A stretch of 54,692 nt of DNA, from NCBI GenBank assembly GCA_021785435.1, contig JAJYFE010000008.1, forward strand, positions 1 to 54,692, read 5' to 3'. The translations under genes were made by a program, and so were the position numbers. The stretch comes from Planctomycetota bacterium. GTDB taxonomy: Bacteria > Planctomycetota > Phycisphaerae > WQYP01. This document shows positions 1-54,692 of the stretch, piece by piece. The number at the start of each line of letters is the position of its first letter. Position 1 is the first letter of the stretch. Under the pieces are notes generated by a model, which was not told the origin of the DNA, made no database searches, and was given only the letters and a program-made list of their open reading frames with translations.

Positions 1-373
1 ATGCTAAGAAGCTGGCGCTGGTCAAGCGCAGTGACCATAGCGCGAATTATACCGGCCGGGGAATGGGAAGGCACGCCACCAGGGAACACAAAGGACGGCA
101 AGTGATTATCATAGCCCGAAGGTCGCCGCAGGCGACTAAACTGCAACGACTGGTTCGGGCTGCTGCAGCGCCTGGCCCGTCGTTTGCGCGGCGGGGCTAT
201 GCCGGGCCGATGCCGTCCTCGGCCATGTGGCCAGCCGACAAGGGCGTTGGCTCTACGGGCGCTCCTGGCCCATCCCCAGCTTCAGGACCGCCCTCCCTGT
301 GGGCCTCCTTATCCATTTTCCTTTTTACTTACTCACCGTTGCCCCTGGCGGCGCCCGGCGGTGTAATGGTCTC

Positions 374-2740
374 ATGGACGATCTTCCCTTGTCGTCGCAT
401 GAGAACACTGTGGCGCCGGCGGATGCGTCACGGGCGATTGCCGCGCCTGGGCAACGTGTCGCCGGCCCACGCCCGACGCCAGAGGCGTCTTCCCACCACA
501 GCTTCGCGGCCGCAGCGGGGCTGTTCCTGCTATGCGTGCTCGCCTATTTTCCCCTCCACCAGGCCGGTTTCATTTGGGACGACGACAGCTGGCTGCGGTT
601 CAACAGCATGGTGCACCATTGGCGCGGCCTGTGGTATATCTGGTTTGTTCCCCACGCCTCCATTCAGTATTACCCCCTGCTGTTCACCGCGCTGTTGCTG
701 CAATATAAGCTCTGGGGTCTGCAGGCCCTGGGCTATCATCTGGTTAATATCGGCCTGCAGGCGATGAACGCCATTCTGCTCTGGCGCATTCTACGGCAGC
801 TGCAACTCCGTAGCGCCTGGATCGCGGCCGCCATCTGGGCGATTCATCCCGTGCAGGTGGAAACTGTCGGCTGGATCGTGGAGCAGAAAAGTCTACTCTC
901 GGGCCTGTTTTATTTCGCCGCGGCGCTGGCTTGGCTGCGCTTCGCGGGCTGGGGAGTGGAATGTCCCGGAAACACCGAGCTGGGGGGCGCCGCGGGCGAC
1001 TCGCTGCCGCACTCCGGCGCATCCTGGCGCACCGGTATTGAAACGCGGTGCGGGTTACACCCGCGCGCCGCGTCGGAACGCGGCGGCGCGACCCTTTCCA
1101 ATCTCAAGGTTCAAAGGTCGCATCGACAATCCACGGCCTGGTATCTCCTGGCGACATTTTGTTTTGTCCTGGCACTACTGGCGAAAACTTATGTTTGTAC
1201 CCTGCCGGCGGCGCTGCTGGTGGTGCTCTGGTGGCGCCGCGGATACGTAGCGCGGCGCGAAGTGCTTTCCCTGATCCCATGGTTTGCCATGGTGCTGGCC
1301 GCGGCGCTGGTCACCGTTTTCATGGAACGCACCGGCGCCGGCGCCAGCGGGCGCCAATTCATCTTCACCTTTCGCCAACACCTGGTCATCGCCGGCCAGG
1401 ATTTATGGTTTTATCCATGGAAACTCTTCTGGCCGCACCCGTTGTTGCCCGTGTATCCGCGTTGGCGGATCCATCATTTTTCAAACTGGCAATGGATCTT
1501 CCCCATCAGCGTTTTTCTCCTGCCGGTCGTGCTGCTTGCTCGACGACGGAAGATCGGCCGTGCGCCGTTCGCCGCTGTGGCTTTCTATGGTCTGACAATT
1601 TCGCCCGCGCTGGGATTTATTTCCTTTGCCGGGATGACGTATACCTTTGTGACCGACCATTATCAGTATCTGGCGTGTATCGGGCTGATCGTGCTGGTTA
1701 CCGAAGGTTTCTGGTTTGCTGTCTCCGGGTTCCGGTTTCTGGTTCCTGGTTTCTGGTGGAAGACGCATCCGGCGGCGCCGCAACCGGCAACCGGGGCGAA
1801 GAGCCGCTACGGCGCCAACCACAAACCAGAAACTGGAAACCCGAAACCACAAATCCCATGCCCGAAACCCATCGCCCTGGCCTGCGGCGGCATGGTGCTG
1901 GTCGCGTTGGGCGTTCTGACTTGGCGCCAAGGCAACGACTATGTGCCGCCGATTCATCTGTGGTATCACGAATACCGATATGACCCACAAAGTTGGGTGG
2001 CCAGGGAACAGATTGGCATGCACCTGTTGGCGCGGGGTAAGGTGGCCGAAGCTTACCGATGGATTTTTCACGCTTATACCCTGACCGGCGGGTCGAATCC
2101 TGTGGTGGACGGCAATTTAGGAGATATTTCCGCACGGTACTTTCACGATGACGCCGCCGCCATTGGCTATTATCGCCGCTCTCTGCAGGCGGATCCTTGG
2201 CAGCCGGACATCATCATCCGCCTGGCGGCGTGTTATGAACGGCAACGCAACTGGGCCATGGCCTTTCACGATCTGCGGCACGGACTGGCCTTGATGCCCA
2301 GATCGGGGGACCTGCATTTCGCCCTGGCCAATGCGCTACTGATGGGTAAACACTATCGTGCGGCGGCGCATCAGTATCGATTGACTTTGCATAGCGAGCC
2401 GTACCGCTGGGCCGCCATTTATCGCCTGGCGGAGGCACTGGAGGCGGCGGGGCAGTGGTCTGCGGCCTTGCCTTGGTACGCCCGTGTGGTGCGGCTGGAT
2501 CCGCACAGTGGTCTGCTGCACTTTTCCTATGGCCGTTGCCTGCTGGAAGCAAAACAGACAGCCAAGGCGGTCAGGCAGCTGCGGCAGGCCCTGTCGCAGC
2601 GCGCCGGGGCGCCCGGCCATGCCGCGGCATACCGGTTGTTGGCCAGGGCCTACCAGCGGCTGGGCCGCCGCAAAAAAGCCGCCGCCGCCCTGGCCCACTG
2701 GCGGGCGTTGGCGCACCGGCGCGAAAGCAGGCCCAGGTAA
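374..2740 (+). CDS. Multi-pass membrane protein with C-terminal TPR repeats (TMTC/PMT-like glycosyltransferase-type)
   Basis: ORF 227..2740. Start at 374 (MDDLPLSS...) preferred by alignment with the paralogue at 5084-7402. Motifs GFIWDDDSW, WAIHPVQVETVGWIVEQKSLLSGLFY, then TPR-like C-terminus. Confidence 0.75.
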   Translation: MDDLPLSSHENTVAPADASRAIAAPGQRVAGPRPTPEASSHHSFAAAAGLFLLCVLAYFPLHQAGFIWDDDSWLRFNSMVHHWRGLWYIWFVPHASIQYYPLLFTALLLQYKLWGLQALGYHLVNIGLQAMNAILLWRILRQLQLRSAWIAAAIWAIHPVQVETVGWIVEQKSLLSGLFYFAAALAWLRFAGWGVECPGNTELGGAAGDSLPHSGASWRTGIETRCGLHPRAASERGGATLSNLKVQRSHRQSTAWYLLATFCFVLALLAKTYVCTLPAALLVVLWWRRGYVARREVLSLIPWFAMVLAAALVTVFMERTGAGASGRQFIFTFRQHLVIAGQDLWFYPWKLFWPHPLLPVYPRWRIHHFSNWQWIFPISVFLLPVVLLARRRKIGRAPFAAVAFYGLTISPALGFISFAGMTYTFVTDHYQYLACIGLIVLVTEGFWFAVSGFRFLVPGFWWKTHPAAPQPATGAKSRYGANHKPETGNPKPQIPCPKPIALACGGMVLVALGVLTWRQGNDYVPPIHLWYHEYRYDPQSWVAREQIGMHLLARGKVAEAYRWIFHAYTLTGGSNPVVDGNLGDISARYFHDDAAAIGYYRRSLQADPWQPDIIIRLAACYERQRNWAMAFHDLRHGLALMPRSGDLHFALANALLMGKHYRAAAHQYRLTLHSEPYRWAAIYRLAEALEAAGQWSAALPWYARVVRLDPHSGLLHFSYGRCLLEAKQTAKAVRQLRQALSQRAGAPGHAAAYRLLARAYQRLGRRKKAAAALAHWRALAHRRESRPR

Positions 2741-2827
2741 ACAGGAATCGCTCCATACCTTGAAAATTGGGCCGTGCCATCAGCACTGGCCACGTCTCTG
2801 CCAGCGGCAACCCCAAACCTAACCTAA

Positions 2828-4847
2828 CCCAACTTTCGCACTTCGGTGCCAAGACCCCACGCCAATTGGCCCTTGAAGGGTAAAAGTCTGCACTACAAGT
2901 CCCGCTCGGGCACCTCCCTTTCAGAGGCCAGTGCCGCGACCTGGCTGGGGTAAATTTTCGGCGGCGGCTGGTCCGGCAGGGGCAGGCCGAGCTTTTCCAG
3001 CAAGAGACGCTGTTCCGGCTGCGGCACCGTATAACGCGGCATCACCAGCCAACGGCCGTCGGTTACCGGCAGGTGCACATCCACCATCTGAATGGCGGCC
3101 AGCTGCTCCAACACCGCACGGGGCGTCAGGCCCGGCGCATGCCGGCGGGTGTGCATGGCCAGCGTCGCCACCAGCGCGTACCCCAGAAAGGCCACCAGAA
3201 TGTGCGCCTCGACGCGGGGCTGCACCTGATGATAAATCGGTCGCACCTGCAGATCCGATTTTAAAGATTTAAACGCGGCTTCAATTTGTGCCAGCAGCGT
3301 GTATCGCTGCCAGAGCACCTCCGGGGATTCGGCCTGCAAGCTGCTGCGTAACAGATAGTGTCCGTCGAGCCGTTCGGCCTCCTTGAATTTTCCCGCCTGC
3401 AACCGATAGTGGAACGTCTGGCGGGTCACCGCTTGCTTCGCCGTGGGAATCTCCACCGCCACGAACTGTGCGGCACGGCCGGCGTCGTGCTTCAGCGCCC
3501 CGAGCCGTTGGAGTAACAAGTCCCGCTTCGGCAAGCTGCGGCGCAGGGCCAACAACCCCTGAAAGAACTTCCGCAGCCGCCGCCGGCGCATGGCCCGTTC
3601 TTTGTTCTGGCGACTCTGGCTGCGGGCCAAGACCCACACCTCCCCAGACTCCGCCGTCAGCTTCACTTCCACCCCCGCTTGGACCGCCTGCCACGGCCGC
3701 TCCACCAAGCGCCGCTCCACCGCCGACAGTTTCCCCTTCGGCGTGCCCACCAGGTAGTCGATCCCGCGCTGCCGCATCTGGGTCAACACCGCCTCCGTGG
3801 GAATCCCCCGATCCATCACCCACGTTCGCCGGGCGGCGCCATACAGCGATTCGATCTTGCGCAGAAAGCCTGCCAGGGTCGTCTTGTCCGACGTGTTGCC
3901 CGGCATCACTTCATATGCCAGCGGCAAACCCTCCGGCGTGACGATCAAGGCCAGCACCACCTGCCGACAGTCCGGCCGGCCATCCCGACTGTAGCCGTGC
4001 TTGGCCAAGGGAATCTGTTCGCAGAGGCCCTCAAAATACGTGCTCGTCAGGTCGTACAAGAGTACGTCGAAGTGCACCGCGAACAGGTCCTGCCAACGCT
4101 GCCGCAGGTGCCGGAACAAATCATGCCGGTGTTCCACAATCCGATCCAGGCAGCGATACAGCCGATCCTTGCTGGCCGCCGCGGCATCCACCTCCAGCAA
4201 GGCATCCATCGCGCTGCGGTCAAACCATTGCCGATGCAGGCGGAACTCGCTGCCCGGATCCGTCAGGCGGTTGACGACCAGCAATTCCAGCACCTTGGCC
4301 CACGGCACCCCGGAGCGCCCGTCCGCGGCCAGACGGGCGTTCCAAAATCGATCGAGGTTCAACTCGTGCCACAGCCGGCAGCCCAGCCAGCAGTTCCCGT
4401 AAGCGCGCGGGCGGCGCAGTTCCATCCCAGCCAGCCGCACCGCCAGCGCGTTGACCTCGGCCGGCGTCAGCGTCCTGGCGGCGGTGAAGAGATCCGGCTC
4501 CGGGCGCGGGGGCACCTCCGGGGCGAACGCCTCCAGCGCCCGGTGCCAGCCGTCCTCCTGCGACGCGTTGATCTCACCCAGGTACAGCACCTGCCGCTGC
4601 ACCGGCTGGCCCGAGACGGTGCGGCGGCTCTCCACCACGCTGTAGTAGGTGTGCCATTTGCCGTTCTTGAAACGCCGATGGTGTCGCAGGTACATGCGTA
4701 CCAGTATGGCAAAGTCCCAAGAAGGAACACAAGGGGGTAGGTCTGCACTACAACGGTTTTCGCGCCGTCAACCCTCGATTGGCGGGGCTTTTGCCCTTGC
4801 CGAACCGCAAAAATTCCGGAAAATTGACCCGAGGTGCGAAAGTTGGG
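2828..4847 (-). mobile_element. IS1634-like (IS4 superfamily) insertion sequence, about 2.02 kb
   Basis: Terminal inverted repeats CCCAACTTTCGCAC (2828-2841) and GTGCGAAAGTTGGG (4834-4847). Flanked by direct CTAA at 2824-2827 and 4848-4851 (candidate TSD). Encodes one transposase. Confidence 0.85.
2893..4695 (-). CDS. IS1634-family transposase
   Basis: 600-aa ORF starting MYLRHHRRFKNGKWHTYYSVVESRR, with LLYDLTSTYFEG, WVMDRGIPTE and an IEAAFKSLKSDL motif typical of IS1634/IS4 DDE transposases. Confidence 0.85.
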   Translation of the reverse strand: MYLRHHRRFKNGKWHTYYSVVESRRTVSGQPVQRQVLYLGEINASQEDGWHRALEAFAPEVPPRPEPDLFTAARTLTPAEVNALAVRLAGMELRRPRAYGNCWLGCRLWHELNLDRFWNARLAADGRSGVPWAKVLELLVVNRLTDPGSEFRLHRQWFDRSAMDALLEVDAAAASKDRLYRCLDRIVEHRHDLFRHLRQRWQDLFAVHFDVLLYDLTSTYFEGLCEQIPLAKHGYSRDGRPDCRQVVLALIVTPEGLPLAYEVMPGNTSDKTTLAGFLRKIESLYGAARRTWVMDRGIPTEAVLTQMRQRGIDYLVGTPKGKLSAVERRLVERPWQAVQAGVEVKLTAESGEVWVLARSQSRQNKERAMRRRRLRKFFQGLLALRRSLPKRDLLLQRLGALKHDAGRAAQFVAVEIPTAKQAVTRQTFHYRLQAGKFKEAERLDGHYLLRSSLQAESPEVLWQRYTLLAQIEAAFKSLKSDLQVRPIYHQVQPRVEAHILVAFLGYALVATLAMHTRRHAPGLTPRAVLEQLAAIQMVDVHLPVTDGRWLVMPRYTVPQPEQRLLLEKLGLPLPDQPPPKIYPSQVAALASEREVPERDL

Positions 4848-5083
4848 CTAACCGTCGGAGCGCAGATTCGCTCGCCTTGTCGAGTTGCCTCCTTGGGTGA
4901 CCGGGGTGACCTTGATCGGCGGTGGCCGGTGCGATACAGCACGCGACGCCAGGTTTCACACCGTGGCGCTATGTTCATCCCGGACCACCACCGCCGGTAA
5001 ACCGGCGGCTCTATCGCGTCGTATATCTCCCGCCACAATTACCGCCGCTGGCTTGCTTGGCGCTGAACCACGAAATATCGGGG

Positions 5084-7402
5084 TCAGGGTGGTGGCGGCG
5101 GGAGGGAATTTCGCTGTTGCAGACGCGTGGCTTCGGCGCTCGCGGCGGCGGCCTGACGCGGATGGCCAAGAGCGGCCAATGCCCGGGCCAAGGCGCGATA
5201 ACCCACGGGTTGATTCGGCCAGAAATGGATAACCCGCCGGAACTGCTGCGCCGCCGCCGCGGCCTGGCCGTGCAGATACAGGCATTTGCCATATTCAAAA
5301 TGACCTTGCGCAAACCGCGGCGAGACCCGCAGTGCCTGTCGGAAGCGCAACAAGGCCTTGGGCCATTGGCCAAGCTTTTCCAGCGTCAGCGCCAGATTGT
5401 AAAGCGCCTTGGTATTATGCGGCTCATAGCGCAGCGCGTCGCGGTATTGCCGCGCCGCCGCGGAATAGTTCCGCTGCATCACCAGCACGTTGGCCAGCTC
5501 AAAGTGCAAAGCGGCGGAAAAGGGATATAGGATCAGCCCCCGCCGCAACTCAACCAGAACCCTGGGCCATTGGCCAAGGTGCTCGTAGCAATAAGCAAGC
5601 CGCAGAATCACCTGTGGCATGAAGGGATTGTAATGGAGCGCCTGGCGATAATAGGTGGCGGCGGTGGCATAGTTGTGATAAACGCCGTAATACATATCTG
5701 CGGCGTGCAGTTGCAGTAAAGCCAGTAGGGGCGAATTCCGGGAAAGCTGTATAGCCCGCTTGAGTTTCTCCATTCCGGCCGATAGGTCGCCGTGGACGCA
5801 TTCGTACATACCCACGATATTTAGAGCGATTGGGCTGTCCGGATAGTATTTAAGATTATAACGACACAGGCGCACCGCGGAAGAATACAAACGGCTTTGC
5901 TGCCAGGTCAAGGCGCCCAATACCACGAGCACGACGCCGCCGCCGGCTAGGGCGAGGCGCTTCGGGTTTCCAGTTTCTGGTTTCTGGTCTATGGTTTCCA
6001 GGTGCGGTATGGCCTGGTGCTTATTCAACCAGAAACCACAAACCGGAAACCAGGAACGGAAAACCAGAAACCAGAAACCTTCCGTGCCCAGCGCGATCAA
6101 GCCAATACAGGCCAGGTACTGCAAATGGTCGGCCACAAACGAAACTGCCATCATGTTAAACGAGATCAAGCCAATCGCGGGAGAAATGGTAAGGCCGTAA
6201 GAGGCCACTGCGGCAAAAGGCCCACGGCCAATCTTTGGATGCGCCAGTACAAGAATCACCGGGACAGCCAAAGCGGTGGCAGGATAAAGCCACTGCCAGC
6301 CACCCAAGGCGGGCACATCCCACCGCGGATAGGTCGCCGCCAGCGGATGTGGCCAAATCAGTTTCCACGGATAAAACCAGAGCGCGCGCCCGGCGATTAG
6401 CAGCCGCTCCACCGGACCAAACTGAAATTGCGGGCCGCGCACCTCCAGGGCGGTATGCTCCACATGGACGGTCACAGCCGCCATCGCGAGGCCCACGACA
6501 AACCACGGAACGGTCGCAAGAACATCGCGCCAACCCAGACGGCCGCGCCGCCACCACGCAAGCACCAGCAGCACCGCCGGTAGAGTGCATACCGCGGTCT
6601 TCGCCAGTAAGGCCAGGGCAAAGAGCAGCGTCGCCAGAAGATACCAGGCCACGGATTGTCGCTTTGAGAGTTGACATTTGAGATTGGAAATGGTCGCACC
6701 TGCGCCGCGTCCCGACACAGCACACGGGTGTGACCAGCACCGCGTTGCAACCCCGGTGGGCCCGGATGCACCCGTTCGTCGCGGCGAGTCGCCCACGACG
6801 CCCCCCAGCCCAGTGTTTGCGGAAAATTCCACCCCCAAGCCCGCAAAGCGCAGCCACGCCAACACCGCGGCGAAATAAAACAACGCGGAAACCAGATTCT
6901 TCTGTTCGATCACCCAGCCCACGGTTTGCGCCTGCACGGGATGGATCGCCCATATGGCGGCGATAAGCCAGGCGGTTTTTAAACCCAGCCGCCGGAGAAT
7001 CCACCAAAGCAAGAGCGCGTTGATGGCCTGCAGAGCCATATTCACCAGATGGTAGCCGAGCGCGTTCGCCGCCCACATCTGGTATTGCAGCAGCAGTCCG
7101 CTATACACCAGCGGACAATACTGCGCTCCGGTATTCACAACCGTCCAGATATACCAAAGCCCCCACCAGTGATGTTCATACGGATTGTTCACCAGCCATT
7201 GGATGTCATCCCACAGGAAGCCGGCCCGCGTCAGCGGCCAGTACGCCACGAACACCAACAGAATCAGGCCAGCCGCGGCGATAAACGGATTGTTCCAACG
7301 GATGGCTTGCGGTGGCGCCGAGACACAGGCGCTCGGCGGATCGACTGCAGTTCCGGCTGCGACGAATGATCGGGAGGAAGGCTCGCGTGGCGGATTGGCC
7401 AT
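5084..7402 (-). CDS. TMTC-like multi-pass membrane protein with TPR repeats (paralogue of 374-2740)
   Basis: 772-aa ORF. GFLWDDIQWLVNNPYEHHWWGLWYIW, WAIHPVQAQTVGWVIEQKNLVSALFYFAA and C-terminal TPR align along the length of the first copy. Confidence 0.8.
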   Translation of the reverse strand: MANPPREPSSRSFVAAGTAVDPPSACVSAPPQAIRWNNPFIAAAGLILLVFVAYWPLTRAGFLWDDIQWLVNNPYEHHWWGLWYIWTVVNTGAQYCPLVYSGLLLQYQMWAANALGYHLVNMALQAINALLLWWILRRLGLKTAWLIAAIWAIHPVQAQTVGWVIEQKNLVSALFYFAAVLAWLRFAGLGVEFSANTGLGGVVGDSPRRTGASGPTGVATRCWSHPCAVSGRGAGATISNLKCQLSKRQSVAWYLLATLLFALALLAKTAVCTLPAVLLVLAWWRRGRLGWRDVLATVPWFVVGLAMAAVTVHVEHTALEVRGPQFQFGPVERLLIAGRALWFYPWKLIWPHPLAATYPRWDVPALGGWQWLYPATALAVPVILVLAHPKIGRGPFAAVASYGLTISPAIGLISFNMMAVSFVADHLQYLACIGLIALGTEGFWFLVFRSWFPVCGFWLNKHQAIPHLETIDQKPETGNPKRLALAGGGVVLVVLGALTWQQSRLYSSAVRLCRYNLKYYPDSPIALNIVGMYECVHGDLSAGMEKLKRAIQLSRNSPLLALLQLHAADMYYGVYHNYATAATYYRQALHYNPFMPQVILRLAYCYEHLGQWPRVLVELRRGLILYPFSAALHFELANVLVMQRNYSAAARQYRDALRYEPHNTKALYNLALTLEKLGQWPKALLRFRQALRVSPRFAQGHFEYGKCLYLHGQAAAAAQQFRRVIHFWPNQPVGYRALARALAALGHPRQAAAASAEATRLQQRNSLPPPPP

Positions 7403-7753
7403 GATTGATTATTGGAGCATATTCCACAGAATAAATAAACCGTCGCCTACCGGAAAACCGCTGGCGCGAGTGAGAGGTTTTCAGGGCGGGGCTGGCATGC
7501 AGTGCGGATTCCAGCGTGGGCCGGGATCCGCCGACCGCGGCCGCAACAGCAGGCAAGTCGCCACCAAAAAACCTTCCAGGCGACTCGACCAAGCTCGCCA
7601 GTCTGCGAGTCGCCCCCTGGCGACCTGCCCGCCGATTAGCGGGGCGAGACGCCTGCGCCACGCACGGGGCGGCTGGGGCGGGGCCGCTTCTCGAAAAATC
7701 GCCCCACCCTCTGCCCGCCTATAATAAAAGCGGTTATCAGACGGAGCTGCCTG

Positions 7754-8356
7754 ATGAAAACGAGCCAGAGAATCGTTCAGCTTGGTACGATCTTTTGGTT
7801 TCTGCTGGCTGGAGCGGGGGTCGCCCGCGCGATCACGCAGCGCACAGGACTCGTGACGCTCAACGGCCATCCCATTACGCTGCTGGGGCGCCCGGCGCGA
7901 GTCGGAGAAAAAGCGCCGCCCTTCAAGGCCGTCGCCAACAATATGACCGTTTATCATTTTCATCCCGGTCATGGCAAAGTCTGGATACTCTCTTCCGTAC
8001 CGTCGCTGGACACTCCGGTTTGCAGCCGGGAAACCCGGCATTTCAACGAGGTGGCTTCCACCCTGGGCAAGGACGTGGGCATTATCACCATCAGCATGGA
8101 CCTGCCTTTCGCTCAAAAACGCTGGTCCGGCGCCAAAGGCATTAAACATCTGCGGACCGTGTCCGATTATCGTTTTCACTCCTTCGCTATGGCCTATGGC
8201 GTGCTGATGAAACAAAACGGCCTTCTGGCCCGGCAGGTGGTGGTCATCGGCAAGAACGGAAGAATCACTTACGTGCAACTGGTGCCGGAGCTGTCGCACC
8301 ATCCCCATTATGCGCCGATTCTGGCTGCGGCCCGGCGTGCCGCGGCGGCACACTGA
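7754..8356 (+). CDS. tpx: Thiol peroxidase with N-terminal signal peptide
   Basis: 200 aa. Active-site region SSVPSLDTPVCSRETRHFNE and ITISMDLPFAQKRW typical of Tpx; hydrophobic N-terminus LGTIFWFLLAGAGVARA. Confidence 0.88.
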   Translation: MKTSQRIVQLGTIFWFLLAGAGVARAITQRTGLVTLNGHPITLLGRPARVGEKAPPFKAVANNMTVYHFHPGHGKVWILSSVPSLDTPVCSRETRHFNEVASTLGKDVGIITISMDLPFAQKRWSGAKGIKHLRTVSDYRFHSFAMAYGVLMKQNGLLARQVVVIGKNGRITYVQLVPELSHHPHYAPILAAARRAAAAH

Positions 8357-8841
8357 CTGACACTATCCGCAGATTTCCGCGCATGGCCACGCCGCAACCC
8401 AAGTATATAGCCCCGGTCCGCAGCGTCGCCGGGATGACCTTTGCCGGGGGTAACGCTCCGCCGACCCGCGCAATTCCTGCGACGAACAAATCTTCGCGTC
8501 GCGCCAAGAAACACGCCGATGGTGGTACAGCGGTTGCTGGAATAAAAGCACTTACCTGCTATCTCCTGAGACCGGCAAGAATACACTATCTCGACCGCCG
8601 CTGCCTCAAACCCCTCGCCATTCCCTTTTATTTCTGCGTGCCTCTGCGCCGCTCCGCGGTTCCGTATGAAATAGCCGGGCTAGCCACGACGCCTCCGCCG
8701 GCCGCTTGCGGCTTAACCATCCGCGCGCCCCCGCGGTGCGCATCATTCCCCACACACACGGACAAATGAATGGAATCAGGTGGCTGGCCCCATTTTTCCA
8801 TTTTTTTCGTCGGAGGCTAGGCCGGAACGTTTCATGGGCGC

Positions 8842-9178
8842 CCGCGGTTTACAGAGACATCGACATCTTTGTCGAACCATGTACGGAAAACGGTATAAAG
8901 ATAGTCACCGCGTTGAAGCGTGTTAGGTTTGGTCAAGGCGCCATTCACGCCGACGATTTCAGCCGGGAAAGTGTGGTGGTTCCACTCGGCTATCCTCCCA
9001 ACCGCATTGACTTGATGACCTCCATTGATGGGGTTACCGAAGCCACGCCTGGATCGCCCGTGTGGCCGCGGAACTCGAGGGCGTGCCGACGAATTTTCTG
9101 AGCCGCCAGTTGTTGCTCCGCAATAAGCGTCAGACTGGGCGGCCCAAAGACCTCGCCGACGTGGAAGAACTGCGGTAA
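8842..9178 (+). pseudogene. Degraded nucleotidyltransferase-like gene (DUF6036/AbiEii-like), truncated 5' and frameshifted
   Basis: YRDIDIFVEPCTENG..VPLGYPPNRIDLMTSIDGV in the frame of ORF 8706, continuing as WIARVAAELEGVPTNFLSRQLLLRNKRQTGRPKDLADVEELR* in another frame ending at 9178. Confidence 0.7.
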
Positions 9179-10179
9179 TTACCTTCCTCGCGCCAGACTT
9201 TGAGCATCAATTCATAGCGGGCCAGACGCATGCCGGTATAGATGCAGTTGCTGGTGGAAAAAATATAGCCGCCCCCCGGCATGCCGTGCCGCAAAGCGTA
9301 CCGCGCCGAGGCAATCACGTCCTCATCGGTGCCGGTATCCAACGCTCCGCAGTGCACATTGCCGATCAGGCACACCTGCGAACCGTATAACCGTTTGACT
9401 TCGGCGATATCCACACCGCCCTGGGGGTCCAGGGAATGCAGGGCGTGCGGCCGGCACTGCACGAGCTGGTCGATAATCGGCATGATGTTGCCATCGGTGT
9501 GCTTAATGACGTAATAGCCCATCTGGCGCTGGCCGCGGATCAGTTTATCCAGATAGGGCGTGACAAATTCACTGAATTGTCGCGGGCTTAGGAAAGGCCC
9601 GGTGTTGAAACAATAGTCCGCGCAAAGGGCAAAGCCATCCAGGCCCCCATGGGCGCGTAATCTTTCCGCCGCCGCCAACTGCTGATCCACCATTGCCTGG
9701 GCCTCGGCCTTAATCTTTTGCGGCTCATCGGCCAGGCGGCAGGAAAATTCGACCATATGTGCCCCATCGGGAACGCTGAAGGTGGCGTCGCCATGCTGCA
9801 TGAGAAAATATCGGTCGCCCGTTTTTGCGCGGATTAAGTCGACCAGCGCCATGGTTTCTTCTTCCGTACCCGGGTTCGGGTGCAAAAAAATGGCGCTGTG
9901 GCCAAAACGCTCCGCGGTGGCAATAAAGAGATCCGCTATATCCTGCCGGTGCAGCGCCCGCTCCCGGGGCTCCATCTGCAGCCATTGGTGATAGCTGCGA
10001 TGGGAGGGATGGACTTTGCCGAAAGCCTCCATGGTTAGAAAAAAGACCAGTTCAAAATGGGGCACCAGGCCTGTCAGCGGCTGGCGATTCAGCGCCGCAA
10101 TAAAGCGCTGCCGCGGCGTCAGCCGCTCCGTCGCCGGTAAGGTTTCCGTAAGCGTGGCCGTCATTTGCATTCTCCCCAC
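9130..10179 (-). CDS. Uroporphyrinogen decarboxylase-family protein (MtaA/CmuA-like methyltransferase group)
   Basis: ORF with HTDGNIMPIIDQLV, HSLDPQGGVDIAEVKRLYGSQVCLIGNVHCGALDTG typical of URO-D family. Confidence 0.85.
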   Translation of the reverse strand: MGRMQMTATLTETLPATERLTPRQRFIAALNRQPLTGLVPHFELVFFLTMEAFGKVHPSHRSYHQWLQMEPRERALHRQDIADLFIATAERFGHSAIFLHPNPGTEEETMALVDLIRAKTGDRYFLMQHGDATFSVPDGAHMVEFSCRLADEPQKIKAEAQAMVDQQLAAAERLRAHGGLDGFALCADYCFNTGPFLSPRQFSEFVTPYLDKLIRGQRQMGYYVIKHTDGNIMPIIDQLVQCRPHALHSLDPQGGVDIAEVKRLYGSQVCLIGNVHCGALDTGTDEDVIASARYALRHGMPGGGYIFSTSNCIYTGMRLARYELMLKVWREEGNYRSSSTSARSLGRPV

Positions 10180-10190
10180 AAAAGTCGCTA

Positions 10191-11006
10191 TTAACCGGCG
10201 GCCGCGGTGGCCAGCACTTCTTGCTGGCGTTTTTCATCCGCCTGGGTCCACAGCCGTTTGGTCTGGCAACACGTCGGATCAAACCCCGCCAACATCATAC
10301 CTTGGCCCCAGGATTCGTGCACCCGGGCCAGCGGCACATCCTCCGGATCACGCATCTGCACCAACACGGTCGTGCGGGCTTCCTTGCTGGCGTTAATTCC
10401 TGATCCGTGGATGGTCAAATAGCTGAAAAACAGCACATCGCCCGCTTGGGCCGGGCATGGCGTGGCCTTTTCGATCGGGTATTGCTCATGCGGCAGGGAA
10501 TAATCCGCCGCGGTCGTCGCGAGAGGGCCGAGCTTATGACTGCCGGGGACCACGCGAACGCACCCTTTTTCCAGGGGAGCATCATCGAAATGGATGATCG
10601 CCGCGATCATGGAGTCATTTTTAAACGGAAAGTAGGGGTAGTCCTGGTGCATGGGGAACGGCGCGCCCCTTTCCGGCGGCTTAATGAACATCTTGGTGTG
10701 ATGCAACTGCACATTTGGCCCGATGATCGACTGCGCCACCGCCGTTAGACGAGGGTCGACAATCATCCGCGCGAACACCGCGGCATAAAATTGCACATCA
10801 TGGCAATGCTGCACTACGGTTCCCGTCGCCCTGACCGTCGCCCAGGCCACCTCAATCTGGCGGAACTGCTGGAGCCGCTGGGCCAAGGCATGCGCCTCGC
10901 GGCGCAGCTCCGCGGCTTCCCCGGGGGTGAACACCCCTCGGCAAAGGATGTAACCGTTATCCTGATAGAACGCTTTCTCCTCCGGCGTCAACCCCAGAGC
11001 GGCCAT
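10191..11006 (-). CDS. Phytanoyl-CoA dioxygenase (PhyH) family protein
   Basis: 271 aa. MHQDYPYFPF (HxD), GCVRVVPGSHKLGPL, DVLFFSYLTIHGSGINAS. Confidence 0.88.
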   Translation of the reverse strand: MAALGLTPEEKAFYQDNGYILCRGVFTPGEAAELRREAHALAQRLQQFRQIEVAWATVRATGTVVQHCHDVQFYAAVFARMIVDPRLTAVAQSIIGPNVQLHHTKMFIKPPERGAPFPMHQDYPYFPFKNDSMIAAIIHFDDAPLEKGCVRVVPGSHKLGPLATTAADYSLPHEQYPIEKATPCPAQAGDVLFFSYLTIHGSGINASKEARTTVLVQMRDPEDVPLARVHESWGQGMMLAGFDPTCCQTKRLWTQADEKRQQEVLATAAAG

Positions 11007-11090
11007 GGTATTTTCTCCTTATTCACCGATCGCGTCGCGGACCATCCGGCGACCTAATTGATCCTAGCCCTCTCCGCCGCCGCGTCAATT

Positions 11091-11126
11091 TGAAAAATTC
11101 ATCACTGGTGGTGAAAATTCAACACT
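11091..11126. promoter_or_regulatory. Candidate AraC-type operator (two direct half-sites about 20 bp apart)
   Basis: TGAAAAATTCATCACT (11091-11106) and TGAAAATTCAACACT (11112-11126) between divergent phyH-like and araC-like genes. Confidence 0.5.
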
Positions 11127-11129
11127 ATT

Positions 11130-11975
11130 ATGCCAAACTCAGCCCTTTCCTTCCTGTGGCCAGCGGCTTTTTTGCCCGAAGTAAGCATCGCCTGCCGCGC
11201 CCCGCTGGCCGCCCGCGGATTTAGCCATCGCTATCTTTCCCCGACCCACGCCCTGCACCTGCATGGCTACCACGGACGGGTGAACATTGATGGAATCCTT
11301 TACGACCTGGCCCCCGGCGATATCACCTTCAGCCCTGCCCGGCGCAGCAGTTGTTACGATTTACCACGTCCCGGCTGGCATTGGTGCGTGCATTTCCAGC
11401 CGGCACCGGGGCGGCGTGGAGATCGGCTGCGCTTTCCACGGCACTTTTCCCTCGGAGCCTACCGCTGGCATGGCCAACAGCGCATGCAGCGTCTGGCCGA
11501 CTTGTGGACCCAGACCAACGGGCGCCCGCCGCGGAGCCGGTTGTACGAAGCGATCCTGGCTGTGGAATTCCAGCATTTTCTGCTATGGCTGGCGGAAATC
11601 CTACTTCCATCCCCCGCCCGTGCCGACGCGGGACGGCGCGGCCAGAGAGCGGTGCAGCAGGCCGCCGCCTGGATTGCCGGCCATTTTAACGAGCCGCTGC
11701 TCATCCCCACCCTGGCGGAACGTTTGCAGGTCTCCCAGAACTACCTGGCCCGCCGTTTTCGGGAACATTTTGGCATGACGATGTCGCATTACCTGTTGAC
11801 GCAACGGCTGCAATACGCGCATCATCTGTTGACGAATACGGATATGCCGGTCGGTCACATCGCGCGGCAGGTGGGCCTGCCCGATCCGCGGCATTTTAAC
11901 AAGCAGTTCCGTCGCTTTTATGGCCAGGCGCCGTCGCTGGCGCGAGTCCAGCGTAAATCCACTACGCCCGCGTGA
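11130..11975 (+). CDS. AraC-family transcriptional regulator
   Basis: C-terminal HTH: LAERLQVSQNYLARRFREHFGMTMSHYLLTQRLQYAHHLLTNTDMPVGHIARQVGLPDPRHFNKQFRRFYG. Confidence 0.9.
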   Translation: MPNSALSFLWPAAFLPEVSIACRAPLAARGFSHRYLSPTHALHLHGYHGRVNIDGILYDLAPGDITFSPARRSSCYDLPRPGWHWCVHFQPAPGRRGDRLRFPRHFSLGAYRWHGQQRMQRLADLWTQTNGRPPRSRLYEAILAVEFQHFLLWLAEILLPSPARADAGRRGQRAVQQAAAWIAGHFNEPLLIPTLAERLQVSQNYLARRFREHFGMTMSHYLLTQRLQYAHHLLTNTDMPVGHIARQVGLPDPRHFNKQFRRFYGQAPSLARVQRKSTTPA

Positions 11976-11981
11976 CACGCG

Positions 11982-14621
11982 ATGCTTTCCGTTTCGGCGA
12001 GGTATCGAGGTATATTGATGGGGATGAACAAGGGTATTTATCGCTGGTTATTACTCGCTGCGTCGGCCGTGCTACCGGGGGTGGGACGAGCCACCGGCAC
12101 CGCAAATCTGAATCAGGACGCGGGTTTCCGTCCGCCGGCGGTTCCCTTAATCGCCTTTGATCCCTATCTGAGCGTATGGTCTGACGCGACGCATCTGGCC
12201 AACCACCGCACACGCTTCTGGAATTCGGCGGTCCAAAACCTGGTGAGTTTGGTTCGCATTAACGGTGTGCCCTACCGCCTGATGGGAGGACGGCCGGTTG
12301 ACATCGGCGCTTTGCGCCAACGCGGCGTGGCGGTGTTTCCGACCCGCACGATTTATCGCTTCGCCGGCCATGGCGTAGCGCTAACGCTCACCTTCACCAC
12401 CCCCCGCCTGCCGTCGAATCTTAATATTTTTTCGCTTCCCATCACTTACCTGACGTGGACCGTGCGTTCCACCGATGGTCGCCTACACAGGGTGGAGGTA
12501 TACTACAGCACCAGTTCCCAATTAGCGGTTAACGGTCCCCGCGTCCGGGTGCGCTGGCAACGCGTATCCCGAGGCCATCTAATTGCTTGGCGCCTCGGAG
12601 CCGTCCATCAGGATGTTCTGCAGAGCGCCGATGGAATTCACTGGGGCTATCTCTATCTGGCGGCACCGCACGGCCAAATCCGCCAGGCGGTTATTGCCTC
12701 GAATGCCCGTTGTCTCGAATCTTTCGTTCAGACCGGTCATTTGCCGGTAAAATCATCCGGACCTATGCCGCGGCGGGTGGCGGATCGTCAGCCCGTGGCG
12801 GCCATGACGCTCAGATTGGGCCAAGTCGGCGCCCAACCGGTGTCACGGTGGCTGATGGTGGGCTTGGATGAACGCTGGGCGATTAACTATTACGGCCAAT
12901 GGCTGCGCCCCTATTGGAAACGCCACGGCGCCTCCGCCCTGACGATGCTCGCCTTTGCCGCCAGCCAGGAACCGGCGCTGCGGAAACAATGCGCCACGTT
13001 TGATCGGGAAGTGATGGCCGATTGCACCCGGGTGGGCGGGCGCCGTTACGCCCGGATCGCGGCCCTGGCCTATCGGCAGGCCTTCGCCGCGGACGCTCTG
13101 GCCGCCGACCCCCATGGCGAGCCATATTTGTGCCCCTTTGAAAACACCAGCGGAGGCGACATCAGCACGATGGATGTGATTTACCCCGCGTCGCCGGAAT
13201 GCCTGTTGTTTTGTCCGACCCTGCTGAAGGCCATGTTGGTTCCCGTGCTGAATGATTCCTATCCGCCGCACTGGCCTTTTCCCTTTGCGCCGCATGACCT
13301 TGGACGATTCCCGGTTGCTACGGGCCACCCGCACAGCGGCGGGGAAACAATGCCCGTGGAAGAAAGCGGCAATATGTTGATACTCGCCGACGCGGTTTCC
13401 AGGCTTGACGGGAACGTTCGTTTCGCCTCGCGTTACTGGGGACGGTTCCGGCAGTGGGCGGAGTATTTGAAGAAGAACGGTTTTGATCCCGGCCGGCAGC
13501 TCTGCACCGACGATTTCGCCGGCCCAATAGCCCATGACGCCAACCTGTCTGTCAAGGCGATTATTGCCATCGGCGCCTATGGCCAGATGTGTCGGCTTAA
13601 GGGGCAGATCCGTCGCGGCCAGCGCTATCTGGCGCTGGCCCGACGCTGGGCGGAAAAGTGGATGGTCAAGGATGCTGACCGGCGACATTATGATCTGGCG
13701 TTCGGTGCCCGCGGCACCTGGAGCCAGAAATACAATCTGATCTGGGATCGGGTCCTGCGGCTACATTTGTTTCCGCCCTCCGTGGCGAAGCGGGAAATAG
13801 CCTTCTATTTGCGGCATCTGCAACTTTATGGCTTGCCCCTGGATTCGCGAAAACTATACACCAAAACCGATTGGACCATCTGGACCGCCGCCCTGGCCCG
13901 GAATCCCGCGCACTTTCGCCGGCTGGTTGGAAAGGTCTATGCATTTTTGAACCGCACCCCGGATCGCGTGCCGCTGGCCGATTTCTACTGGACCCAGAAT
14001 GCCCATCAAGCCGGTATGTTCGCCCGCCCCGTGATGGGCGCCGCGTTCATGCCGTTGTTGCTGCACCGCCGCCTCTGGAAAAAATGGGCCACCCGTGGCG
14101 CCTCAACGCCCGGCGATTGGGTCAAGGGTTTGCCGCCGCGCCCCGTGCTCCGCACCGTCGTGGCTGCCGCGATCGAGCATCCCGTTACGTGGCGGTATAC
14201 CCTTCATCAACCCCACCGTGACTGGTACCAGCCGGGCTTTAACGATCATCAGTGGAAACAAGGCTCGGCGGGGTTTGGTACGCCGGATCCCGGTGTGACG
14301 CCGCGCACCCCCTGGACCTCCGACGACATCTGGCTGCGCCGCACGTTCACCATGCCAGCGGGGCATTTTCCCCACCTGATGGTTTACACGTATCACGATG
14401 AGGACCTGCGGCTTTTTATCAACGGTGTCCTGGCGGCGAAGCAAGCCGGTTACACGACGTGCTATGTAGCGCTGCCGATTCGCCGCGCCGCGCTAAAAAC
14501 CCTTAAACCCGGCCCGAATCTTTTCGCGGCGCACGTACACCAAACCATCGGCGGCCAGTTTTTTGATGCGGGTTTGGTGCAGGTGCTGCCGTCGGTGAAG
14601 AAGCAATGGCGCCTTCGCTGA
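11982..14621 (+). CDS. Secreted glutaminase-like protein (GtaA/DUF4965/DUF5127 type)
   Basis: LIAFDPYLSVWSDATHLANHRTRFWNSAVQNLVSLVRINGVPYRLMG and the DUF4965-type central region; signal peptide near the start (a start at 12018 or 12027 is possible). Confidence 0.75.
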   Translation: MLSVSARYRGILMGMNKGIYRWLLLAASAVLPGVGRATGTANLNQDAGFRPPAVPLIAFDPYLSVWSDATHLANHRTRFWNSAVQNLVSLVRINGVPYRLMGGRPVDIGALRQRGVAVFPTRTIYRFAGHGVALTLTFTTPRLPSNLNIFSLPITYLTWTVRSTDGRLHRVEVYYSTSSQLAVNGPRVRVRWQRVSRGHLIAWRLGAVHQDVLQSADGIHWGYLYLAAPHGQIRQAVIASNARCLESFVQTGHLPVKSSGPMPRRVADRQPVAAMTLRLGQVGAQPVSRWLMVGLDERWAINYYGQWLRPYWKRHGASALTMLAFAASQEPALRKQCATFDREVMADCTRVGGRRYARIAALAYRQAFAADALAADPHGEPYLCPFENTSGGDISTMDVIYPASPECLLFCPTLLKAMLVPVLNDSYPPHWPFPFAPHDLGRFPVATGHPHSGGETMPVEESGNMLILADAVSRLDGNVRFASRYWGRFRQWAEYLKKNGFDPGRQLCTDDFAGPIAHDANLSVKAIIAIGAYGQMCRLKGQIRRGQRYLALARRWAEKWMVKDADRRHYDLAFGARGTWSQKYNLIWDRVLRLHLFPPSVAKREIAFYLRHLQLYGLPLDSRKLYTKTDWTIWTAALARNPAHFRRLVGKVYAFLNRTPDRVPLADFYWTQNAHQAGMFARPVMGAAFMPLLLHRRLWKKWATRGASTPGDWVKGLPPRPVLRTVVAAAIEHPVTWRYTLHQPHRDWYQPGFNDHQWKQGSAGFGTPDPGVTPRTPWTSDDIWLRRTFTMPAGHFPHLMVYTYHDEDLRLFINGVLAAKQAGYTTCYVALPIRRAALKTLKPGPNLFAAHVHQTIGGQFFDAGLVQVLPSVKKQWRLR

Positions 14622-14779
14622 TAAAGCGTCCCTCATTTTGCGAACCGTCCCTCCGGTCCGCTGTGGACAGTCTCGCGAGGCCTGTCTTCCAGCTGCGGAT
14701 GATGAAAATGCCGCCAACCACGCGTATATAGAGCGGTTCAGCTTGTTACGTAGTGAATACCGAATGCGTCTGCGCGGCC

Positions 14780-15108
14780 GCGGCCGAGATGGGGCGCGTC
14801 TGCACGCTGCGGCGTCTGGGGGGCATTGGGAAACGACGCCGATGATCGCGGCCTGACGACGGTCCGGTCCCACCGCGGCGTTGGGGATCGAGGCGGCTGG
14901 ATGCCAGCTGCAGCTACGGTCACCGTATTCGCCGGACTGAAATCCCATCAAGAAGATGTGGTCCAAAATCAAGGCGCTCCTGCGTGCGGCCAAGGCCCGT
15001 TGTACGGAGGAACTGGATCGCGCCATCGCTGGGGGGTTGGAAAAGGTTGCAGCGCAGGACGCCCGTGGCTGGTTGGCGTTCTGCGGATATCGCCACATTA
15101 AAAGTTAA
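14780..15108 (+). pseudogene. Remnant of an IS630-family transposase C-terminus
   Basis: Reads YSPD*NPIKKMWSKIKALLRAAKARCTEELDRAIAGGLEKVAAQDARGWLAFCGY (stop at 15106-15108); TGA interrupts the conserved YSPDLNPIE-type motif. 5' limit uncertain. Confidence 0.75.
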
Positions 15109-15114
15109 ACTGCT

Positions 15115-17025
15115 CTAAAGCGACAACTGATCGATATAACAGGACTCGAAATGCGGGTCCAGGTTCAATTCGATTATTTCCATGCGCCTGGCCGTCTGGG
15201 CGATTTCCACCGCCACGGCGGCCTCGAGCATGGCCAGATACGCGCCTCCCAGGGAAGTATTGCCCACCACCTGGATCTGCCGCGGGTTAAAACCAGGCAA
15301 TAAACCGGCGATGATGGCGTTTTCCACATTCACATGCATGCCGAAGCCCCCGGCCAGATACAGCCTGTGAATGGCCGCTGCTTTCAGGCCCAGCCGCTGC
15401 AGAAGAATGGTGATGCCCGCGGCAATCGCGGCTTTGGCCTGCAGCAGCGTGGCGATATCATTTTCACTGACCAGCAAAGGCTGTTTACCCGGCGCCCAGC
15501 CCACCCGCAGCGCCCGGCCATAGCCGTCGACCGTGGAAAGGTGTTCCTGGGCGCCGGGACAACACGCCGGCGCGAACCGGCCGGCGGCGTTAAGCAGGCC
15601 GACCTGCCTACCCTGCCCGAGCATATCGATGTAAGCCGAGCCGCAGAGACCGACCGGCGGACCAGCGCCAATAACTTCCCGGTGCAGCGTAAAGGCCGGT
15701 TCCAGACCGAAACGCAGGTGGCTGATCGCCCCGGCCCCGGCCCGCATGCCGGAGAGCAGCCGGGAACCTTCAAAGGCCGGGCCGGCGGCGGTGGCGCAGC
15801 CCAAGATCCTGGCGCCGTGTTTGAGAATGATTTCGCCGTTGGTGCCCACATCGACCAACAGGCTGGGGCCGTCGTCATAAACCAGCCCGCTGGCGACGAT
15901 GCCCGCCGTTAAATCCGCCCCAACGTAGGCCGCGGCGCTGGCCAGCAGATGGATGACCGAGCCGTTGGAGTGGGCCGTGGCGCCAGCGCCGGCCGGCAGG
16001 GCGTCCGCGCCGGGCCGGTCGGCGGCGGCTGGGGGCAGCACCAGGCCAAGCTCCTGCGGCCAAACCAGGCGATGCTCCAGAAACGGCGCGGTAAACGGGG
16101 CCACGCCCAGGGAGGAGGGGTCCACTCCGGCGAAAAGATGCAACATGGTGGTGTTGGCGGCCACGGTGACCACGACCACGCGACCCTCGGGAACCGCGGC
16201 CTGTTCCCACAGCGACACGAGCAGGGGATTGATGGTTTCAGCCACCACCGCCCGCTGCAGTTGGCGGAGCATTTCGGGGTGGTTGCCGCAAAGGTTGATG
16301 CGGGTGAGCACATCATCGCCGAGGTGCATCTGCCGGTTGAAGTCCGTGGCACGGGCCAGCACGCGGCCGTCATTTAAATCCACCAACAGCGTGGCGACCG
16401 TGGTCGTGCCGATGTCAATGGCCACGCCCAGGGGCCGCTTAAGCGGTTGATCCGTCACCCCGGTCAGGCGCCAATGGTCGGTCTGGAATTCCAGCGTGAC
16501 CCAGATCGACGCGGCCCGGCCGGCGCTGCCGGCCAGATGATCGGCAGCGTGCACGGGTCGGATCTTGTGCAGTTGCGCCGCGGCCAGCGCGGCCAGCTCC
16601 GCGCCCGAGGCCCACTGCGCATTCGTCAAGCGGGCCTGCTGCCAGAGCGGATCATGCGCCTGGGGAACATTAATCCGAAAGTCGCTGACGACCTGGGGTT
16701 CATAGGCCAGGGCGGAGCGCGGCGGGATGCGCAGCACCACATCGTCCACGCCAGCGGGGTGATATTGGCAGGCCTGGACGACGGCAGGCTCGCCGGGGTG
16801 GGCGGGAGTCCGCGTGGCGCCGGTTACGTTGTGGATCAAGGTTCCAGCCAGCAGCTCCACCTGGCAGGCCTGGCACAAACCGCGCTGCCCGCAACGGGTG
16901 TTCAGTGGGAAACCTTCACGGCGGAGCGTCTCCGTGAGCGGGACGGGCTTTTTGGCTGCGTGGTAGAGGACGCTGTGCCGTTGGCCGGCGGCTTGAATGT
17001 CCAGGTGCACGGCGCGGGCGGTCAT
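15115..17025 (-). CDS. RACO-like corrinoid activation protein: 2Fe-2S ferredoxin plus ASKHA ATPase domain
   Basis: CGQRGLCQACQVELLAGT; GVAIDIGTTTVATLLVDL; LLVDVGTNGEI; LYLAGGFGMHVNVENAIIAGLLPG. Confidence 0.88.
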   Translation of the reverse strand: MTARAVHLDIQAAGQRHSVLYHAAKKPVPLTETLRREGFPLNTRCGQRGLCQACQVELLAGTLIHNVTGATRTPAHPGEPAVVQACQYHPAGVDDVVLRIPPRSALAYEPQVVSDFRINVPQAHDPLWQQARLTNAQWASGAELAALAAAQLHKIRPVHAADHLAGSAGRAASIWVTLEFQTDHWRLTGVTDQPLKRPLGVAIDIGTTTVATLLVDLNDGRVLARATDFNRQMHLGDDVLTRINLCGNHPEMLRQLQRAVVAETINPLLVSLWEQAAVPEGRVVVVTVAANTTMLHLFAGVDPSSLGVAPFTAPFLEHRLVWPQELGLVLPPAAADRPGADALPAGAGATAHSNGSVIHLLASAAAYVGADLTAGIVASGLVYDDGPSLLVDVGTNGEIILKHGARILGCATAAGPAFEGSRLLSGMRAGAGAISHLRFGLEPAFTLHREVIGAGPPVGLCGSAYIDMLGQGRQVGLLNAAGRFAPACCPGAQEHLSTVDGYGRALRVGWAPGKQPLLVSENDIATLLQAKAAIAAGITILLQRLGLKAAAIHRLYLAGGFGMHVNVENAIIAGLLPGFNPRQIQVVGNTSLGGAYLAMLEAAVAVEIAQTARRMEIIELNLDPHFESCYIDQLSL

Positions 17026-18005
17026 GGGGGATTCTCTCCCGGGGCAGGGGTGACGGCAGCGTCAACAGGTCGCTGCTGGGAGGGGGATGAACTGGTCACC
17101 GCCGGCTCCCCCGTGGCACTGGGGCATCCGTAGCCGGCGATGTCCCCAGCCCCGCTGCGAATGGGAGTTGGGGGTGGAACTATTTCCGCCGTCGCCTTCC
17201 CGCCGCACGCCGTCGCCGCGCATCCGTTGCAGGCGAGGGCCGGGGCCCGTTGTACCGCGCGAATAATACGATCGGGATCCGCGGTCATGGTCAGACTTTG
17301 CCCCGGCGCAAGCACCAGAAAACGTTCATCATCCCAGGGTCCGGTCAGCAGGGTCCGCAATAATTCCGCGTCGCCATGCTGATGGTCCATCTGCCAATGC
17401 AACCAGTCCGCGCAGGCCCGGGTAAACGCCAGGTCTTCGGGCGTGGCTCCGACGCCCAAGTCCACATAAGTAGCCCGGTTATACGTGTTGAACCAGTGCT
17501 GCTCGGCGGACATTAAATATTCGGCGTTGTCTTCTCCATAACGTTCCACATACTGCTTGTGCAGCGTTTCATATCGCTGCGGCCCGGGCGGCACATGATG
17601 GCGGTTCCAGCCTGGGCTGTACCAGTAGGTACCGGGCTGCTGGCGAACATAGTCGGCATAGCGCCGACGGTCGCCCAAAAGCAGGGTAATGCAGTCGTGG
17701 GCGCGGGGAATAACCATCCGACAGCGCCGGGTGCAAACCTCTTCCGTGCCGCGGCTGCACAAACCGTAGCCCAGGACAATCACCTCCGCTTTCGGAACCT
17801 GCTGTTCGACGCGATCCACCGCCTCCTGCAGTTCCCGACGCAGCCGCGGTGGATCGTTGTGCAGGCCCTGGCGAAGTTTTTCAACATGCAGCACCTGAGG
17901 GCAGCTGCGTACAAAATGCTCCACTTCCGTTTCCAGCACGGCGCAGGTGATCACCACCACCCGGGTTGGTTCGCGTCCCCCCAGTTGTCCCAACCCGTTG
18001 TCCAT
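17022..18005 (-). CDS. DUF1638-family protein
   Basis: Start MDNGLGQLGGREPTRVVVITCAVLETEVEHF. VIVLGYGLCSRGTEEV, IPRAHDCITLLLGDRRRYADYV. The longer ORF N-terminus (to 18413) looks spurious. Confidence 0.8.
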   Translation of the reverse strand: MDNGLGQLGGREPTRVVVITCAVLETEVEHFVRSCPQVLHVEKLRQGLHNDPPRLRRELQEAVDRVEQQVPKAEVIVLGYGLCSRGTEEVCTRRCRMVIPRAHDCITLLLGDRRRYADYVRQQPGTYWYSPGWNRHHVPPGPQRYETLHKQYVERYGEDNAEYLMSAEQHWFNTYNRATYVDLGVGATPEDLAFTRACADWLHWQMDHQHGDAELLRTLLTGPWDDERFLVLAPGQSLTMTADPDRIIRAVQRAPALACNGCAATACGGKATAEIVPPPTPIRSGAGDIAGYGCPSATGEPAVTSSSPSQQRPVDAAVTPAPGENPP

Positions 18006-18409
18006 GGAATTTCCTTGCGTTTTGGCCAAGCAAAGTCCTCCATCGGCTCCAATGCCACATATTATATCCAGGATAGACAGGACAGATATAAGATCGGCAG
18101 TGGGCTGCGAAGATCCTGGCGGGGGACTGGCAAAATGGGCGGGGAGAGGGTTGGGGGCGGGCAGGTTCCGGCAGGTTTGCGGCGGCAAACGGGGTCCCGG
18201 TAGCCATCGGGACTGGGGGATGGCTGGTGGGCGCGATGCGGCGCGGGCCGCATATCCACAAATTCGGGCAGACCGTCGTGGCGCCAGGATCAACGGGCGA
18301 ACTTGGCGGGCGCAAAATGGCGCGAAAATGTAAGTGGTTGGTGTAACTGGAGTTGTCGGCGGGTCCGCCAGGTCCGCCAAGTCCGCCGAGTTGTTTATGA
18401 GGGTGGTGT

Positions 18410-19603
18410 TCAAATTTTCGATTCCGGCATGGGGTTGGTGTCGGCCGAGGGCTGGTCACCGGCGTGGAGAGACCAGAGGATGGAGGCGGCGGAGGGGGAG
18501 GGCGTGGATCGGATATGGAGGGCGGGCTTGGCTCGTTCGAGCGTGCGGAGCGAGAAGCCCGCGGCACGGGCAAGAGCGATGAGTTCCCGGCGGGACTTGG
18601 GGCCAGGTTGGAGTTGAGCGGCAAGCCAGGCGGTGCAGGCGTCGAGTTTGACGGGATCCGGACCATGGGGCTGGGGTGGTATGGACAACAGACTGTCGGG
18701 ATCGAAGCAGGGCTGCGACTCCGGATGCCAAACGATATGGCCGTCGTGGATGCTGTAGCCAAGCGGGGGTGGTTCGGGGGCGAGGTTATTTTTTACGGGG
18801 ACGAGCAGGCGGCGGTTGGGGTCGGGGTTTTCCTCACGGCGATCCCGGATGGCGGCGAAGATACTACGGGCCACACCAGCCAAGGCGGCGCCACCGGGGA
18901 CGCGGTGGATGGCGGAACGGTAGTGGGCTCTGGCCAGGTGGACGACCGCGAGGAGGGCCGAGCCTGTGTAGAAGGGGAGCAGCTGGATGTGTTCGAAGGC
19001 GATGTAGCCTTTGCGGCCACCGGCGCGGCAGGAATCGTCCAGGGCGGGCACCAGGGGATCCACGATAATGAGCTTGGCGTAGCCCATGGCGGCGATCTGG
19101 TCGCCGAGTTGCTGGCCGTCGCGCGGCAGTTGAACGCGGTAGCCCTGCAGGCTGTACCAAGCGGGAATGAAGACGCGGCTGGGATCAGCGCCGGCGGCGA
19201 GGAGGCGGGGGAGGACGGTCCGAGTGAGGTTGTCTTCACTGCCGATGAAAAGGACGTTGGCGGGGGGCCGCAGGGGGGTAGCGGCGGGTTCATCGGGCCA
19301 GGGGCGGCCGGTGGTGACGCGGGCGGCGAGATCAAGGGCGAGGAGGGACTTGCCGAGGCCGGGGTCGCCGGCGAGGACGGTGATTTCACTAAGAGGGATA
19401 TGGTCTTTCCAGAGCCATTCGGTGGCTGTGGGCGCATCGGAGGTGATGGGTTGGGGGGTGGGGCGTCGTGGCGGGAGGGGCGTGGGGCGGTCCGGATCGA
19501 CAGGCGCCGGCGGGTCATCGTTATGGTGGCGCAGACCGGACCGCGAGTCGTCGGGGCGGGCATCGAAGTTATCGTCTTCCGAATGGGGCGAGACGTCCAG
19601 CAT
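18410..19603 (-). CDS. AAA ATPase (AAA_25/RepA-like, RecA fold)
   Basis: PLSEITVLAGDPGLGKSLLALDLAARVTTG (Walker A), NVLFIGSEDNLTRTVLPRLLAAGAD, LIIVDPLVPAL. Start at MLDVSPHSEDDN. Confidence 0.8.
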   Translation of the reverse strand: MLDVSPHSEDDNFDARPDDSRSGLRHHNDDPPAPVDPDRPTPLPPRRPTPQPITSDAPTATEWLWKDHIPLSEITVLAGDPGLGKSLLALDLAARVTTGRPWPDEPAATPLRPPANVLFIGSEDNLTRTVLPRLLAAGADPSRVFIPAWYSLQGYRVQLPRDGQQLGDQIAAMGYAKLIIVDPLVPALDDSCRAGGRKGYIAFEHIQLLPFYTGSALLAVVHLARAHYRSAIHRVPGGAALAGVARSIFAAIRDRREENPDPNRRLLVPVKNNLAPEPPPLGYSIHDGHIVWHPESQPCFDPDSLLSIPPQPHGPDPVKLDACTAWLAAQLQPGPKSRRELIALARAAGFSLRTLERAKPALHIRSTPSPSAASILWSLHAGDQPSADTNPMPESKI

Positions 19604-20158
19604 GGGTTGTTCCTTTGAACCACGAGCTGCGAGCCAAAGAGACGATGCAGTTATAGTCGCGAAAGAGAGCGGATAATGCGGTGCAACCGCGAAGGAATTG
19701 GAAGATGGGAGCCAGGCGTTAGGAGTTGGGAGTGGGCCGGGTCTCACGCGCAGACGTGGGGACGCGGGTACAAACCCATGGGGGCGATGTTGGGGTACGC
19801 CAACATGAGGCAGCCCCCCATGCGTCCGTCGCACGGGCAACTCGCTCGGTTCGTCGTCGTGTGGCTGCTTGGTGAAATACCAACCCTGAGGTTTCTGACA
19901 AGGCGGTGATAAGGGGTATCTTGTTGGGGGTCAATATTCATGCGCCGCTGTTTTCTGGTCACTTAGGAGGTGCGCGAACCGAAACGTCGGCGGCGTATTT
20001 TCAAGGACGGGAGAGGCTACGGCGAACACCGGCGATGTCCGGCCTTTTTCCGCGTGCTCAGGGAGGTGGACGCGTGCGAACGCAGCGTGATCTGGAAGAG
20101 GCCCTGAGCGTGAAGGAAGGCTAGACCATGATCCTGGATTCAGGCCCGGACGAAGACG

Positions 20159-20206
20159 CCGCCTGCGGCGCGGCAGCGGTGCTCGGCGAAGGTCCGCCGC
20201 AGGCGG
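20159..20206. repeat. Perfect 12-bp inverted repeat upstream of the effector
   Basis: CCGCCTGCGGCG (20159-20170) and CGCCGCAGGCGG (20195-20206). Confidence 0.7.
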
Positions 20207-20271
20207 AGCGGGGTGTGGTAGGATATAGGCCGCCGTGCCGCGTGGGTGGCCCACACTAAGGGGAGGAACAA

Positions 20272-23200
20272 ATGGCTGGACAAGAGATGGGACCGCCGAC
20301 GACTCAGCGTGCGTATACCCTTCGGCTGCACGGCGTGGACAGGAATGACAACTCGTGGCGCGACGCGTTGTGGGCCACCCATGAGGCGGTGAACAATGGA
20401 GCCAAAGTCTTCGGCGATTGGCTGCTGACCCTGCGCGGCGGGCTTGACCACACGCTGGTGGACGCGAAGGTGTCCCAAGGAAAAAACAAGTCAGATCGCA
20501 ATCCCACCACCGAGGAGCGCCGGGACCGTCGCATCCTGCTGGCACTGTCGTGGTTGAGTGTCGAGTCCGCCCCGAGGGACGATGACGCATACAAGGCGTT
20601 CGTCATCGCCAGTGGAAAGGATGATTCCCAATCGGGCCGCAATGAGAAGGTGATGGGGGGGTTTCGTGACATTCTCTGCAGGAGGGGTGTGAATGGCGCC
20701 GACTTTGACGCGTGGGTCAGGGACTGCGAATTGTCGCTTTCAGCGGCGATCCGCGAGGACGCAGTGTGGGTCAATCGGAGCGCGGCGTTTGACGTCGCCG
20801 CCAAGGAGTGTCCGGGGTTGACCCGCGATGAAATCTGGGACTTTCTCGGACCGTTCTTTGGGGGTCCCGAGTCATACCTGCTTCCCGCGAGGTCTGAGGC
20901 GGGTGTTGAGGCCGGCGGGGGAGCGCCGGGAAAAGAAGACAAGGCCAAGGATCTTGTCCAGAAGGCTGGCAGCTGGCTGAGCAGCCGTTTTGGGAGCGGC
21001 AAGGGCGCGGACTTCGGACGTATAAAAAAGGTGTGTGAAGCGATTGCCAAGTGGGCAGAGGATCAGGTAAATGGTGCCTCAGGTTATGCGTCAGGCCGCG
21101 ACGCGCTCGCTTCGCTGGCCGCTTCGCTCGCCGGGTTTCGGCCGTCCACCAATGACGCCGACGGTATTTGTGGTCTCATCAGCGGTCCCGGCTACAAAAG
21201 CGCGACGCGTAACAGCATCGCCGCGTGGACGCAGGCCGGCGGGGTTACCGCTCAAGCGCTACGTGAGCTGGCCGAAACCGCTAGGAAAGATGCTGACAAA
21301 TGCGGGGATAAAGTCGATGGCAAAGGCCCACGCCCCTACGCGAAGATGATCATTCAAGGGGTCGAGGCCGCGTGCGGTTTCCCCTACCAGAAGGCGGGCG
21401 ACCCGGCCCGGCACCAGGAGTTTTCCGTGATGCTCGACCATGCCGCCCGGCGAGTAAGTGTGGCCCATTCCTGGATTAAAAACGCCGAGGCCGAGCGTCG
21501 TCAATTTGAAGCCGACGTCCGGAGATTCCACGAGGTTCCGCCCGATGCGAAGGCGTGGCTCGACTCATACTGCAAAGGTCGGACGAAGAGTTCGGGGGCG
21601 GTCGAGTCGTATCACATCCGCAGACGGGCAATCGGTGGCTGGGAACAAGTCGTCGAGCGCTGGTCACGCGGCGGCTGCGAGACGGCGGATGACCGCATTG
21701 CCGCGGCGCGCGGTCTCCAGGCCGATCCGGAAGTCGACAAATGTGGTGACATTCAGCTCTTCGAAGCTCTTGCGGAAGACGACGCGATGTGCGTCTGGCG
21801 GGTGAATGGTGCGGCGAATGCCGAACCTTTGATTCGCTACGTCGCCGCCGTCGCGGCCGAGGCCAGACAACGCCGGTTCAAGGTTCCCGCCTACCGCCAC
21901 CCGGACCCGCTGGCGCACCCCGTCTTCTGCGATTTCGGTTGCTCCCGCTGGAAAATCGATTTCGCCGTCCACGCCGCGGCTTGCAAATTGGATGGCGCTC
22001 AAGCACAAGACCGGCGTAGACGGGCTGAGAAAGGCCAGGCCGAGGATAGCCTTGGGGCGGCTGAAAATGCCCTCGCATGGCTGTCCTGCCGCCACGCTAC
22101 CACAATGACGTTATGGAACGGTCACGCGTTTGGCAGCCGCCTCCAGCTCCGATGGTCATGCAAGCGTCTGACCAAGGATATGGCCCTGCGGGATGCTGTT
22201 GTTCCGACCGCGGTCCCGGTCACTCGTGCTGATCGTCTGGGCCGCGCGGCCGCCGGTGTATCAGCCGACTCGTCCGTCCGTATTCGTAACGTGTTTGAAG
22301 AGGATCATTGGAACGGTCGCCTGCAGGCGCCGCGGGCGCAGCTTGACGCCATTGCCAAACGCGTGGCCAGGTACGGTTGGGACATGAAAGCCGAGCAGAT
22401 GCGCAGCCGCATCCGCTGGCTGGTTTCCTTCTCCGCGAAATTGCGGCCCGACGACGGCCCATGGGTCCGCTACGCCAAAATATTTCCGGGCGACGCTCCT
22501 GACAAACCTTTTGTCTCCCGCAGGGGCGAGTATGCCGTCAAACACCAAAGCAATGACTCGCGCCAGGGCCGCGCTAAGTTGGTCCTCGCCCGTCTGCCTG
22601 GTCTGCGCGTTCTTTCCGTGGACTTGGGCCACCGCTTCGCCGCCGCGTGTGCCGTGTGGGAAACCCTCACCGCCGAACAGGTAAACATGAGGTGCGAAGA
22701 GGCGCGGCACGCTCGGCCCGCGGAAAGGGACCTGTACCTCCATCTGGCTGGCGCGGGAGCGGGTGGCAGGAAGCGCACGATCGTCTACCGCCGCGTCGGC
22801 GCGGATTACCTTGAAGTTGTCGATAAGCAGACCGGCGAGCTCAAGAAGGAGCCGCATCCCGCCCCTTGGGCGCGGCTGGATCGCCAATTCCTCATCAAAC
22901 TGCCCGGCGAGGAGCGACCGCCCCGCGCCGCATCGAGGAATGAAATTCAACAAGTCGCTGATTTTGCCAAACGACTCGGTTTGGCCGCGGACGATGAGCG
23001 GGGTTGCGGGCGTGCCGTAGATGAGCTTATGTCGCGCGCCGTGGGCGTTGCCACGCGCGGCCTGAAGCGCCACGCCCGGCGTGCCAAGATCGCCTACGCC
23101 CTTGATCCAAGCTTAAAGACCATCCCCGGCATGGGCGGCAATGAAAAGACCTTCACGCCCGGCGATGACGCCCATGTCGCATTCCTCACGGATGCCCTCT

Positions 23201-24888
23201 TCGACTGGCATGCCCTGGCCACAGAATCGAAATGGGACGATAAGTTCGCCCGCGAGCAGTGGAACGAGCACATCGCCGCGGTGGACAACGGCTGGCCGGT
23301 CGCCCGCGATGAGGGCGCCGAGGGACCAAGCCGACAGCAGCGCCGCAAGAACGATGACGCCCTCCGCCAACGGCTCGGGCCAATTGCCGAGCAGCTGGCC
23401 AAGGTTGATCGGGCCGGCATGCACAAAGCTTGGAAGGAGCGCTGGGAAAAGGATGACGGTCAAGAAGCCGTCGTTTCTGCTGTTCCGAAGGATCAAAAGG
23501 GTCCGGCGAAGACATTGGTCGGCAGTCCAGCCACGGGGCTGCATGCCGATCTGCGCTGGCTCACGGACTGGATCATGGGCAAATATCTGGCCGGTGCGGA
23601 AGGCCCCGGCTGGAAGCGGAACGTCGGCGGCCTGTCCGTCACCCGCATCGCCACGATGAAGTCGCTCTACCAGTTGCACAAATCCTTCGCCATGCGTGCC
23701 CGTCCCGACAAGCCGTGCGGTGCGCCGGAGAAGGGTGAACCGAACACGCGCGTCGCGCAATCCATTCTCGACGCGATGGAGCGTATGCGCGAGCAGCGGG
23801 TTAAGCAATCGGCCAGCCGCATTGTCGAGGCGGCACTTGGCGTCGGCATTGAGCGTAACCGTGCTTGGGATGATCTGAAAAAAAAGTGGCGATATCCCGG
23901 GCGCCCACGTGGATTGCTCTGCCCCGCTGGCACCAAGGGCATCGTGCAAGGTGACCCGCGGTTTAAAACCTGCCACGCCGTCGTCATCGAGAATCTCACC
24001 AACTACCGCCCTGACGAAGTACAGACTCGCCGCGAGAATCGCCAGCTCATGGCCTGGTCGTCCAGCAAGGTCAAGAAATATCTCTCGGATGCCTGCCAGC
24101 TTCACGGCCTGCACCTGCGCGAAGTCCAGGCCGGCTACACCTCGCGCCAGGATTCCCGCACCGGCGCGCCGGGAGTCCGCTGCGCCGACGTGCCCGTACA
24201 CGAATTCATGACCGCTTCCTGGTGGCGAAAGCAGGTCAACGCCGCTAAAAGGAAAAAAGACGAGAAAACTGGCGGCTCCGCCCGCGATCATTATCTTTTG
24301 AGACTTGATGGGGAATGCAGAAATGTTCCGGCGGAAACGTGGAGGGATCGGCGCCCGCTGCGCATCCCCGTAAGCGGCGGGGGACTCTTCGTTTCGGCGT
24401 CGCCGTGTGGCTGCTGCAAGCGAGAAGATTCCAAAAGTGCGCCAGCCTTGCAGGCCGATCTTAACGCCGCCGCCAATATCGGGTTAAAGGCTCTGTTGGA
24501 CCCCGATTGGCCCGGCGCGTGGTGGTATGTTCCCTGCGATTCCGCTACCTACAAGCCGCATGCCGAGAAAATCAAGGGGAGTGCCGCGGTTGATTGCAGT
24601 ATCCCACTTGTCCAAGCGACGGATGCGATCTCGCCGGAGGCTTCTAATAGCGGAGGAGAAAAGGCTGTTCCCAAGGGATCTGGCAAGAAGGAACGCGATA
24701 TTGTCAATCTCTGGCGCGCCCCAACGCACCTGCCAATCAACGGGCATGACTCGTCATGGCGTGGCTCCAAGGGGTATTGGAGCGATGTTCAGCGCCGGGT
24801 GGTGGAGGTTATCGACGGGCCACGTGACCTACCCGATCGCGCCGCGTCGGTGGGAAGGGGTATTGCATCCACGGACGTTCCGTGGTAA
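20272..24888 (+). CDS. cas12b-like: Cas12b-related (type V-B-like) CRISPR effector nuclease, unusually large (1538 aa)
   Basis: RuvC-I LRVLSVDLGHRFAAAC (D784); RuvC-II VVIENLTNY (E1240), followed by ENRQLMAWSSSKVKKYLSDACQLHGLHLREVQAGYTSRQDSRTGAPGVRC, which closely matches the AacCas12b segment ENNQLMQWSHRGVFQELINQAQVHDLLVGTMYAAFSSRFDARTGAPGIRC; RuvC-III LQADLNAAANIG (D1396). N-terminus WRDALWATHEAVNNGAKVFGDWLLTLR resembles Cas12b. SD GGAGG before ATG. Followed by tracr candidate and array. Confidence 0.92.
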   Translation: MAGQEMGPPTTQRAYTLRLHGVDRNDNSWRDALWATHEAVNNGAKVFGDWLLTLRGGLDHTLVDAKVSQGKNKSDRNPTTEERRDRRILLALSWLSVESAPRDDDAYKAFVIASGKDDSQSGRNEKVMGGFRDILCRRGVNGADFDAWVRDCELSLSAAIREDAVWVNRSAAFDVAAKECPGLTRDEIWDFLGPFFGGPESYLLPARSEAGVEAGGGAPGKEDKAKDLVQKAGSWLSSRFGSGKGADFGRIKKVCEAIAKWAEDQVNGASGYASGRDALASLAASLAGFRPSTNDADGICGLISGPGYKSATRNSIAAWTQAGGVTAQALRELAETARKDADKCGDKVDGKGPRPYAKMIIQGVEAACGFPYQKAGDPARHQEFSVMLDHAARRVSVAHSWIKNAEAERRQFEADVRRFHEVPPDAKAWLDSYCKGRTKSSGAVESYHIRRRAIGGWEQVVERWSRGGCETADDRIAAARGLQADPEVDKCGDIQLFEALAEDDAMCVWRVNGAANAEPLIRYVAAVAAEARQRRFKVPAYRHPDPLAHPVFCDFGCSRWKIDFAVHAAACKLDGAQAQDRRRRAEKGQAEDSLGAAENALAWLSCRHATTMTLWNGHAFGSRLQLRWSCKRLTKDMALRDAVVPTAVPVTRADRLGRAAAGVSADSSVRIRNVFEEDHWNGRLQAPRAQLDAIAKRVARYGWDMKAEQMRSRIRWLVSFSAKLRPDDGPWVRYAKIFPGDAPDKPFVSRRGEYAVKHQSNDSRQGRAKLVLARLPGLRVLSVDLGHRFAAACAVWETLTAEQVNMRCEEARHARPAERDLYLHLAGAGAGGRKRTIVYRRVGADYLEVVDKQTGELKKEPHPAPWARLDRQFLIKLPGEERPPRAASRNEIQQVADFAKRLGLAADDERGCGRAVDELMSRAVGVATRGLKRHARRAKIAYALDPSLKTIPGMGGNEKTFTPGDDAHVAFLTDALFDWHALATESKWDDKFAREQWNEHIAAVDNGWPVARDEGAEGPSRQQRRKNDDALRQRLGPIAEQLAKVDRAGMHKAWKERWEKDDGQEAVVSAVPKDQKGPAKTLVGSPATGLHADLRWLTDWIMGKYLAGAEGPGWKRNVGGLSVTRIATMKSLYQLHKSFAMRARPDKPCGAPEKGEPNTRVAQSILDAMERMREQRVKQSASRIVEAALGVGIERNRAWDDLKKKWRYPGRPRGLLCPAGTKGIVQGDPRFKTCHAVVIENLTNYRPDEVQTRRENRQLMAWSSSKVKKYLSDACQLHGLHLREVQAGYTSRQDSRTGAPGVRCADVPVHEFMTASWWRKQVNAAKRKKDEKTGGSARDHYLLRLDGECRNVPAETWRDRRPLRIPVSGGGLFVSASPCGCCKREDSKSAPALQADLNAAANIGLKALLDPDWPGAWWYVPCDSATYKPHAEKIKGSAAVDCSIPLVQATDAISPEASNSGGEKAVPKGSGKKERDIVNLWRAPTHLPINGHDSSWRGSKGYWSDVQRRVVEVIDGPRDLPDRAASVGRGIASTDVPW

Positions 24889-24985
24889 TCTTCTGCGGCC
24901 GCCTACAGGGCGGCGCACCACCGAGAATGTGTCTTCCCCGTCAATGGGCTTGGCACTCGGAGTCGATTTCATTCGCTGGTGGCTC
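24889..24985 (+). ncRNA. Putative tracrRNA for the Cas12b-like effector (boundaries approximate)
   Basis: AGTCGATTTCATTCGCTG (24961-24978) pairs with repeat positions 14-31 (CAGCGAATTGAATCGGCT) at 17/18 positions, including two G:U. Stem CCGAG/CTCGG (24921-24925/24956-24960) directly 5' of it; hairpin GCCGCC-TACAG-GGCGGC (24898-24914). Confidence 0.75.
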
Positions 24986-25178
24986 TTTGACATCTGAGGA
25001 TGCGAGCGCGGCGGTGCTGCGGGGGGGGGCCGGGGTGCTCGCGTGGTCGGAAACGCCTGCCAACAGCGGCTTCTGCAGCTCCGGTGTGGGAGGTTGCGCC
25101 ATGCGTGGGATCTCCAAACAGTCGTCCTCGCGTTCCCGGCCCCAAACCGGCGGGATCAAAGGGGTTACAAGGGCTGCT

Positions 25179-27507
25179 GTAGCGCTCCCCGCAGCGAATT
25201 GAATCGGCTGACACGTATTCCCGGTCGGCTTCGCCTACGCCGGACTGGTAGTAGCGCTCCCCGCAGCGAATTGAATCGGCTGACACACATATATCAACCC
25301 GTCTGTGTTCACGCCGATCCGCGTAGCGCTCCCCGCAGCGAATTGAATCGGCTGACACTTTACTCATGGGTTTATCCCCCGAAAAAAAAAACGTAGCGCT
25401 CCCCGCAGCGAATTGAATCGGCTGACACGATGCGCACCAGGCATCCCGCCTGCTCCTTGCGGTGGTAGCGCTCCCCGCAGCGAATTGAATCGGCTGACAC
25501 CGCCTTTCCCGTAATCACTCAGAGAGGTCAATCCGGTAGCGCTCCCCGCAGCGAATTGAATCGGCTGACACAATCTTTCACGGCCAAGCCGATGCTGCCC
25601 GATGGGGTAGCGCTCCCCGCAGCGAATTGAATCGGCTGACACTGCGCGCAGGCACTGTAGGCGCGTACTTATCTACAGTAGCGCTCCCCGCAGCGAATTG
25701 AATCGGCTGACACACCGCCATTTCGTGGGGCGTGTAACCCTTGAGTGCGTAGCGCTCCCCGCAGCGAATTGAATCGGCTGACACGTGGATGGCGATGCTC
25801 TCCGGCAACGCGAGAACATGGTAGCGCTCCCCGCAGCGAATTGAATCGGCTGACACAACCAGAATGTGATGTACCAGCGGGGCGCCGCGGGTGTAGCGCT
25901 CCCCGCAGCGAATTGAATCGGCTGACACAACGCCCCCATCTCCGCCGGGTCCGGTGGTGCAAAGTAGCGCTCCCCGCAGCGAATTGAATCGGCTGACACG
26001 AAAAACTGCTGGTATCCAAGCGAAGGCTGGCGGCGTAGCGCTCCCCGCAGCGAATTGAATCGGCTGACACAGCAGGACGCGATCCCCGGCCACGGTGGTG
26101 ACGCCGGTAGCGCTCCCCGCAGCGAATTGAATCGGCTGACACCTCCGTCGGAGAAATTCTGGATTGACGGCGAAGAAGTAGCGCTCCCCGCAGCGAATTG
26201 AATCGGCTGACACGTTCATCACCAAAAGATATACAATTGTTGGCGGAGTAGCGCTCCTCGCAGCGAATTGAATCGGCTGACACTGTACATATGTCCATCT
26301 ACTTCACCGGTAGGGTATAGGTAGCGCTCCCCGCAGCGAATTGAATCGGCTGACACGTCCCTATGATTTTAGTAGGTGATGCCGATGGATGATGTAGCGC
26401 TCCCCGCAGCGAATTGAATCGGCTGACACACTGCCTCCATGGGCGGTTGTGACGCTTTACATCCGTAGCGCTCCCCGCAGCGAATTGAATCGGCTGACAC
26501 GCCTTGACAATGCGGGCACGAACGGCATCCCCCTGGTAGCGCTCCCCGCAGCGAATTGAATCGGCTGACACGGAATAGTCCACCCATGTGACGACCTTGA
26601 AGATCGCGTAGCGCTCCCCGCAGCGAATTGAATCGGCTGACACTTAGCGCCGATACAGCCTGTGCCCCCGCCCCCCGCGGTAGCGCTCCCCGCAGCGAAT
26701 TGAATCGGCTGACACCTCGGCCCACACGGACGGCAGACAGCTGCGGCGCGGTAGCGCTCCCCGCAGCGAATTGAATCGGCTGACACGTGCCGGGGAACAA
26801 CGGCAGGACTTGGCCTTGCCATCGTAGCGCTCCCCGCAGCGAATTGAATCGGCTGACACAACGGCCCCCGTGGATTGAACGGCACGGGGAAAAACAGTAG
26901 CGCTCCCCGCAGCGAATTGAATCGGCTGACACCGCGTCCATCACGTGACCTCAGACCTTAATATCGACGTAGCGCTCCCCGCAGCGAATTGAATCGGCTG
27001 ACACGTCATCGGCGTTGAACCCGCGGGCAACAACGTCGGAGTAGCGCTCCCCGCAGCGAATTGAATCGGCTGACACCTGCCCCGCGGCAGTATTGATGGC
27101 AATTTTCGTGACGTAGCGCTCCCCGCAGCGAATTGAATCGGCTGACACTAGATGGTTTAGATGCTAAAACTGATGTATCCAGTGTAGCGCTCCCCGCAGC
27201 GAATTGAATCGGCTGACACCACATATCCTTAAGGAATTCCATGATAGTGTAATGTAGCGCTCCCCGCAGCGAATTGAATCGGCTGACACTCATTTCTTGC
27301 ACCGGTAAATCATGGAGCATGGATAGTAGCGCTCCCCGCAGCGAATTGAATCGGCTGACACTAGGACGCTCCCTGACGGTCGCGGCTCGGTGTCGGGGTA
27401 GCGCCCCGCGCGGCGAATTGAATCGGCTGACACTTTGCAACGGCCGCGGGATTGCGATCCGCGCGGCTGCGGTAGGGCTCCCCGCAGCGAATTGAATCGG
27501 CTGACAG
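25179..27507 (+). CRISPR. CRISPR array: 33 repeats of 36 bp, 32 spacers of 34-38 nt
   Basis: Repeat GTAGCGCTCCCCGCAGCGAATTGAATCGGCTGACAC at 25179, 25251, 25323 ... 27326 (period about 71-72). The repeat at 26248 has one C>T. The last two (27398, 27472) are degenerate, so the leader is at the effector side. Confidence 0.98.
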
Positions 27508-27772
27508 AAGCACCCGGCGTACGGGCCGCCGGGCTAACCGGGGGTGGCGCTGATCGCATCGTCGATGGGGGCATCGGCGGCTACGTGGCGCTGGGGGCGG
27601 GGCAGCGGACGGGGGCGTCGGTTCTGGCCGCGGCCAGGGGAACTACGGATCACACGGGTCTACACCGATTCTTAACCGCGAGATACGCGAAAACGCGGAA
27701 GTGATTTTGGGAGGCACTACAGCCCTTGTTCTTCCGTTGTTCCCGGCTTGGCCCGGCGTTAGAATTTCCATC

Positions 27773-30700
27773 ATGGCATCGTCGGACCTGACCTTCATCA
27801 CGAACGAACCGGGCGGGACGTTGCGGCAGCGTTTCGCGGACCTGTTGGCCGCCGACACCAGCCGGTTCGACTGCCTGGTGGGCTATTTCTTCATCAGCGG
27901 CTTCCACAAGCTCTACCCCAGTCTCGAAAAGGTCGAAAAGATCCGCATTCTGGTGGGCCTGCGCACGGACGGCAGCGTCTGGGAGCTCCTGCGGGACGCC
28001 AGGGAACCGCCGGGCGTACTGCCGCCATCCCACGCGAGCGTCCGGGAACACGTGCCTAAAGACATGCTCCAGGAATTCGACACAGCCCCCTATACCGCTG
28101 AAGTGGAGGCCGGCGTCGGGAAATTTACCGAGTGGATCCGCTCCGGCAAGCTGGAAATAAAAGCCCACCCCTCCGAAAGGCTGCACGCCAAGTTGTACAT
28201 CATGACCTTCCGCGAAGGTGACCGGGACGCTGGCCGGGTCATCACCGGCTCCAGCAATCTCACGGAATCAGGCCTGGTGGAAAACCTGGAGTTCAACGTT
28301 GAACTGAAGAACCATTCGGATTACGACTTCGCCCTGGGCAAATTTAACGAACTCTGGGCGGCCGCGGTGGACGTTTCCAGGCCCTGCGCGGACGCCATAC
28401 TCCAGCAATCCCCCTATGCGCCCTTCACGCCCCACGAGCTTTACCTGAAATTCCTTTACGAATATTTCCGCGGCGAGCTCAACCGTCCCGCGGACTCGGA
28501 CGATCTCGGCGTTCCGAGGGGATTCAAGAAGCTGCAATACCAGGAAGAGGCCGTGCTGACCGCCAGGAAAATCCTCGAGGAATACGGCGGCGTGTTCCTG
28601 TCCGACGTGGTCGGCCTGGGCAAAACCTACATGGCCGCGATGCTCGCCCAGCGCCTCGATGGACGTTCGCTGGTTCTCGCGCCGCCGCACCTTTTGGACG
28701 CTGATAATCCCGGCTCCTGGCGCAACGTTTTTGGCGATTTCGGTGTCCGCCAGTCCGAATTTGAATCCATCGGCACGCTCGACGCCCTCCTGCGTCGCGA
28801 CTTGGCAAAATACAAGAACGTCTTTGTCGACGAGTCGCATCGTTTCCGCACCGAAACCAGTCGGACCTATGAAACGCTCGCCCAAATCTGCCGAGGCAAG
28901 CGCGTGATCCTGGTCTCCGCCACTCCGCTCAACAACACGCCGGCGGACGTTCTCAGCCAGGTCAAGCTTTTCCAGAACGGCGCCAGCAGCACGATCCCTG
29001 GCGTCCGCAATCTGAATGCGTTCTTCGCCAAGCTTCAGAGCAAGCTCAGGGGTCTGGACCGCCAGCACCATCGCGAGGCCTATTTGAGCGCTGTTCAGGC
29101 CAATGCGAAAGCCACCCGTGAAAGCGTTCTGAAATACCTGATGGTGCGCCGCACCCGTACCGAAATCACCAAATACTACGGCGAAGATCTCAGGCGGCAG
29201 GGCCTGGTGTTTCCCGAAGTGGCCGACCCGAAGCCACTCTACTACCAGCTCAATAAGGACGAAGCCGGTATTCTCAGCAGCACCATCCGATCGCTCACCA
29301 GCGACTTTAAATTCGCCCGTTACAAGCCGCTGCTTTATTTCGAGGGCGTGCGCGACGATCGCCAGCTGCAAGGCCAGCATAATCTCGCCCGCTTCATGAA
29401 AACCCTCATGGTCAAGCGGCTCGAAAGCAGCTTTCACGCCTTCCGGCTAACCCTGCGGCGTTTTATCAACACCTATGAGCGTGTGATCACCGAACTCAAC
29501 AAGGGCCATGTCTACATCAGCAAGGGATATATCGACAAGATCTTCGACCTGCTGGAATCGGACGACCCGCAGGCCGTTGAGGATTTGCTCGACGATGGCA
29601 AGGCCGAAAAGCTCGACGCCAAGGACTTCAATCCGGGCTTCCTGGCCGATCTGCAAAGCGATCGGGCGGTTCTGCGCTCCATCTATAGCCGGTGGGCGGG
29701 CGTCAAGCGCGATCCCAAATGGGAATCCTTCTGCGAAATCTTGCGCACCAATAAACAGCTAAAGCACGGCAAGCTCATCATCTTCACCGAGTCCCGCGAA
29801 ACGGCCGAATATCTCGCCGCCCGCATCGCCAGCGAGGTGGAGAAAAAAGTCCTGCTTTCCACCAGCCGTTCCGATGAAGCGGCCTACCGCCAGGTCACCG
29901 ATAATTTCGACGCCCGGGCGCTCCATCCAAAAGATGATTACCGCATCCTGGTCGCGACCGAGGTGCTTTCCGAGGGCGTCAATCTTCATCGCTCCAACAT
30001 CGTGATCAACTACGATATTCCCTGGAATCCCACACGGCTGATCCAGCGCGTCGGCCGCGTGAACCGTGTGGGGACCGGATTTGACACCATCTATACTTAT
30101 AATTTCTTTCCGACTGATGAGGGCAACGATCTCATCAAGCTGAAGGAGGCCGCCGAGGCTAAAATCCGCGCGTTCATCGAGATGCTTGGTAACGACGCCC
30201 GGTTGCTCACCGACGGCGAGGAAATTAAATCGCACGACCTGTTTTCCAAGCTCAACTCCAAAGCCACCCTCACCGGCGAAGATGAACAGGAGGAAACGGA
30301 ACTCAAATACCTCAGCGAAATCCGGGAAATCCGTGATAAAAACCCGGAGTTGTTCGCCCGTGTGAAACGCCTGCCTAAAAAGGCCCGTTCCACCCGCCTG
30401 ATCGGCGAAACCGCCGCCCCCGCCCGGGTGCGGCCACCGGCGCTGCTGACTTATTTCCGCCAGGGTCGGCTTGACAAGTTCTATGTCACCGGCCCCGGCG
30501 ACGCAGCCGCCGCCGAGCTTGATTTCATGTCCGCGGCGCGCCTCCTCAAGCCCGCTGAGGTGAAGGAACCGCTGCAGAAAATCGGCGGCGATTTTTACCG
30601 TCTGCTCGACAAAAACAAGGCCGCGTTTGAGGCCGCGACGAGCGCTGAGGCCGAGGAAGCCGCCTCCAGACCGGCCGGCGCCAACGACGCCTACATTCTC

Positions 30701-30988
30701 CGGCGCCTTCGCGCCCGTGAAATCCGGGGCTACGACGGCTTCACGGAAGAGGATGAAGCGTTCATCCAGCAGGTCATCGGGCACCTGTCGGACGGCGCCC
30801 TGCCAAGGAGCACGACCAGGAAAGTCGCCGGCGCTTTGCGCAGAGAGGCCGAACCGCTCAAGGTTCTGGGCATTCTGCGCCGTGATATACCGGAGCTGCT
30901 GCTGCAGCCCACTCGCGCCCAGCAGGCCGCCGGCACCGCCAGTCCGCGGGAAGTTATTCTTTCCTCCATGCTGCTGGAGGCACCATGA
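27773..30988 (+). CDS. PLD-like nuclease domain fused to SNF2/DEAD helicase (defence-type)
   Basis: N-terminal PLDc: RLHAKLYIMTFREGDRDAGRVITGSSNLTESGL. Helicase motifs VVGLGKTYMAAMLA, VFVDESHRFR, ILVSATPLNN, NYDIPWNPTRLIQRVGRVNRVG. Confidence 0.85.
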   Translation: MASSDLTFITNEPGGTLRQRFADLLAADTSRFDCLVGYFFISGFHKLYPSLEKVEKIRILVGLRTDGSVWELLRDAREPPGVLPPSHASVREHVPKDMLQEFDTAPYTAEVEAGVGKFTEWIRSGKLEIKAHPSERLHAKLYIMTFREGDRDAGRVITGSSNLTESGLVENLEFNVELKNHSDYDFALGKFNELWAAAVDVSRPCADAILQQSPYAPFTPHELYLKFLYEYFRGELNRPADSDDLGVPRGFKKLQYQEEAVLTARKILEEYGGVFLSDVVGLGKTYMAAMLAQRLDGRSLVLAPPHLLDADNPGSWRNVFGDFGVRQSEFESIGTLDALLRRDLAKYKNVFVDESHRFRTETSRTYETLAQICRGKRVILVSATPLNNTPADVLSQVKLFQNGASSTIPGVRNLNAFFAKLQSKLRGLDRQHHREAYLSAVQANAKATRESVLKYLMVRRTRTEITKYYGEDLRRQGLVFPEVADPKPLYYQLNKDEAGILSSTIRSLTSDFKFARYKPLLYFEGVRDDRQLQGQHNLARFMKTLMVKRLESSFHAFRLTLRRFINTYERVITELNKGHVYISKGYIDKIFDLLESDDPQAVEDLLDDGKAEKLDAKDFNPGFLADLQSDRAVLRSIYSRWAGVKRDPKWESFCEILRTNKQLKHGKLIIFTESRETAEYLAARIASEVEKKVLLSTSRSDEAAYRQVTDNFDARALHPKDDYRILVATEVLSEGVNLHRSNIVINYDIPWNPTRLIQRVGRVNRVGTGFDTIYTYNFFPTDEGNDLIKLKEAAEAKIRAFIEMLGNDARLLTDGEEIKSHDLFSKLNSKATLTGEDEQEETELKYLSEIREIRDKNPELFARVKRLPKKARSTRLIGETAAPARVRPPALLTYFRQGRLDKFYVTGPGDAAAAELDFMSAARLLKPAEVKEPLQKIGGDFYRLLDKNKAAFEAATSAEAEEAASRPAGANDAYILRRLRAREIRGYDGFTEEDEAFIQQVIGHLSDGALPRSTTRKVAGALRREAEPLKVLGILRRDIPELLLQPTRAQQAAGTASPREVILSSMLLEAP

Positions 30989-33900
30989 ACCGTGAGCAGG
31001 CCCGCGGCCTCGTGCGGAAGACCTTTACCCAGTCCTTCGACAAGGGCCGGTTTGGGGAGTTCATCCAAAATCTACTTAGCCATGTCGATGGCGACAAAGC
31101 TTTCGGCTGCAACAGCCAGTATGTGAAGGACGCGTTCAAGAGCCACGTCCACCGGTATGAGCGCCTGGGAACCTACACCGCCCCGGACAACCGCAAGGCG
31201 GATATCCTCGTCGTTGAGCTTACCCATGGGTCCAAACTTACCCGCGCCCGTACCGCCCTGCGTAATTTTGTGGCCGATTATCTCAACGGGCGTGGCAAGA
31301 AAGATGCCGCCCTGGTCGGGTTTGTTTCGCCGTCGGAGGTCGCCTGGCGTTTTTCCTACGTCAAAATGGAATACGCGACTGTTGAAAAGCCATCGGGCGA
31401 CATCGGTACTGAAACACGTTTGACCCCGGCCCGGCGCTTTTCGTACATTGTCGGCCCGGGCGAAAGCTGCCACACCGCGCAAACACGCTTCGTTGATCTT
31501 CTGCAAAACACGCAAACCGACCCGCAGCTGACGGAGATTGAAGAAGCCTTCAGCGTGGAGGCCGTTACCAAGGAATTCTTCGAACGGTACAAGGAGTTTT
31601 TCCTTGCGGTAAAAGTTGAACTCGACAAAATCGCGGCGGGCGATAAGACCGTGGGCGCGGAATTTGCCGCCCGGAAGGTCAGCACCATTGATTTTGCCAA
31701 GAAACTGATGGGCCAACTCGTCTTCCTCTATTTCCTCCAGAAAAAAGGCTGGCTCGGCGTGGCCAAAGACGCCCCCTGGGGCACCGGCCCGCATAATTTC
31801 CTGCGGAAGCTCGCCAGCGGCGATTATGGCCAACGGAAGAACTTTTTTAACGATGCGCTCGAACCGCTCTTTTACGATTCCCTGGCCACGGATCGCGGGC
31901 ACGAGGCATTTTGCGAACAGTTCAATTGCCGTATCCCATTTCTGAATGGCGGCCTGTTTGAGCCGCTGAACAATTACGATTGGCGCAAAACCGAAATCCT
32001 GCTGCCCAACCGCCTGTTCACCAATACCGATACCGACCCCGCTGAAGAGGGCATCACCGGCACCGGTATCCTGGATGTGTTTGACCGTTACAACTTCACC
32101 GTCAATGAAGCCGAGCCGCTGGAAAAGGAAGTCGCCATCGACCCCGAAATGCTCGGAAAAGTGTTTGAAGGTCTGCTGGGCGTCAGGGAGCGCAAATCGA
32201 AAGGTTCCTTCTATACCCCGCGTGAAATTGTCCATTACATGTGCCAGGAAAGCCTGATTAACTATCTCGACACGGCAATCAATGGTGGCACAGACATTCC
32301 TGTCCGTAACCCCCCAAACCACCAAGGTGCTCCAGGCATTCCTGTCGGCACACCGGCTCAGGGTGAAACAGGCATTCCGGCCTGCGTTTCAACCAACCAA
32401 GGTGGCACAGACATTCCTGGCTCTGTTTCATCCGCGGAAATTCACAAAACCAACCGCAATCTGCCCCATTGGACCAGAGAAGGATCAGTCTATTGGATCA
32501 CGTTCCGGCTCGCCGATTCCATGCCACAGGAAAAACTGAATGCCTGGCGGGCGGAACGGGAAATCTGGCTCGAGCAACACCCCCAGCCGTGGAGTGATGA
32601 GGATTGGAAACAATACGACGAAAGTTTAGGCGAGCGCCTGCAATCGTGGCTTGATGCCGGATACGGTTCATGCGCCCTTAGGCGGCCCGATGTCCGGCAA
32701 ATTGTGCAGGACTGTCTGCTTCGCTTCGACGGCCGGCGGCTGTGGCTCCACGCCGCGGTCATCATGCCCAATCACGTCCATTTGCTTCTCGAACCCGTTG
32801 CCGGTAACGAATTGTCTGAACTCCTCAAGGGCATCAAAGGTGCAAGCGCCCGCAAAGCCAACCAAATCCTGGGTAATACCGGGGCTGCCTTTTGGATGGA
32901 CGAATCATACGACCACATTGTTCGCAGTGAGCGGCAGCGTCAACACTTTATCCGCTACATCATGGAAAATCCTGTCAAAGCGAAACTGCCCGCCGGCCAG
33001 TATTGGCTCCACCAAGGTGACACAGGCATTCCTGCCTGTAAATCACAAACACAGACAGGAATGTCTGTGCTACCACAAACACAGACAGGAATGTCTGTGC
33101 TACCACAAACACAGACAGGAATGTCTGTGCTACCACAAACACAGACAGGAATGTCTGTGCTACCACGAACACAGACAGGAATGTTTGTGCTACCACAAAC
33201 ACAGACAGGAATGTCTGTGCTACCACGAACACAGACAGGAATGTCTGTGCTACCACGAACACAGACAGGAATGTCTGTGCCACGTTGTGACATTGAAACG
33301 TTCATCCACGAAGGTGACCGGATTGCGGATTATGACGCCGTTAAGGCCAACCATGGCATTAAGTTGCCCGCCGCCGTAAAAACCAACGCCCGGCTATTGG
33401 ATGAAAAACTCGCCGCGATCACCGTGTGCGATCCCGCCATTGGATCGGGCGCTTTTCCGGTGGGCATGATGCAGGAGATTGTCCGCGCCCGCTCCGCATT
33501 GACTCCGTATTTCAACGACACCCATGAACGCACCCCGTACCATTTCAAGCGCCACGCCATTCAGAACTGCCTCTATGGCGTAGATATCGACCCCGGCGCG
33601 GTGGAAATCGCCAAATTGCGGCTGTGGCTTTCACTAGTGGTGGATGAAGAAGATGTGCACCAGACCAGGCCACTGCCCAATCTCGACTACAAAGTGGTCG
33701 CCGGCAATTCCCTGCTGGGTTTTCCATTCAGGTCGGAACGCCTGCGGAAAATTGAGGAGCTCAAAGCCCAGTTTTTTGGAGAGACCAGCCACGATGTTAA
33801 AACGCGACTGAAGGCGGAAATCGATGGCCAGCTATCGCAGGCCTTCGCCAACTCGAAACGCAGCCTGGGTTATGCGGTGAACTTCGATTTTCGAACCGTA

Positions 33901-35112
33901 TTCTCCGAAATTTTCCACAGAAAAGGCGGCTTCGATGTCGTCATTGGCAATCCGCCGTACCTCTTCGCGCGAAACAGCAAGGAAAAAGGAATCACAGCAG
34001 CCGACAAACAAATATACCACGACGCGTACAAGCTCGCCCAATACCAAGTAAATTTATATCCGCTGTTCATCGAAAAAGGCACCAGCATATTGAGGGACCG
34101 AGGCAGCTTTGCATTCATCACGCCGAATAACTGGCTAACGATCAACACCAACGGATTGCTGCGGCAGTTTGTTCTTGGCCAATCCGAGGTCACAATTGTC
34201 AATTTTTTCGCCCGCATGTTTGCCAGCGCGGATGTTGACAGTTCAATTATCATTTACAAGAGGTCCGGGGAAAAACGGCGCATAAAACTCTTCGAATTCA
34301 GGACTGTCCTGGAATTCGTCACGGAGACCGATTGCGATTTTTTTCTGCAACAACGAGATTCGATCATAAATATCGACGCACAGAAGGGCGGCCGTGTTGC
34401 CGCGTTGACGGGGAAAATCGAATCGCAGGCCGACCGGCTCAGGGACGCTGCCGATGCCAAGGTAGGGCTCGGGGCCTACGGTCTTGGGCGGGGCATCCCT
34501 CCGCAAACCGAAGAGATGATTAGGAACCGAATATACCACTCCACAAAGAAAGCCTCACCCGACCACTACAGGTACATAGACGGGAGGGACGTGTGCAGAT
34601 ACCGCGTTGGCTGGTCCGGGGAATTCCTGCAATACGGCGACCACCTCAGAGAGCCACGACGGGACTGGAAGCTCTTCTCCTCGAAGCGCATCCTTGTGCG
34701 CCAGATTCCGGCAAATCCGCCCTATTGTATTCACGCTTGCATCGTCGAGGAAACACTCCTCAATGACCGCAACTCAATGAACATCGTCAACTTCCGCGAG
34801 CCGCCAGAGCTTGTTCTGGGCATTGTAAACTCGCGGCTCACATCGTTCTGGTTCGTCCACAAATTCGGCAAAATGCAGCGGCAGACGTTTCCACAATTCA
34901 AGGTCAACGAGCTCGCGGAATTCCCGCTGCCCCGTGGGAGGAACCAACGGCAGGACGAAATAATCCCTCTCGTTGAGAAGATTCTATCGGCGAAACGCGA
35001 CGACCCTGAAGCGGATATCAGCGCCATGGATCGAAAGCTCGACCAGATTGTGTATGAGCTCTATGGCCTGACTCCGGAGGAAATTGCGATTGTGGAGGGG
35101 GCGGTAAAATAA
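30985..35112 (+). CDS. Eco57I/TaqI-like N6-adenine DNA methyltransferase (restriction-type) with an in-frame RAYT insertion
   Basis: Overlaps the helicase stop. FYTPREIVHYM, then after the insertion TVCDPAIGSGAFPVGMM (SAM motif I) and FDVVIGNPPYLFARN (NPPY); C-terminal specificity-like region. Confidence 0.85.
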   Translation: MNREQARGLVRKTFTQSFDKGRFGEFIQNLLSHVDGDKAFGCNSQYVKDAFKSHVHRYERLGTYTAPDNRKADILVVELTHGSKLTRARTALRNFVADYLNGRGKKDAALVGFVSPSEVAWRFSYVKMEYATVEKPSGDIGTETRLTPARRFSYIVGPGESCHTAQTRFVDLLQNTQTDPQLTEIEEAFSVEAVTKEFFERYKEFFLAVKVELDKIAAGDKTVGAEFAARKVSTIDFAKKLMGQLVFLYFLQKKGWLGVAKDAPWGTGPHNFLRKLASGDYGQRKNFFNDALEPLFYDSLATDRGHEAFCEQFNCRIPFLNGGLFEPLNNYDWRKTEILLPNRLFTNTDTDPAEEGITGTGILDVFDRYNFTVNEAEPLEKEVAIDPEMLGKVFEGLLGVRERKSKGSFYTPREIVHYMCQESLINYLDTAINGGTDIPVRNPPNHQGAPGIPVGTPAQGETGIPACVSTNQGGTDIPGSVSSAEIHKTNRNLPHWTREGSVYWITFRLADSMPQEKLNAWRAEREIWLEQHPQPWSDEDWKQYDESLGERLQSWLDAGYGSCALRRPDVRQIVQDCLLRFDGRRLWLHAAVIMPNHVHLLLEPVAGNELSELLKGIKGASARKANQILGNTGAAFWMDESYDHIVRSERQRQHFIRYIMENPVKAKLPAGQYWLHQGDTGIPACKSQTQTGMSVLPQTQTGMSVLPQTQTGMSVLPQTQTGMSVLPRTQTGMFVLPQTQTGMSVLPRTQTGMSVLPRTQTGMSVPRCDIETFIHEGDRIADYDAVKANHGIKLPAAVKTNARLLDEKLAAITVCDPAIGSGAFPVGMMQEIVRARSALTPYFNDTHERTPYHFKRHAIQNCLYGVDIDPGAVEIAKLRLWLSLVVDEEDVHQTRPLPNLDYKVVAGNSLLGFPFRSERLRKIEELKAQFFGETSHDVKTRLKAEIDGQLSQAFANSKRSLGYAVNFDFRTVFSEIFHRKGGFDVVIGNPPYLFARNSKEKGITAADKQIYHDAYKLAQYQVNLYPLFIEKGTSILRDRGSFAFITPNNWLTINTNGLLRQFVLGQSEVTIVNFFARMFASADVDSSIIIYKRSGEKRRIKLFEFRTVLEFVTETDCDFFLQQRDSIINIDAQKGGRVAALTGKIESQADRLRDAADAKVGLGAYGLGRGIPPQTEEMIRNRIYHSTKKASPDHYRYIDGRDVCRYRVGWSGEFLQYGDHLREPRRDWKLFSSKRILVRQIPANPPYCIHACIVEETLLNDRNSMNIVNFREPPELVLGIVNSRLTSFWFVHKFGKMQRQTFPQFKVNELAEFPLPRGRNQRQDEIIPLVEKILSAKRDDPEADISAMDRKLDQIVYELYGLTPEEIAIVEGAVK
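32285..33283 (+). mobile_element. RAYT (REP-associated HUH/Y1 transposase) element inserted in frame in the methyltransferase gene
   Basis: Perfect 20-bp terminal inverted repeats GTGGCACAGACATTCCTGTC (32285-32304; reverse complement at 33264-33283). Length 999 bp (333 codons). Encodes IMPNHVHLLLEP (HUH) and HFIRYIMENPVKAKL (catalytic Tyr) typical of RAYTs. Confidence 0.85.
33045..33283 (+). repeat. Tandem palindromic REP array, 8 copies, 30-bp unit
   Basis: ACAGACAGGAATGTCTGT (stem ACAGAC/GTCTGT) at 33051, 33081, 33111, 33141, 33171, 33201, 33231 and 33261. Confidence 0.95.
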
Positions 35113-35237
35113 AATTCGGCGAATTGTGCGCCGGCCAGGAGAAGGAACGAACGTCGGCGGACGTGGTGGGGCTTGGGGGCGGAGGTCTGAAGCCCGCTGA
35201 ACGCTTTGCGTGCTGGGCGGGGGCGCACGGCGGGGGG

Positions 35238-35490
35238 GTGGCGCTGGGCGCAGCGAATTGAATCGGCTGACACGTTACAACGGCCGCGGGATTGTGATCC
35301 GCGCGGCTGCGGTAGCGCTTCCCGCGGCGAATTGAATCGGCGGGCGCGTTGCGACGGCCGCGGGATTGCGATCCGCGCGGCTGCGGTGGGGCTCCGCGCA
35401 GCGAATTGAATCGGCGGGCACTAGGACGCTCCCTGACGGTCGCGGCTCGGTGTCGGGGTAGCGCCCCGCGCAGCGAATTGAATCGGCGGC
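35238..35490 (+). CRISPR. Degenerate secondary CRISPR mini-array (4 decayed repeats, 3 spacers)
   Basis: Repeats at 35238, 35312, 35386 and 35458 keep GCGAATTGAATCGGC. Spacer 35422-35457 is identical to main-array spacer 27362-27397. Spacers 35274-35311 and 35348-35385 are near-copies of 27434-27471. Confidence 0.85.
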
Positions 35491-35526
35491 ATAAATGCCG
35501 CCGCTAAGATGGTTGGGGATTGGGCA

Positions 35527-36552
35527 CTATGACCGCCGGCCGGCTGCCGCGGCGTACTCGCGAAACAGGCGCAGGTAAAGCTGATAATCCTGGTAAGAAA
35601 CTCCGGGCGGCGTTTGATGGTCGCAACTGATGAGTAAACCGCCCTTAGCCGCGGTCGGAAGCAGCCGTTCGAACTCGGCCCGCATCGCGGCCTCGCCGCG
35701 GTGCATCGTCATTTTGTCGAAATGGCCGATGAATTTCATGCGGGGATGGGCGGCGCGCAACTTCGCGATGTCCACGCCCGCCTGCCGCTCCAGCGGAAGA
35801 ATTCCTTCCAGCCCCGCCTGCTCGAACCAATGGGCGGGCACGGTGATATCGCCGTCGGAGTCGATCAGTGGAATGATGCCGTATTGTTTCAGCAGCGGGA
35901 CCACGCGGGCGTAATACGGACGCATGAACTCATCAAACTGGCCGGTGGAAAGCATGGGGCCATGATTATAACTCATATCTTCGGCGAAAGTCATGAAATC
36001 GGGGGTGCAGATCGAAACGATCTTCTCCAATATCTTCACATTCCAATCCGCCAGATCGCGGTTAATACGATGGATCAGTTCGGGTTGGTCGTAGAGCGCG
36101 TAGAAATGCGGTTCGATTCCCAGCAAAATCCGTGGAAACCAGAAAAATCCTTCGAGTGTGAACCACATGACGACTTCGCCGCGCCGCTGCTGTTGCGCCC
36201 ATTGGCCCCAAGTTCGCCAGCGTTCGGATAGCGTTTCGAGGTCGGGATAAAGACAGGGAAGCAGGCGCTCGTAATCGGCCAGGGAACGAATAATACCCGC
36301 GCCATAGGAGGCCTCCATCGGGCAGGTGGGGCGGCGCGGCGAAAACCAGTCCTGCCAATACAGTTCCAGACCGAAATGGCGGCAGATTTCGTAACGGTCG
36401 GTCAAGCTCCGCGGCAGCTGCTCCGTATGCCAGCGGTCGATGGTTTTATCCCACCAACCGGCCCATTCCAGCAGCGGCAACCGGTCGAAAGGCTGAAAAT
36501 TCATAACCGCGTGGAAGCGTTCACGCGTCGACATGGCCAGAGTGTTCATGGT
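35527..36552 (-). CDS. Uroporphyrinogen decarboxylase-family protein
   Basis: FAEDMSYNHGPMLSTGQFDEFMRPYYARVVPLLKQYGIIPLIDSDGDITVPAHWFEQAGLEGILPLERQAGVDIAKLR. Start placed at MNTLAMSTRERFHAVMNFQPFDRLP. Confidence 0.85.
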   Translation of the reverse strand, partial: TMNTLAMSTRERFHAVMNFQPFDRLPLLEWAGWWDKTIDRWHTEQLPRSLTDRYEICRHFGLELYWQDWFSPRRPTCPMEASYGAGIIRSLADYERLLPCLYPDLETLSERWRTWGQWAQQQRRGEVVMWFTLEGFFWFPRILLGIEPHFYALYDQPELIHRINRDLADWNVKILEKIVSICTPDFMTFAEDMSYNHGPMLSTGQFDEFMRPYYARVVPLLKQYGIIPLIDSDGDITVPAHWFEQAGLEGILPLERQAGVDIAKLRAAHPRMKFIGHFDKMTMHRGEAAMRAEFERLLPTAAKGGLLISCDHQTPPGVSYQDYQLYLRLFREYAAAAGRRS

Positions 36553-36590
36553 TTCTGGTTTCCGGCTTATCGTTTCTTGTTGTGCACGGC

Positions 36591-37394
36591 TCAGGCGCCG
36601 CCGGCGTAAACGATGGGATTCCAATCGTCATTGGCCAGCGTGTCGCCGGGCTTAAGCGACTTAAAATAAGCGTCGGGCAGGATGTTTTGCTGACCATTGA
36701 ACGTGCTGCCCACGGGCATATAGGCGCAGGTCATCGCGATGCGGCGTTTCCGGGTCATGTTGGCGCCGGCCCCGTGGGCGCACAGGCCGTTGTGGAAACT
36801 GCAATCGCCAGGTTGCATGGGGCCGGACACTGGATCTGTCTCGGCCATCTTGGGATAAATCTTGAACAGATCGGCCAAGTTCTGGCCGATGCCGACATTT
36901 TCGTACGTGGCCAGCTTGTGGGAGCCGGGGATGAACCACATGCAGCCGTTCTCCAGGGTGGCCTCTTCCAGGGCGATCCAGATGGAAAGGGCATGGCGGG
37001 AGTAGAAGGACCAGTAAGGATTATCCAGATGCCACGCCGTCGGATTGCCGAACGGCTCCTTGATCAGCGTTTGATCGTGCCAGACCCGCATCCCCTTAAC
37101 CCCCTCCAATTGGCAAAGCATGCGCCCCAGCTGCGGGCTGAGCATATAGCGTTTGACGATGGGGTTGATCCGCCACAAGTTCAGGCGCTGCGTAAAGACG
37201 CCTTTGTAGTAACCTTCCGGATCTTGCAGGTTCGCCCCACCGCCAGCCACCCTTGTCTTTCCCATTTCCGTGACGCATTGGAGCACGGCGGCTTTAAGTT
37301 CGGTGACTTCGCCGGCGGAGAGGAAGTTGCGGTGCAAAACGAATCCGTCCCGCTGGTAGGACGATATTTGTTGGGGGGTCAGCGTGGTATTCAA
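36591..37394 (-). CDS. Phytanoyl-CoA dioxygenase (PhyH) family protein
   Basis: AWHLDNPYWSFYSRHALSIWIALEEATLENGCMWFIPGSHKL, GDCSFHNGLCAHGAGANMT. Confidence 0.9.
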   Translation of the reverse strand: MNTTLTPQQISSYQRDGFVLHRNFLSAGEVTELKAAVLQCVTEMGKTRVAGGGANLQDPEGYYKGVFTQRLNLWRINPIVKRYMLSPQLGRMLCQLEGVKGMRVWHDQTLIKEPFGNPTAWHLDNPYWSFYSRHALSIWIALEEATLENGCMWFIPGSHKLATYENVGIGQNLADLFKIYPKMAETDPVSGPMQPGDCSFHNGLCAHGAGANMTRKRRIAMTCAYMPVGSTFNGQQNILPDAYFKSLKPGDTLANDDWNPIVYAGGA

Positions 37395-37675
37395 GAGAAA
37401 CTCCTTTCAGTGCAGTTCCACATGCTCCCGTGGAGCATGAAAAGGGTTGTAACGCGAGCGTCCTAACCACCGGCGTACGGGCCGCCGGACTAACCACCGG
37501 CGTACAGGAAGCCCGGCCTCGTTTGCAGGACCGTTCCGCAAATACCAGGTTTGCACGCTTCCTGGCCCGGAGCGCTGGAAGCCCCGACCCATCGAAATAA
37601 TAGCCTGTATTTTATTGTAATCTTGGACTATATTGCGCAATTGGCAGGACAAGATTAGCGCCGTGGGAGCAGGAC

Positions 37676-38617
37676 ATGTCCAACCCGGAACCACCCCAAC
37701 GCATTGTCATCAAGCAGAAACACCCTGAATCTCTGCGGCAACTTGGCATCGCGGTAGACTACTTCCCGCATTACGTCAACCGCACCATCCACTCGCACGC
37801 GCTGGATGTGGTTCTGCTAAGCTGCATCATCCGGGGGCGCGGCCGCCATTTGATCGATGATGAATCGTTTGAGGAAACCGGCTCTTCCGTGGCCGTAACC
37901 CATTATGATCAACGCCATTGCATTCTGACGGACGCCCAGGGGATGGAGATCTTCAACGTTTACCTGGACTTGCAGAATCATCCGCTGCCGGTGCTTCCAC
38001 CGGATCTGCAGCCGTTTGTGCCGTTGCTTTTGCCGCTGCATCCGCGTTTCCAACACCGGCTCAACCGCATCGTACGGCTGCAGTTTAACGATTCCCGGCC
38101 ACTGGCCCAGTTGCTCCAGGCGCTGCAGCGTGAATTGCGCGGTCGTGAAGCCGGATATGCACCGGCGGTGGCGCTGCTTTGGAAATATTTTCTCATTCTT
38201 TGTTGCCGGCGCGCTCTGGAAAATGGCTTTGTGCCGCCGGGCGAGCCGGCCAACCTTCCGCGGCGCCGGTTGGAGGAACTGCGACAATATATCGACCAGG
38301 CGTATCGGGAGCGGCACACGCTCGGTTCACTGGCCGCGCGCGCTCACCTGAGCCGCACCTATCTGTGCCGGGGTTTCAAGGCCTATACAGGTAAACGGTT
38401 GTTCAATTATCTGATGGAGCGGCGCATCCAGGCCGCGATGGTGCAGTTACGCAGCGGGAACGAAAAGGTGCTGGCGGTCGCCTTAAACAGCGGCTTCCAC
38501 GATCTGGCCTATTTTAATCGCAAGTTCAAACAGATTGTGGGCATGACTCCGACGGCCTATCGCGGCACGGCAAGACCCCATCTTCCGCACGCCGCACCAA
38601 AACCCACCGGACCTTGA
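37676..38617 (+). CDS. AraC-family transcriptional regulator
   Basis: LAARAHLSRTYLCRGFKAYTGKRLFNYLMERRIQAAMVQLRSGNEKVLAVALNSGFHDLAYFNRKFKQIVGMTPTAYR. Confidence 0.92.
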   Translation: MSNPEPPQRIVIKQKHPESLRQLGIAVDYFPHYVNRTIHSHALDVVLLSCIIRGRGRHLIDDESFEETGSSVAVTHYDQRHCILTDAQGMEIFNVYLDLQNHPLPVLPPDLQPFVPLLLPLHPRFQHRLNRIVRLQFNDSRPLAQLLQALQRELRGREAGYAPAVALLWKYFLILCCRRALENGFVPPGEPANLPRRRLEELRQYIDQAYRERHTLGSLAARAHLSRTYLCRGFKAYTGKRLFNYLMERRIQAAMVQLRSGNEKVLAVALNSGFHDLAYFNRKFKQIVGMTPTAYRGTARPHLPHAAPKPTGP

Positions 38618-39168
38618 AAACAATGGATATGAACCTTATGCTGCAACCCTTGAAAATATTGGCGCCATGCGAAGATTTTTGTTCATCGTGAGAACAGCAG
38701 ATTCGGCGGTGGGCGGGCGGCTACCCCCGGCAAGGTCTCCAAAGGCGACTCCGCGATCCACCGTGGCCGATCCGCCTCCGTGCGGACCGACGGCTATATA
38801 TTACCGAGGGCTATATATTTTGGTTGCGGCTTCGCCGCGTTGGGCTGCAAAGGCGTTGTAATGGGGCGGCATCACGGGGAGGGGGCGAGGCCGCTGCCTG
38901 ACGGTTGTGGTGCGGGGCGGTCTGAGGCAATACGGCGCGCAACGGAGTTTGAAGCAAATGGCCGGGGCGTCGGGTGCGGTGGCGAGCCTGGGGCTCTTTC
39001 TTCCACCAGAAGTTTATGGAGTGACAGGGTACCAGGAAACGGCGCCTGCGGATTTTCGGATGGGCCGTTTGCCAGGATTGTCAGAAATTGAGTAAACTCC
39101 TGGGGCAGGCTGAGCCGATACCTTGGCAATCGCTTCAATTTCCATGCTCACGCTTAGGGAGCCGACCC

Positions 39169-39621
39169 ATGAATGCAGTGGCCTTATCCGACAGTGAACG
39201 ACGACAGATTGTCGCCGCCCTGGCGGCGTTGACACAGCGCAGTGATTCTCCCGCCCGGCGGCAGCCAAGGCACTGCGTCGAACAGCTGATGTGGCTGAAG
39301 CGCCTGCCGCAGCCGGACCATCCCCGGGGCGGATCGTTCAAGATTCGCACCCAGGATGTTTCTTCGAAGGGCATCGGTTTCCTGGCCCGTCGCCCCTTTC
39401 AGCCAGATGAATGGGTGGTTATACCGCTGCAATTTCAGGAAGGCGGAGGAATGCTGGTGCTTTGCCGGATCCGCTTCTGTACGCCGCAGTCCGAAGGCGG
39501 CTATCGGGTGGGGGCATATTTCGAGAAAACCCTCCCCGATCCAACGGGTCAAGCCCGCATTCCGTCTGAGTGGTTAAAACTGGCCTGGGGCGAACCGGCA
39601 GCAGCAGAGGGTAGAAAGTAA
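39169..39621 (+). CDS. PilZ-domain-like protein
   Basis: RRQPRH near the N-terminus, FKIRTQDVSSKGIGFLARRPFQPDEWVVIPLQF, VLCRIRFCTPQSEGGYRVGAYFEKTL. Confidence 0.65.
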   Translation: MNAVALSDSERRQIVAALAALTQRSDSPARRQPRHCVEQLMWLKRLPQPDHPRGGSFKIRTQDVSSKGIGFLARRPFQPDEWVVIPLQFQEGGGMLVLCRIRFCTPQSEGGYRVGAYFEKTLPDPTGQARIPSEWLKLAWGEPAAAEGRK

Positions 39622-39824
39622 AAAGACCAACGGCGAAAAGCAGACCATCGTGCGCTGTCAGCACTTAGCTTTCGGGTATCGCGTCCGCCGCTGTTCACCG
39701 GGTTGAAGGCCGGTGCCGGCTTAAGGGGCCGTCAGGAAATAACCTTTACATTTCGGGGGAACGTCGGTGTTTGGCGGGGCGCGGAGGGCTAAGCCGCAAG
39801 CGGCCTGGGAGCGGAGTATGCCGA

Positions 39825-41855
39825 TTACTTAGCGTAAGGCGACTCAGGGTAGTCCTGCGTGAGCTTGGCGTGTACCAGCAGGGCCTCCGTGCGTTCGCCG
39901 CCCACCAGCAGCGCCTGATAGGCTTTTTCCAGCAGCTTGGCCGCATAAAAGGAATGCGGCTCGGCGCTGACATATTGTTCCGCGATATGGGCGGCGATCA
40001 AGGGGCGGTGCTCGCGCCCAAGCAATTTCACCCGCAAGAGGCGGGTGTACCCGCGCAAAATCGCGGACGGAAACTCCATGTCCCATTGGTACAGCAGGCG
40101 GTCCGCGGTGCGGAAGTTTCCGCTGTCAATGTAGCTTTCCACATTCCGGGCCAGGACACCTTGGCGGATTTCGCGGTCGCGGTATGTCGGCGGCGGTTGG
40201 GCGCCCTCGCGGGCCGCCTTTTTCACCCAAGCCGCGGCCACCGCGCCATGGCCCTGGGCGATGGCGGCATAAGCCAAGGCGGTGTTCAGGATATGCCTAA
40301 CGGCGGCGCCGGCGTGGGGATGCTGCCGCGACCAGCCGGTAAGCGTCGCGGAGGCCCAGGCGGCGGAAGAAGTGTAATCGCTGGCGAGCATGGCGTAATG
40401 GGCCAGGAGGTTGGCCTGCGCGACGGTGGCCATCGGCTTATGCGCGACAAGAAGATATAAATTGGCCGCCTGTCGATAATGCTTCCGCGCCAGAGCGCGG
40501 CGCACCAGCGCCCCGGCCTCCGCGAGCACTTGGCGCTGGGGCTGTCGATCCGGCGAGGCGGCCCAGGCCTTGGCCCAGCGAGTTAATCCGCGATAGGCGT
40601 TGTAACGTCGGAAAAACTGTACTCCCCGGTACAGTTCGGCGCCGGTCAGGCGGGACAAATGATAGGTGTTGAGCAGCTTGGCGACCACTACCGCCGGATC
40701 CGCGGCGGGATAGGGGAATTGCGCCACCAGTTCCGAGCGAACCCGCACGCGGCGCGCGGCCGTAAAAGTATTGCCAGCCTGTTGGACCGTCACCCGCACG
40801 GTATACACGCCGGGCGCCAGGAAAATATGCTGGCAGCGCAGGCCGGTGGCGGTTTGACCATCGGAAAAACTCCACTGCACGCGCGGATCAAAACTGGCTG
40901 GAACCAGGGCGTCAAAGGCGTAGCGCTGCAGATAATAAGACGGCGGAGTGAAGATCTGGGCCTGGGGCCGCACGGTAAAATCAGCCGCATAACCACCCCC
41001 AATGCGTCGCAATCGTCCCACGCGGGCTGGCGCCACTGCCGCGAAGGCCTGCGGCGGCACCGGTGAAAATCGCCGCTGGCCCGGCGGCCGCCAGTCCAGA
41101 GCGATTCCGGCCGGGGCCCATAACTCAAAGGCTCCGGCGCGAAGACGATGCCAACCGGCCTTCAATACCACCCGCCGCTGGAAACGGACGCGGCCCCACA
41201 TGCCGCTGGGCTGGGTTTTCACCAGCAGCGGCCGGCGATCCAAATCGACAAAACCCTGGTTTCGCACATCAAAGGCGAATACATACGTCCCCGGCACGGT
41301 GATATGCAGCAGTCCACGATATAAAAACGCGTCGCGCTGTTTCCAGCCGCGCGGGTCGTAGCCGATGAAAATATTCGGCACAAAGAACGATTCCACGGGC
41401 TGGGTGCGGCGAAACACCCGGCGCATCTGGCGCCCGGTGAAGCAGCGGCCGCGGGTATAAGGAAACACCCGCAGCCACACGCCGCGCGTGATGGGCAGTC
41501 GCGGCGGCGCCGCGCCCGGATGCGGATTGCCCCACCAGACGTCATACGTTCCCGCAGTCGGCGCGGCAAAAGCGAGGCGCACCAGATCGTCGCCGGGGCG
41601 TACCCGCATCAGCCGGATGGGCATGAGGGTGCCGTCCGCAGTGGTCACGCGCAGGTCGGAGCCATGTGGCCGGCGGGCGCGATTGGTATAGAACTGCGCC
41701 CAGGCGATACGGCCTCCGGGCGGTGGCAGGCCGGCGAAGCGGACTTCCAGCGGACGACGATAGCGCCATCCAGCGCCCAGCGTGGCGGCCAGGACTGGGG
41801 CGGTCAGACCCAACGCTAACGCGGCGCTGCAAGCTAATCGGCGGTAGGTAAGCAT
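39825..41855 (-). CDS. Exported protein with DUF2341-like and PKD-like domains
   Basis: Signal peptide MLTYRRLACSAALALGLTAPVLA; YRRPLEVRFAGLPPPGGRIAWAQFYTN; WSFSDGQTATGLRCQHIFLAPGVYTVRVTV (PKD); helical repeat C-terminus. Confidence 0.65.
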   Translation of the reverse strand: MLTYRRLACSAALALGLTAPVLAATLGAGWRYRRPLEVRFAGLPPPGGRIAWAQFYTNRARRPHGSDLRVTTADGTLMPIRLMRVRPGDDLVRLAFAAPTAGTYDVWWGNPHPGAAPPRLPITRGVWLRVFPYTRGRCFTGRQMRRVFRRTQPVESFFVPNIFIGYDPRGWKQRDAFLYRGLLHITVPGTYVFAFDVRNQGFVDLDRRPLLVKTQPSGMWGRVRFQRRVVLKAGWHRLRAGAFELWAPAGIALDWRPPGQRRFSPVPPQAFAAVAPARVGRLRRIGGGYAADFTVRPQAQIFTPPSYYLQRYAFDALVPASFDPRVQWSFSDGQTATGLRCQHIFLAPGVYTVRVTVQQAGNTFTAARRVRVRSELVAQFPYPAADPAVVVAKLLNTYHLSRLTGAELYRGVQFFRRYNAYRGLTRWAKAWAASPDRQPQRQVLAEAGALVRRALARKHYRQAANLYLLVAHKPMATVAQANLLAHYAMLASDYTSSAAWASATLTGWSRQHPHAGAAVRHILNTALAYAAIAQGHGAVAAAWVKKAAREGAQPPPTYRDREIRQGVLARNVESYIDSGNFRTADRLLYQWDMEFPSAILRGYTRLLRVKLLGREHRPLIAAHIAEQYVSAEPHSFYAAKLLEKAYQALLVGGERTEALLVHAKLTQDYPESPYAK

Positions 41856-41856
41856 T

Positions 41857-44800
41857 TCACCGGCGCTGATTATATAGAAACACGTGCTGGCCCACCTGAA
41901 ACACCAAACCGTGGTGGACCAGTGCCCAGCGCGCCACCGACGGCGCCGTGGCGTTGTCCCGCGAGCGTACCAGGCGCTTCACGAAGACCAGCGCCCCGTT
42001 ATCCAGCCGACCGTGCCGGTCCGCCTGATCGACCAGGTAAAGTCGCATGGCCACAGGTCCCTGGTTCCATCCGCCCGTCGCCAGGACCGCCAGATCCGGG
42101 TCGCCCATTTTGAGGGCGACGAGGACCGGGGTCGGGGAGGCCAGGAACGCGGCCCTCCAGCGCACGGCGCCGCGGCGGATGCCATACGCCTGCAGCGTAC
42201 GGGACGTCATCACCACGACGCTGTCCCGGTTCAGAAACGTGGCCAGACGTTCGCCGCCGTTGACCAAGAAACCCTGCGCGCCGCCGCGGCGCCGCCACCG
42301 AGTCTGGCCTGTGGCCGGATCCAGACAGGTCAATCCGTGTCGGCGTGGTACAAGCAAACCGTAAAGGGTCAGTTGACTCGCCGTCGGAAACGGATCCTCC
42401 AGGCGGCGCACCCACAGCGGGCGGGCCGCCGTGCCGCCGGGATCATAAGCCAAGGCTGCGGCCAGTCCGGAAAGGTAAAGCGTCCCCGCTGGTCCGGCCT
42501 TCATCCACAGCAGACCGTCCTGGCCGGGGAAGTGGGTCAAGCCGCTGCGACGGCCGGTGTGGGCGTCGAGCCAGGCCACGGTGGTAATCGGTGTGCGCTG
42601 AGCCAGCGCCAGGAAATCACCACAAGCGGCAACGGCCGTGACGGGTCCTCCGGAGGGCAGTATGGCGGCCCGGGGCCAGCAGGCCTGGCCGGTCGCGGCG
42701 CGGTACAGCATGGCCCGGTTTTCGGCCACGATCAGAAAGCGGCCGGCAAACAGCTGGACGAGCTGGAAAACGCTGCTCCCCAGCGCGGTGCGCAGGCGCC
42801 AGACCAGCTTCGTCGCCAGCTGTTCCTGCTGCGCCTGGGTGTCCCAGGCTGGTCCACCGGCGAAGGCGAAGCCCGGAGGTTGAAAGAACATGGGCTGGCC
42901 CGGCCCGATCAAAACGCCGCCGTTGAACATGGGCGGCGCGCCGGCCAAGGCTCCGGGAAACCCTGGCGCTGCCGGCAGCGGGGCGGGCTTCGCCGCGGGT
43001 GCGGCCGAACCTAGAACCGCGCGGGGAGTGATGGTCCACCGGGTTTTTCCCGTGCGTAGACTCAATGCAAAAATCCGATCCGGCGCGGCCAGCAACGCCA
43101 GCGGGCCTTCGTAGCCCAGCAAAGCCAGACGGTTCACCCCCGGGATCAACACCGACCATTGCAGCGCCCCGAAGGCGTTTCGATCCAGCAGACGCAGTCC
43201 TCCGTTCGCCGGTTGCGTCATTAAAATGCAGGTATAACGTTGGAAGTGCGGATTCGGATCCACCGCGCTGAGCAGCGTACCGCGAAACGGCCGGGATACC
43301 ACCAGACGGCGGCTCGGGGCACACGCCAGGGCCGGCCAGCGGGCCAAGGCGTTCGGTGGGGCGGCACGCTCGATGCTCCGGGCCAGTGCGGCAAAATGGG
43401 GCGCGCCCGGCAGCTTTTCCCGGCGGTAGCGCATCTGCCCGCGTTGGGCCAAAGCCAGCGCCTGATTCCAACGTTTTAATCCCAGCATCGTCCGGGCCAG
43501 ATCCGCCAGCAGAAGCGCCCGGTCGGCCGGTGTCTTCACGCGGCTTTGCAGCCATAACAGCACGGGCCAGACCCTGCGCCATCGGTGCGCCGCCAGCCAC
43601 AGGCCAGCCAGACGCCAGGCGGCGGTGGTGGCGGCTGAGCTGTTGGGATAGGCAGCCAACACGCGTTGCAGATCCGCCGGGTCCGATCCGGTACCGGCGC
43701 GGCGAAGCAGGGCGCCGGCCGCCCGTTCGTAGCGCCGATAAATTCCGCGGCCATAGCGGTCAAGCAGGCGCTGGGCAATCAGATTTTCCACGACCGCCGC
43801 GGCCGGCAGAATATTACCAGACGACCGGATGGGGGTAGAGCGCAGGGCGTTGGAGGCAAGGATTTCCTGCAGCAGTTTCAAAGCACGGCGGGGCTGGCGG
43901 CGGTGCCGAGCAAGCCTGGCCATAGCCAGACGCCAGCGGATCTGCTGGAGGGGAGTGGCCGCAACCCGCCGGGCCTGCTCGAAGTAAAAGGAGGCCCCAT
44001 CGGCAGCGCCCGACGAACCGCCGCGGCGCTCCAGTTGCCTTCCCAAGTGCAGGCACATATCGAAAATCCGCCCGCCCACGGTGGAAGGCCCTGCGCCCGC
44101 CGCCGCTCGCTGCACCGCGTGCCGCATCATCCGCTGGGCCAGGTTGCGATGACCGGTTCGGAACGCCACCGCGGCCAGGGTCAAATAGGGTTGCGGTTGG
44201 CCGGCGTCGGCTCGAATCCTGGCTCGCCAATAGGCCAGAACGTCCGGCCAGCCGGCGCAAGCTTCCACCGTGCGATCATTGGCGAGAACCACCAGGTGCG
44301 GCGTGACCAGTAAATTGCCGGGGGCTCCCGGGCGGCCATCGGCGGAAGGCCAGGGCTGGAGCTTTTCCGCGGCGCCGGTGGCGGTGACCAGACGCAACAG
44401 CCCACCCTGGAGCGGCAGATAAATATAATGCTTGGTCAAAAATGGCCGGGCTGCCAGCGCGCCGTTGGAGGACAACGGCGCGCTGACCCACTGCGTCCGG
44501 CCTGTATGTAAGTTGATCGCCGCTACCCGACGGCCCGCCACGTACAGCCGGCCGCCCGTGGCGCCTAAGAGCAAATCCGCATCCGCCCAGCGCCGCCGGG
44601 ACCAGGAGGCCAGAGGCCGGCCCGACCAGCGGTTAAAAACGTCGACGCGATAACGCCCGGCGCCCAGCGTGTCCAGCACGATCAAGCGATCGCCGTCAAT
44701 CAGCGGCGGATTGATCTTCCACGGCCTCTGACGCTGGGCCTGGCTCCACAACATGCCGGGAAAAGGGCGGTGCGCCGCCGCCGTTAAGCGGAGCCAACGA

Positions 44801-46560
44801 ATGGTTCCGGAATTCGCGCCTACGGCCAGGATCGCGCCCTGGCCGGTGACGAGATAGATCAGAGAGTCTTTCATACCCGCCGCCATGTCCACAGTGCTTA
44901 AACTGTAGACCGGTTCGCTAAGGGTGCCCAGATAGCGGCGCCATTGAACCCGGCCGTTGCGGGCGTTGAAGCGCAGCAGAAACAGCTGAACCTGCCCGCT
45001 GCCGGGACGCGCCGCAACCACGGGCAGAAAGATGCCGCGCCGGCCGGCCAGCGGCGGGCAGGCGGGCCAGACCAAGTCACCGGCGGCGCCGCGCAGCAGG
45101 CGGCGCAGCCGCTGGCGCCACAGCAGCCTTCCCGTTCTGGCGTTCAACGCAACCAGCGCGGTGGAGGAAATGCCGTTATAGCCATACATCGTCCAGATGG
45201 GGCGTGGTGCGGCGGACCTGATCCGAATGATCGCAACCAGACGATTCCGGGACAGACTGCAGGAAAACTGATCCAACCCCATGCTCAAAGCGGCAAGATT
45301 GGCCTGCCGATCGCCGGCGCGGCGCCGGTGCCGGGGATAGCGCCAGCGGGAGTATCCGGAGTTAAGGTCCCACGCTTCAATGCGGTCGATGGCATTGAGG
45401 TACAAAATTCCCGCGTCACAGGTGGGAAACTCAAACATCAATTGACCGGAGACCGCCCCGGAGGCCAGGTTCACGTGCAGGCCGAAAATAGCCAGGTGCG
45501 AGCGGGCCTGCAGGCGCAGATTCTGGATGTTCCGCTGGCCCGACGGCGCGGTCAGAACGGGCAGGGCGCGTAAGGGCCGCGCCCAAAGCATGGCGTCGGG
45601 AGTCCGGCGCGTGTCGGCAGCGGTATCGCCAGAGCCGTTCCCCTGCCAGCTCGTCCAGCGGAAGGCTCCGGTGGTTGGGGAGCGCCGCCCCGTCCAGGCG
45701 TCGGCGGCCAGGCTTGCCTGTAGCTGCGGCACGAGCCGCCGGCGACGGCCGGCAATCCACCCCCGGGCCTGCGGGTACCGCCGCTGCAGTTTCAGTTGCA
45801 AACGCCGGGCCAACTTTTTTTCTCCAGCCAGCCAGGCGGACAGCGCCGCGTGATCCAGCAACTGCGGGCGCCAGGCTTTCGCCGCCGGCTCCGGCCAGAG
45901 TTGCAGCCACAACCGGGCGGCCAGCGCGAAGCGGCCCCGATCGAATTCCGCCTCGGCCGCCCGCCGTAAACCCTTGGCGGCAGCGCTCGACGGCAAGTAG
46001 CGTTCGCACGCGGCCAGCAGTGCCCGCAAATGGTGCGTCCTTTCGGCCGCCGTCAGCGCCTGGAGCGCCTGCCGGCCATAGAGCTGATCATAATCGCCCG
46101 ATTCCACGGCCGGAGTCTTCAGCAGCAAATTCCAGACGTAGCCCCGGATGGATTGGTAGGCATTCGGACCGATGGCGATCACCTTGCGGCCCCGCCGCTC
46201 CACCACCTGCTGATAAAGGCGCAGGGCCTGAAAAGGATGGCCATTGTGCAGCAGATGCGCGGCGGTGCGAAGTTGATCGCGGGCGCCAAAGGAATCGTTG
46301 ACTTGAAAACGGGAAAAATGGGGTGCGGTCGTATTCGGCGCGCCGGCGGCAGGACCGACCATCAGAGGGCCGGGCAGGATCACACCGTGGGCGCCGCCGC
46401 GAATGATGATCGGAGGATTCCTGCCGCTGCGGATGATCAGCTTGGCTCCGGGCGCGATACGAATAACTCCCGCGTGCACGGATGGCCCCCGCCCCGTCAC
46501 CGCCAGCAGGCAGGCCAAGACCGCCGCTCCACCGATCCGGGTTCCCGCCGCATACGTCAT
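41857..46560 (-). CDS. Very large exported PQQ-like beta-propeller protein
   Basis: Start moved to 46560 (MTYAAGTRIGGAAVLACLLAVTGRGPSVHA). Repeated LNARTGRLLWRQRL, FNARNGRVQWRRYL, NSGTIRWLRL, LRTGKTRWTI, LDPATGQTRWRRR. Confidence 0.78.
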   Translation of the reverse strand: MTYAAGTRIGGAAVLACLLAVTGRGPSVHAGVIRIAPGAKLIIRSGRNPPIIIRGGAHGVILPGPLMVGPAAGAPNTTAPHFSRFQVNDSFGARDQLRTAAHLLHNGHPFQALRLYQQVVERRGRKVIAIGPNAYQSIRGYVWNLLLKTPAVESGDYDQLYGRQALQALTAAERTHHLRALLAACERYLPSSAAAKGLRRAAEAEFDRGRFALAARLWLQLWPEPAAKAWRPQLLDHAALSAWLAGEKKLARRLQLKLQRRYPQARGWIAGRRRRLVPQLQASLAADAWTGRRSPTTGAFRWTSWQGNGSGDTAADTRRTPDAMLWARPLRALPVLTAPSGQRNIQNLRLQARSHLAIFGLHVNLASGAVSGQLMFEFPTCDAGILYLNAIDRIEAWDLNSGYSRWRYPRHRRRAGDRQANLAALSMGLDQFSCSLSRNRLVAIIRIRSAAPRPIWTMYGYNGISSTALVALNARTGRLLWRQRLRRLLRGAAGDLVWPACPPLAGRRGIFLPVVAARPGSGQVQLFLLRFNARNGRVQWRRYLGTLSEPVYSLSTVDMAAGMKDSLIYLVTGQGAILAVGANSGTIRWLRLTAAAHRPFPGMLWSQAQRQRPWKINPPLIDGDRLIVLDTLGAGRYRVDVFNRWSGRPLASWSRRRWADADLLLGATGGRLYVAGRRVAAINLHTGRTQWVSAPLSSNGALAARPFLTKHYIYLPLQGGLLRLVTATGAAEKLQPWPSADGRPGAPGNLLVTPHLVVLANDRTVEACAGWPDVLAYWRARIRADAGQPQPYLTLAAVAFRTGHRNLAQRMMRHAVQRAAAGAGPSTVGGRIFDMCLHLGRQLERRGGSSGAADGASFYFEQARRVAATPLQQIRWRLAMARLARHRRQPRRALKLLQEILASNALRSTPIRSSGNILPAAAVVENLIAQRLLDRYGRGIYRRYERAAGALLRRAGTGSDPADLQRVLAAYPNSSAATTAAWRLAGLWLAAHRWRRVWPVLLWLQSRVKTPADRALLLADLARTMLGLKRWNQALALAQRGQMRYRREKLPGAPHFAALARSIERAAPPNALARWPALACAPSRRLVVSRPFRGTLLSAVDPNPHFQRYTCILMTQPANGGLRLLDRNAFGALQWSVLIPGVNRLALLGYEGPLALLAAPDRIFALSLRTGKTRWTITPRAVLGSAAPAAKPAPLPAAPGFPGALAGAPPMFNGGVLIGPGQPMFFQPPGFAFAGGPAWDTQAQQEQLATKLVWRLRTALGSSVFQLVQLFAGRFLIVAENRAMLYRAATGQACWPRAAILPSGGPVTAVAACGDFLALAQRTPITTVAWLDAHTGRRSGLTHFPGQDGLLWMKAGPAGTLYLSGLAAALAYDPGGTAARPLWVRRLEDPFPTASQLTLYGLLVPRRHGLTCLDPATGQTRWRRRGGAQGFLVNGGERLATFLNRDSVVVMTSRTLQAYGIRRGAVRWRAAFLASPTPVLVALKMGDPDLAVLATGGWNQGPVAMRLYLVDQADRHGRLDNGALVFVKRLVRSRDNATAPSVARWALVHHGLVFQVGQHVFLYNQRR

Positions 46561-47143
46561 GACAGCATCCACCGAAGCCGCCCTCCTAAAAGTATATCGC
46601 GGAACATCAACCCAAACACGCAAGCATCGGCTTGGGGGGCGTTTCCGTGGGGTGGGGCGAAATCTGCGGGTAGCGCTGGGGCGCGGACGGGAGGCCATAC
46701 ACGCACCGGCTCCATGCGCGAATCGGGCGCCCTGTAGCCGGCGATGTCTGCGTGGCCGCTGCGAAAACGCCAGGCCCCACCCACCTCGATCCCGCCAGAC
46801 CGGGACGCAAGTCGGGCGTCTGGCCGCCGGGCGCTGGGCCGGCGCTTGGGTTATTCGCAGCGCCGATAGGGACCTCGGCGGCTACCGGGCGCCGGGACGC
46901 GAACGGGAGGCCCGCAAAGATGGCCAGCCCTCCGGAAAGCTGGCAGCCACCTTGCACGCGCGTCGCGCCCTTAGCGGAAAAAACTTAGGCCGCCGAAGCG
47001 CCAACGCCGATAATACAATCAGGCGTGCGGCCGCGTTCCCGTGGACGTGATTTTCCAGCACGACTTGATTATGCCGTGCGTGCCTCCGTAAAATGACACG
47101 GAATCATGAGCATGGGCCCGTGAATGGCCCTTGGGAATCCGAT

Positions 47144-49696
<2,553 letters not shown>

Positions 49697-50251
49697 GCCC
49701 CGCGGCCAGCCACGCGCGTCCGTCCCAGCAGACGCCCGTCCGCCCGGTCATGCGCCGAGGCCTTGGACGCGGCCGCCGCCGCACGGATGCAGATTCGTTG
49801 GAATTTCTCCTGGCCCGGCCGCCGTAGCCATGCTGTGGGTCGCAACGCCCGTCTGAACCCGCCCCGTTCGCCCCCGTCTCGCTCGCCGCCCCTGCCGAGC
49901 GCGTCGTGGCTGCGCCGCGCCGCCGGGCCGCGTTGGCGGGCGCCGGCTATCCGAAAATCGAAGAAGTTGTTCTGCACGGCTGGCCTGCCGGCCAAACCTT
50001 TGACAGGAGAAATCCCGCGATAAGTGCTTTGTCACCACTTAGCTTTCGGGTATCCCTTCCGCCGCTGCTCACCGGGTCGCCGCGGGCGACTCGCTACGGC
50101 GACCCAAAGGCCGGTGCTGCGGGTTCGGTGGCGGGTCCGGAGCTCTTTTGCCTACCATAAGGTTATCGATTGACGAAGCACTCGGATTCTGGTATTGGGT
50201 GTTCCGCCTATAGGTTGGCAGCACGCATAAAATCTGAGGGGTCATACGAGC

Positions 50252-50941
50252 GTGGCGGAAATTCAGACGACAGCGGCGGATGCTTTTTCAATCGTTATCG
50301 TTGGGGCGATGAATCCGCGCATACATCATCCCCAGTGGTATCGTACCATCGGCGCGATAGACGAAGCCGAGCTACAGTCTACCCTTTCCGGAGCATCGGT
50401 GCTCATCACGGCAATGGTTTCGCAGTTCCAGTTTCCTGCCGCAGAGGCAGCGATTGCGATAAATTGCATTCCGGACCGATGGACTATCCAGACCAATACC
50501 GACTCCACTTGGGAGCGGATTGCGAACGTAGCAGCACGGGTATTCGAAAAGCTATCCGAGACGCCCTGTACCATCTATGGCTTCAACACGCAGAAGCACG
50601 TCAAAACCGAAGCTCCGAACGTAAAGGATACGATGGCCACCGCGATTGCCGAGATGCAACTGGGGTTTCCAATTGGCAGGAGCCTGGCCAGCGCCGTACA
50701 GCTTCAATCGACGGAGGATGACCGTAAGATTACGGTTTCGCTTCAACCATCTCTGGCTGGTGAAAGCTCCATCTTCGTAGCATATAACACAGAATACCAG
50801 GCGCCCACGGCGCCTGCTGGCGGATACTTTGATATCGGAAAGCTAATTGTATCGAAGCTCCCCGAGCATCGTGAACGTGCCGGCGCGGCGATCCAGGCTG
50901 TCGTCACCGCCATCAACAATCGTATTTTAAAGCAGAGGTAG
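50252..50941 (+). CDS. Hypothetical protein, first gene of a putative three-gene operon (GTG start)
   Basis: 229-aa ORF, stop 3 bp before the next ORF; no family recognised. Confidence 0.6.
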   Translation: MAEIQTTAADAFSIVIVGAMNPRIHHPQWYRTIGAIDEAELQSTLSGASVLITAMVSQFQFPAAEAAIAINCIPDRWTIQTNTDSTWERIANVAARVFEKLSETPCTIYGFNTQKHVKTEAPNVKDTMATAIAEMQLGFPIGRSLASAVQLQSTEDDRKITVSLQPSLAGESSIFVAYNTEYQAPTAPAGGYFDIGKLIVSKLPEHRERAGAAIQAVVTAINNRILKQR

Positions 50942-50943
50942 AA

Positions 50944-51516
50944 ATGACTGAAATTGGCGAAACCGTCCGAGATCGCTATCCCCTGGAGGCTGAACGCTTT
51001 TCGAGCGGCATCGTGGGCACGCCTTTTTCTATGATAGCGCAGCCTGGAGGGGCACTCTCGACCCAGACGGAAATGTCCGTGATGAAGCCGAATTCTTACT
51101 CCACTGTAACTGTATCAGTGTTCACGGACTGGTTCACGGACTGCCTTAAGTCGTATATGGCGGCCACGGACGCATATACCCGTTGCCCACCATTACTCGG
51201 TGAGGATCCGCGCCCACAACTTGAGGAAATCGCACAAAGACAGGCGGCCGCGATTGAGGGAAAGCCAGACACGGGAGTGCACGACAGGTCCGGGGTGAAC
51301 CTTGGTACGCCGGAACCAACAACCAGATTGCCCAGTTTGTATCGACAGGGGCAGTTGAGACGGAACGCCGTGGCGACTATCCGAACGGAGCCAAGCAGCC
51401 AGTTAATCCGCAATCTGGGCTGGTCGCGCGAACAGGCGATGGAAACGCGAGCGCGCCTGCGTAGCTTTGAGGAGGACTGGAACGCTCCGGGCATGGAAGG
51501 CTACGATGAACTTTAA
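50944..51516 (+). CDS. Hypothetical protein, candidate antitoxin (or fusion) upstream of MazF-like toxin
   Basis: 190 aa. C-terminus LRSFEEDWNAPGMEGYDEL resembles antitoxin tails; overlaps the toxin start by 11 bp. Confidence 0.6.
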   Translation: MTEIGETVRDRYPLEAERFSSGIVGTPFSMIAQPGGALSTQTEMSVMKPNSYSTVTVSVFTDWFTDCLKSYMAATDAYTRCPPLLGEDPRPQLEEIAQRQAAAIEGKPDTGVHDRSGVNLGTPEPTTRLPSLYRQGQLRRNAVATIRTEPSSQLIRNLGWSREQAMETRARLRSFEEDWNAPGMEGYDEL

Positions 51517-51850
51517 TCGCGGTAGTGTTGTCTTGGTGCGGTTCCCCAACTCTGACCTGAGAACCTATAAAAAACGGCCCGCGTTGGTGGTCCAGGCTGA
51601 TAATTTATACTTGGGACTTTCTCAGCGGATCGTCGCTATGATTACATCCAACGTCGGCAGGACCGGTCCGACGCGGGTTTTCGTGACGAAAAACAGCGAA
51701 CTTGGAAAACACATGGGGATTATACAGGATTCCGTGGTGGTCGCGGACAACCTTGCGACTGTCCAAGACCGGGAGATTGAGAAGGTCATCGGAAGGTGCG
51801 CCGAACCCGCGCCAGTGGATCGAGCGCTGCGCACGGTATTGGGGTTATGA
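51506..51850 (+). CDS. PemK/MazF-like toxin
   Basis: MNFNRGSVVLVRFPNSDLRTYKKRPALVVQADN, MGIIQDSVVVADNLATVQDREIEKVIG. Confidence 0.85.
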   Translation: MNFNRGSVVLVRFPNSDLRTYKKRPALVVQADNLYLGLSQRIVAMITSNVGRTGPTRVFVTKNSELGKHMGIIQDSVVVADNLATVQDREIEKVIGRCAEPAPVDRALRTVLGL

Positions 51851-52305
51851 ACGCGAGCTACGCCCCTTTTCGGCCATCAGCCACAAAAGATTTCAGGCAC
51901 TCATTTCGGTCAAGACCAGCCTATCGATGGGCGGCCAGGCCCCCGGCGGGGCGGGGATGGCGCCAGCGGCCAAAATCCCGGCGCCATATTTGTACAGGTT
52001 ATTTCCTGGCGTCCCCTAACCGTGCCCGCAACCGGTTCCAACGGGATCGGCAGCGGGGATGGGGACCGATTTTGTGGCGGGGACGCGCCGCCGGACGGCA
52101 TAAACGCCGCCGGCAAGATGGTGGGGAAGTCGCACCCCCGCGCTCTGGCAGAACCGGACAGGGATCTCTCGGCACATCCGACTCCCACCATCCTACCGCC
52201 GCTTATTACGGCGTGATACGGTTCACTTTTGTTCGCCTTCATGGACCTTTTCTGACGCGGCCGGACCGCGCCTTTTCGTTCGACGTTCACCGCGGCGGCG
52301 CTGCG

Positions 52306-52482
52306 CTCCGCCCCGGTCCGCGCGAAGGCAGAGCAGTGCAGTCGCGCCCGCGATCTTCGGCAGACCTGGGCTAAGCCGCAAGCGGCTTGACAGGGGAGAA
52401 CCTTTCGGGGATAGCCGGCATGATCCTACGTGTCGTGGGTTGCCGTACCACCCGCGTCATCGCAGCGGCGGGAGGACGGCAG
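52306..52482 (+). repeat. 177-bp dispersed direct repeat, copy 1
   Basis: Near-identical to 54304-54480, incl. GCTAAGCCGCAAGCGGCTTGACAG and TGTCGTGGGTTGCCGTACC.CCCGCGTCATCGCAGCGGCGGGAGGACGG. Confidence 0.85.
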
Positions 52483-52539
52483 GACCGGCGGAGTCAAGCC
52501 GACGGGACAGCCATCCTCCAAGATGAATGGTAACGCCCG

Positions 52540-54099
52540 TCACGGCTGGACGATCGTGGGCTGGATATAGTAGTTGCGGTCGTAGGTGAAGCCGAAGCCG
52601 TAAGCGGCCTGGAAGCCATTGCGGATCACGGCGAGCGGATAGGCGAACAGGTCCGTGCCGACGTTGAGGACATCGTTGGGCTTCAGAAAGATGTCCGGCT
52701 CGCGGCCATCAAAAATCGCCTGTAAATTCACCTGGATGATGGATTCCTGATTGCGGCCAATGCGGCGGATCAATTCGCAGCGACGAGGGATAGCGAGTGG
52801 GCCCAGATTGCCGGCCGCGGCCACCGCCATTTTCAAGGTGATTCTCTGGCCGGTCATGCTGTAGACGCCCGGGCGGTTGACATTGCCCATGACGTAATAG
52901 TAGGCGGGTTGGACCGGCGGGACATTGATAATATCACCGGAGCGAATCACGATGTTGTACCGCGGATCGCCTTGGCGCAGTTTTTGCAACGGAATGCGGA
53001 TGACAAGGTCGCCTGGCTTGGGAACCGGTGCGGCGTGGGCGAAATTATAAAATGGCGCGCGGGTAGCGGCCGGTCGGGTCGGCAAGGTGGCGGAATCCGC
53101 CGGCGGACTGGCGGTGGCAGCCGGTGCGGGTCCTGGAGCGGTGGGGGCCGTGGCAGCGGGGCCAGCGCGGCGGCGGGGCGCTGTCGCCGGGGCGGCCAAC
53201 TCATGGGCGATGTTTTCGAGGATCTTGGCTGGTGTGCTGGCGGTGGGCCGGGGCGGCACGGGTTTTCTGGCTGCGGCGCGCGGCGTGTGTGCGGCGCTCG
53301 ACTCGCCGCGGATCACATAGAGCCACCGCATGCCAGGTTGCATGGGTATATCGCCCGCCAATGCCAGCGCATCGAGCAGGCGGAAGTCCGGCGTCATAAT
53401 GTTGTAAGTCCCGGCATGGTTGACCGCACCGAGAATGGAAAAAACTCTGCGCCGCGCCTGCGTCAGGGCCACATTGACCTGCGGGCCGGGCTCATGCGGC
53501 CCCGGCGGGCTCATCAAGCCACCGGAAATCAGACGCCGCACGATTTTGGCCCGCAATTCGGCGACGGTTAAGCCCTGGACGTGCATGGTTCCGATGAAAT
53601 CCAAGACGATGGTGCCATCCGTGTTGATTTCCCGCGTTTGCACCGATTCCTGGCCCGGCACCACCAACTGAAACACGGAAATGGTGAGCACATCGCCCGG
53701 CCCCAGCACGTACGGCTTACGGGAAGCGACCAGATCCGCCGCCGTGGGCAAAACGGAATCCCGCCACGGATGCGGAGGCGGATCATTAACCGCCAGTGAA
53801 TCCAAAATCGGCCAGGTAACCAGCTTGACGCGCCCATACGGATGGGCCAAATCGAAGCGTCCTACTTCCGACGGATTTAGAAACGAATTACGCAGATTTA
53901 AATAGTTTCCGAGCGTTGAGCACCCCGCCAGAGCGCTGCCGGCAAAGACGCAAAGCATCGCCCTGGCCAGAAGACCTAAAGCGGCGGCAAAAATACGTTT
54001 ACGCGTCCCATGCCTGCCGCGGCCGCAGCCTTTGTGCCAGATGTTAAGAACGATCATGCCGCACGCGCACCAAAGAGTGGCCCGCCCGTGACACGCCAT
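52540..54099 (-). CDS. Polysaccharide biosynthesis/export outer-membrane lipoprotein (Wza-like, SLBB)
   Basis: Lipobox-like FAGSALAGCSTLG; YVLGPGDVLTISVFQLVVPGQESVQTREINTDGTIVLDFIGTMHVQGLTVAELR; VMGNVNRPGVYSMTG; FLKPNDVLNVG. The true start may be internal. Confidence 0.88.
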   Translation of the reverse strand: MACHGRATLWCACGMIVLNIWHKGCGRGRHGTRKRIFAAALGLLARAMLCVFAGSALAGCSTLGNYLNLRNSFLNPSEVGRFDLAHPYGRVKLVTWPILDSLAVNDPPPHPWRDSVLPTAADLVASRKPYVLGPGDVLTISVFQLVVPGQESVQTREINTDGTIVLDFIGTMHVQGLTVAELRAKIVRRLISGGLMSPPGPHEPGPQVNVALTQARRRVFSILGAVNHAGTYNIMTPDFRLLDALALAGDIPMQPGMRWLYVIRGESSAAHTPRAAARKPVPPRPTASTPAKILENIAHELAAPATAPRRRAGPAATAPTAPGPAPAATASPPADSATLPTRPAATRAPFYNFAHAAPVPKPGDLVIRIPLQKLRQGDPRYNIVIRSGDIINVPPVQPAYYYVMGNVNRPGVYSMTGQRITLKMAVAAAGNLGPLAIPRRCELIRRIGRNQESIIQVNLQAIFDGREPDIFLKPNDVLNVGTDLFAYPLAVIRNGFQAAYGFGFTYDRNYYIQPTIVQP

Positions 54100-54303
54100 G
54101 CACCGCGTGCACCGGCAATTTCTCCCGATGTGACCACCTCATCCGTGGTGACCTCATCCCAAGGCGCCTCGTGGTTATGTGAATCCAATTTGACGCCGCC
54201 ATAATCCTTCCGCGGGGGCGTTTTGTCAAGGGTTGCCTGGAGAGTGGGGGAAGGGACGGGAGTGGCCCGATTTTATGGGCGGGGCACCGGGGCGGGTCCT
54301 GTA

Positions 54304-54480
54304 CTCCGCCCTGGTCCGCGCGGAGGCAGAGCAGTGCAGTCACCCCGGCGACCTTCCGCAGACCTGGGCTAAGCCGCAAGCGGCTTGACAGTGGAGAACC
54401 TTTCATGGGTAGCCGGCATGATTCTACGTGTCGTGGGTTGCCGTACCGCCCGCGTCATCGCAGCGGCGGGAGGACGGTAG
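54304..54480 (+). repeat. 177-bp dispersed direct repeat, copy 2
   Basis: See copy 1 at 52306-52482; same orientation. Confidence 0.85.
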
Positions 54481-54692
54481 ATCGGAGTGTGTCCACCGGA
54501 GCGGAGCTTCGAGTCACCACGATGAACCACGCATTACGGCCGCCCCCGAATGGACCTGGCGCCGGCGCGGCACCGCAGCGATTCCGCAAAGAGGGTAACC
54601 GCGCGTTGAGCTGAGCCGCCGGGGGCGGGCGGTTGGTGGGGGCCGGTCTTTCCGGGAGCAGATTCGCATTCGGCGCGGGCTTGACAAGCCGC

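What the first reader, a model, noticed from the sequence alone, without database searches (positions are those of the whole stretch)
27508..35237. Restriction-like PLD-helicase plus methyltransferase module nested between two CRISPR array fragments
Seen: the two-gene operon (stop/start overlap at 30985-30988) is exactly bracketed by the two array parts. Inference: either the module integrated into a CRISPR array tail, or repeats recombined around it, giving a composite Cas12/RM-like defence island. I cannot assign it confidently to a named system; only the PLD+SNF2 and Eco57I-like MTase architecture is supported.
Basis: partly seen in the sequence, partly recalled or inferred. Interest (0 to 1): 0.85.

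Follow-up and report, generated by a model that had tools for sequence, protein, structure and literature searches.

The report
Transposase embedded inside restriction enzyme gene
The two-gene restriction module next to a Cas12b CRISPR array is real and widespread, but its second gene carries a complete transposase with its own repeats inserted in reading frame, and the same kind of insert sits inside essential genes such as tRNA synthetases in many other bacteria, which suggests a mobile element that survives by being translated as part of host proteins.

Summary
A PLD(HKD)-SNF2 helicase gene (27701-30988) overlaps a Type IIG-like (Eco57I) methyltransferase gene (30985-35112). They lie between a 33-repeat Cas12b array (25179-27507) and four degenerate repeat units (35238-35493). 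The gene pair is a widespread two-gene system (partner found at 69 of 79 named loci). The CRISPR bracket is not conserved: 0 of 91 related loci have an array. Its duplicated end 'spacers' are dispersed genomic repeats.

The methyltransferase ORF holds an in-frame 999-bp insert (32278-33276): a full REP-associated tyrosine transposase (RAYT; HUH and Tyr intact) between GTAG-type REP palindromes. It has no start codon of its own. Relatives show empty, REP-only and REP-RAYT-REP alleles. RAYT synonymous divergence is lower than the host gene's (0.15 against 1.2-1.4 in the closest pair), with omega 0.16-0.28.

The same arrangement recurs in frame in ValRS, LeuRS, IleRS, AlaRS, PurH, DinG/YoaA helicases and other DNA methylases. 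For ValRS there are empty sites within one genus. Intragenic REPs were known; whole RAYTs carried in frame inside essential proteins appear undescribed in the papers searched. Best reading: an unspliced, intein-like mobile insert. Expression and activity are untested.

The parts
20272..24888 (+). Cas12b effector (1538 aa)
   Evidence: NF033949 943 bits; closest solved chain 9kln
25179..27507 (+). CRISPR array, 33 repeats of 36 nt; the last two repeats are degenerate and the last two spacers, A (27362-27397) and B (27434-27471), are dispersed genomic repeats
27701..30988 (+). PLD(HKD)-SNF2 helicase, putative restriction subunit (GTG start as listed; alignments to relatives begin at about codon 25, near the ATG at 27773)
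30985..35112 (+). Type IIG-like adenine methyltransferase/restriction gene, 1375 aa including the in-frame insert
   Evidence: PDLC03596 837 bits; Eco57I, TaqI_C
30985..32277 (+). host part 1 (N-terminal region to INYLDTA)
32278..33276 (+). in-frame insert (999 bp) REP-RAYT-REP; absent from relative G054 (8 aa at this place) and REP-only in G156 and G033
32278..32442 (+). left REP block, GTGG/GTAG-type palindromes, no in-frame ATG/GTG/TTG
32443..33012 (+). RAYT domain; HUH H597-V-H599; predicted catalytic Tyr Y642
   Evidence: NF047646 61 bits; Y1_Tnp; fold match 4er8 RAYT-REP complex
33013..33276 (+). right REP block with about 8 tandem 30-nt palindromic units (33044-33280) encoding PQTQTGMSVL
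33277..35112 (+). host part 2 (motif I DPAIGSGAF, NPPY, TaqI_C specificity domain)
35238..35493 (+). degenerate distal array fragment: four repeats with spacers B', B, A

Best explanation
27701-35112 is a two-gene restriction-modification-like defence system: an HKD nuclease-SNF2 translocase plus a Type IIG-like adenine methyltransferase. Its methyltransferase gene carries an in-frame mobile insert, a complete RAYT between its cognate REP palindromes. The insert has no start codon of its own, so full-length RAYT can only be made as a domain tethered by flexible REP-encoded linkers in a loop of the host enzyme. The RAYT is inferred to cut and paste REP hairpins in single-stranded DNA. It thereby spreads REPs and, at times, itself, into loops of other genes. 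Because the insert reads through in frame, it is tolerated without splicing. Lodging in important or essential genes (tRNA synthetases, PurH) guarantees its expression and makes imprecise loss costly, as for inteins. Shown: in-frame structure, allele series, conserved active site, purifying selection, lower divergence than the host gene, recurrence in many hosts. Inferred: translation of the fusion, transposase activity, host enzyme function, defence function. The CRISPR bracket is a side feature: the old end of the array, holding dispersed genomic repeats as its last 'spacers', flanks the module through insertion or local recombination.
For: In-frame RAYT and REPs, no stop, no start codon between codons 424 and 511. 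Allele series empty/REP-only/REP-RAYT-REP in one family. dS for G000-G097: RAYT 0.148 against 1.44 and 1.19 in the flanking host parts; RAYT omega 0.16-0.28. A second such case in ValRS, G295-G122, pS 0.23 against 0.74 and 0.71. HUH and a Tyr-like motif found in all 48 copies examined. Same-genus ValRS: G218 occupied, with a single ValRS match; G336, G178, G398, G399 empty; G339 REP-only. Hosts confirmed by family models: ValRS, LeuRS, IleRS, AlaRS, PurH, DinG/YoaA, DUF1156, Type ISP, N4/N6 methylase. RAYTs cluster by host gene on their tree: 12 changes against 27.6 shuffled. Confident RAYT fold between disordered linkers, best match the RAYT-REP complex 4er8. G024 has 59 cognate REP sites, many in inverted pairs, while its only close RAYT is the embedded one. 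Helicase-methyltransferase pair at 69 of 79 named loci.
Against: Nearly all genomes are draft MAGs. No transcript, protein or activity data. Large-ORF ascertainment favours in-frame copies; out-of-frame insertions were not systematically sought. In the window's own genome the cognate REPs are confined to two IIG paralogues, so spread in trans is not visible there. The host enzyme could be inactive.
Confidence: 0.75

Rival explanations
1. The insert is decaying junk: a dead REPtron that happens to leave the reading frame open.
For: REP-only alleles exist; REP blocks are repetitive and predicted disordered.
Against: Active-site motifs kept in all 48 copies; RAYT omega 0.16-0.28; recurrence in frame in about ten host families, several of them essential; confident RAYT fold.
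Confidence: 0.1
2. The insert is removed before or during protein synthesis (self-splicing intron as in IStrons, intein, or ribosomal bypassing across the REP hairpins).
For: IStrons join insertion sequences to group I introns that splice from host mRNA (PMC4227781); the REPs form stable hairpins.
Against: No Rfam match in four occupied loci; no intein model in the family scans; removal would not require the frame to be kept, yet host, REPs and RAYT share one frame in all collected cases; no separate RAYT start in the window gene.
Confidence: 0.1
3. The RAYT is a domesticated functional domain of the restriction enzyme (for example a single-strand nuclease arm), not a mobile insert.
For: RAYTs in Type IIG genes of several phyla form one of the lineages on the tree.
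Against: Patchy presence among near relatives; two or more different insertion sites in the same gene; same element class in ValRS, LeuRS, PurH and others; lower synonymous divergence than the host gene.
Confidence: 0.12
4. The CRISPR bracket, or the whole arrangement, is an assembly artefact.
For: Repeats on both sides of the module; draft genome of 234 contigs.
Against: The pair and its order recur in independent assemblies. The right fragment holds degenerate repeats, not a copy of the left array. For the bracket itself no independent assembly exists.
Confidence: 0.08

Closest known systems
RAYT/REP systems (REPtrons, REPINs; PMC2817692, PMC3116915, PMC8049555)
   Same: HUH-Tyr RAYT flanked by GTAG-type palindromes in opposite orientation; cognate REPs dispersed as inverted pairs in some relatives; best fold match 4er8
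   Different: Known RAYTs are described as standalone genes; here the RAYT is an internal in-frame part of a host protein with no start codon of its own
Intragenic REPs / Rickettsia palindromic elements (PMC3733652)
   Same: Palindromic repeats translated in frame inside host genes, including tRNA synthetase and repair genes
   Different: Those inserts are REPs only (clusters encode up to 82 aa); the transposase is not inside the host gene in the sections read
Unexpectedly long TnpA_Y1 proteins (PMC6006769)
   Same: The 2018 survey met a few long proteins in each subclass
   Different: It called them gene fusions or annotation errors and discarded them; no host, allele or insertion analysis was found there
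Inteins and IStrons
   Same: Selfish elements that persist inside essential or conserved genes, patchy in occurrence
   Different: No splicing element detected; insert predicted to stay in the mature protein; HUH transposase rather than homing endonuclease
DUF499-centred BREX-related (Hma) Type-2 systems (PMC12839542)
   Same: HKD-SNF2 helicase effector plus N6 methyltransferase
   Different: The conserved unit here is two genes; no DUF499 or DUF3780 among the window neighbours scanned
DISARM DrmD/DrmMI and PADLOC C3a139 (HKD+Snf2)
   Same: Helicase scores to C3a139 (156 bits) and DrmD
   Different: Far below NCBIfam cut-offs (127 against 610 bits for DrmD); no DrmA/B/C gene set seen beside it

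Membership tests
RAYT (REP-associated tyrosine transposase) | HUH motif and catalytic Tyr in the RAYT profile | tested here: met
   NF047646 E 1e-16, 61 bits, below its 80-bit cut-off in the window; HVH and WMDESYDH; other embedded copies exceed the cut-off (94.4 and 83.9 bits)
RAYT (REP-associated tyrosine transposase) | Flanking tagged palindromic REPs in opposite orientation | tested here: met
   Left units and tandem right units lie in opposite orientation; the right unit in reverse complement reads GTAG-CACAGACA-TTCC-TGTCTGTG
RAYT (REP-associated tyrosine transposase) | Cleaves or moves REPs | not testable with these tools
   Only indirect: 59 cognate REP sites in G024, whose sole close RAYT is embedded
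Intein | Protein-splicing domain | tested here: not met
   No Hint/intein model among the Pfam and NCBIfam hits
IStron | Group I intron around the transposase | tested here: not met
   No Rfam match in window, L085, L072, L129
Type IIG restriction enzyme | Fused N-terminal region, Eco57I-type methylase and TaqI-like specificity domain | tested here: met
   PDLC03596 837 bits; Eco57I, N6_Mtase, TaqI_C; N-terminal nuclease activity not shown
DUF499-centred BREX-related (Hma) system | DUF499 ATPase in the operon | tested here: not met
   No DUF499 match in the neighbouring window genes scanned
DISARM | DrmA and DrmB with DrmC (PLD) | tested here: inconclusive
   No such gene apparent among neighbouring window genes by Pfam, but PADLOC was run only on the five central genes
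Type V-B CRISPR-Cas | Cas12b next to a CRISPR array | tested here: met
   NF033949 943 bits; 31 near-identical and 2 degenerate repeats; Cas1/2/4 and tracrRNA not tested

The most novel reading that the evidence does not exclude
A widespread class of unspliced, intein-like transposable elements: RAYT transposases that exist as permanently translated in-frame domains of essential or defence enzymes, move between alleles of the same host gene, and mobilise REPs in trans from within the host protein.
Probability: 0.5. Interest if true: 0.92.

Novelty: new variant of a known kind. Interest (0 to 1): 0.85.

Why it matters
RAYTs are described as single-copy, long-lived, 'domesticated' transposases whose function is unknown and whose REPIN populations persist in ways that needed modelling to explain (PMC8049555). 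If RAYTs can live as in-frame parts of essential enzymes, one route to persistence becomes obvious and testable: they are expressed with the host gene and cannot be lost imprecisely. It would also add a third solution, besides inteins and introns, to surviving inside an essential gene: be a harmless translated domain. Annotators would need to expect transposase domains inside tRNA synthetases and restriction enzymes rather than discard them as errors. The conserved helicase-methyltransferase pair is also a concrete defence candidate.

Tried and rejected
The Cas12b protein (1538 aa) was checked for an insert because of its length; it aligns through most of its length to the 1496-aa solved relative 9kln, so its length is native. 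The array tail was considered as a REP artefact; the CRISPR repeat itself is not dispersed, so it is a true array end. Conserved CRISPR nesting was tested and not found. BREX-related membership was tested and not met. Intron or other known RNA in the insert: none. Paper searches for RAYT inside tRNA synthetase genes found nothing relevant. An early Pfam search of the genome (PF18510) was uninformative.

Full report
What is in the window. A Cas12b gene (20272-24888) is followed by an array of 33 repeats (25179-27507). Then come two overlapping genes: a PLD-SNF2 helicase (27701-30988) and an Eco57I-type methyltransferase (30985-35112). Four degenerate repeat units follow at 35238-35493. The repeat core is found nowhere else in the 4.4-Mb genome at up to one mismatch, so the bracket is not chance. 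The last two spacers of the left part recur in the right part. Both belong to dispersed repeat families (24 and 17 sites). One family surrounds another RAYT gene in this genome (contig 22: RAYT at 9292-9558, repeats at 8393-9682). The old end of the array thus holds REP-like units as spacers, and the module sits inside that old end, by insertion or by recombination between units. The data do not decide which.

The defence module. The helicase gene lies upstream of the methyltransferase gene in all 12 relatives first fetched, and no Cas12b does. It is present at 69 of 79 named loci from many phyla; several of the others are short contigs. None of 91 related loci has a CRISPR array; the one repeat call, L135, is a run of REPs. 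By analogy with HKD-helicase/N6-methylase systems (PMC12839542, PMC10853773) it most likely marks self DNA by adenine methylation and attacks unmarked DNA with a translocating HKD nuclease. That is inference. No DUF499 partner was found next to it.

The insert. The methyltransferase ORF is 1375 aa and contains a match to REP-associated tyrosine transposases at aa 584-668, with the whole RAYT spanning about aa 486-676. It is flanked by palindromic repeats; the right block has about eight tandem 30-nt units. Read in reverse complement the unit is GTAG followed by a nine-pair hairpin (z-score -4.9), the tag class known for RAYT-associated REPs (PMC3733652). Host, repeats and RAYT share one frame. 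Between host codon 424 and codon 511, which lies inside the RAYT, there is no ATG, GTG or TTG, so a full RAYT can only be made as part of the host protein. Among family members G054 has no insert, G156 and G033 have repeats only, and G000, G114, G097, G024 and G079 have repeats, RAYT and repeats, all in frame and at the same site (the G114 contig ends inside the right repeats). In other phyla RAYTs sit at the same site (two near-identical Bacteroidetes assemblies, Contendobacter, Brocadia) or at a second site after motif I (Smithella, Ignavibacteria), and once inside the helicase gene (L185).

Mobility and selection. For the pair G000-G097 the RAYT has dS 0.148, while the flanking host parts have 1.44 and 1.19. 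RAYT dS is the lower value for all ten pairs, clearly so for most; omega is 0.16-0.28. The simplest reading is that RAYTs entered or were exchanged after the host genes diverged, and that their coding function is kept. A second case in ValRS (G295-G122: 0.23 against 0.74 and 0.71, uncorrected) points the same way; the other ValRS pairs are near saturation and show no such difference.

How general it is. In 199 genomes of the class, 72 RAYT places were listed and 36 lie in open frames of at least 700 aa (my count from the table). Hosts verified by family models include ValRS (17 ORFs in the first set), DinG/YoaA helicases, DUF1156 methylases, Type ISP enzymes and N4/N6 methylases. A second set added LeuRS, IleRS, AlaRS, PurH, a DrmD-like helicase and a hydroxylase; for one IleRS and the PurH ORF the RAYT was identified with a profile built here. 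For ValRS there is a clean series within one genus: G218 is occupied and shows one ValRS match, G336, G178, G398 and G399 are empty, and G339, 96% identical over most of the gene, has a single repeat. RAYTs cluster by host gene (12 label changes against 27.6 in shuffles), as expected if they move mainly between alleles of the same gene or are inherited with it. Frequencies are biased by the way loci were found.

Mechanism. AlphaFold2 gives the RAYT as a confident module (most blocks pLDDT 83-96) between disordered repeat-encoded linkers; its best match is the RAYT-REP hairpin complex 4er8 (overall pTM 0.44). G024 has 59 cognate repeat sites, many as inverted pairs, and its only close RAYT is the embedded one. 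That suggests the fusion can act in trans. In the window's genome all 19 sites listed by the narrower pattern lie in the two IIG paralogues. No intron family was found.

Prior work. REPs translated inside host genes, including tRNA synthetases and repair genes, are known (PMC3733652). Long RAYT-type proteins were seen and set aside as fusions or errors (PMC6006769). I found no description of whole RAYTs inside essential genes in the library searched; it lacks most subscription papers, so absence is not proof.

Limits. Draft MAGs, no expression data, ascertainment through open frames, and E-value cut-offs that hide distant RAYTs. Essentiality of the tRNA synthetases and PurH is taken from general knowledge, and copy number was looked at only for ValRS.

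Noticed in passing
window 27362-27471 and 35274-35457: The only spacers shared by the two array parts are dispersed genomic repeats of spacer length; one of these families surrounds another RAYT gene. They may be self-derived spacers acquired from REPs.
   Followed up: partly
L036 (G000 contig 29, 36500-40500): A second CRISPR array in the same genome, repeat ATTTCTGCGGGGCTGCGGCCCCGCAGCGGATTGAAAC, about 45 copies seen.
   Followed up: no
L021 (G000 contig 55, 1-2100): A second Type IIG paralogue whose contig starts inside the same in-frame REP array.
   Followed up: partly
L020 (G000 contig 182): DUF1156 methylase (1288 aa) in the same genome with another RAYT in frame and a different REP family (GTGFQPV...GHGQDAHAT).
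   Followed up: partly
L003 / L041 (G000 contig 212): A free-standing RAYT ORF (314 aa) whose own reading frame extends through its flanking REPs on both sides.
   Followed up: no
G033: 34 REP sites of the embedded type but no RAYT match in the genome: a possible orphan REPIN population.
   Followed up: no
window 37463-37513: Copies of the 26-nt repeat (CCGGCGTACGGGCCGCCGG...) that also follows the last left CRISPR repeat (27514).
   Followed up: no
window 15115-19840 (-): Gene run with RACo-like, DUF1638 and AAA_25 proteins just upstream of Cas12b; no Cas1/2/4 seen in the genes scanned.
   Followed up: no

Follow-up and report, generated by a model that had tools for sequence, protein, structure and literature searches.

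RAYTs (REP-associated tyrosine transposases) and REPtrons have been described by Nunvar 2010 (PMC2817692) and Quentin 2018 (PMC6006769): known RAYTs are stand-alone genes that lie between REPs, and transposition of a REPtron as one unit is said not to occur. REPs that are in frame inside the RAYT genes themselves have been described (PMC6006769); the same study put a few proteins of unexpected length down to gene fusion or faulty annotation and left them aside. Short in-frame REPs are also known in genes that include those of tRNA synthetases, and dispersed cognate REPs are usual but not universal, as REPtrons without a REP family have been reported (Di Nocera 2013, PMC3733652). The element analyzed here has the HUH and tyrosine residues of described RAYTs, its gene is likewise enclosed by inverted REPs with a GTGG head, and its best fold match is PDB entry 4ER8; it differs from them in that the complete unit is embedded in the reading frame of a different enzyme. 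Searches of open-access papers found no description of an entire RAYT within a host enzyme, and residence of this kind is apparently a widespread, undescribed habit.

The window is a stretch of 54,692 nucleotides from a Planctomycetota bacterium whose genome is labeled G000; the other G, L, and C labels denote the genomes, loci, and contigs compared. An earlier note on this DNA had placed a 999-bp RAYT element at 32285–33283, within a DNA methyltransferase ORF that reads through the element in frame. The position, the length, and the read-through were confirmed, with the ORF running from 30985 to 35112 without a stop. The features of the locus are as follows.

27701–30988, + strand: PLD plus SNF2/helicase ORF, 1095 aa (PADLOC HKD+Snf2, DrmD-like), upstream partner of the IIG gene
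30985–35112, + strand: type IIG restriction-modification gene, 1375 aa including the insert (PDLC03596, E 6e-252; Eco57I; TaqI_C)
32285–33283, + strand: whole RAYT/REP element, 999 bp, in frame with the IIG host gene
32285–32308, + strand: left end REP, GTGG head plus imperfect palindrome
32326–32426, + strand: three more left-side REP copies (32326, 32362, 32401), in frame, copy number genome-dependent
32434–33015, + strand: RAYT domain, ∼194 aa, best fold match 4ER8
32773–32781, + strand: HUH motif H-V-H, both histidines invariant (n = 18 RAYTs)
32956–32958, + strand: predicted catalytic tyrosine (RYIMENP), invariant (n = 18 RAYTs)
33016–33041, + strand: REP copy immediately 3' of the RAYT, in direct orientation relative to the left REPs
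33044–33283, + strand: inverted-REP array, eight units with a 30-bp period, the last unit being the right end (GACAGGAATGTCTGTGCCAC)
33430–33459, + strand: host methyltransferase motif I (DPAIGSGAFP), intact 3' of the insert
33949–33960, + strand: host methyltransferase motif IV (NPPY), intact 3' of the insert

Methyltransferase motifs are indeed present in the host protein, but it is not the lone methyltransferase of the earlier note. PADLOC calls it REase_MTase_IIG (E 6e-252), and this type IIG match spans the whole host protein outside the insert, with methyltransferase motifs I and IV and the specificity domain in one chain. In Pfam and NCBIfam scans, the Eco57I and TaqI_C matches are confined to the host part of the ORF, and those to Y1_Tnp (Pfam) and REP_Tyr_transpos (NCBIfam) are confined to the insert, which lies between motif X (FYTPREIV) and motif I. 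The last 4 bp of the helicase ORF are also the first 4 bp of the IIG gene. The lack of stop codons claimed for the element holds in the host frame, in which a codon starts at 32284; when the element is read from 32285 itself, the second base of that codon, stops appear.

The two ends of the element (32285–32307 and 33261–33283) are REPs in inverted orientation, each consisting of a GTGG head and CACAGACATTCCTGTCTGTG. These 23-nt ends are 96% complementary, and their outer 20 nt are perfect, in agreement with the 20-bp terminal inverted repeats noted earlier. The count of eight REP units also stands for the 30-bp units of the right-hand array, one of which has a mismatch; it does not cover all REPs of the element, as five more degenerate copies in the opposite orientation begin at 32285, 32326, 32362, 32401, and 33016, for a total of ∼13. 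The same genome has another IIG gene copy that has diverged to 63% identity (L061, G000:C55:1–2097) and begins at the contig end within REPs.

CRISPR features lie on both sides of the helicase and IIG genes. A Cas12b of 1538 aa (window 20272–24888, + strand; NF033949, E 4e-283), which exceeds the family model by ∼300 aa, is followed downstream by an array at 25161–27400 that contains 33 copies of GTAGCGCTCCCCGCAGCGAATTGAATCGGCTGACAC with spacers of 34–37 nt. The repeat of this array recurs in degenerate form at 35225–35490, just downstream of the IIG gene, so the helicase-IIG operon (27701–35112) seems to be inside or beside an older array.

The HUH and tyrosine motifs that the earlier note had read in the insert (PNHVHLL and RYIMENP) are present, and their predicted catalytic residues (the HUH histidines H114 and H116 and the one catalytic tyrosine, Y175) are invariant across 18 RAYTs. 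The best match by both profile and fold is TnpArep, a REP transposase bound to a REP hairpin (PDB 4ER8), and the curated RAYT model NF047646 is matched with an E value of 1e-18 and 67.5 bits against a curated cut-off of 80. The RAYT gene is flanked by GTRG-headed REPs in inverted orientation. Within the draft genome G000, the REP family of the element was found only in the two IIG gene copies (C215 and C55) and not dispersed, so no current spread elsewhere is visible. The element is named a RAYT by the sequence and fold of its predicted protein, with local REPs only. We also considered whether a REP palindrome that is stop-free in all six frames represents a special adaptation; this idea was rejected, as a 24-mer is open in this way by chance in ∼10–15% of cases (a rough estimate), and the six-frame openness is only compatible with adaptation.

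In an AlphaFold model of residues 380–1110, the RAYT had a pLDDT of ∼95, and the linkers encoded by the REPs were mostly below 45. The methyltransferase part of the same model was poor, owing to the small number of host sequences that could be aligned. No intein or Hint/self-splicing family occurred among the Pfam matches of the IIG window protein, and Rfam showed no RNA family or intron in the IIG gene.

When genomes of the same family were aligned, three states were found at one point of the IIG gene: an empty site (G011 and G007), short REPs only (G027 and G019), and a RAYT (G000, G018, G014, G012, and G016, the last allele ending at a contig end). The corresponding DNA interval measures 87 bp when empty, 189 bp with REPs only, and 849–1065 bp with a RAYT, and the frame is kept throughout, which is partly by construction, as the alleles were taken from open frames. 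The RAYT core is 555 bp in every RAYT allele of this site, whereas left REP copies range from one (G018) to several (G014) and right copies from one or two up to eight (G000). The residues of the insert are not conserved in this alignment; their conservation in all homologues is what the earlier note had named as speaking against an insertion. As judged from these aligned alleles, the element is shown to be an insertion in the IIG gene, and the earlier proposal of a tolerated in-frame protein insertion is supported.

The age of the RAYT at this site was assessed from synonymous divergence. Between G000 and G018, which belong to different genera, dS was 0.15 for the RAYT compared with 1.45 and 1.34 for the upstream and downstream host parts, respectively. 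In 30-codon windows, pS was 0.04–0.27 over most of the insert and 0.60 just outside it on both sides. Overall, synonymous divergence was ∼0.14 in the RAYT and ∼0.63 in the flanks (∼19/139 versus 445/707 differences, counts approximated from the rates; p about 5e-28). In the G000–G012 comparison, the RAYT had a host-like pS of 0.39–0.82 in most windows, showing that it is not intrinsically slow. The genome with the upstream host part nearest to that of G000 is G011, whose site is empty. An AU test on the upstream host part did not reject G000 and G018 as sisters (p 0.166) with a poorly resolved host tree; for this reason, it is how deep the synonymous divergence is, and not tree conflict, that serves as the basis of the lateral claim. 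This evidence says that the RAYT, by its synonymous divergence, moved laterally at the IIG site after the host genes diverged and is much younger there than they are. The patchy presence of the RAYT could also stem from recombination among host alleles. In the IIG comparisons, the RAYT dN/dS of 0.16–0.30 shows purifying selection on the predicted transposase protein. The host dN/dS is about 0.1, a value that covers a history longer than that of the insertion and so is not by itself proof of activity since then.

A profile of the 18 RAYTs (A1) was then compared with 296 genomes of the class (Planctomycetota, Phycisphaerae-like) at an E value of 1e-20 or better. Among the 110 RAYT matches listed, 76 had a surrounding frame that was free of stops for at least 450 aa, and in 63 it reached at least 700 aa; in the sample of the rest of the phylum, 13 of 67 matches were in frames of at least 450 aa. 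Across 79 embedded RAYTs, there were 0 stops per insert in the host frame versus 3.5–8.5 in each of the five other frames, a difference which shows that the open frame is not due to chance. Pfam scans of the long ORFs named as hosts ValS, LeuS, IleS, PurH, GcvP, ThiDE, ETF, RdgB, a RarA-like AAA protein, a DinG-like helicase, a DUF1156 methylase, MmeI, Type ISP, and a PLD-SNF2 helicase. Hosts in other phyla or classes were CarB, MetH, CCA/poly(A) polymerase, the exonuclease VII large subunit (XseA), adenosine deaminase, HsdR, and a FabA-like protein. A common host function was considered and rejected, as the hosts are too diverse. A scan of viral contigs found no relatives of the IIG host enzyme.

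Several of these loci have features of their own. Another RAYT of the window's genome, with a different REP family, is in frame inside a DUF1156 DNA methylase (L041, G000:C182, 1307-aa frame). In three genomes (L057, L063, and L196), a RAYT is joined in frame to the C terminus of ThiD2-ThiE, a terminal and not an internal fusion. Very long in-frame REP arrays lie beside the embedded RAYTs of L209, L051, and L185 (e.g. the DHRRDACATPGEEG repeats of PurH), which suggests that REPs have expanded locally inside coding regions.

RAYTs clustered by host gene on the RAYT tree, with 45 changes for 32 labels versus 95 when shuffled. The identities of RAYT and host were correlated in LeuS (rho 0.82), which looks like vertical descent, and in the IIG enzymes (0.81), where the RAYTs are more alike than their hosts; no such correlation was found in ValS, IleS, or DUF1156. 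Long vertical residence and lateral movement thus both seem to occur. Related RAYTs also occupy different sites in homologous enzymes, as in two sites of IleS and in L093 from Ignavibacteria, where a RAYT of the same clade as that of the window lies at a different place in the homologous enzyme.

Essential tRNA synthetases recur among the hosts. The main insertion site in ValS is directly before VATTRPET, most LeuS copies lie before RVYTTRPDTLFG, and four IleS copies lie before LLVWTTTPWT; we take these to be equivalent positions, where the editing domain begins. ValS alleles that carry only REPs at the same place were found in L086 and L091. In nine tested genomes with a RAYT-ValS, one of which is a single contig (G263), all ValS matches were at that single locus, and the KMSKS and TTRPET motifs were intact in 8/8 RAYT-ValS checked. 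As ValS is essential and the RAYT-ValS is the only copy in these genomes, a functional enzyme must be made from the interrupted gene. From the open frame, we infer that ValS probably works without removal of the insert.

Based on the above results, the element is quite probably a mobile RAYT that, together with its REPs, is translated as an inner domain of a host enzyme that still works. The REPs, stop-free in the host frame, would encode low-complexity linkers between which the RAYT would fold as its own domain, in a surface loop or at a domain boundary such as that between motif X and motif I of the IIG enzyme. Promoter, start, and stop would come from the host gene, and the RAYT would keep its HUH/Tyr nuclease, with the fusion presumably translated and the host enzyme active. 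REPs left in a host gene may mark the landing site of a RAYT, which could arrive by RAYT-catalyzed single-strand transfer or by recombination between REPs; the outcome would be a homing-like spread without a splicing step.

Co-option of the RAYT as a nuclease or DNA-binding domain that is kept for the benefit of the host and inherited mostly vertically is consistent with the grouping of RAYTs by host gene, with the tracking of hosts by the LeuS RAYTs, with the retained HUH and Tyr residues, and with the fact that DNA or RNA is the substrate of many hosts. Such domestication is nonetheless unlikely, as PurH, GcvP, ETF, MetH, and CarB are also hosts without a common function, RAYT presence is patchy among close relatives, the RAYT is younger than its own site in the IIG gene, and the position of related RAYTs varies between homologous enzymes. 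Restoration of the host product by splicing of the RNA or protein, or by precise excision at the DNA level, follows a principle known from inteins, the RAYT is flanked by direct REPs, and REP-only alleles could be leftovers of loss. These alleles, however, retain 102 bp over the empty site, so that RAYT loss would not be precise; a host frame without stops, against 3.5–8.5 in the others, would be needless if RNA or DNA were spliced; and with neither an intron in Rfam nor an intein-type family in Pfam for the IIG gene, removal of the insert is quite improbable.

A dead IIG gene, its open frame a coincidence of a recent event, might be expected of dispensable restriction-modification genes, the more so with a diverged copy at G000:C55, yet it is very improbable given that the frame and host motifs are intact, that the RAYT allele is open in five genomes with RAYT pS of up to 0.5 between them, and that essential genes show the same pattern. 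Although the assemblies are mostly metagenomic, it is extremely improbable that two adjacent genes were misjoined by assembly or annotation, as both flanks align to one protein and the junctions recur across many genomes that were assembled independently, as well as in the single-contig G263 and G069.

Residence of a translated RAYT within a working enzyme would bear on two open questions, the persistence of RAYTs and their possible movement as units; on the latter, the sharp drop in synonymous divergence at the borders of the insert is evidence of unit movement. Transposases inside bacterial genes are usually read as gene-killers, but here they are in frame in ValS, LeuS, IleS, PurH, and others, and the single-copy RAYT-ValS makes the idea of a transposase as a domain of an essential enzyme directly testable. 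In Planctomycetota and Verrucomicrobiota, many proteins with the look of a transposase fusion may be genuine. We give an even chance to the broader proposal that protein-resident RAYTs have a distinct and widespread lifestyle, in which they home between REP-marked host genes and persist, unspliced and translated, inside essential enzymes that the host cannot carelessly silence or delete.

Among known systems, type IIG enzymes of the Eco57I/TaqI_C type differ from the host protein of the window by the RAYT domain that separates motif X from motif I in the latter. Inteins with homing endonucleases are mobile, reside in frame in proteins that are conserved and often essential, and have a patchy distribution and lineages tied to host and site. 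Embedded RAYTs are likewise in frame, site-specific, patchy, laterally moving, and grouped by host gene or site. Inteins, in contrast, have a self-splicing domain; none was found by Pfam in the IIG protein of the window, and the nuclease of the embedded RAYTs is a Y1 HUH transposase, with an insert that seems to stay in the protein. We read embedded RAYTs as putatively translated, intein-like lodgers in which no splicing domain was found; the element is only compared with an intein and not classed as one, since its predicted protein has no match to a Hint or self-splicing domain. Intragenic REPs (PMC3733652) and Rickettsia palindromic elements also place in-frame palindromic repeats in working genes, some of them for DNA repair or tRNA synthetases, but these are short peptide repeats (∼20–30 aa) without a transposase, whereas the embedded elements contain a full transposase domain and show lateral movement.
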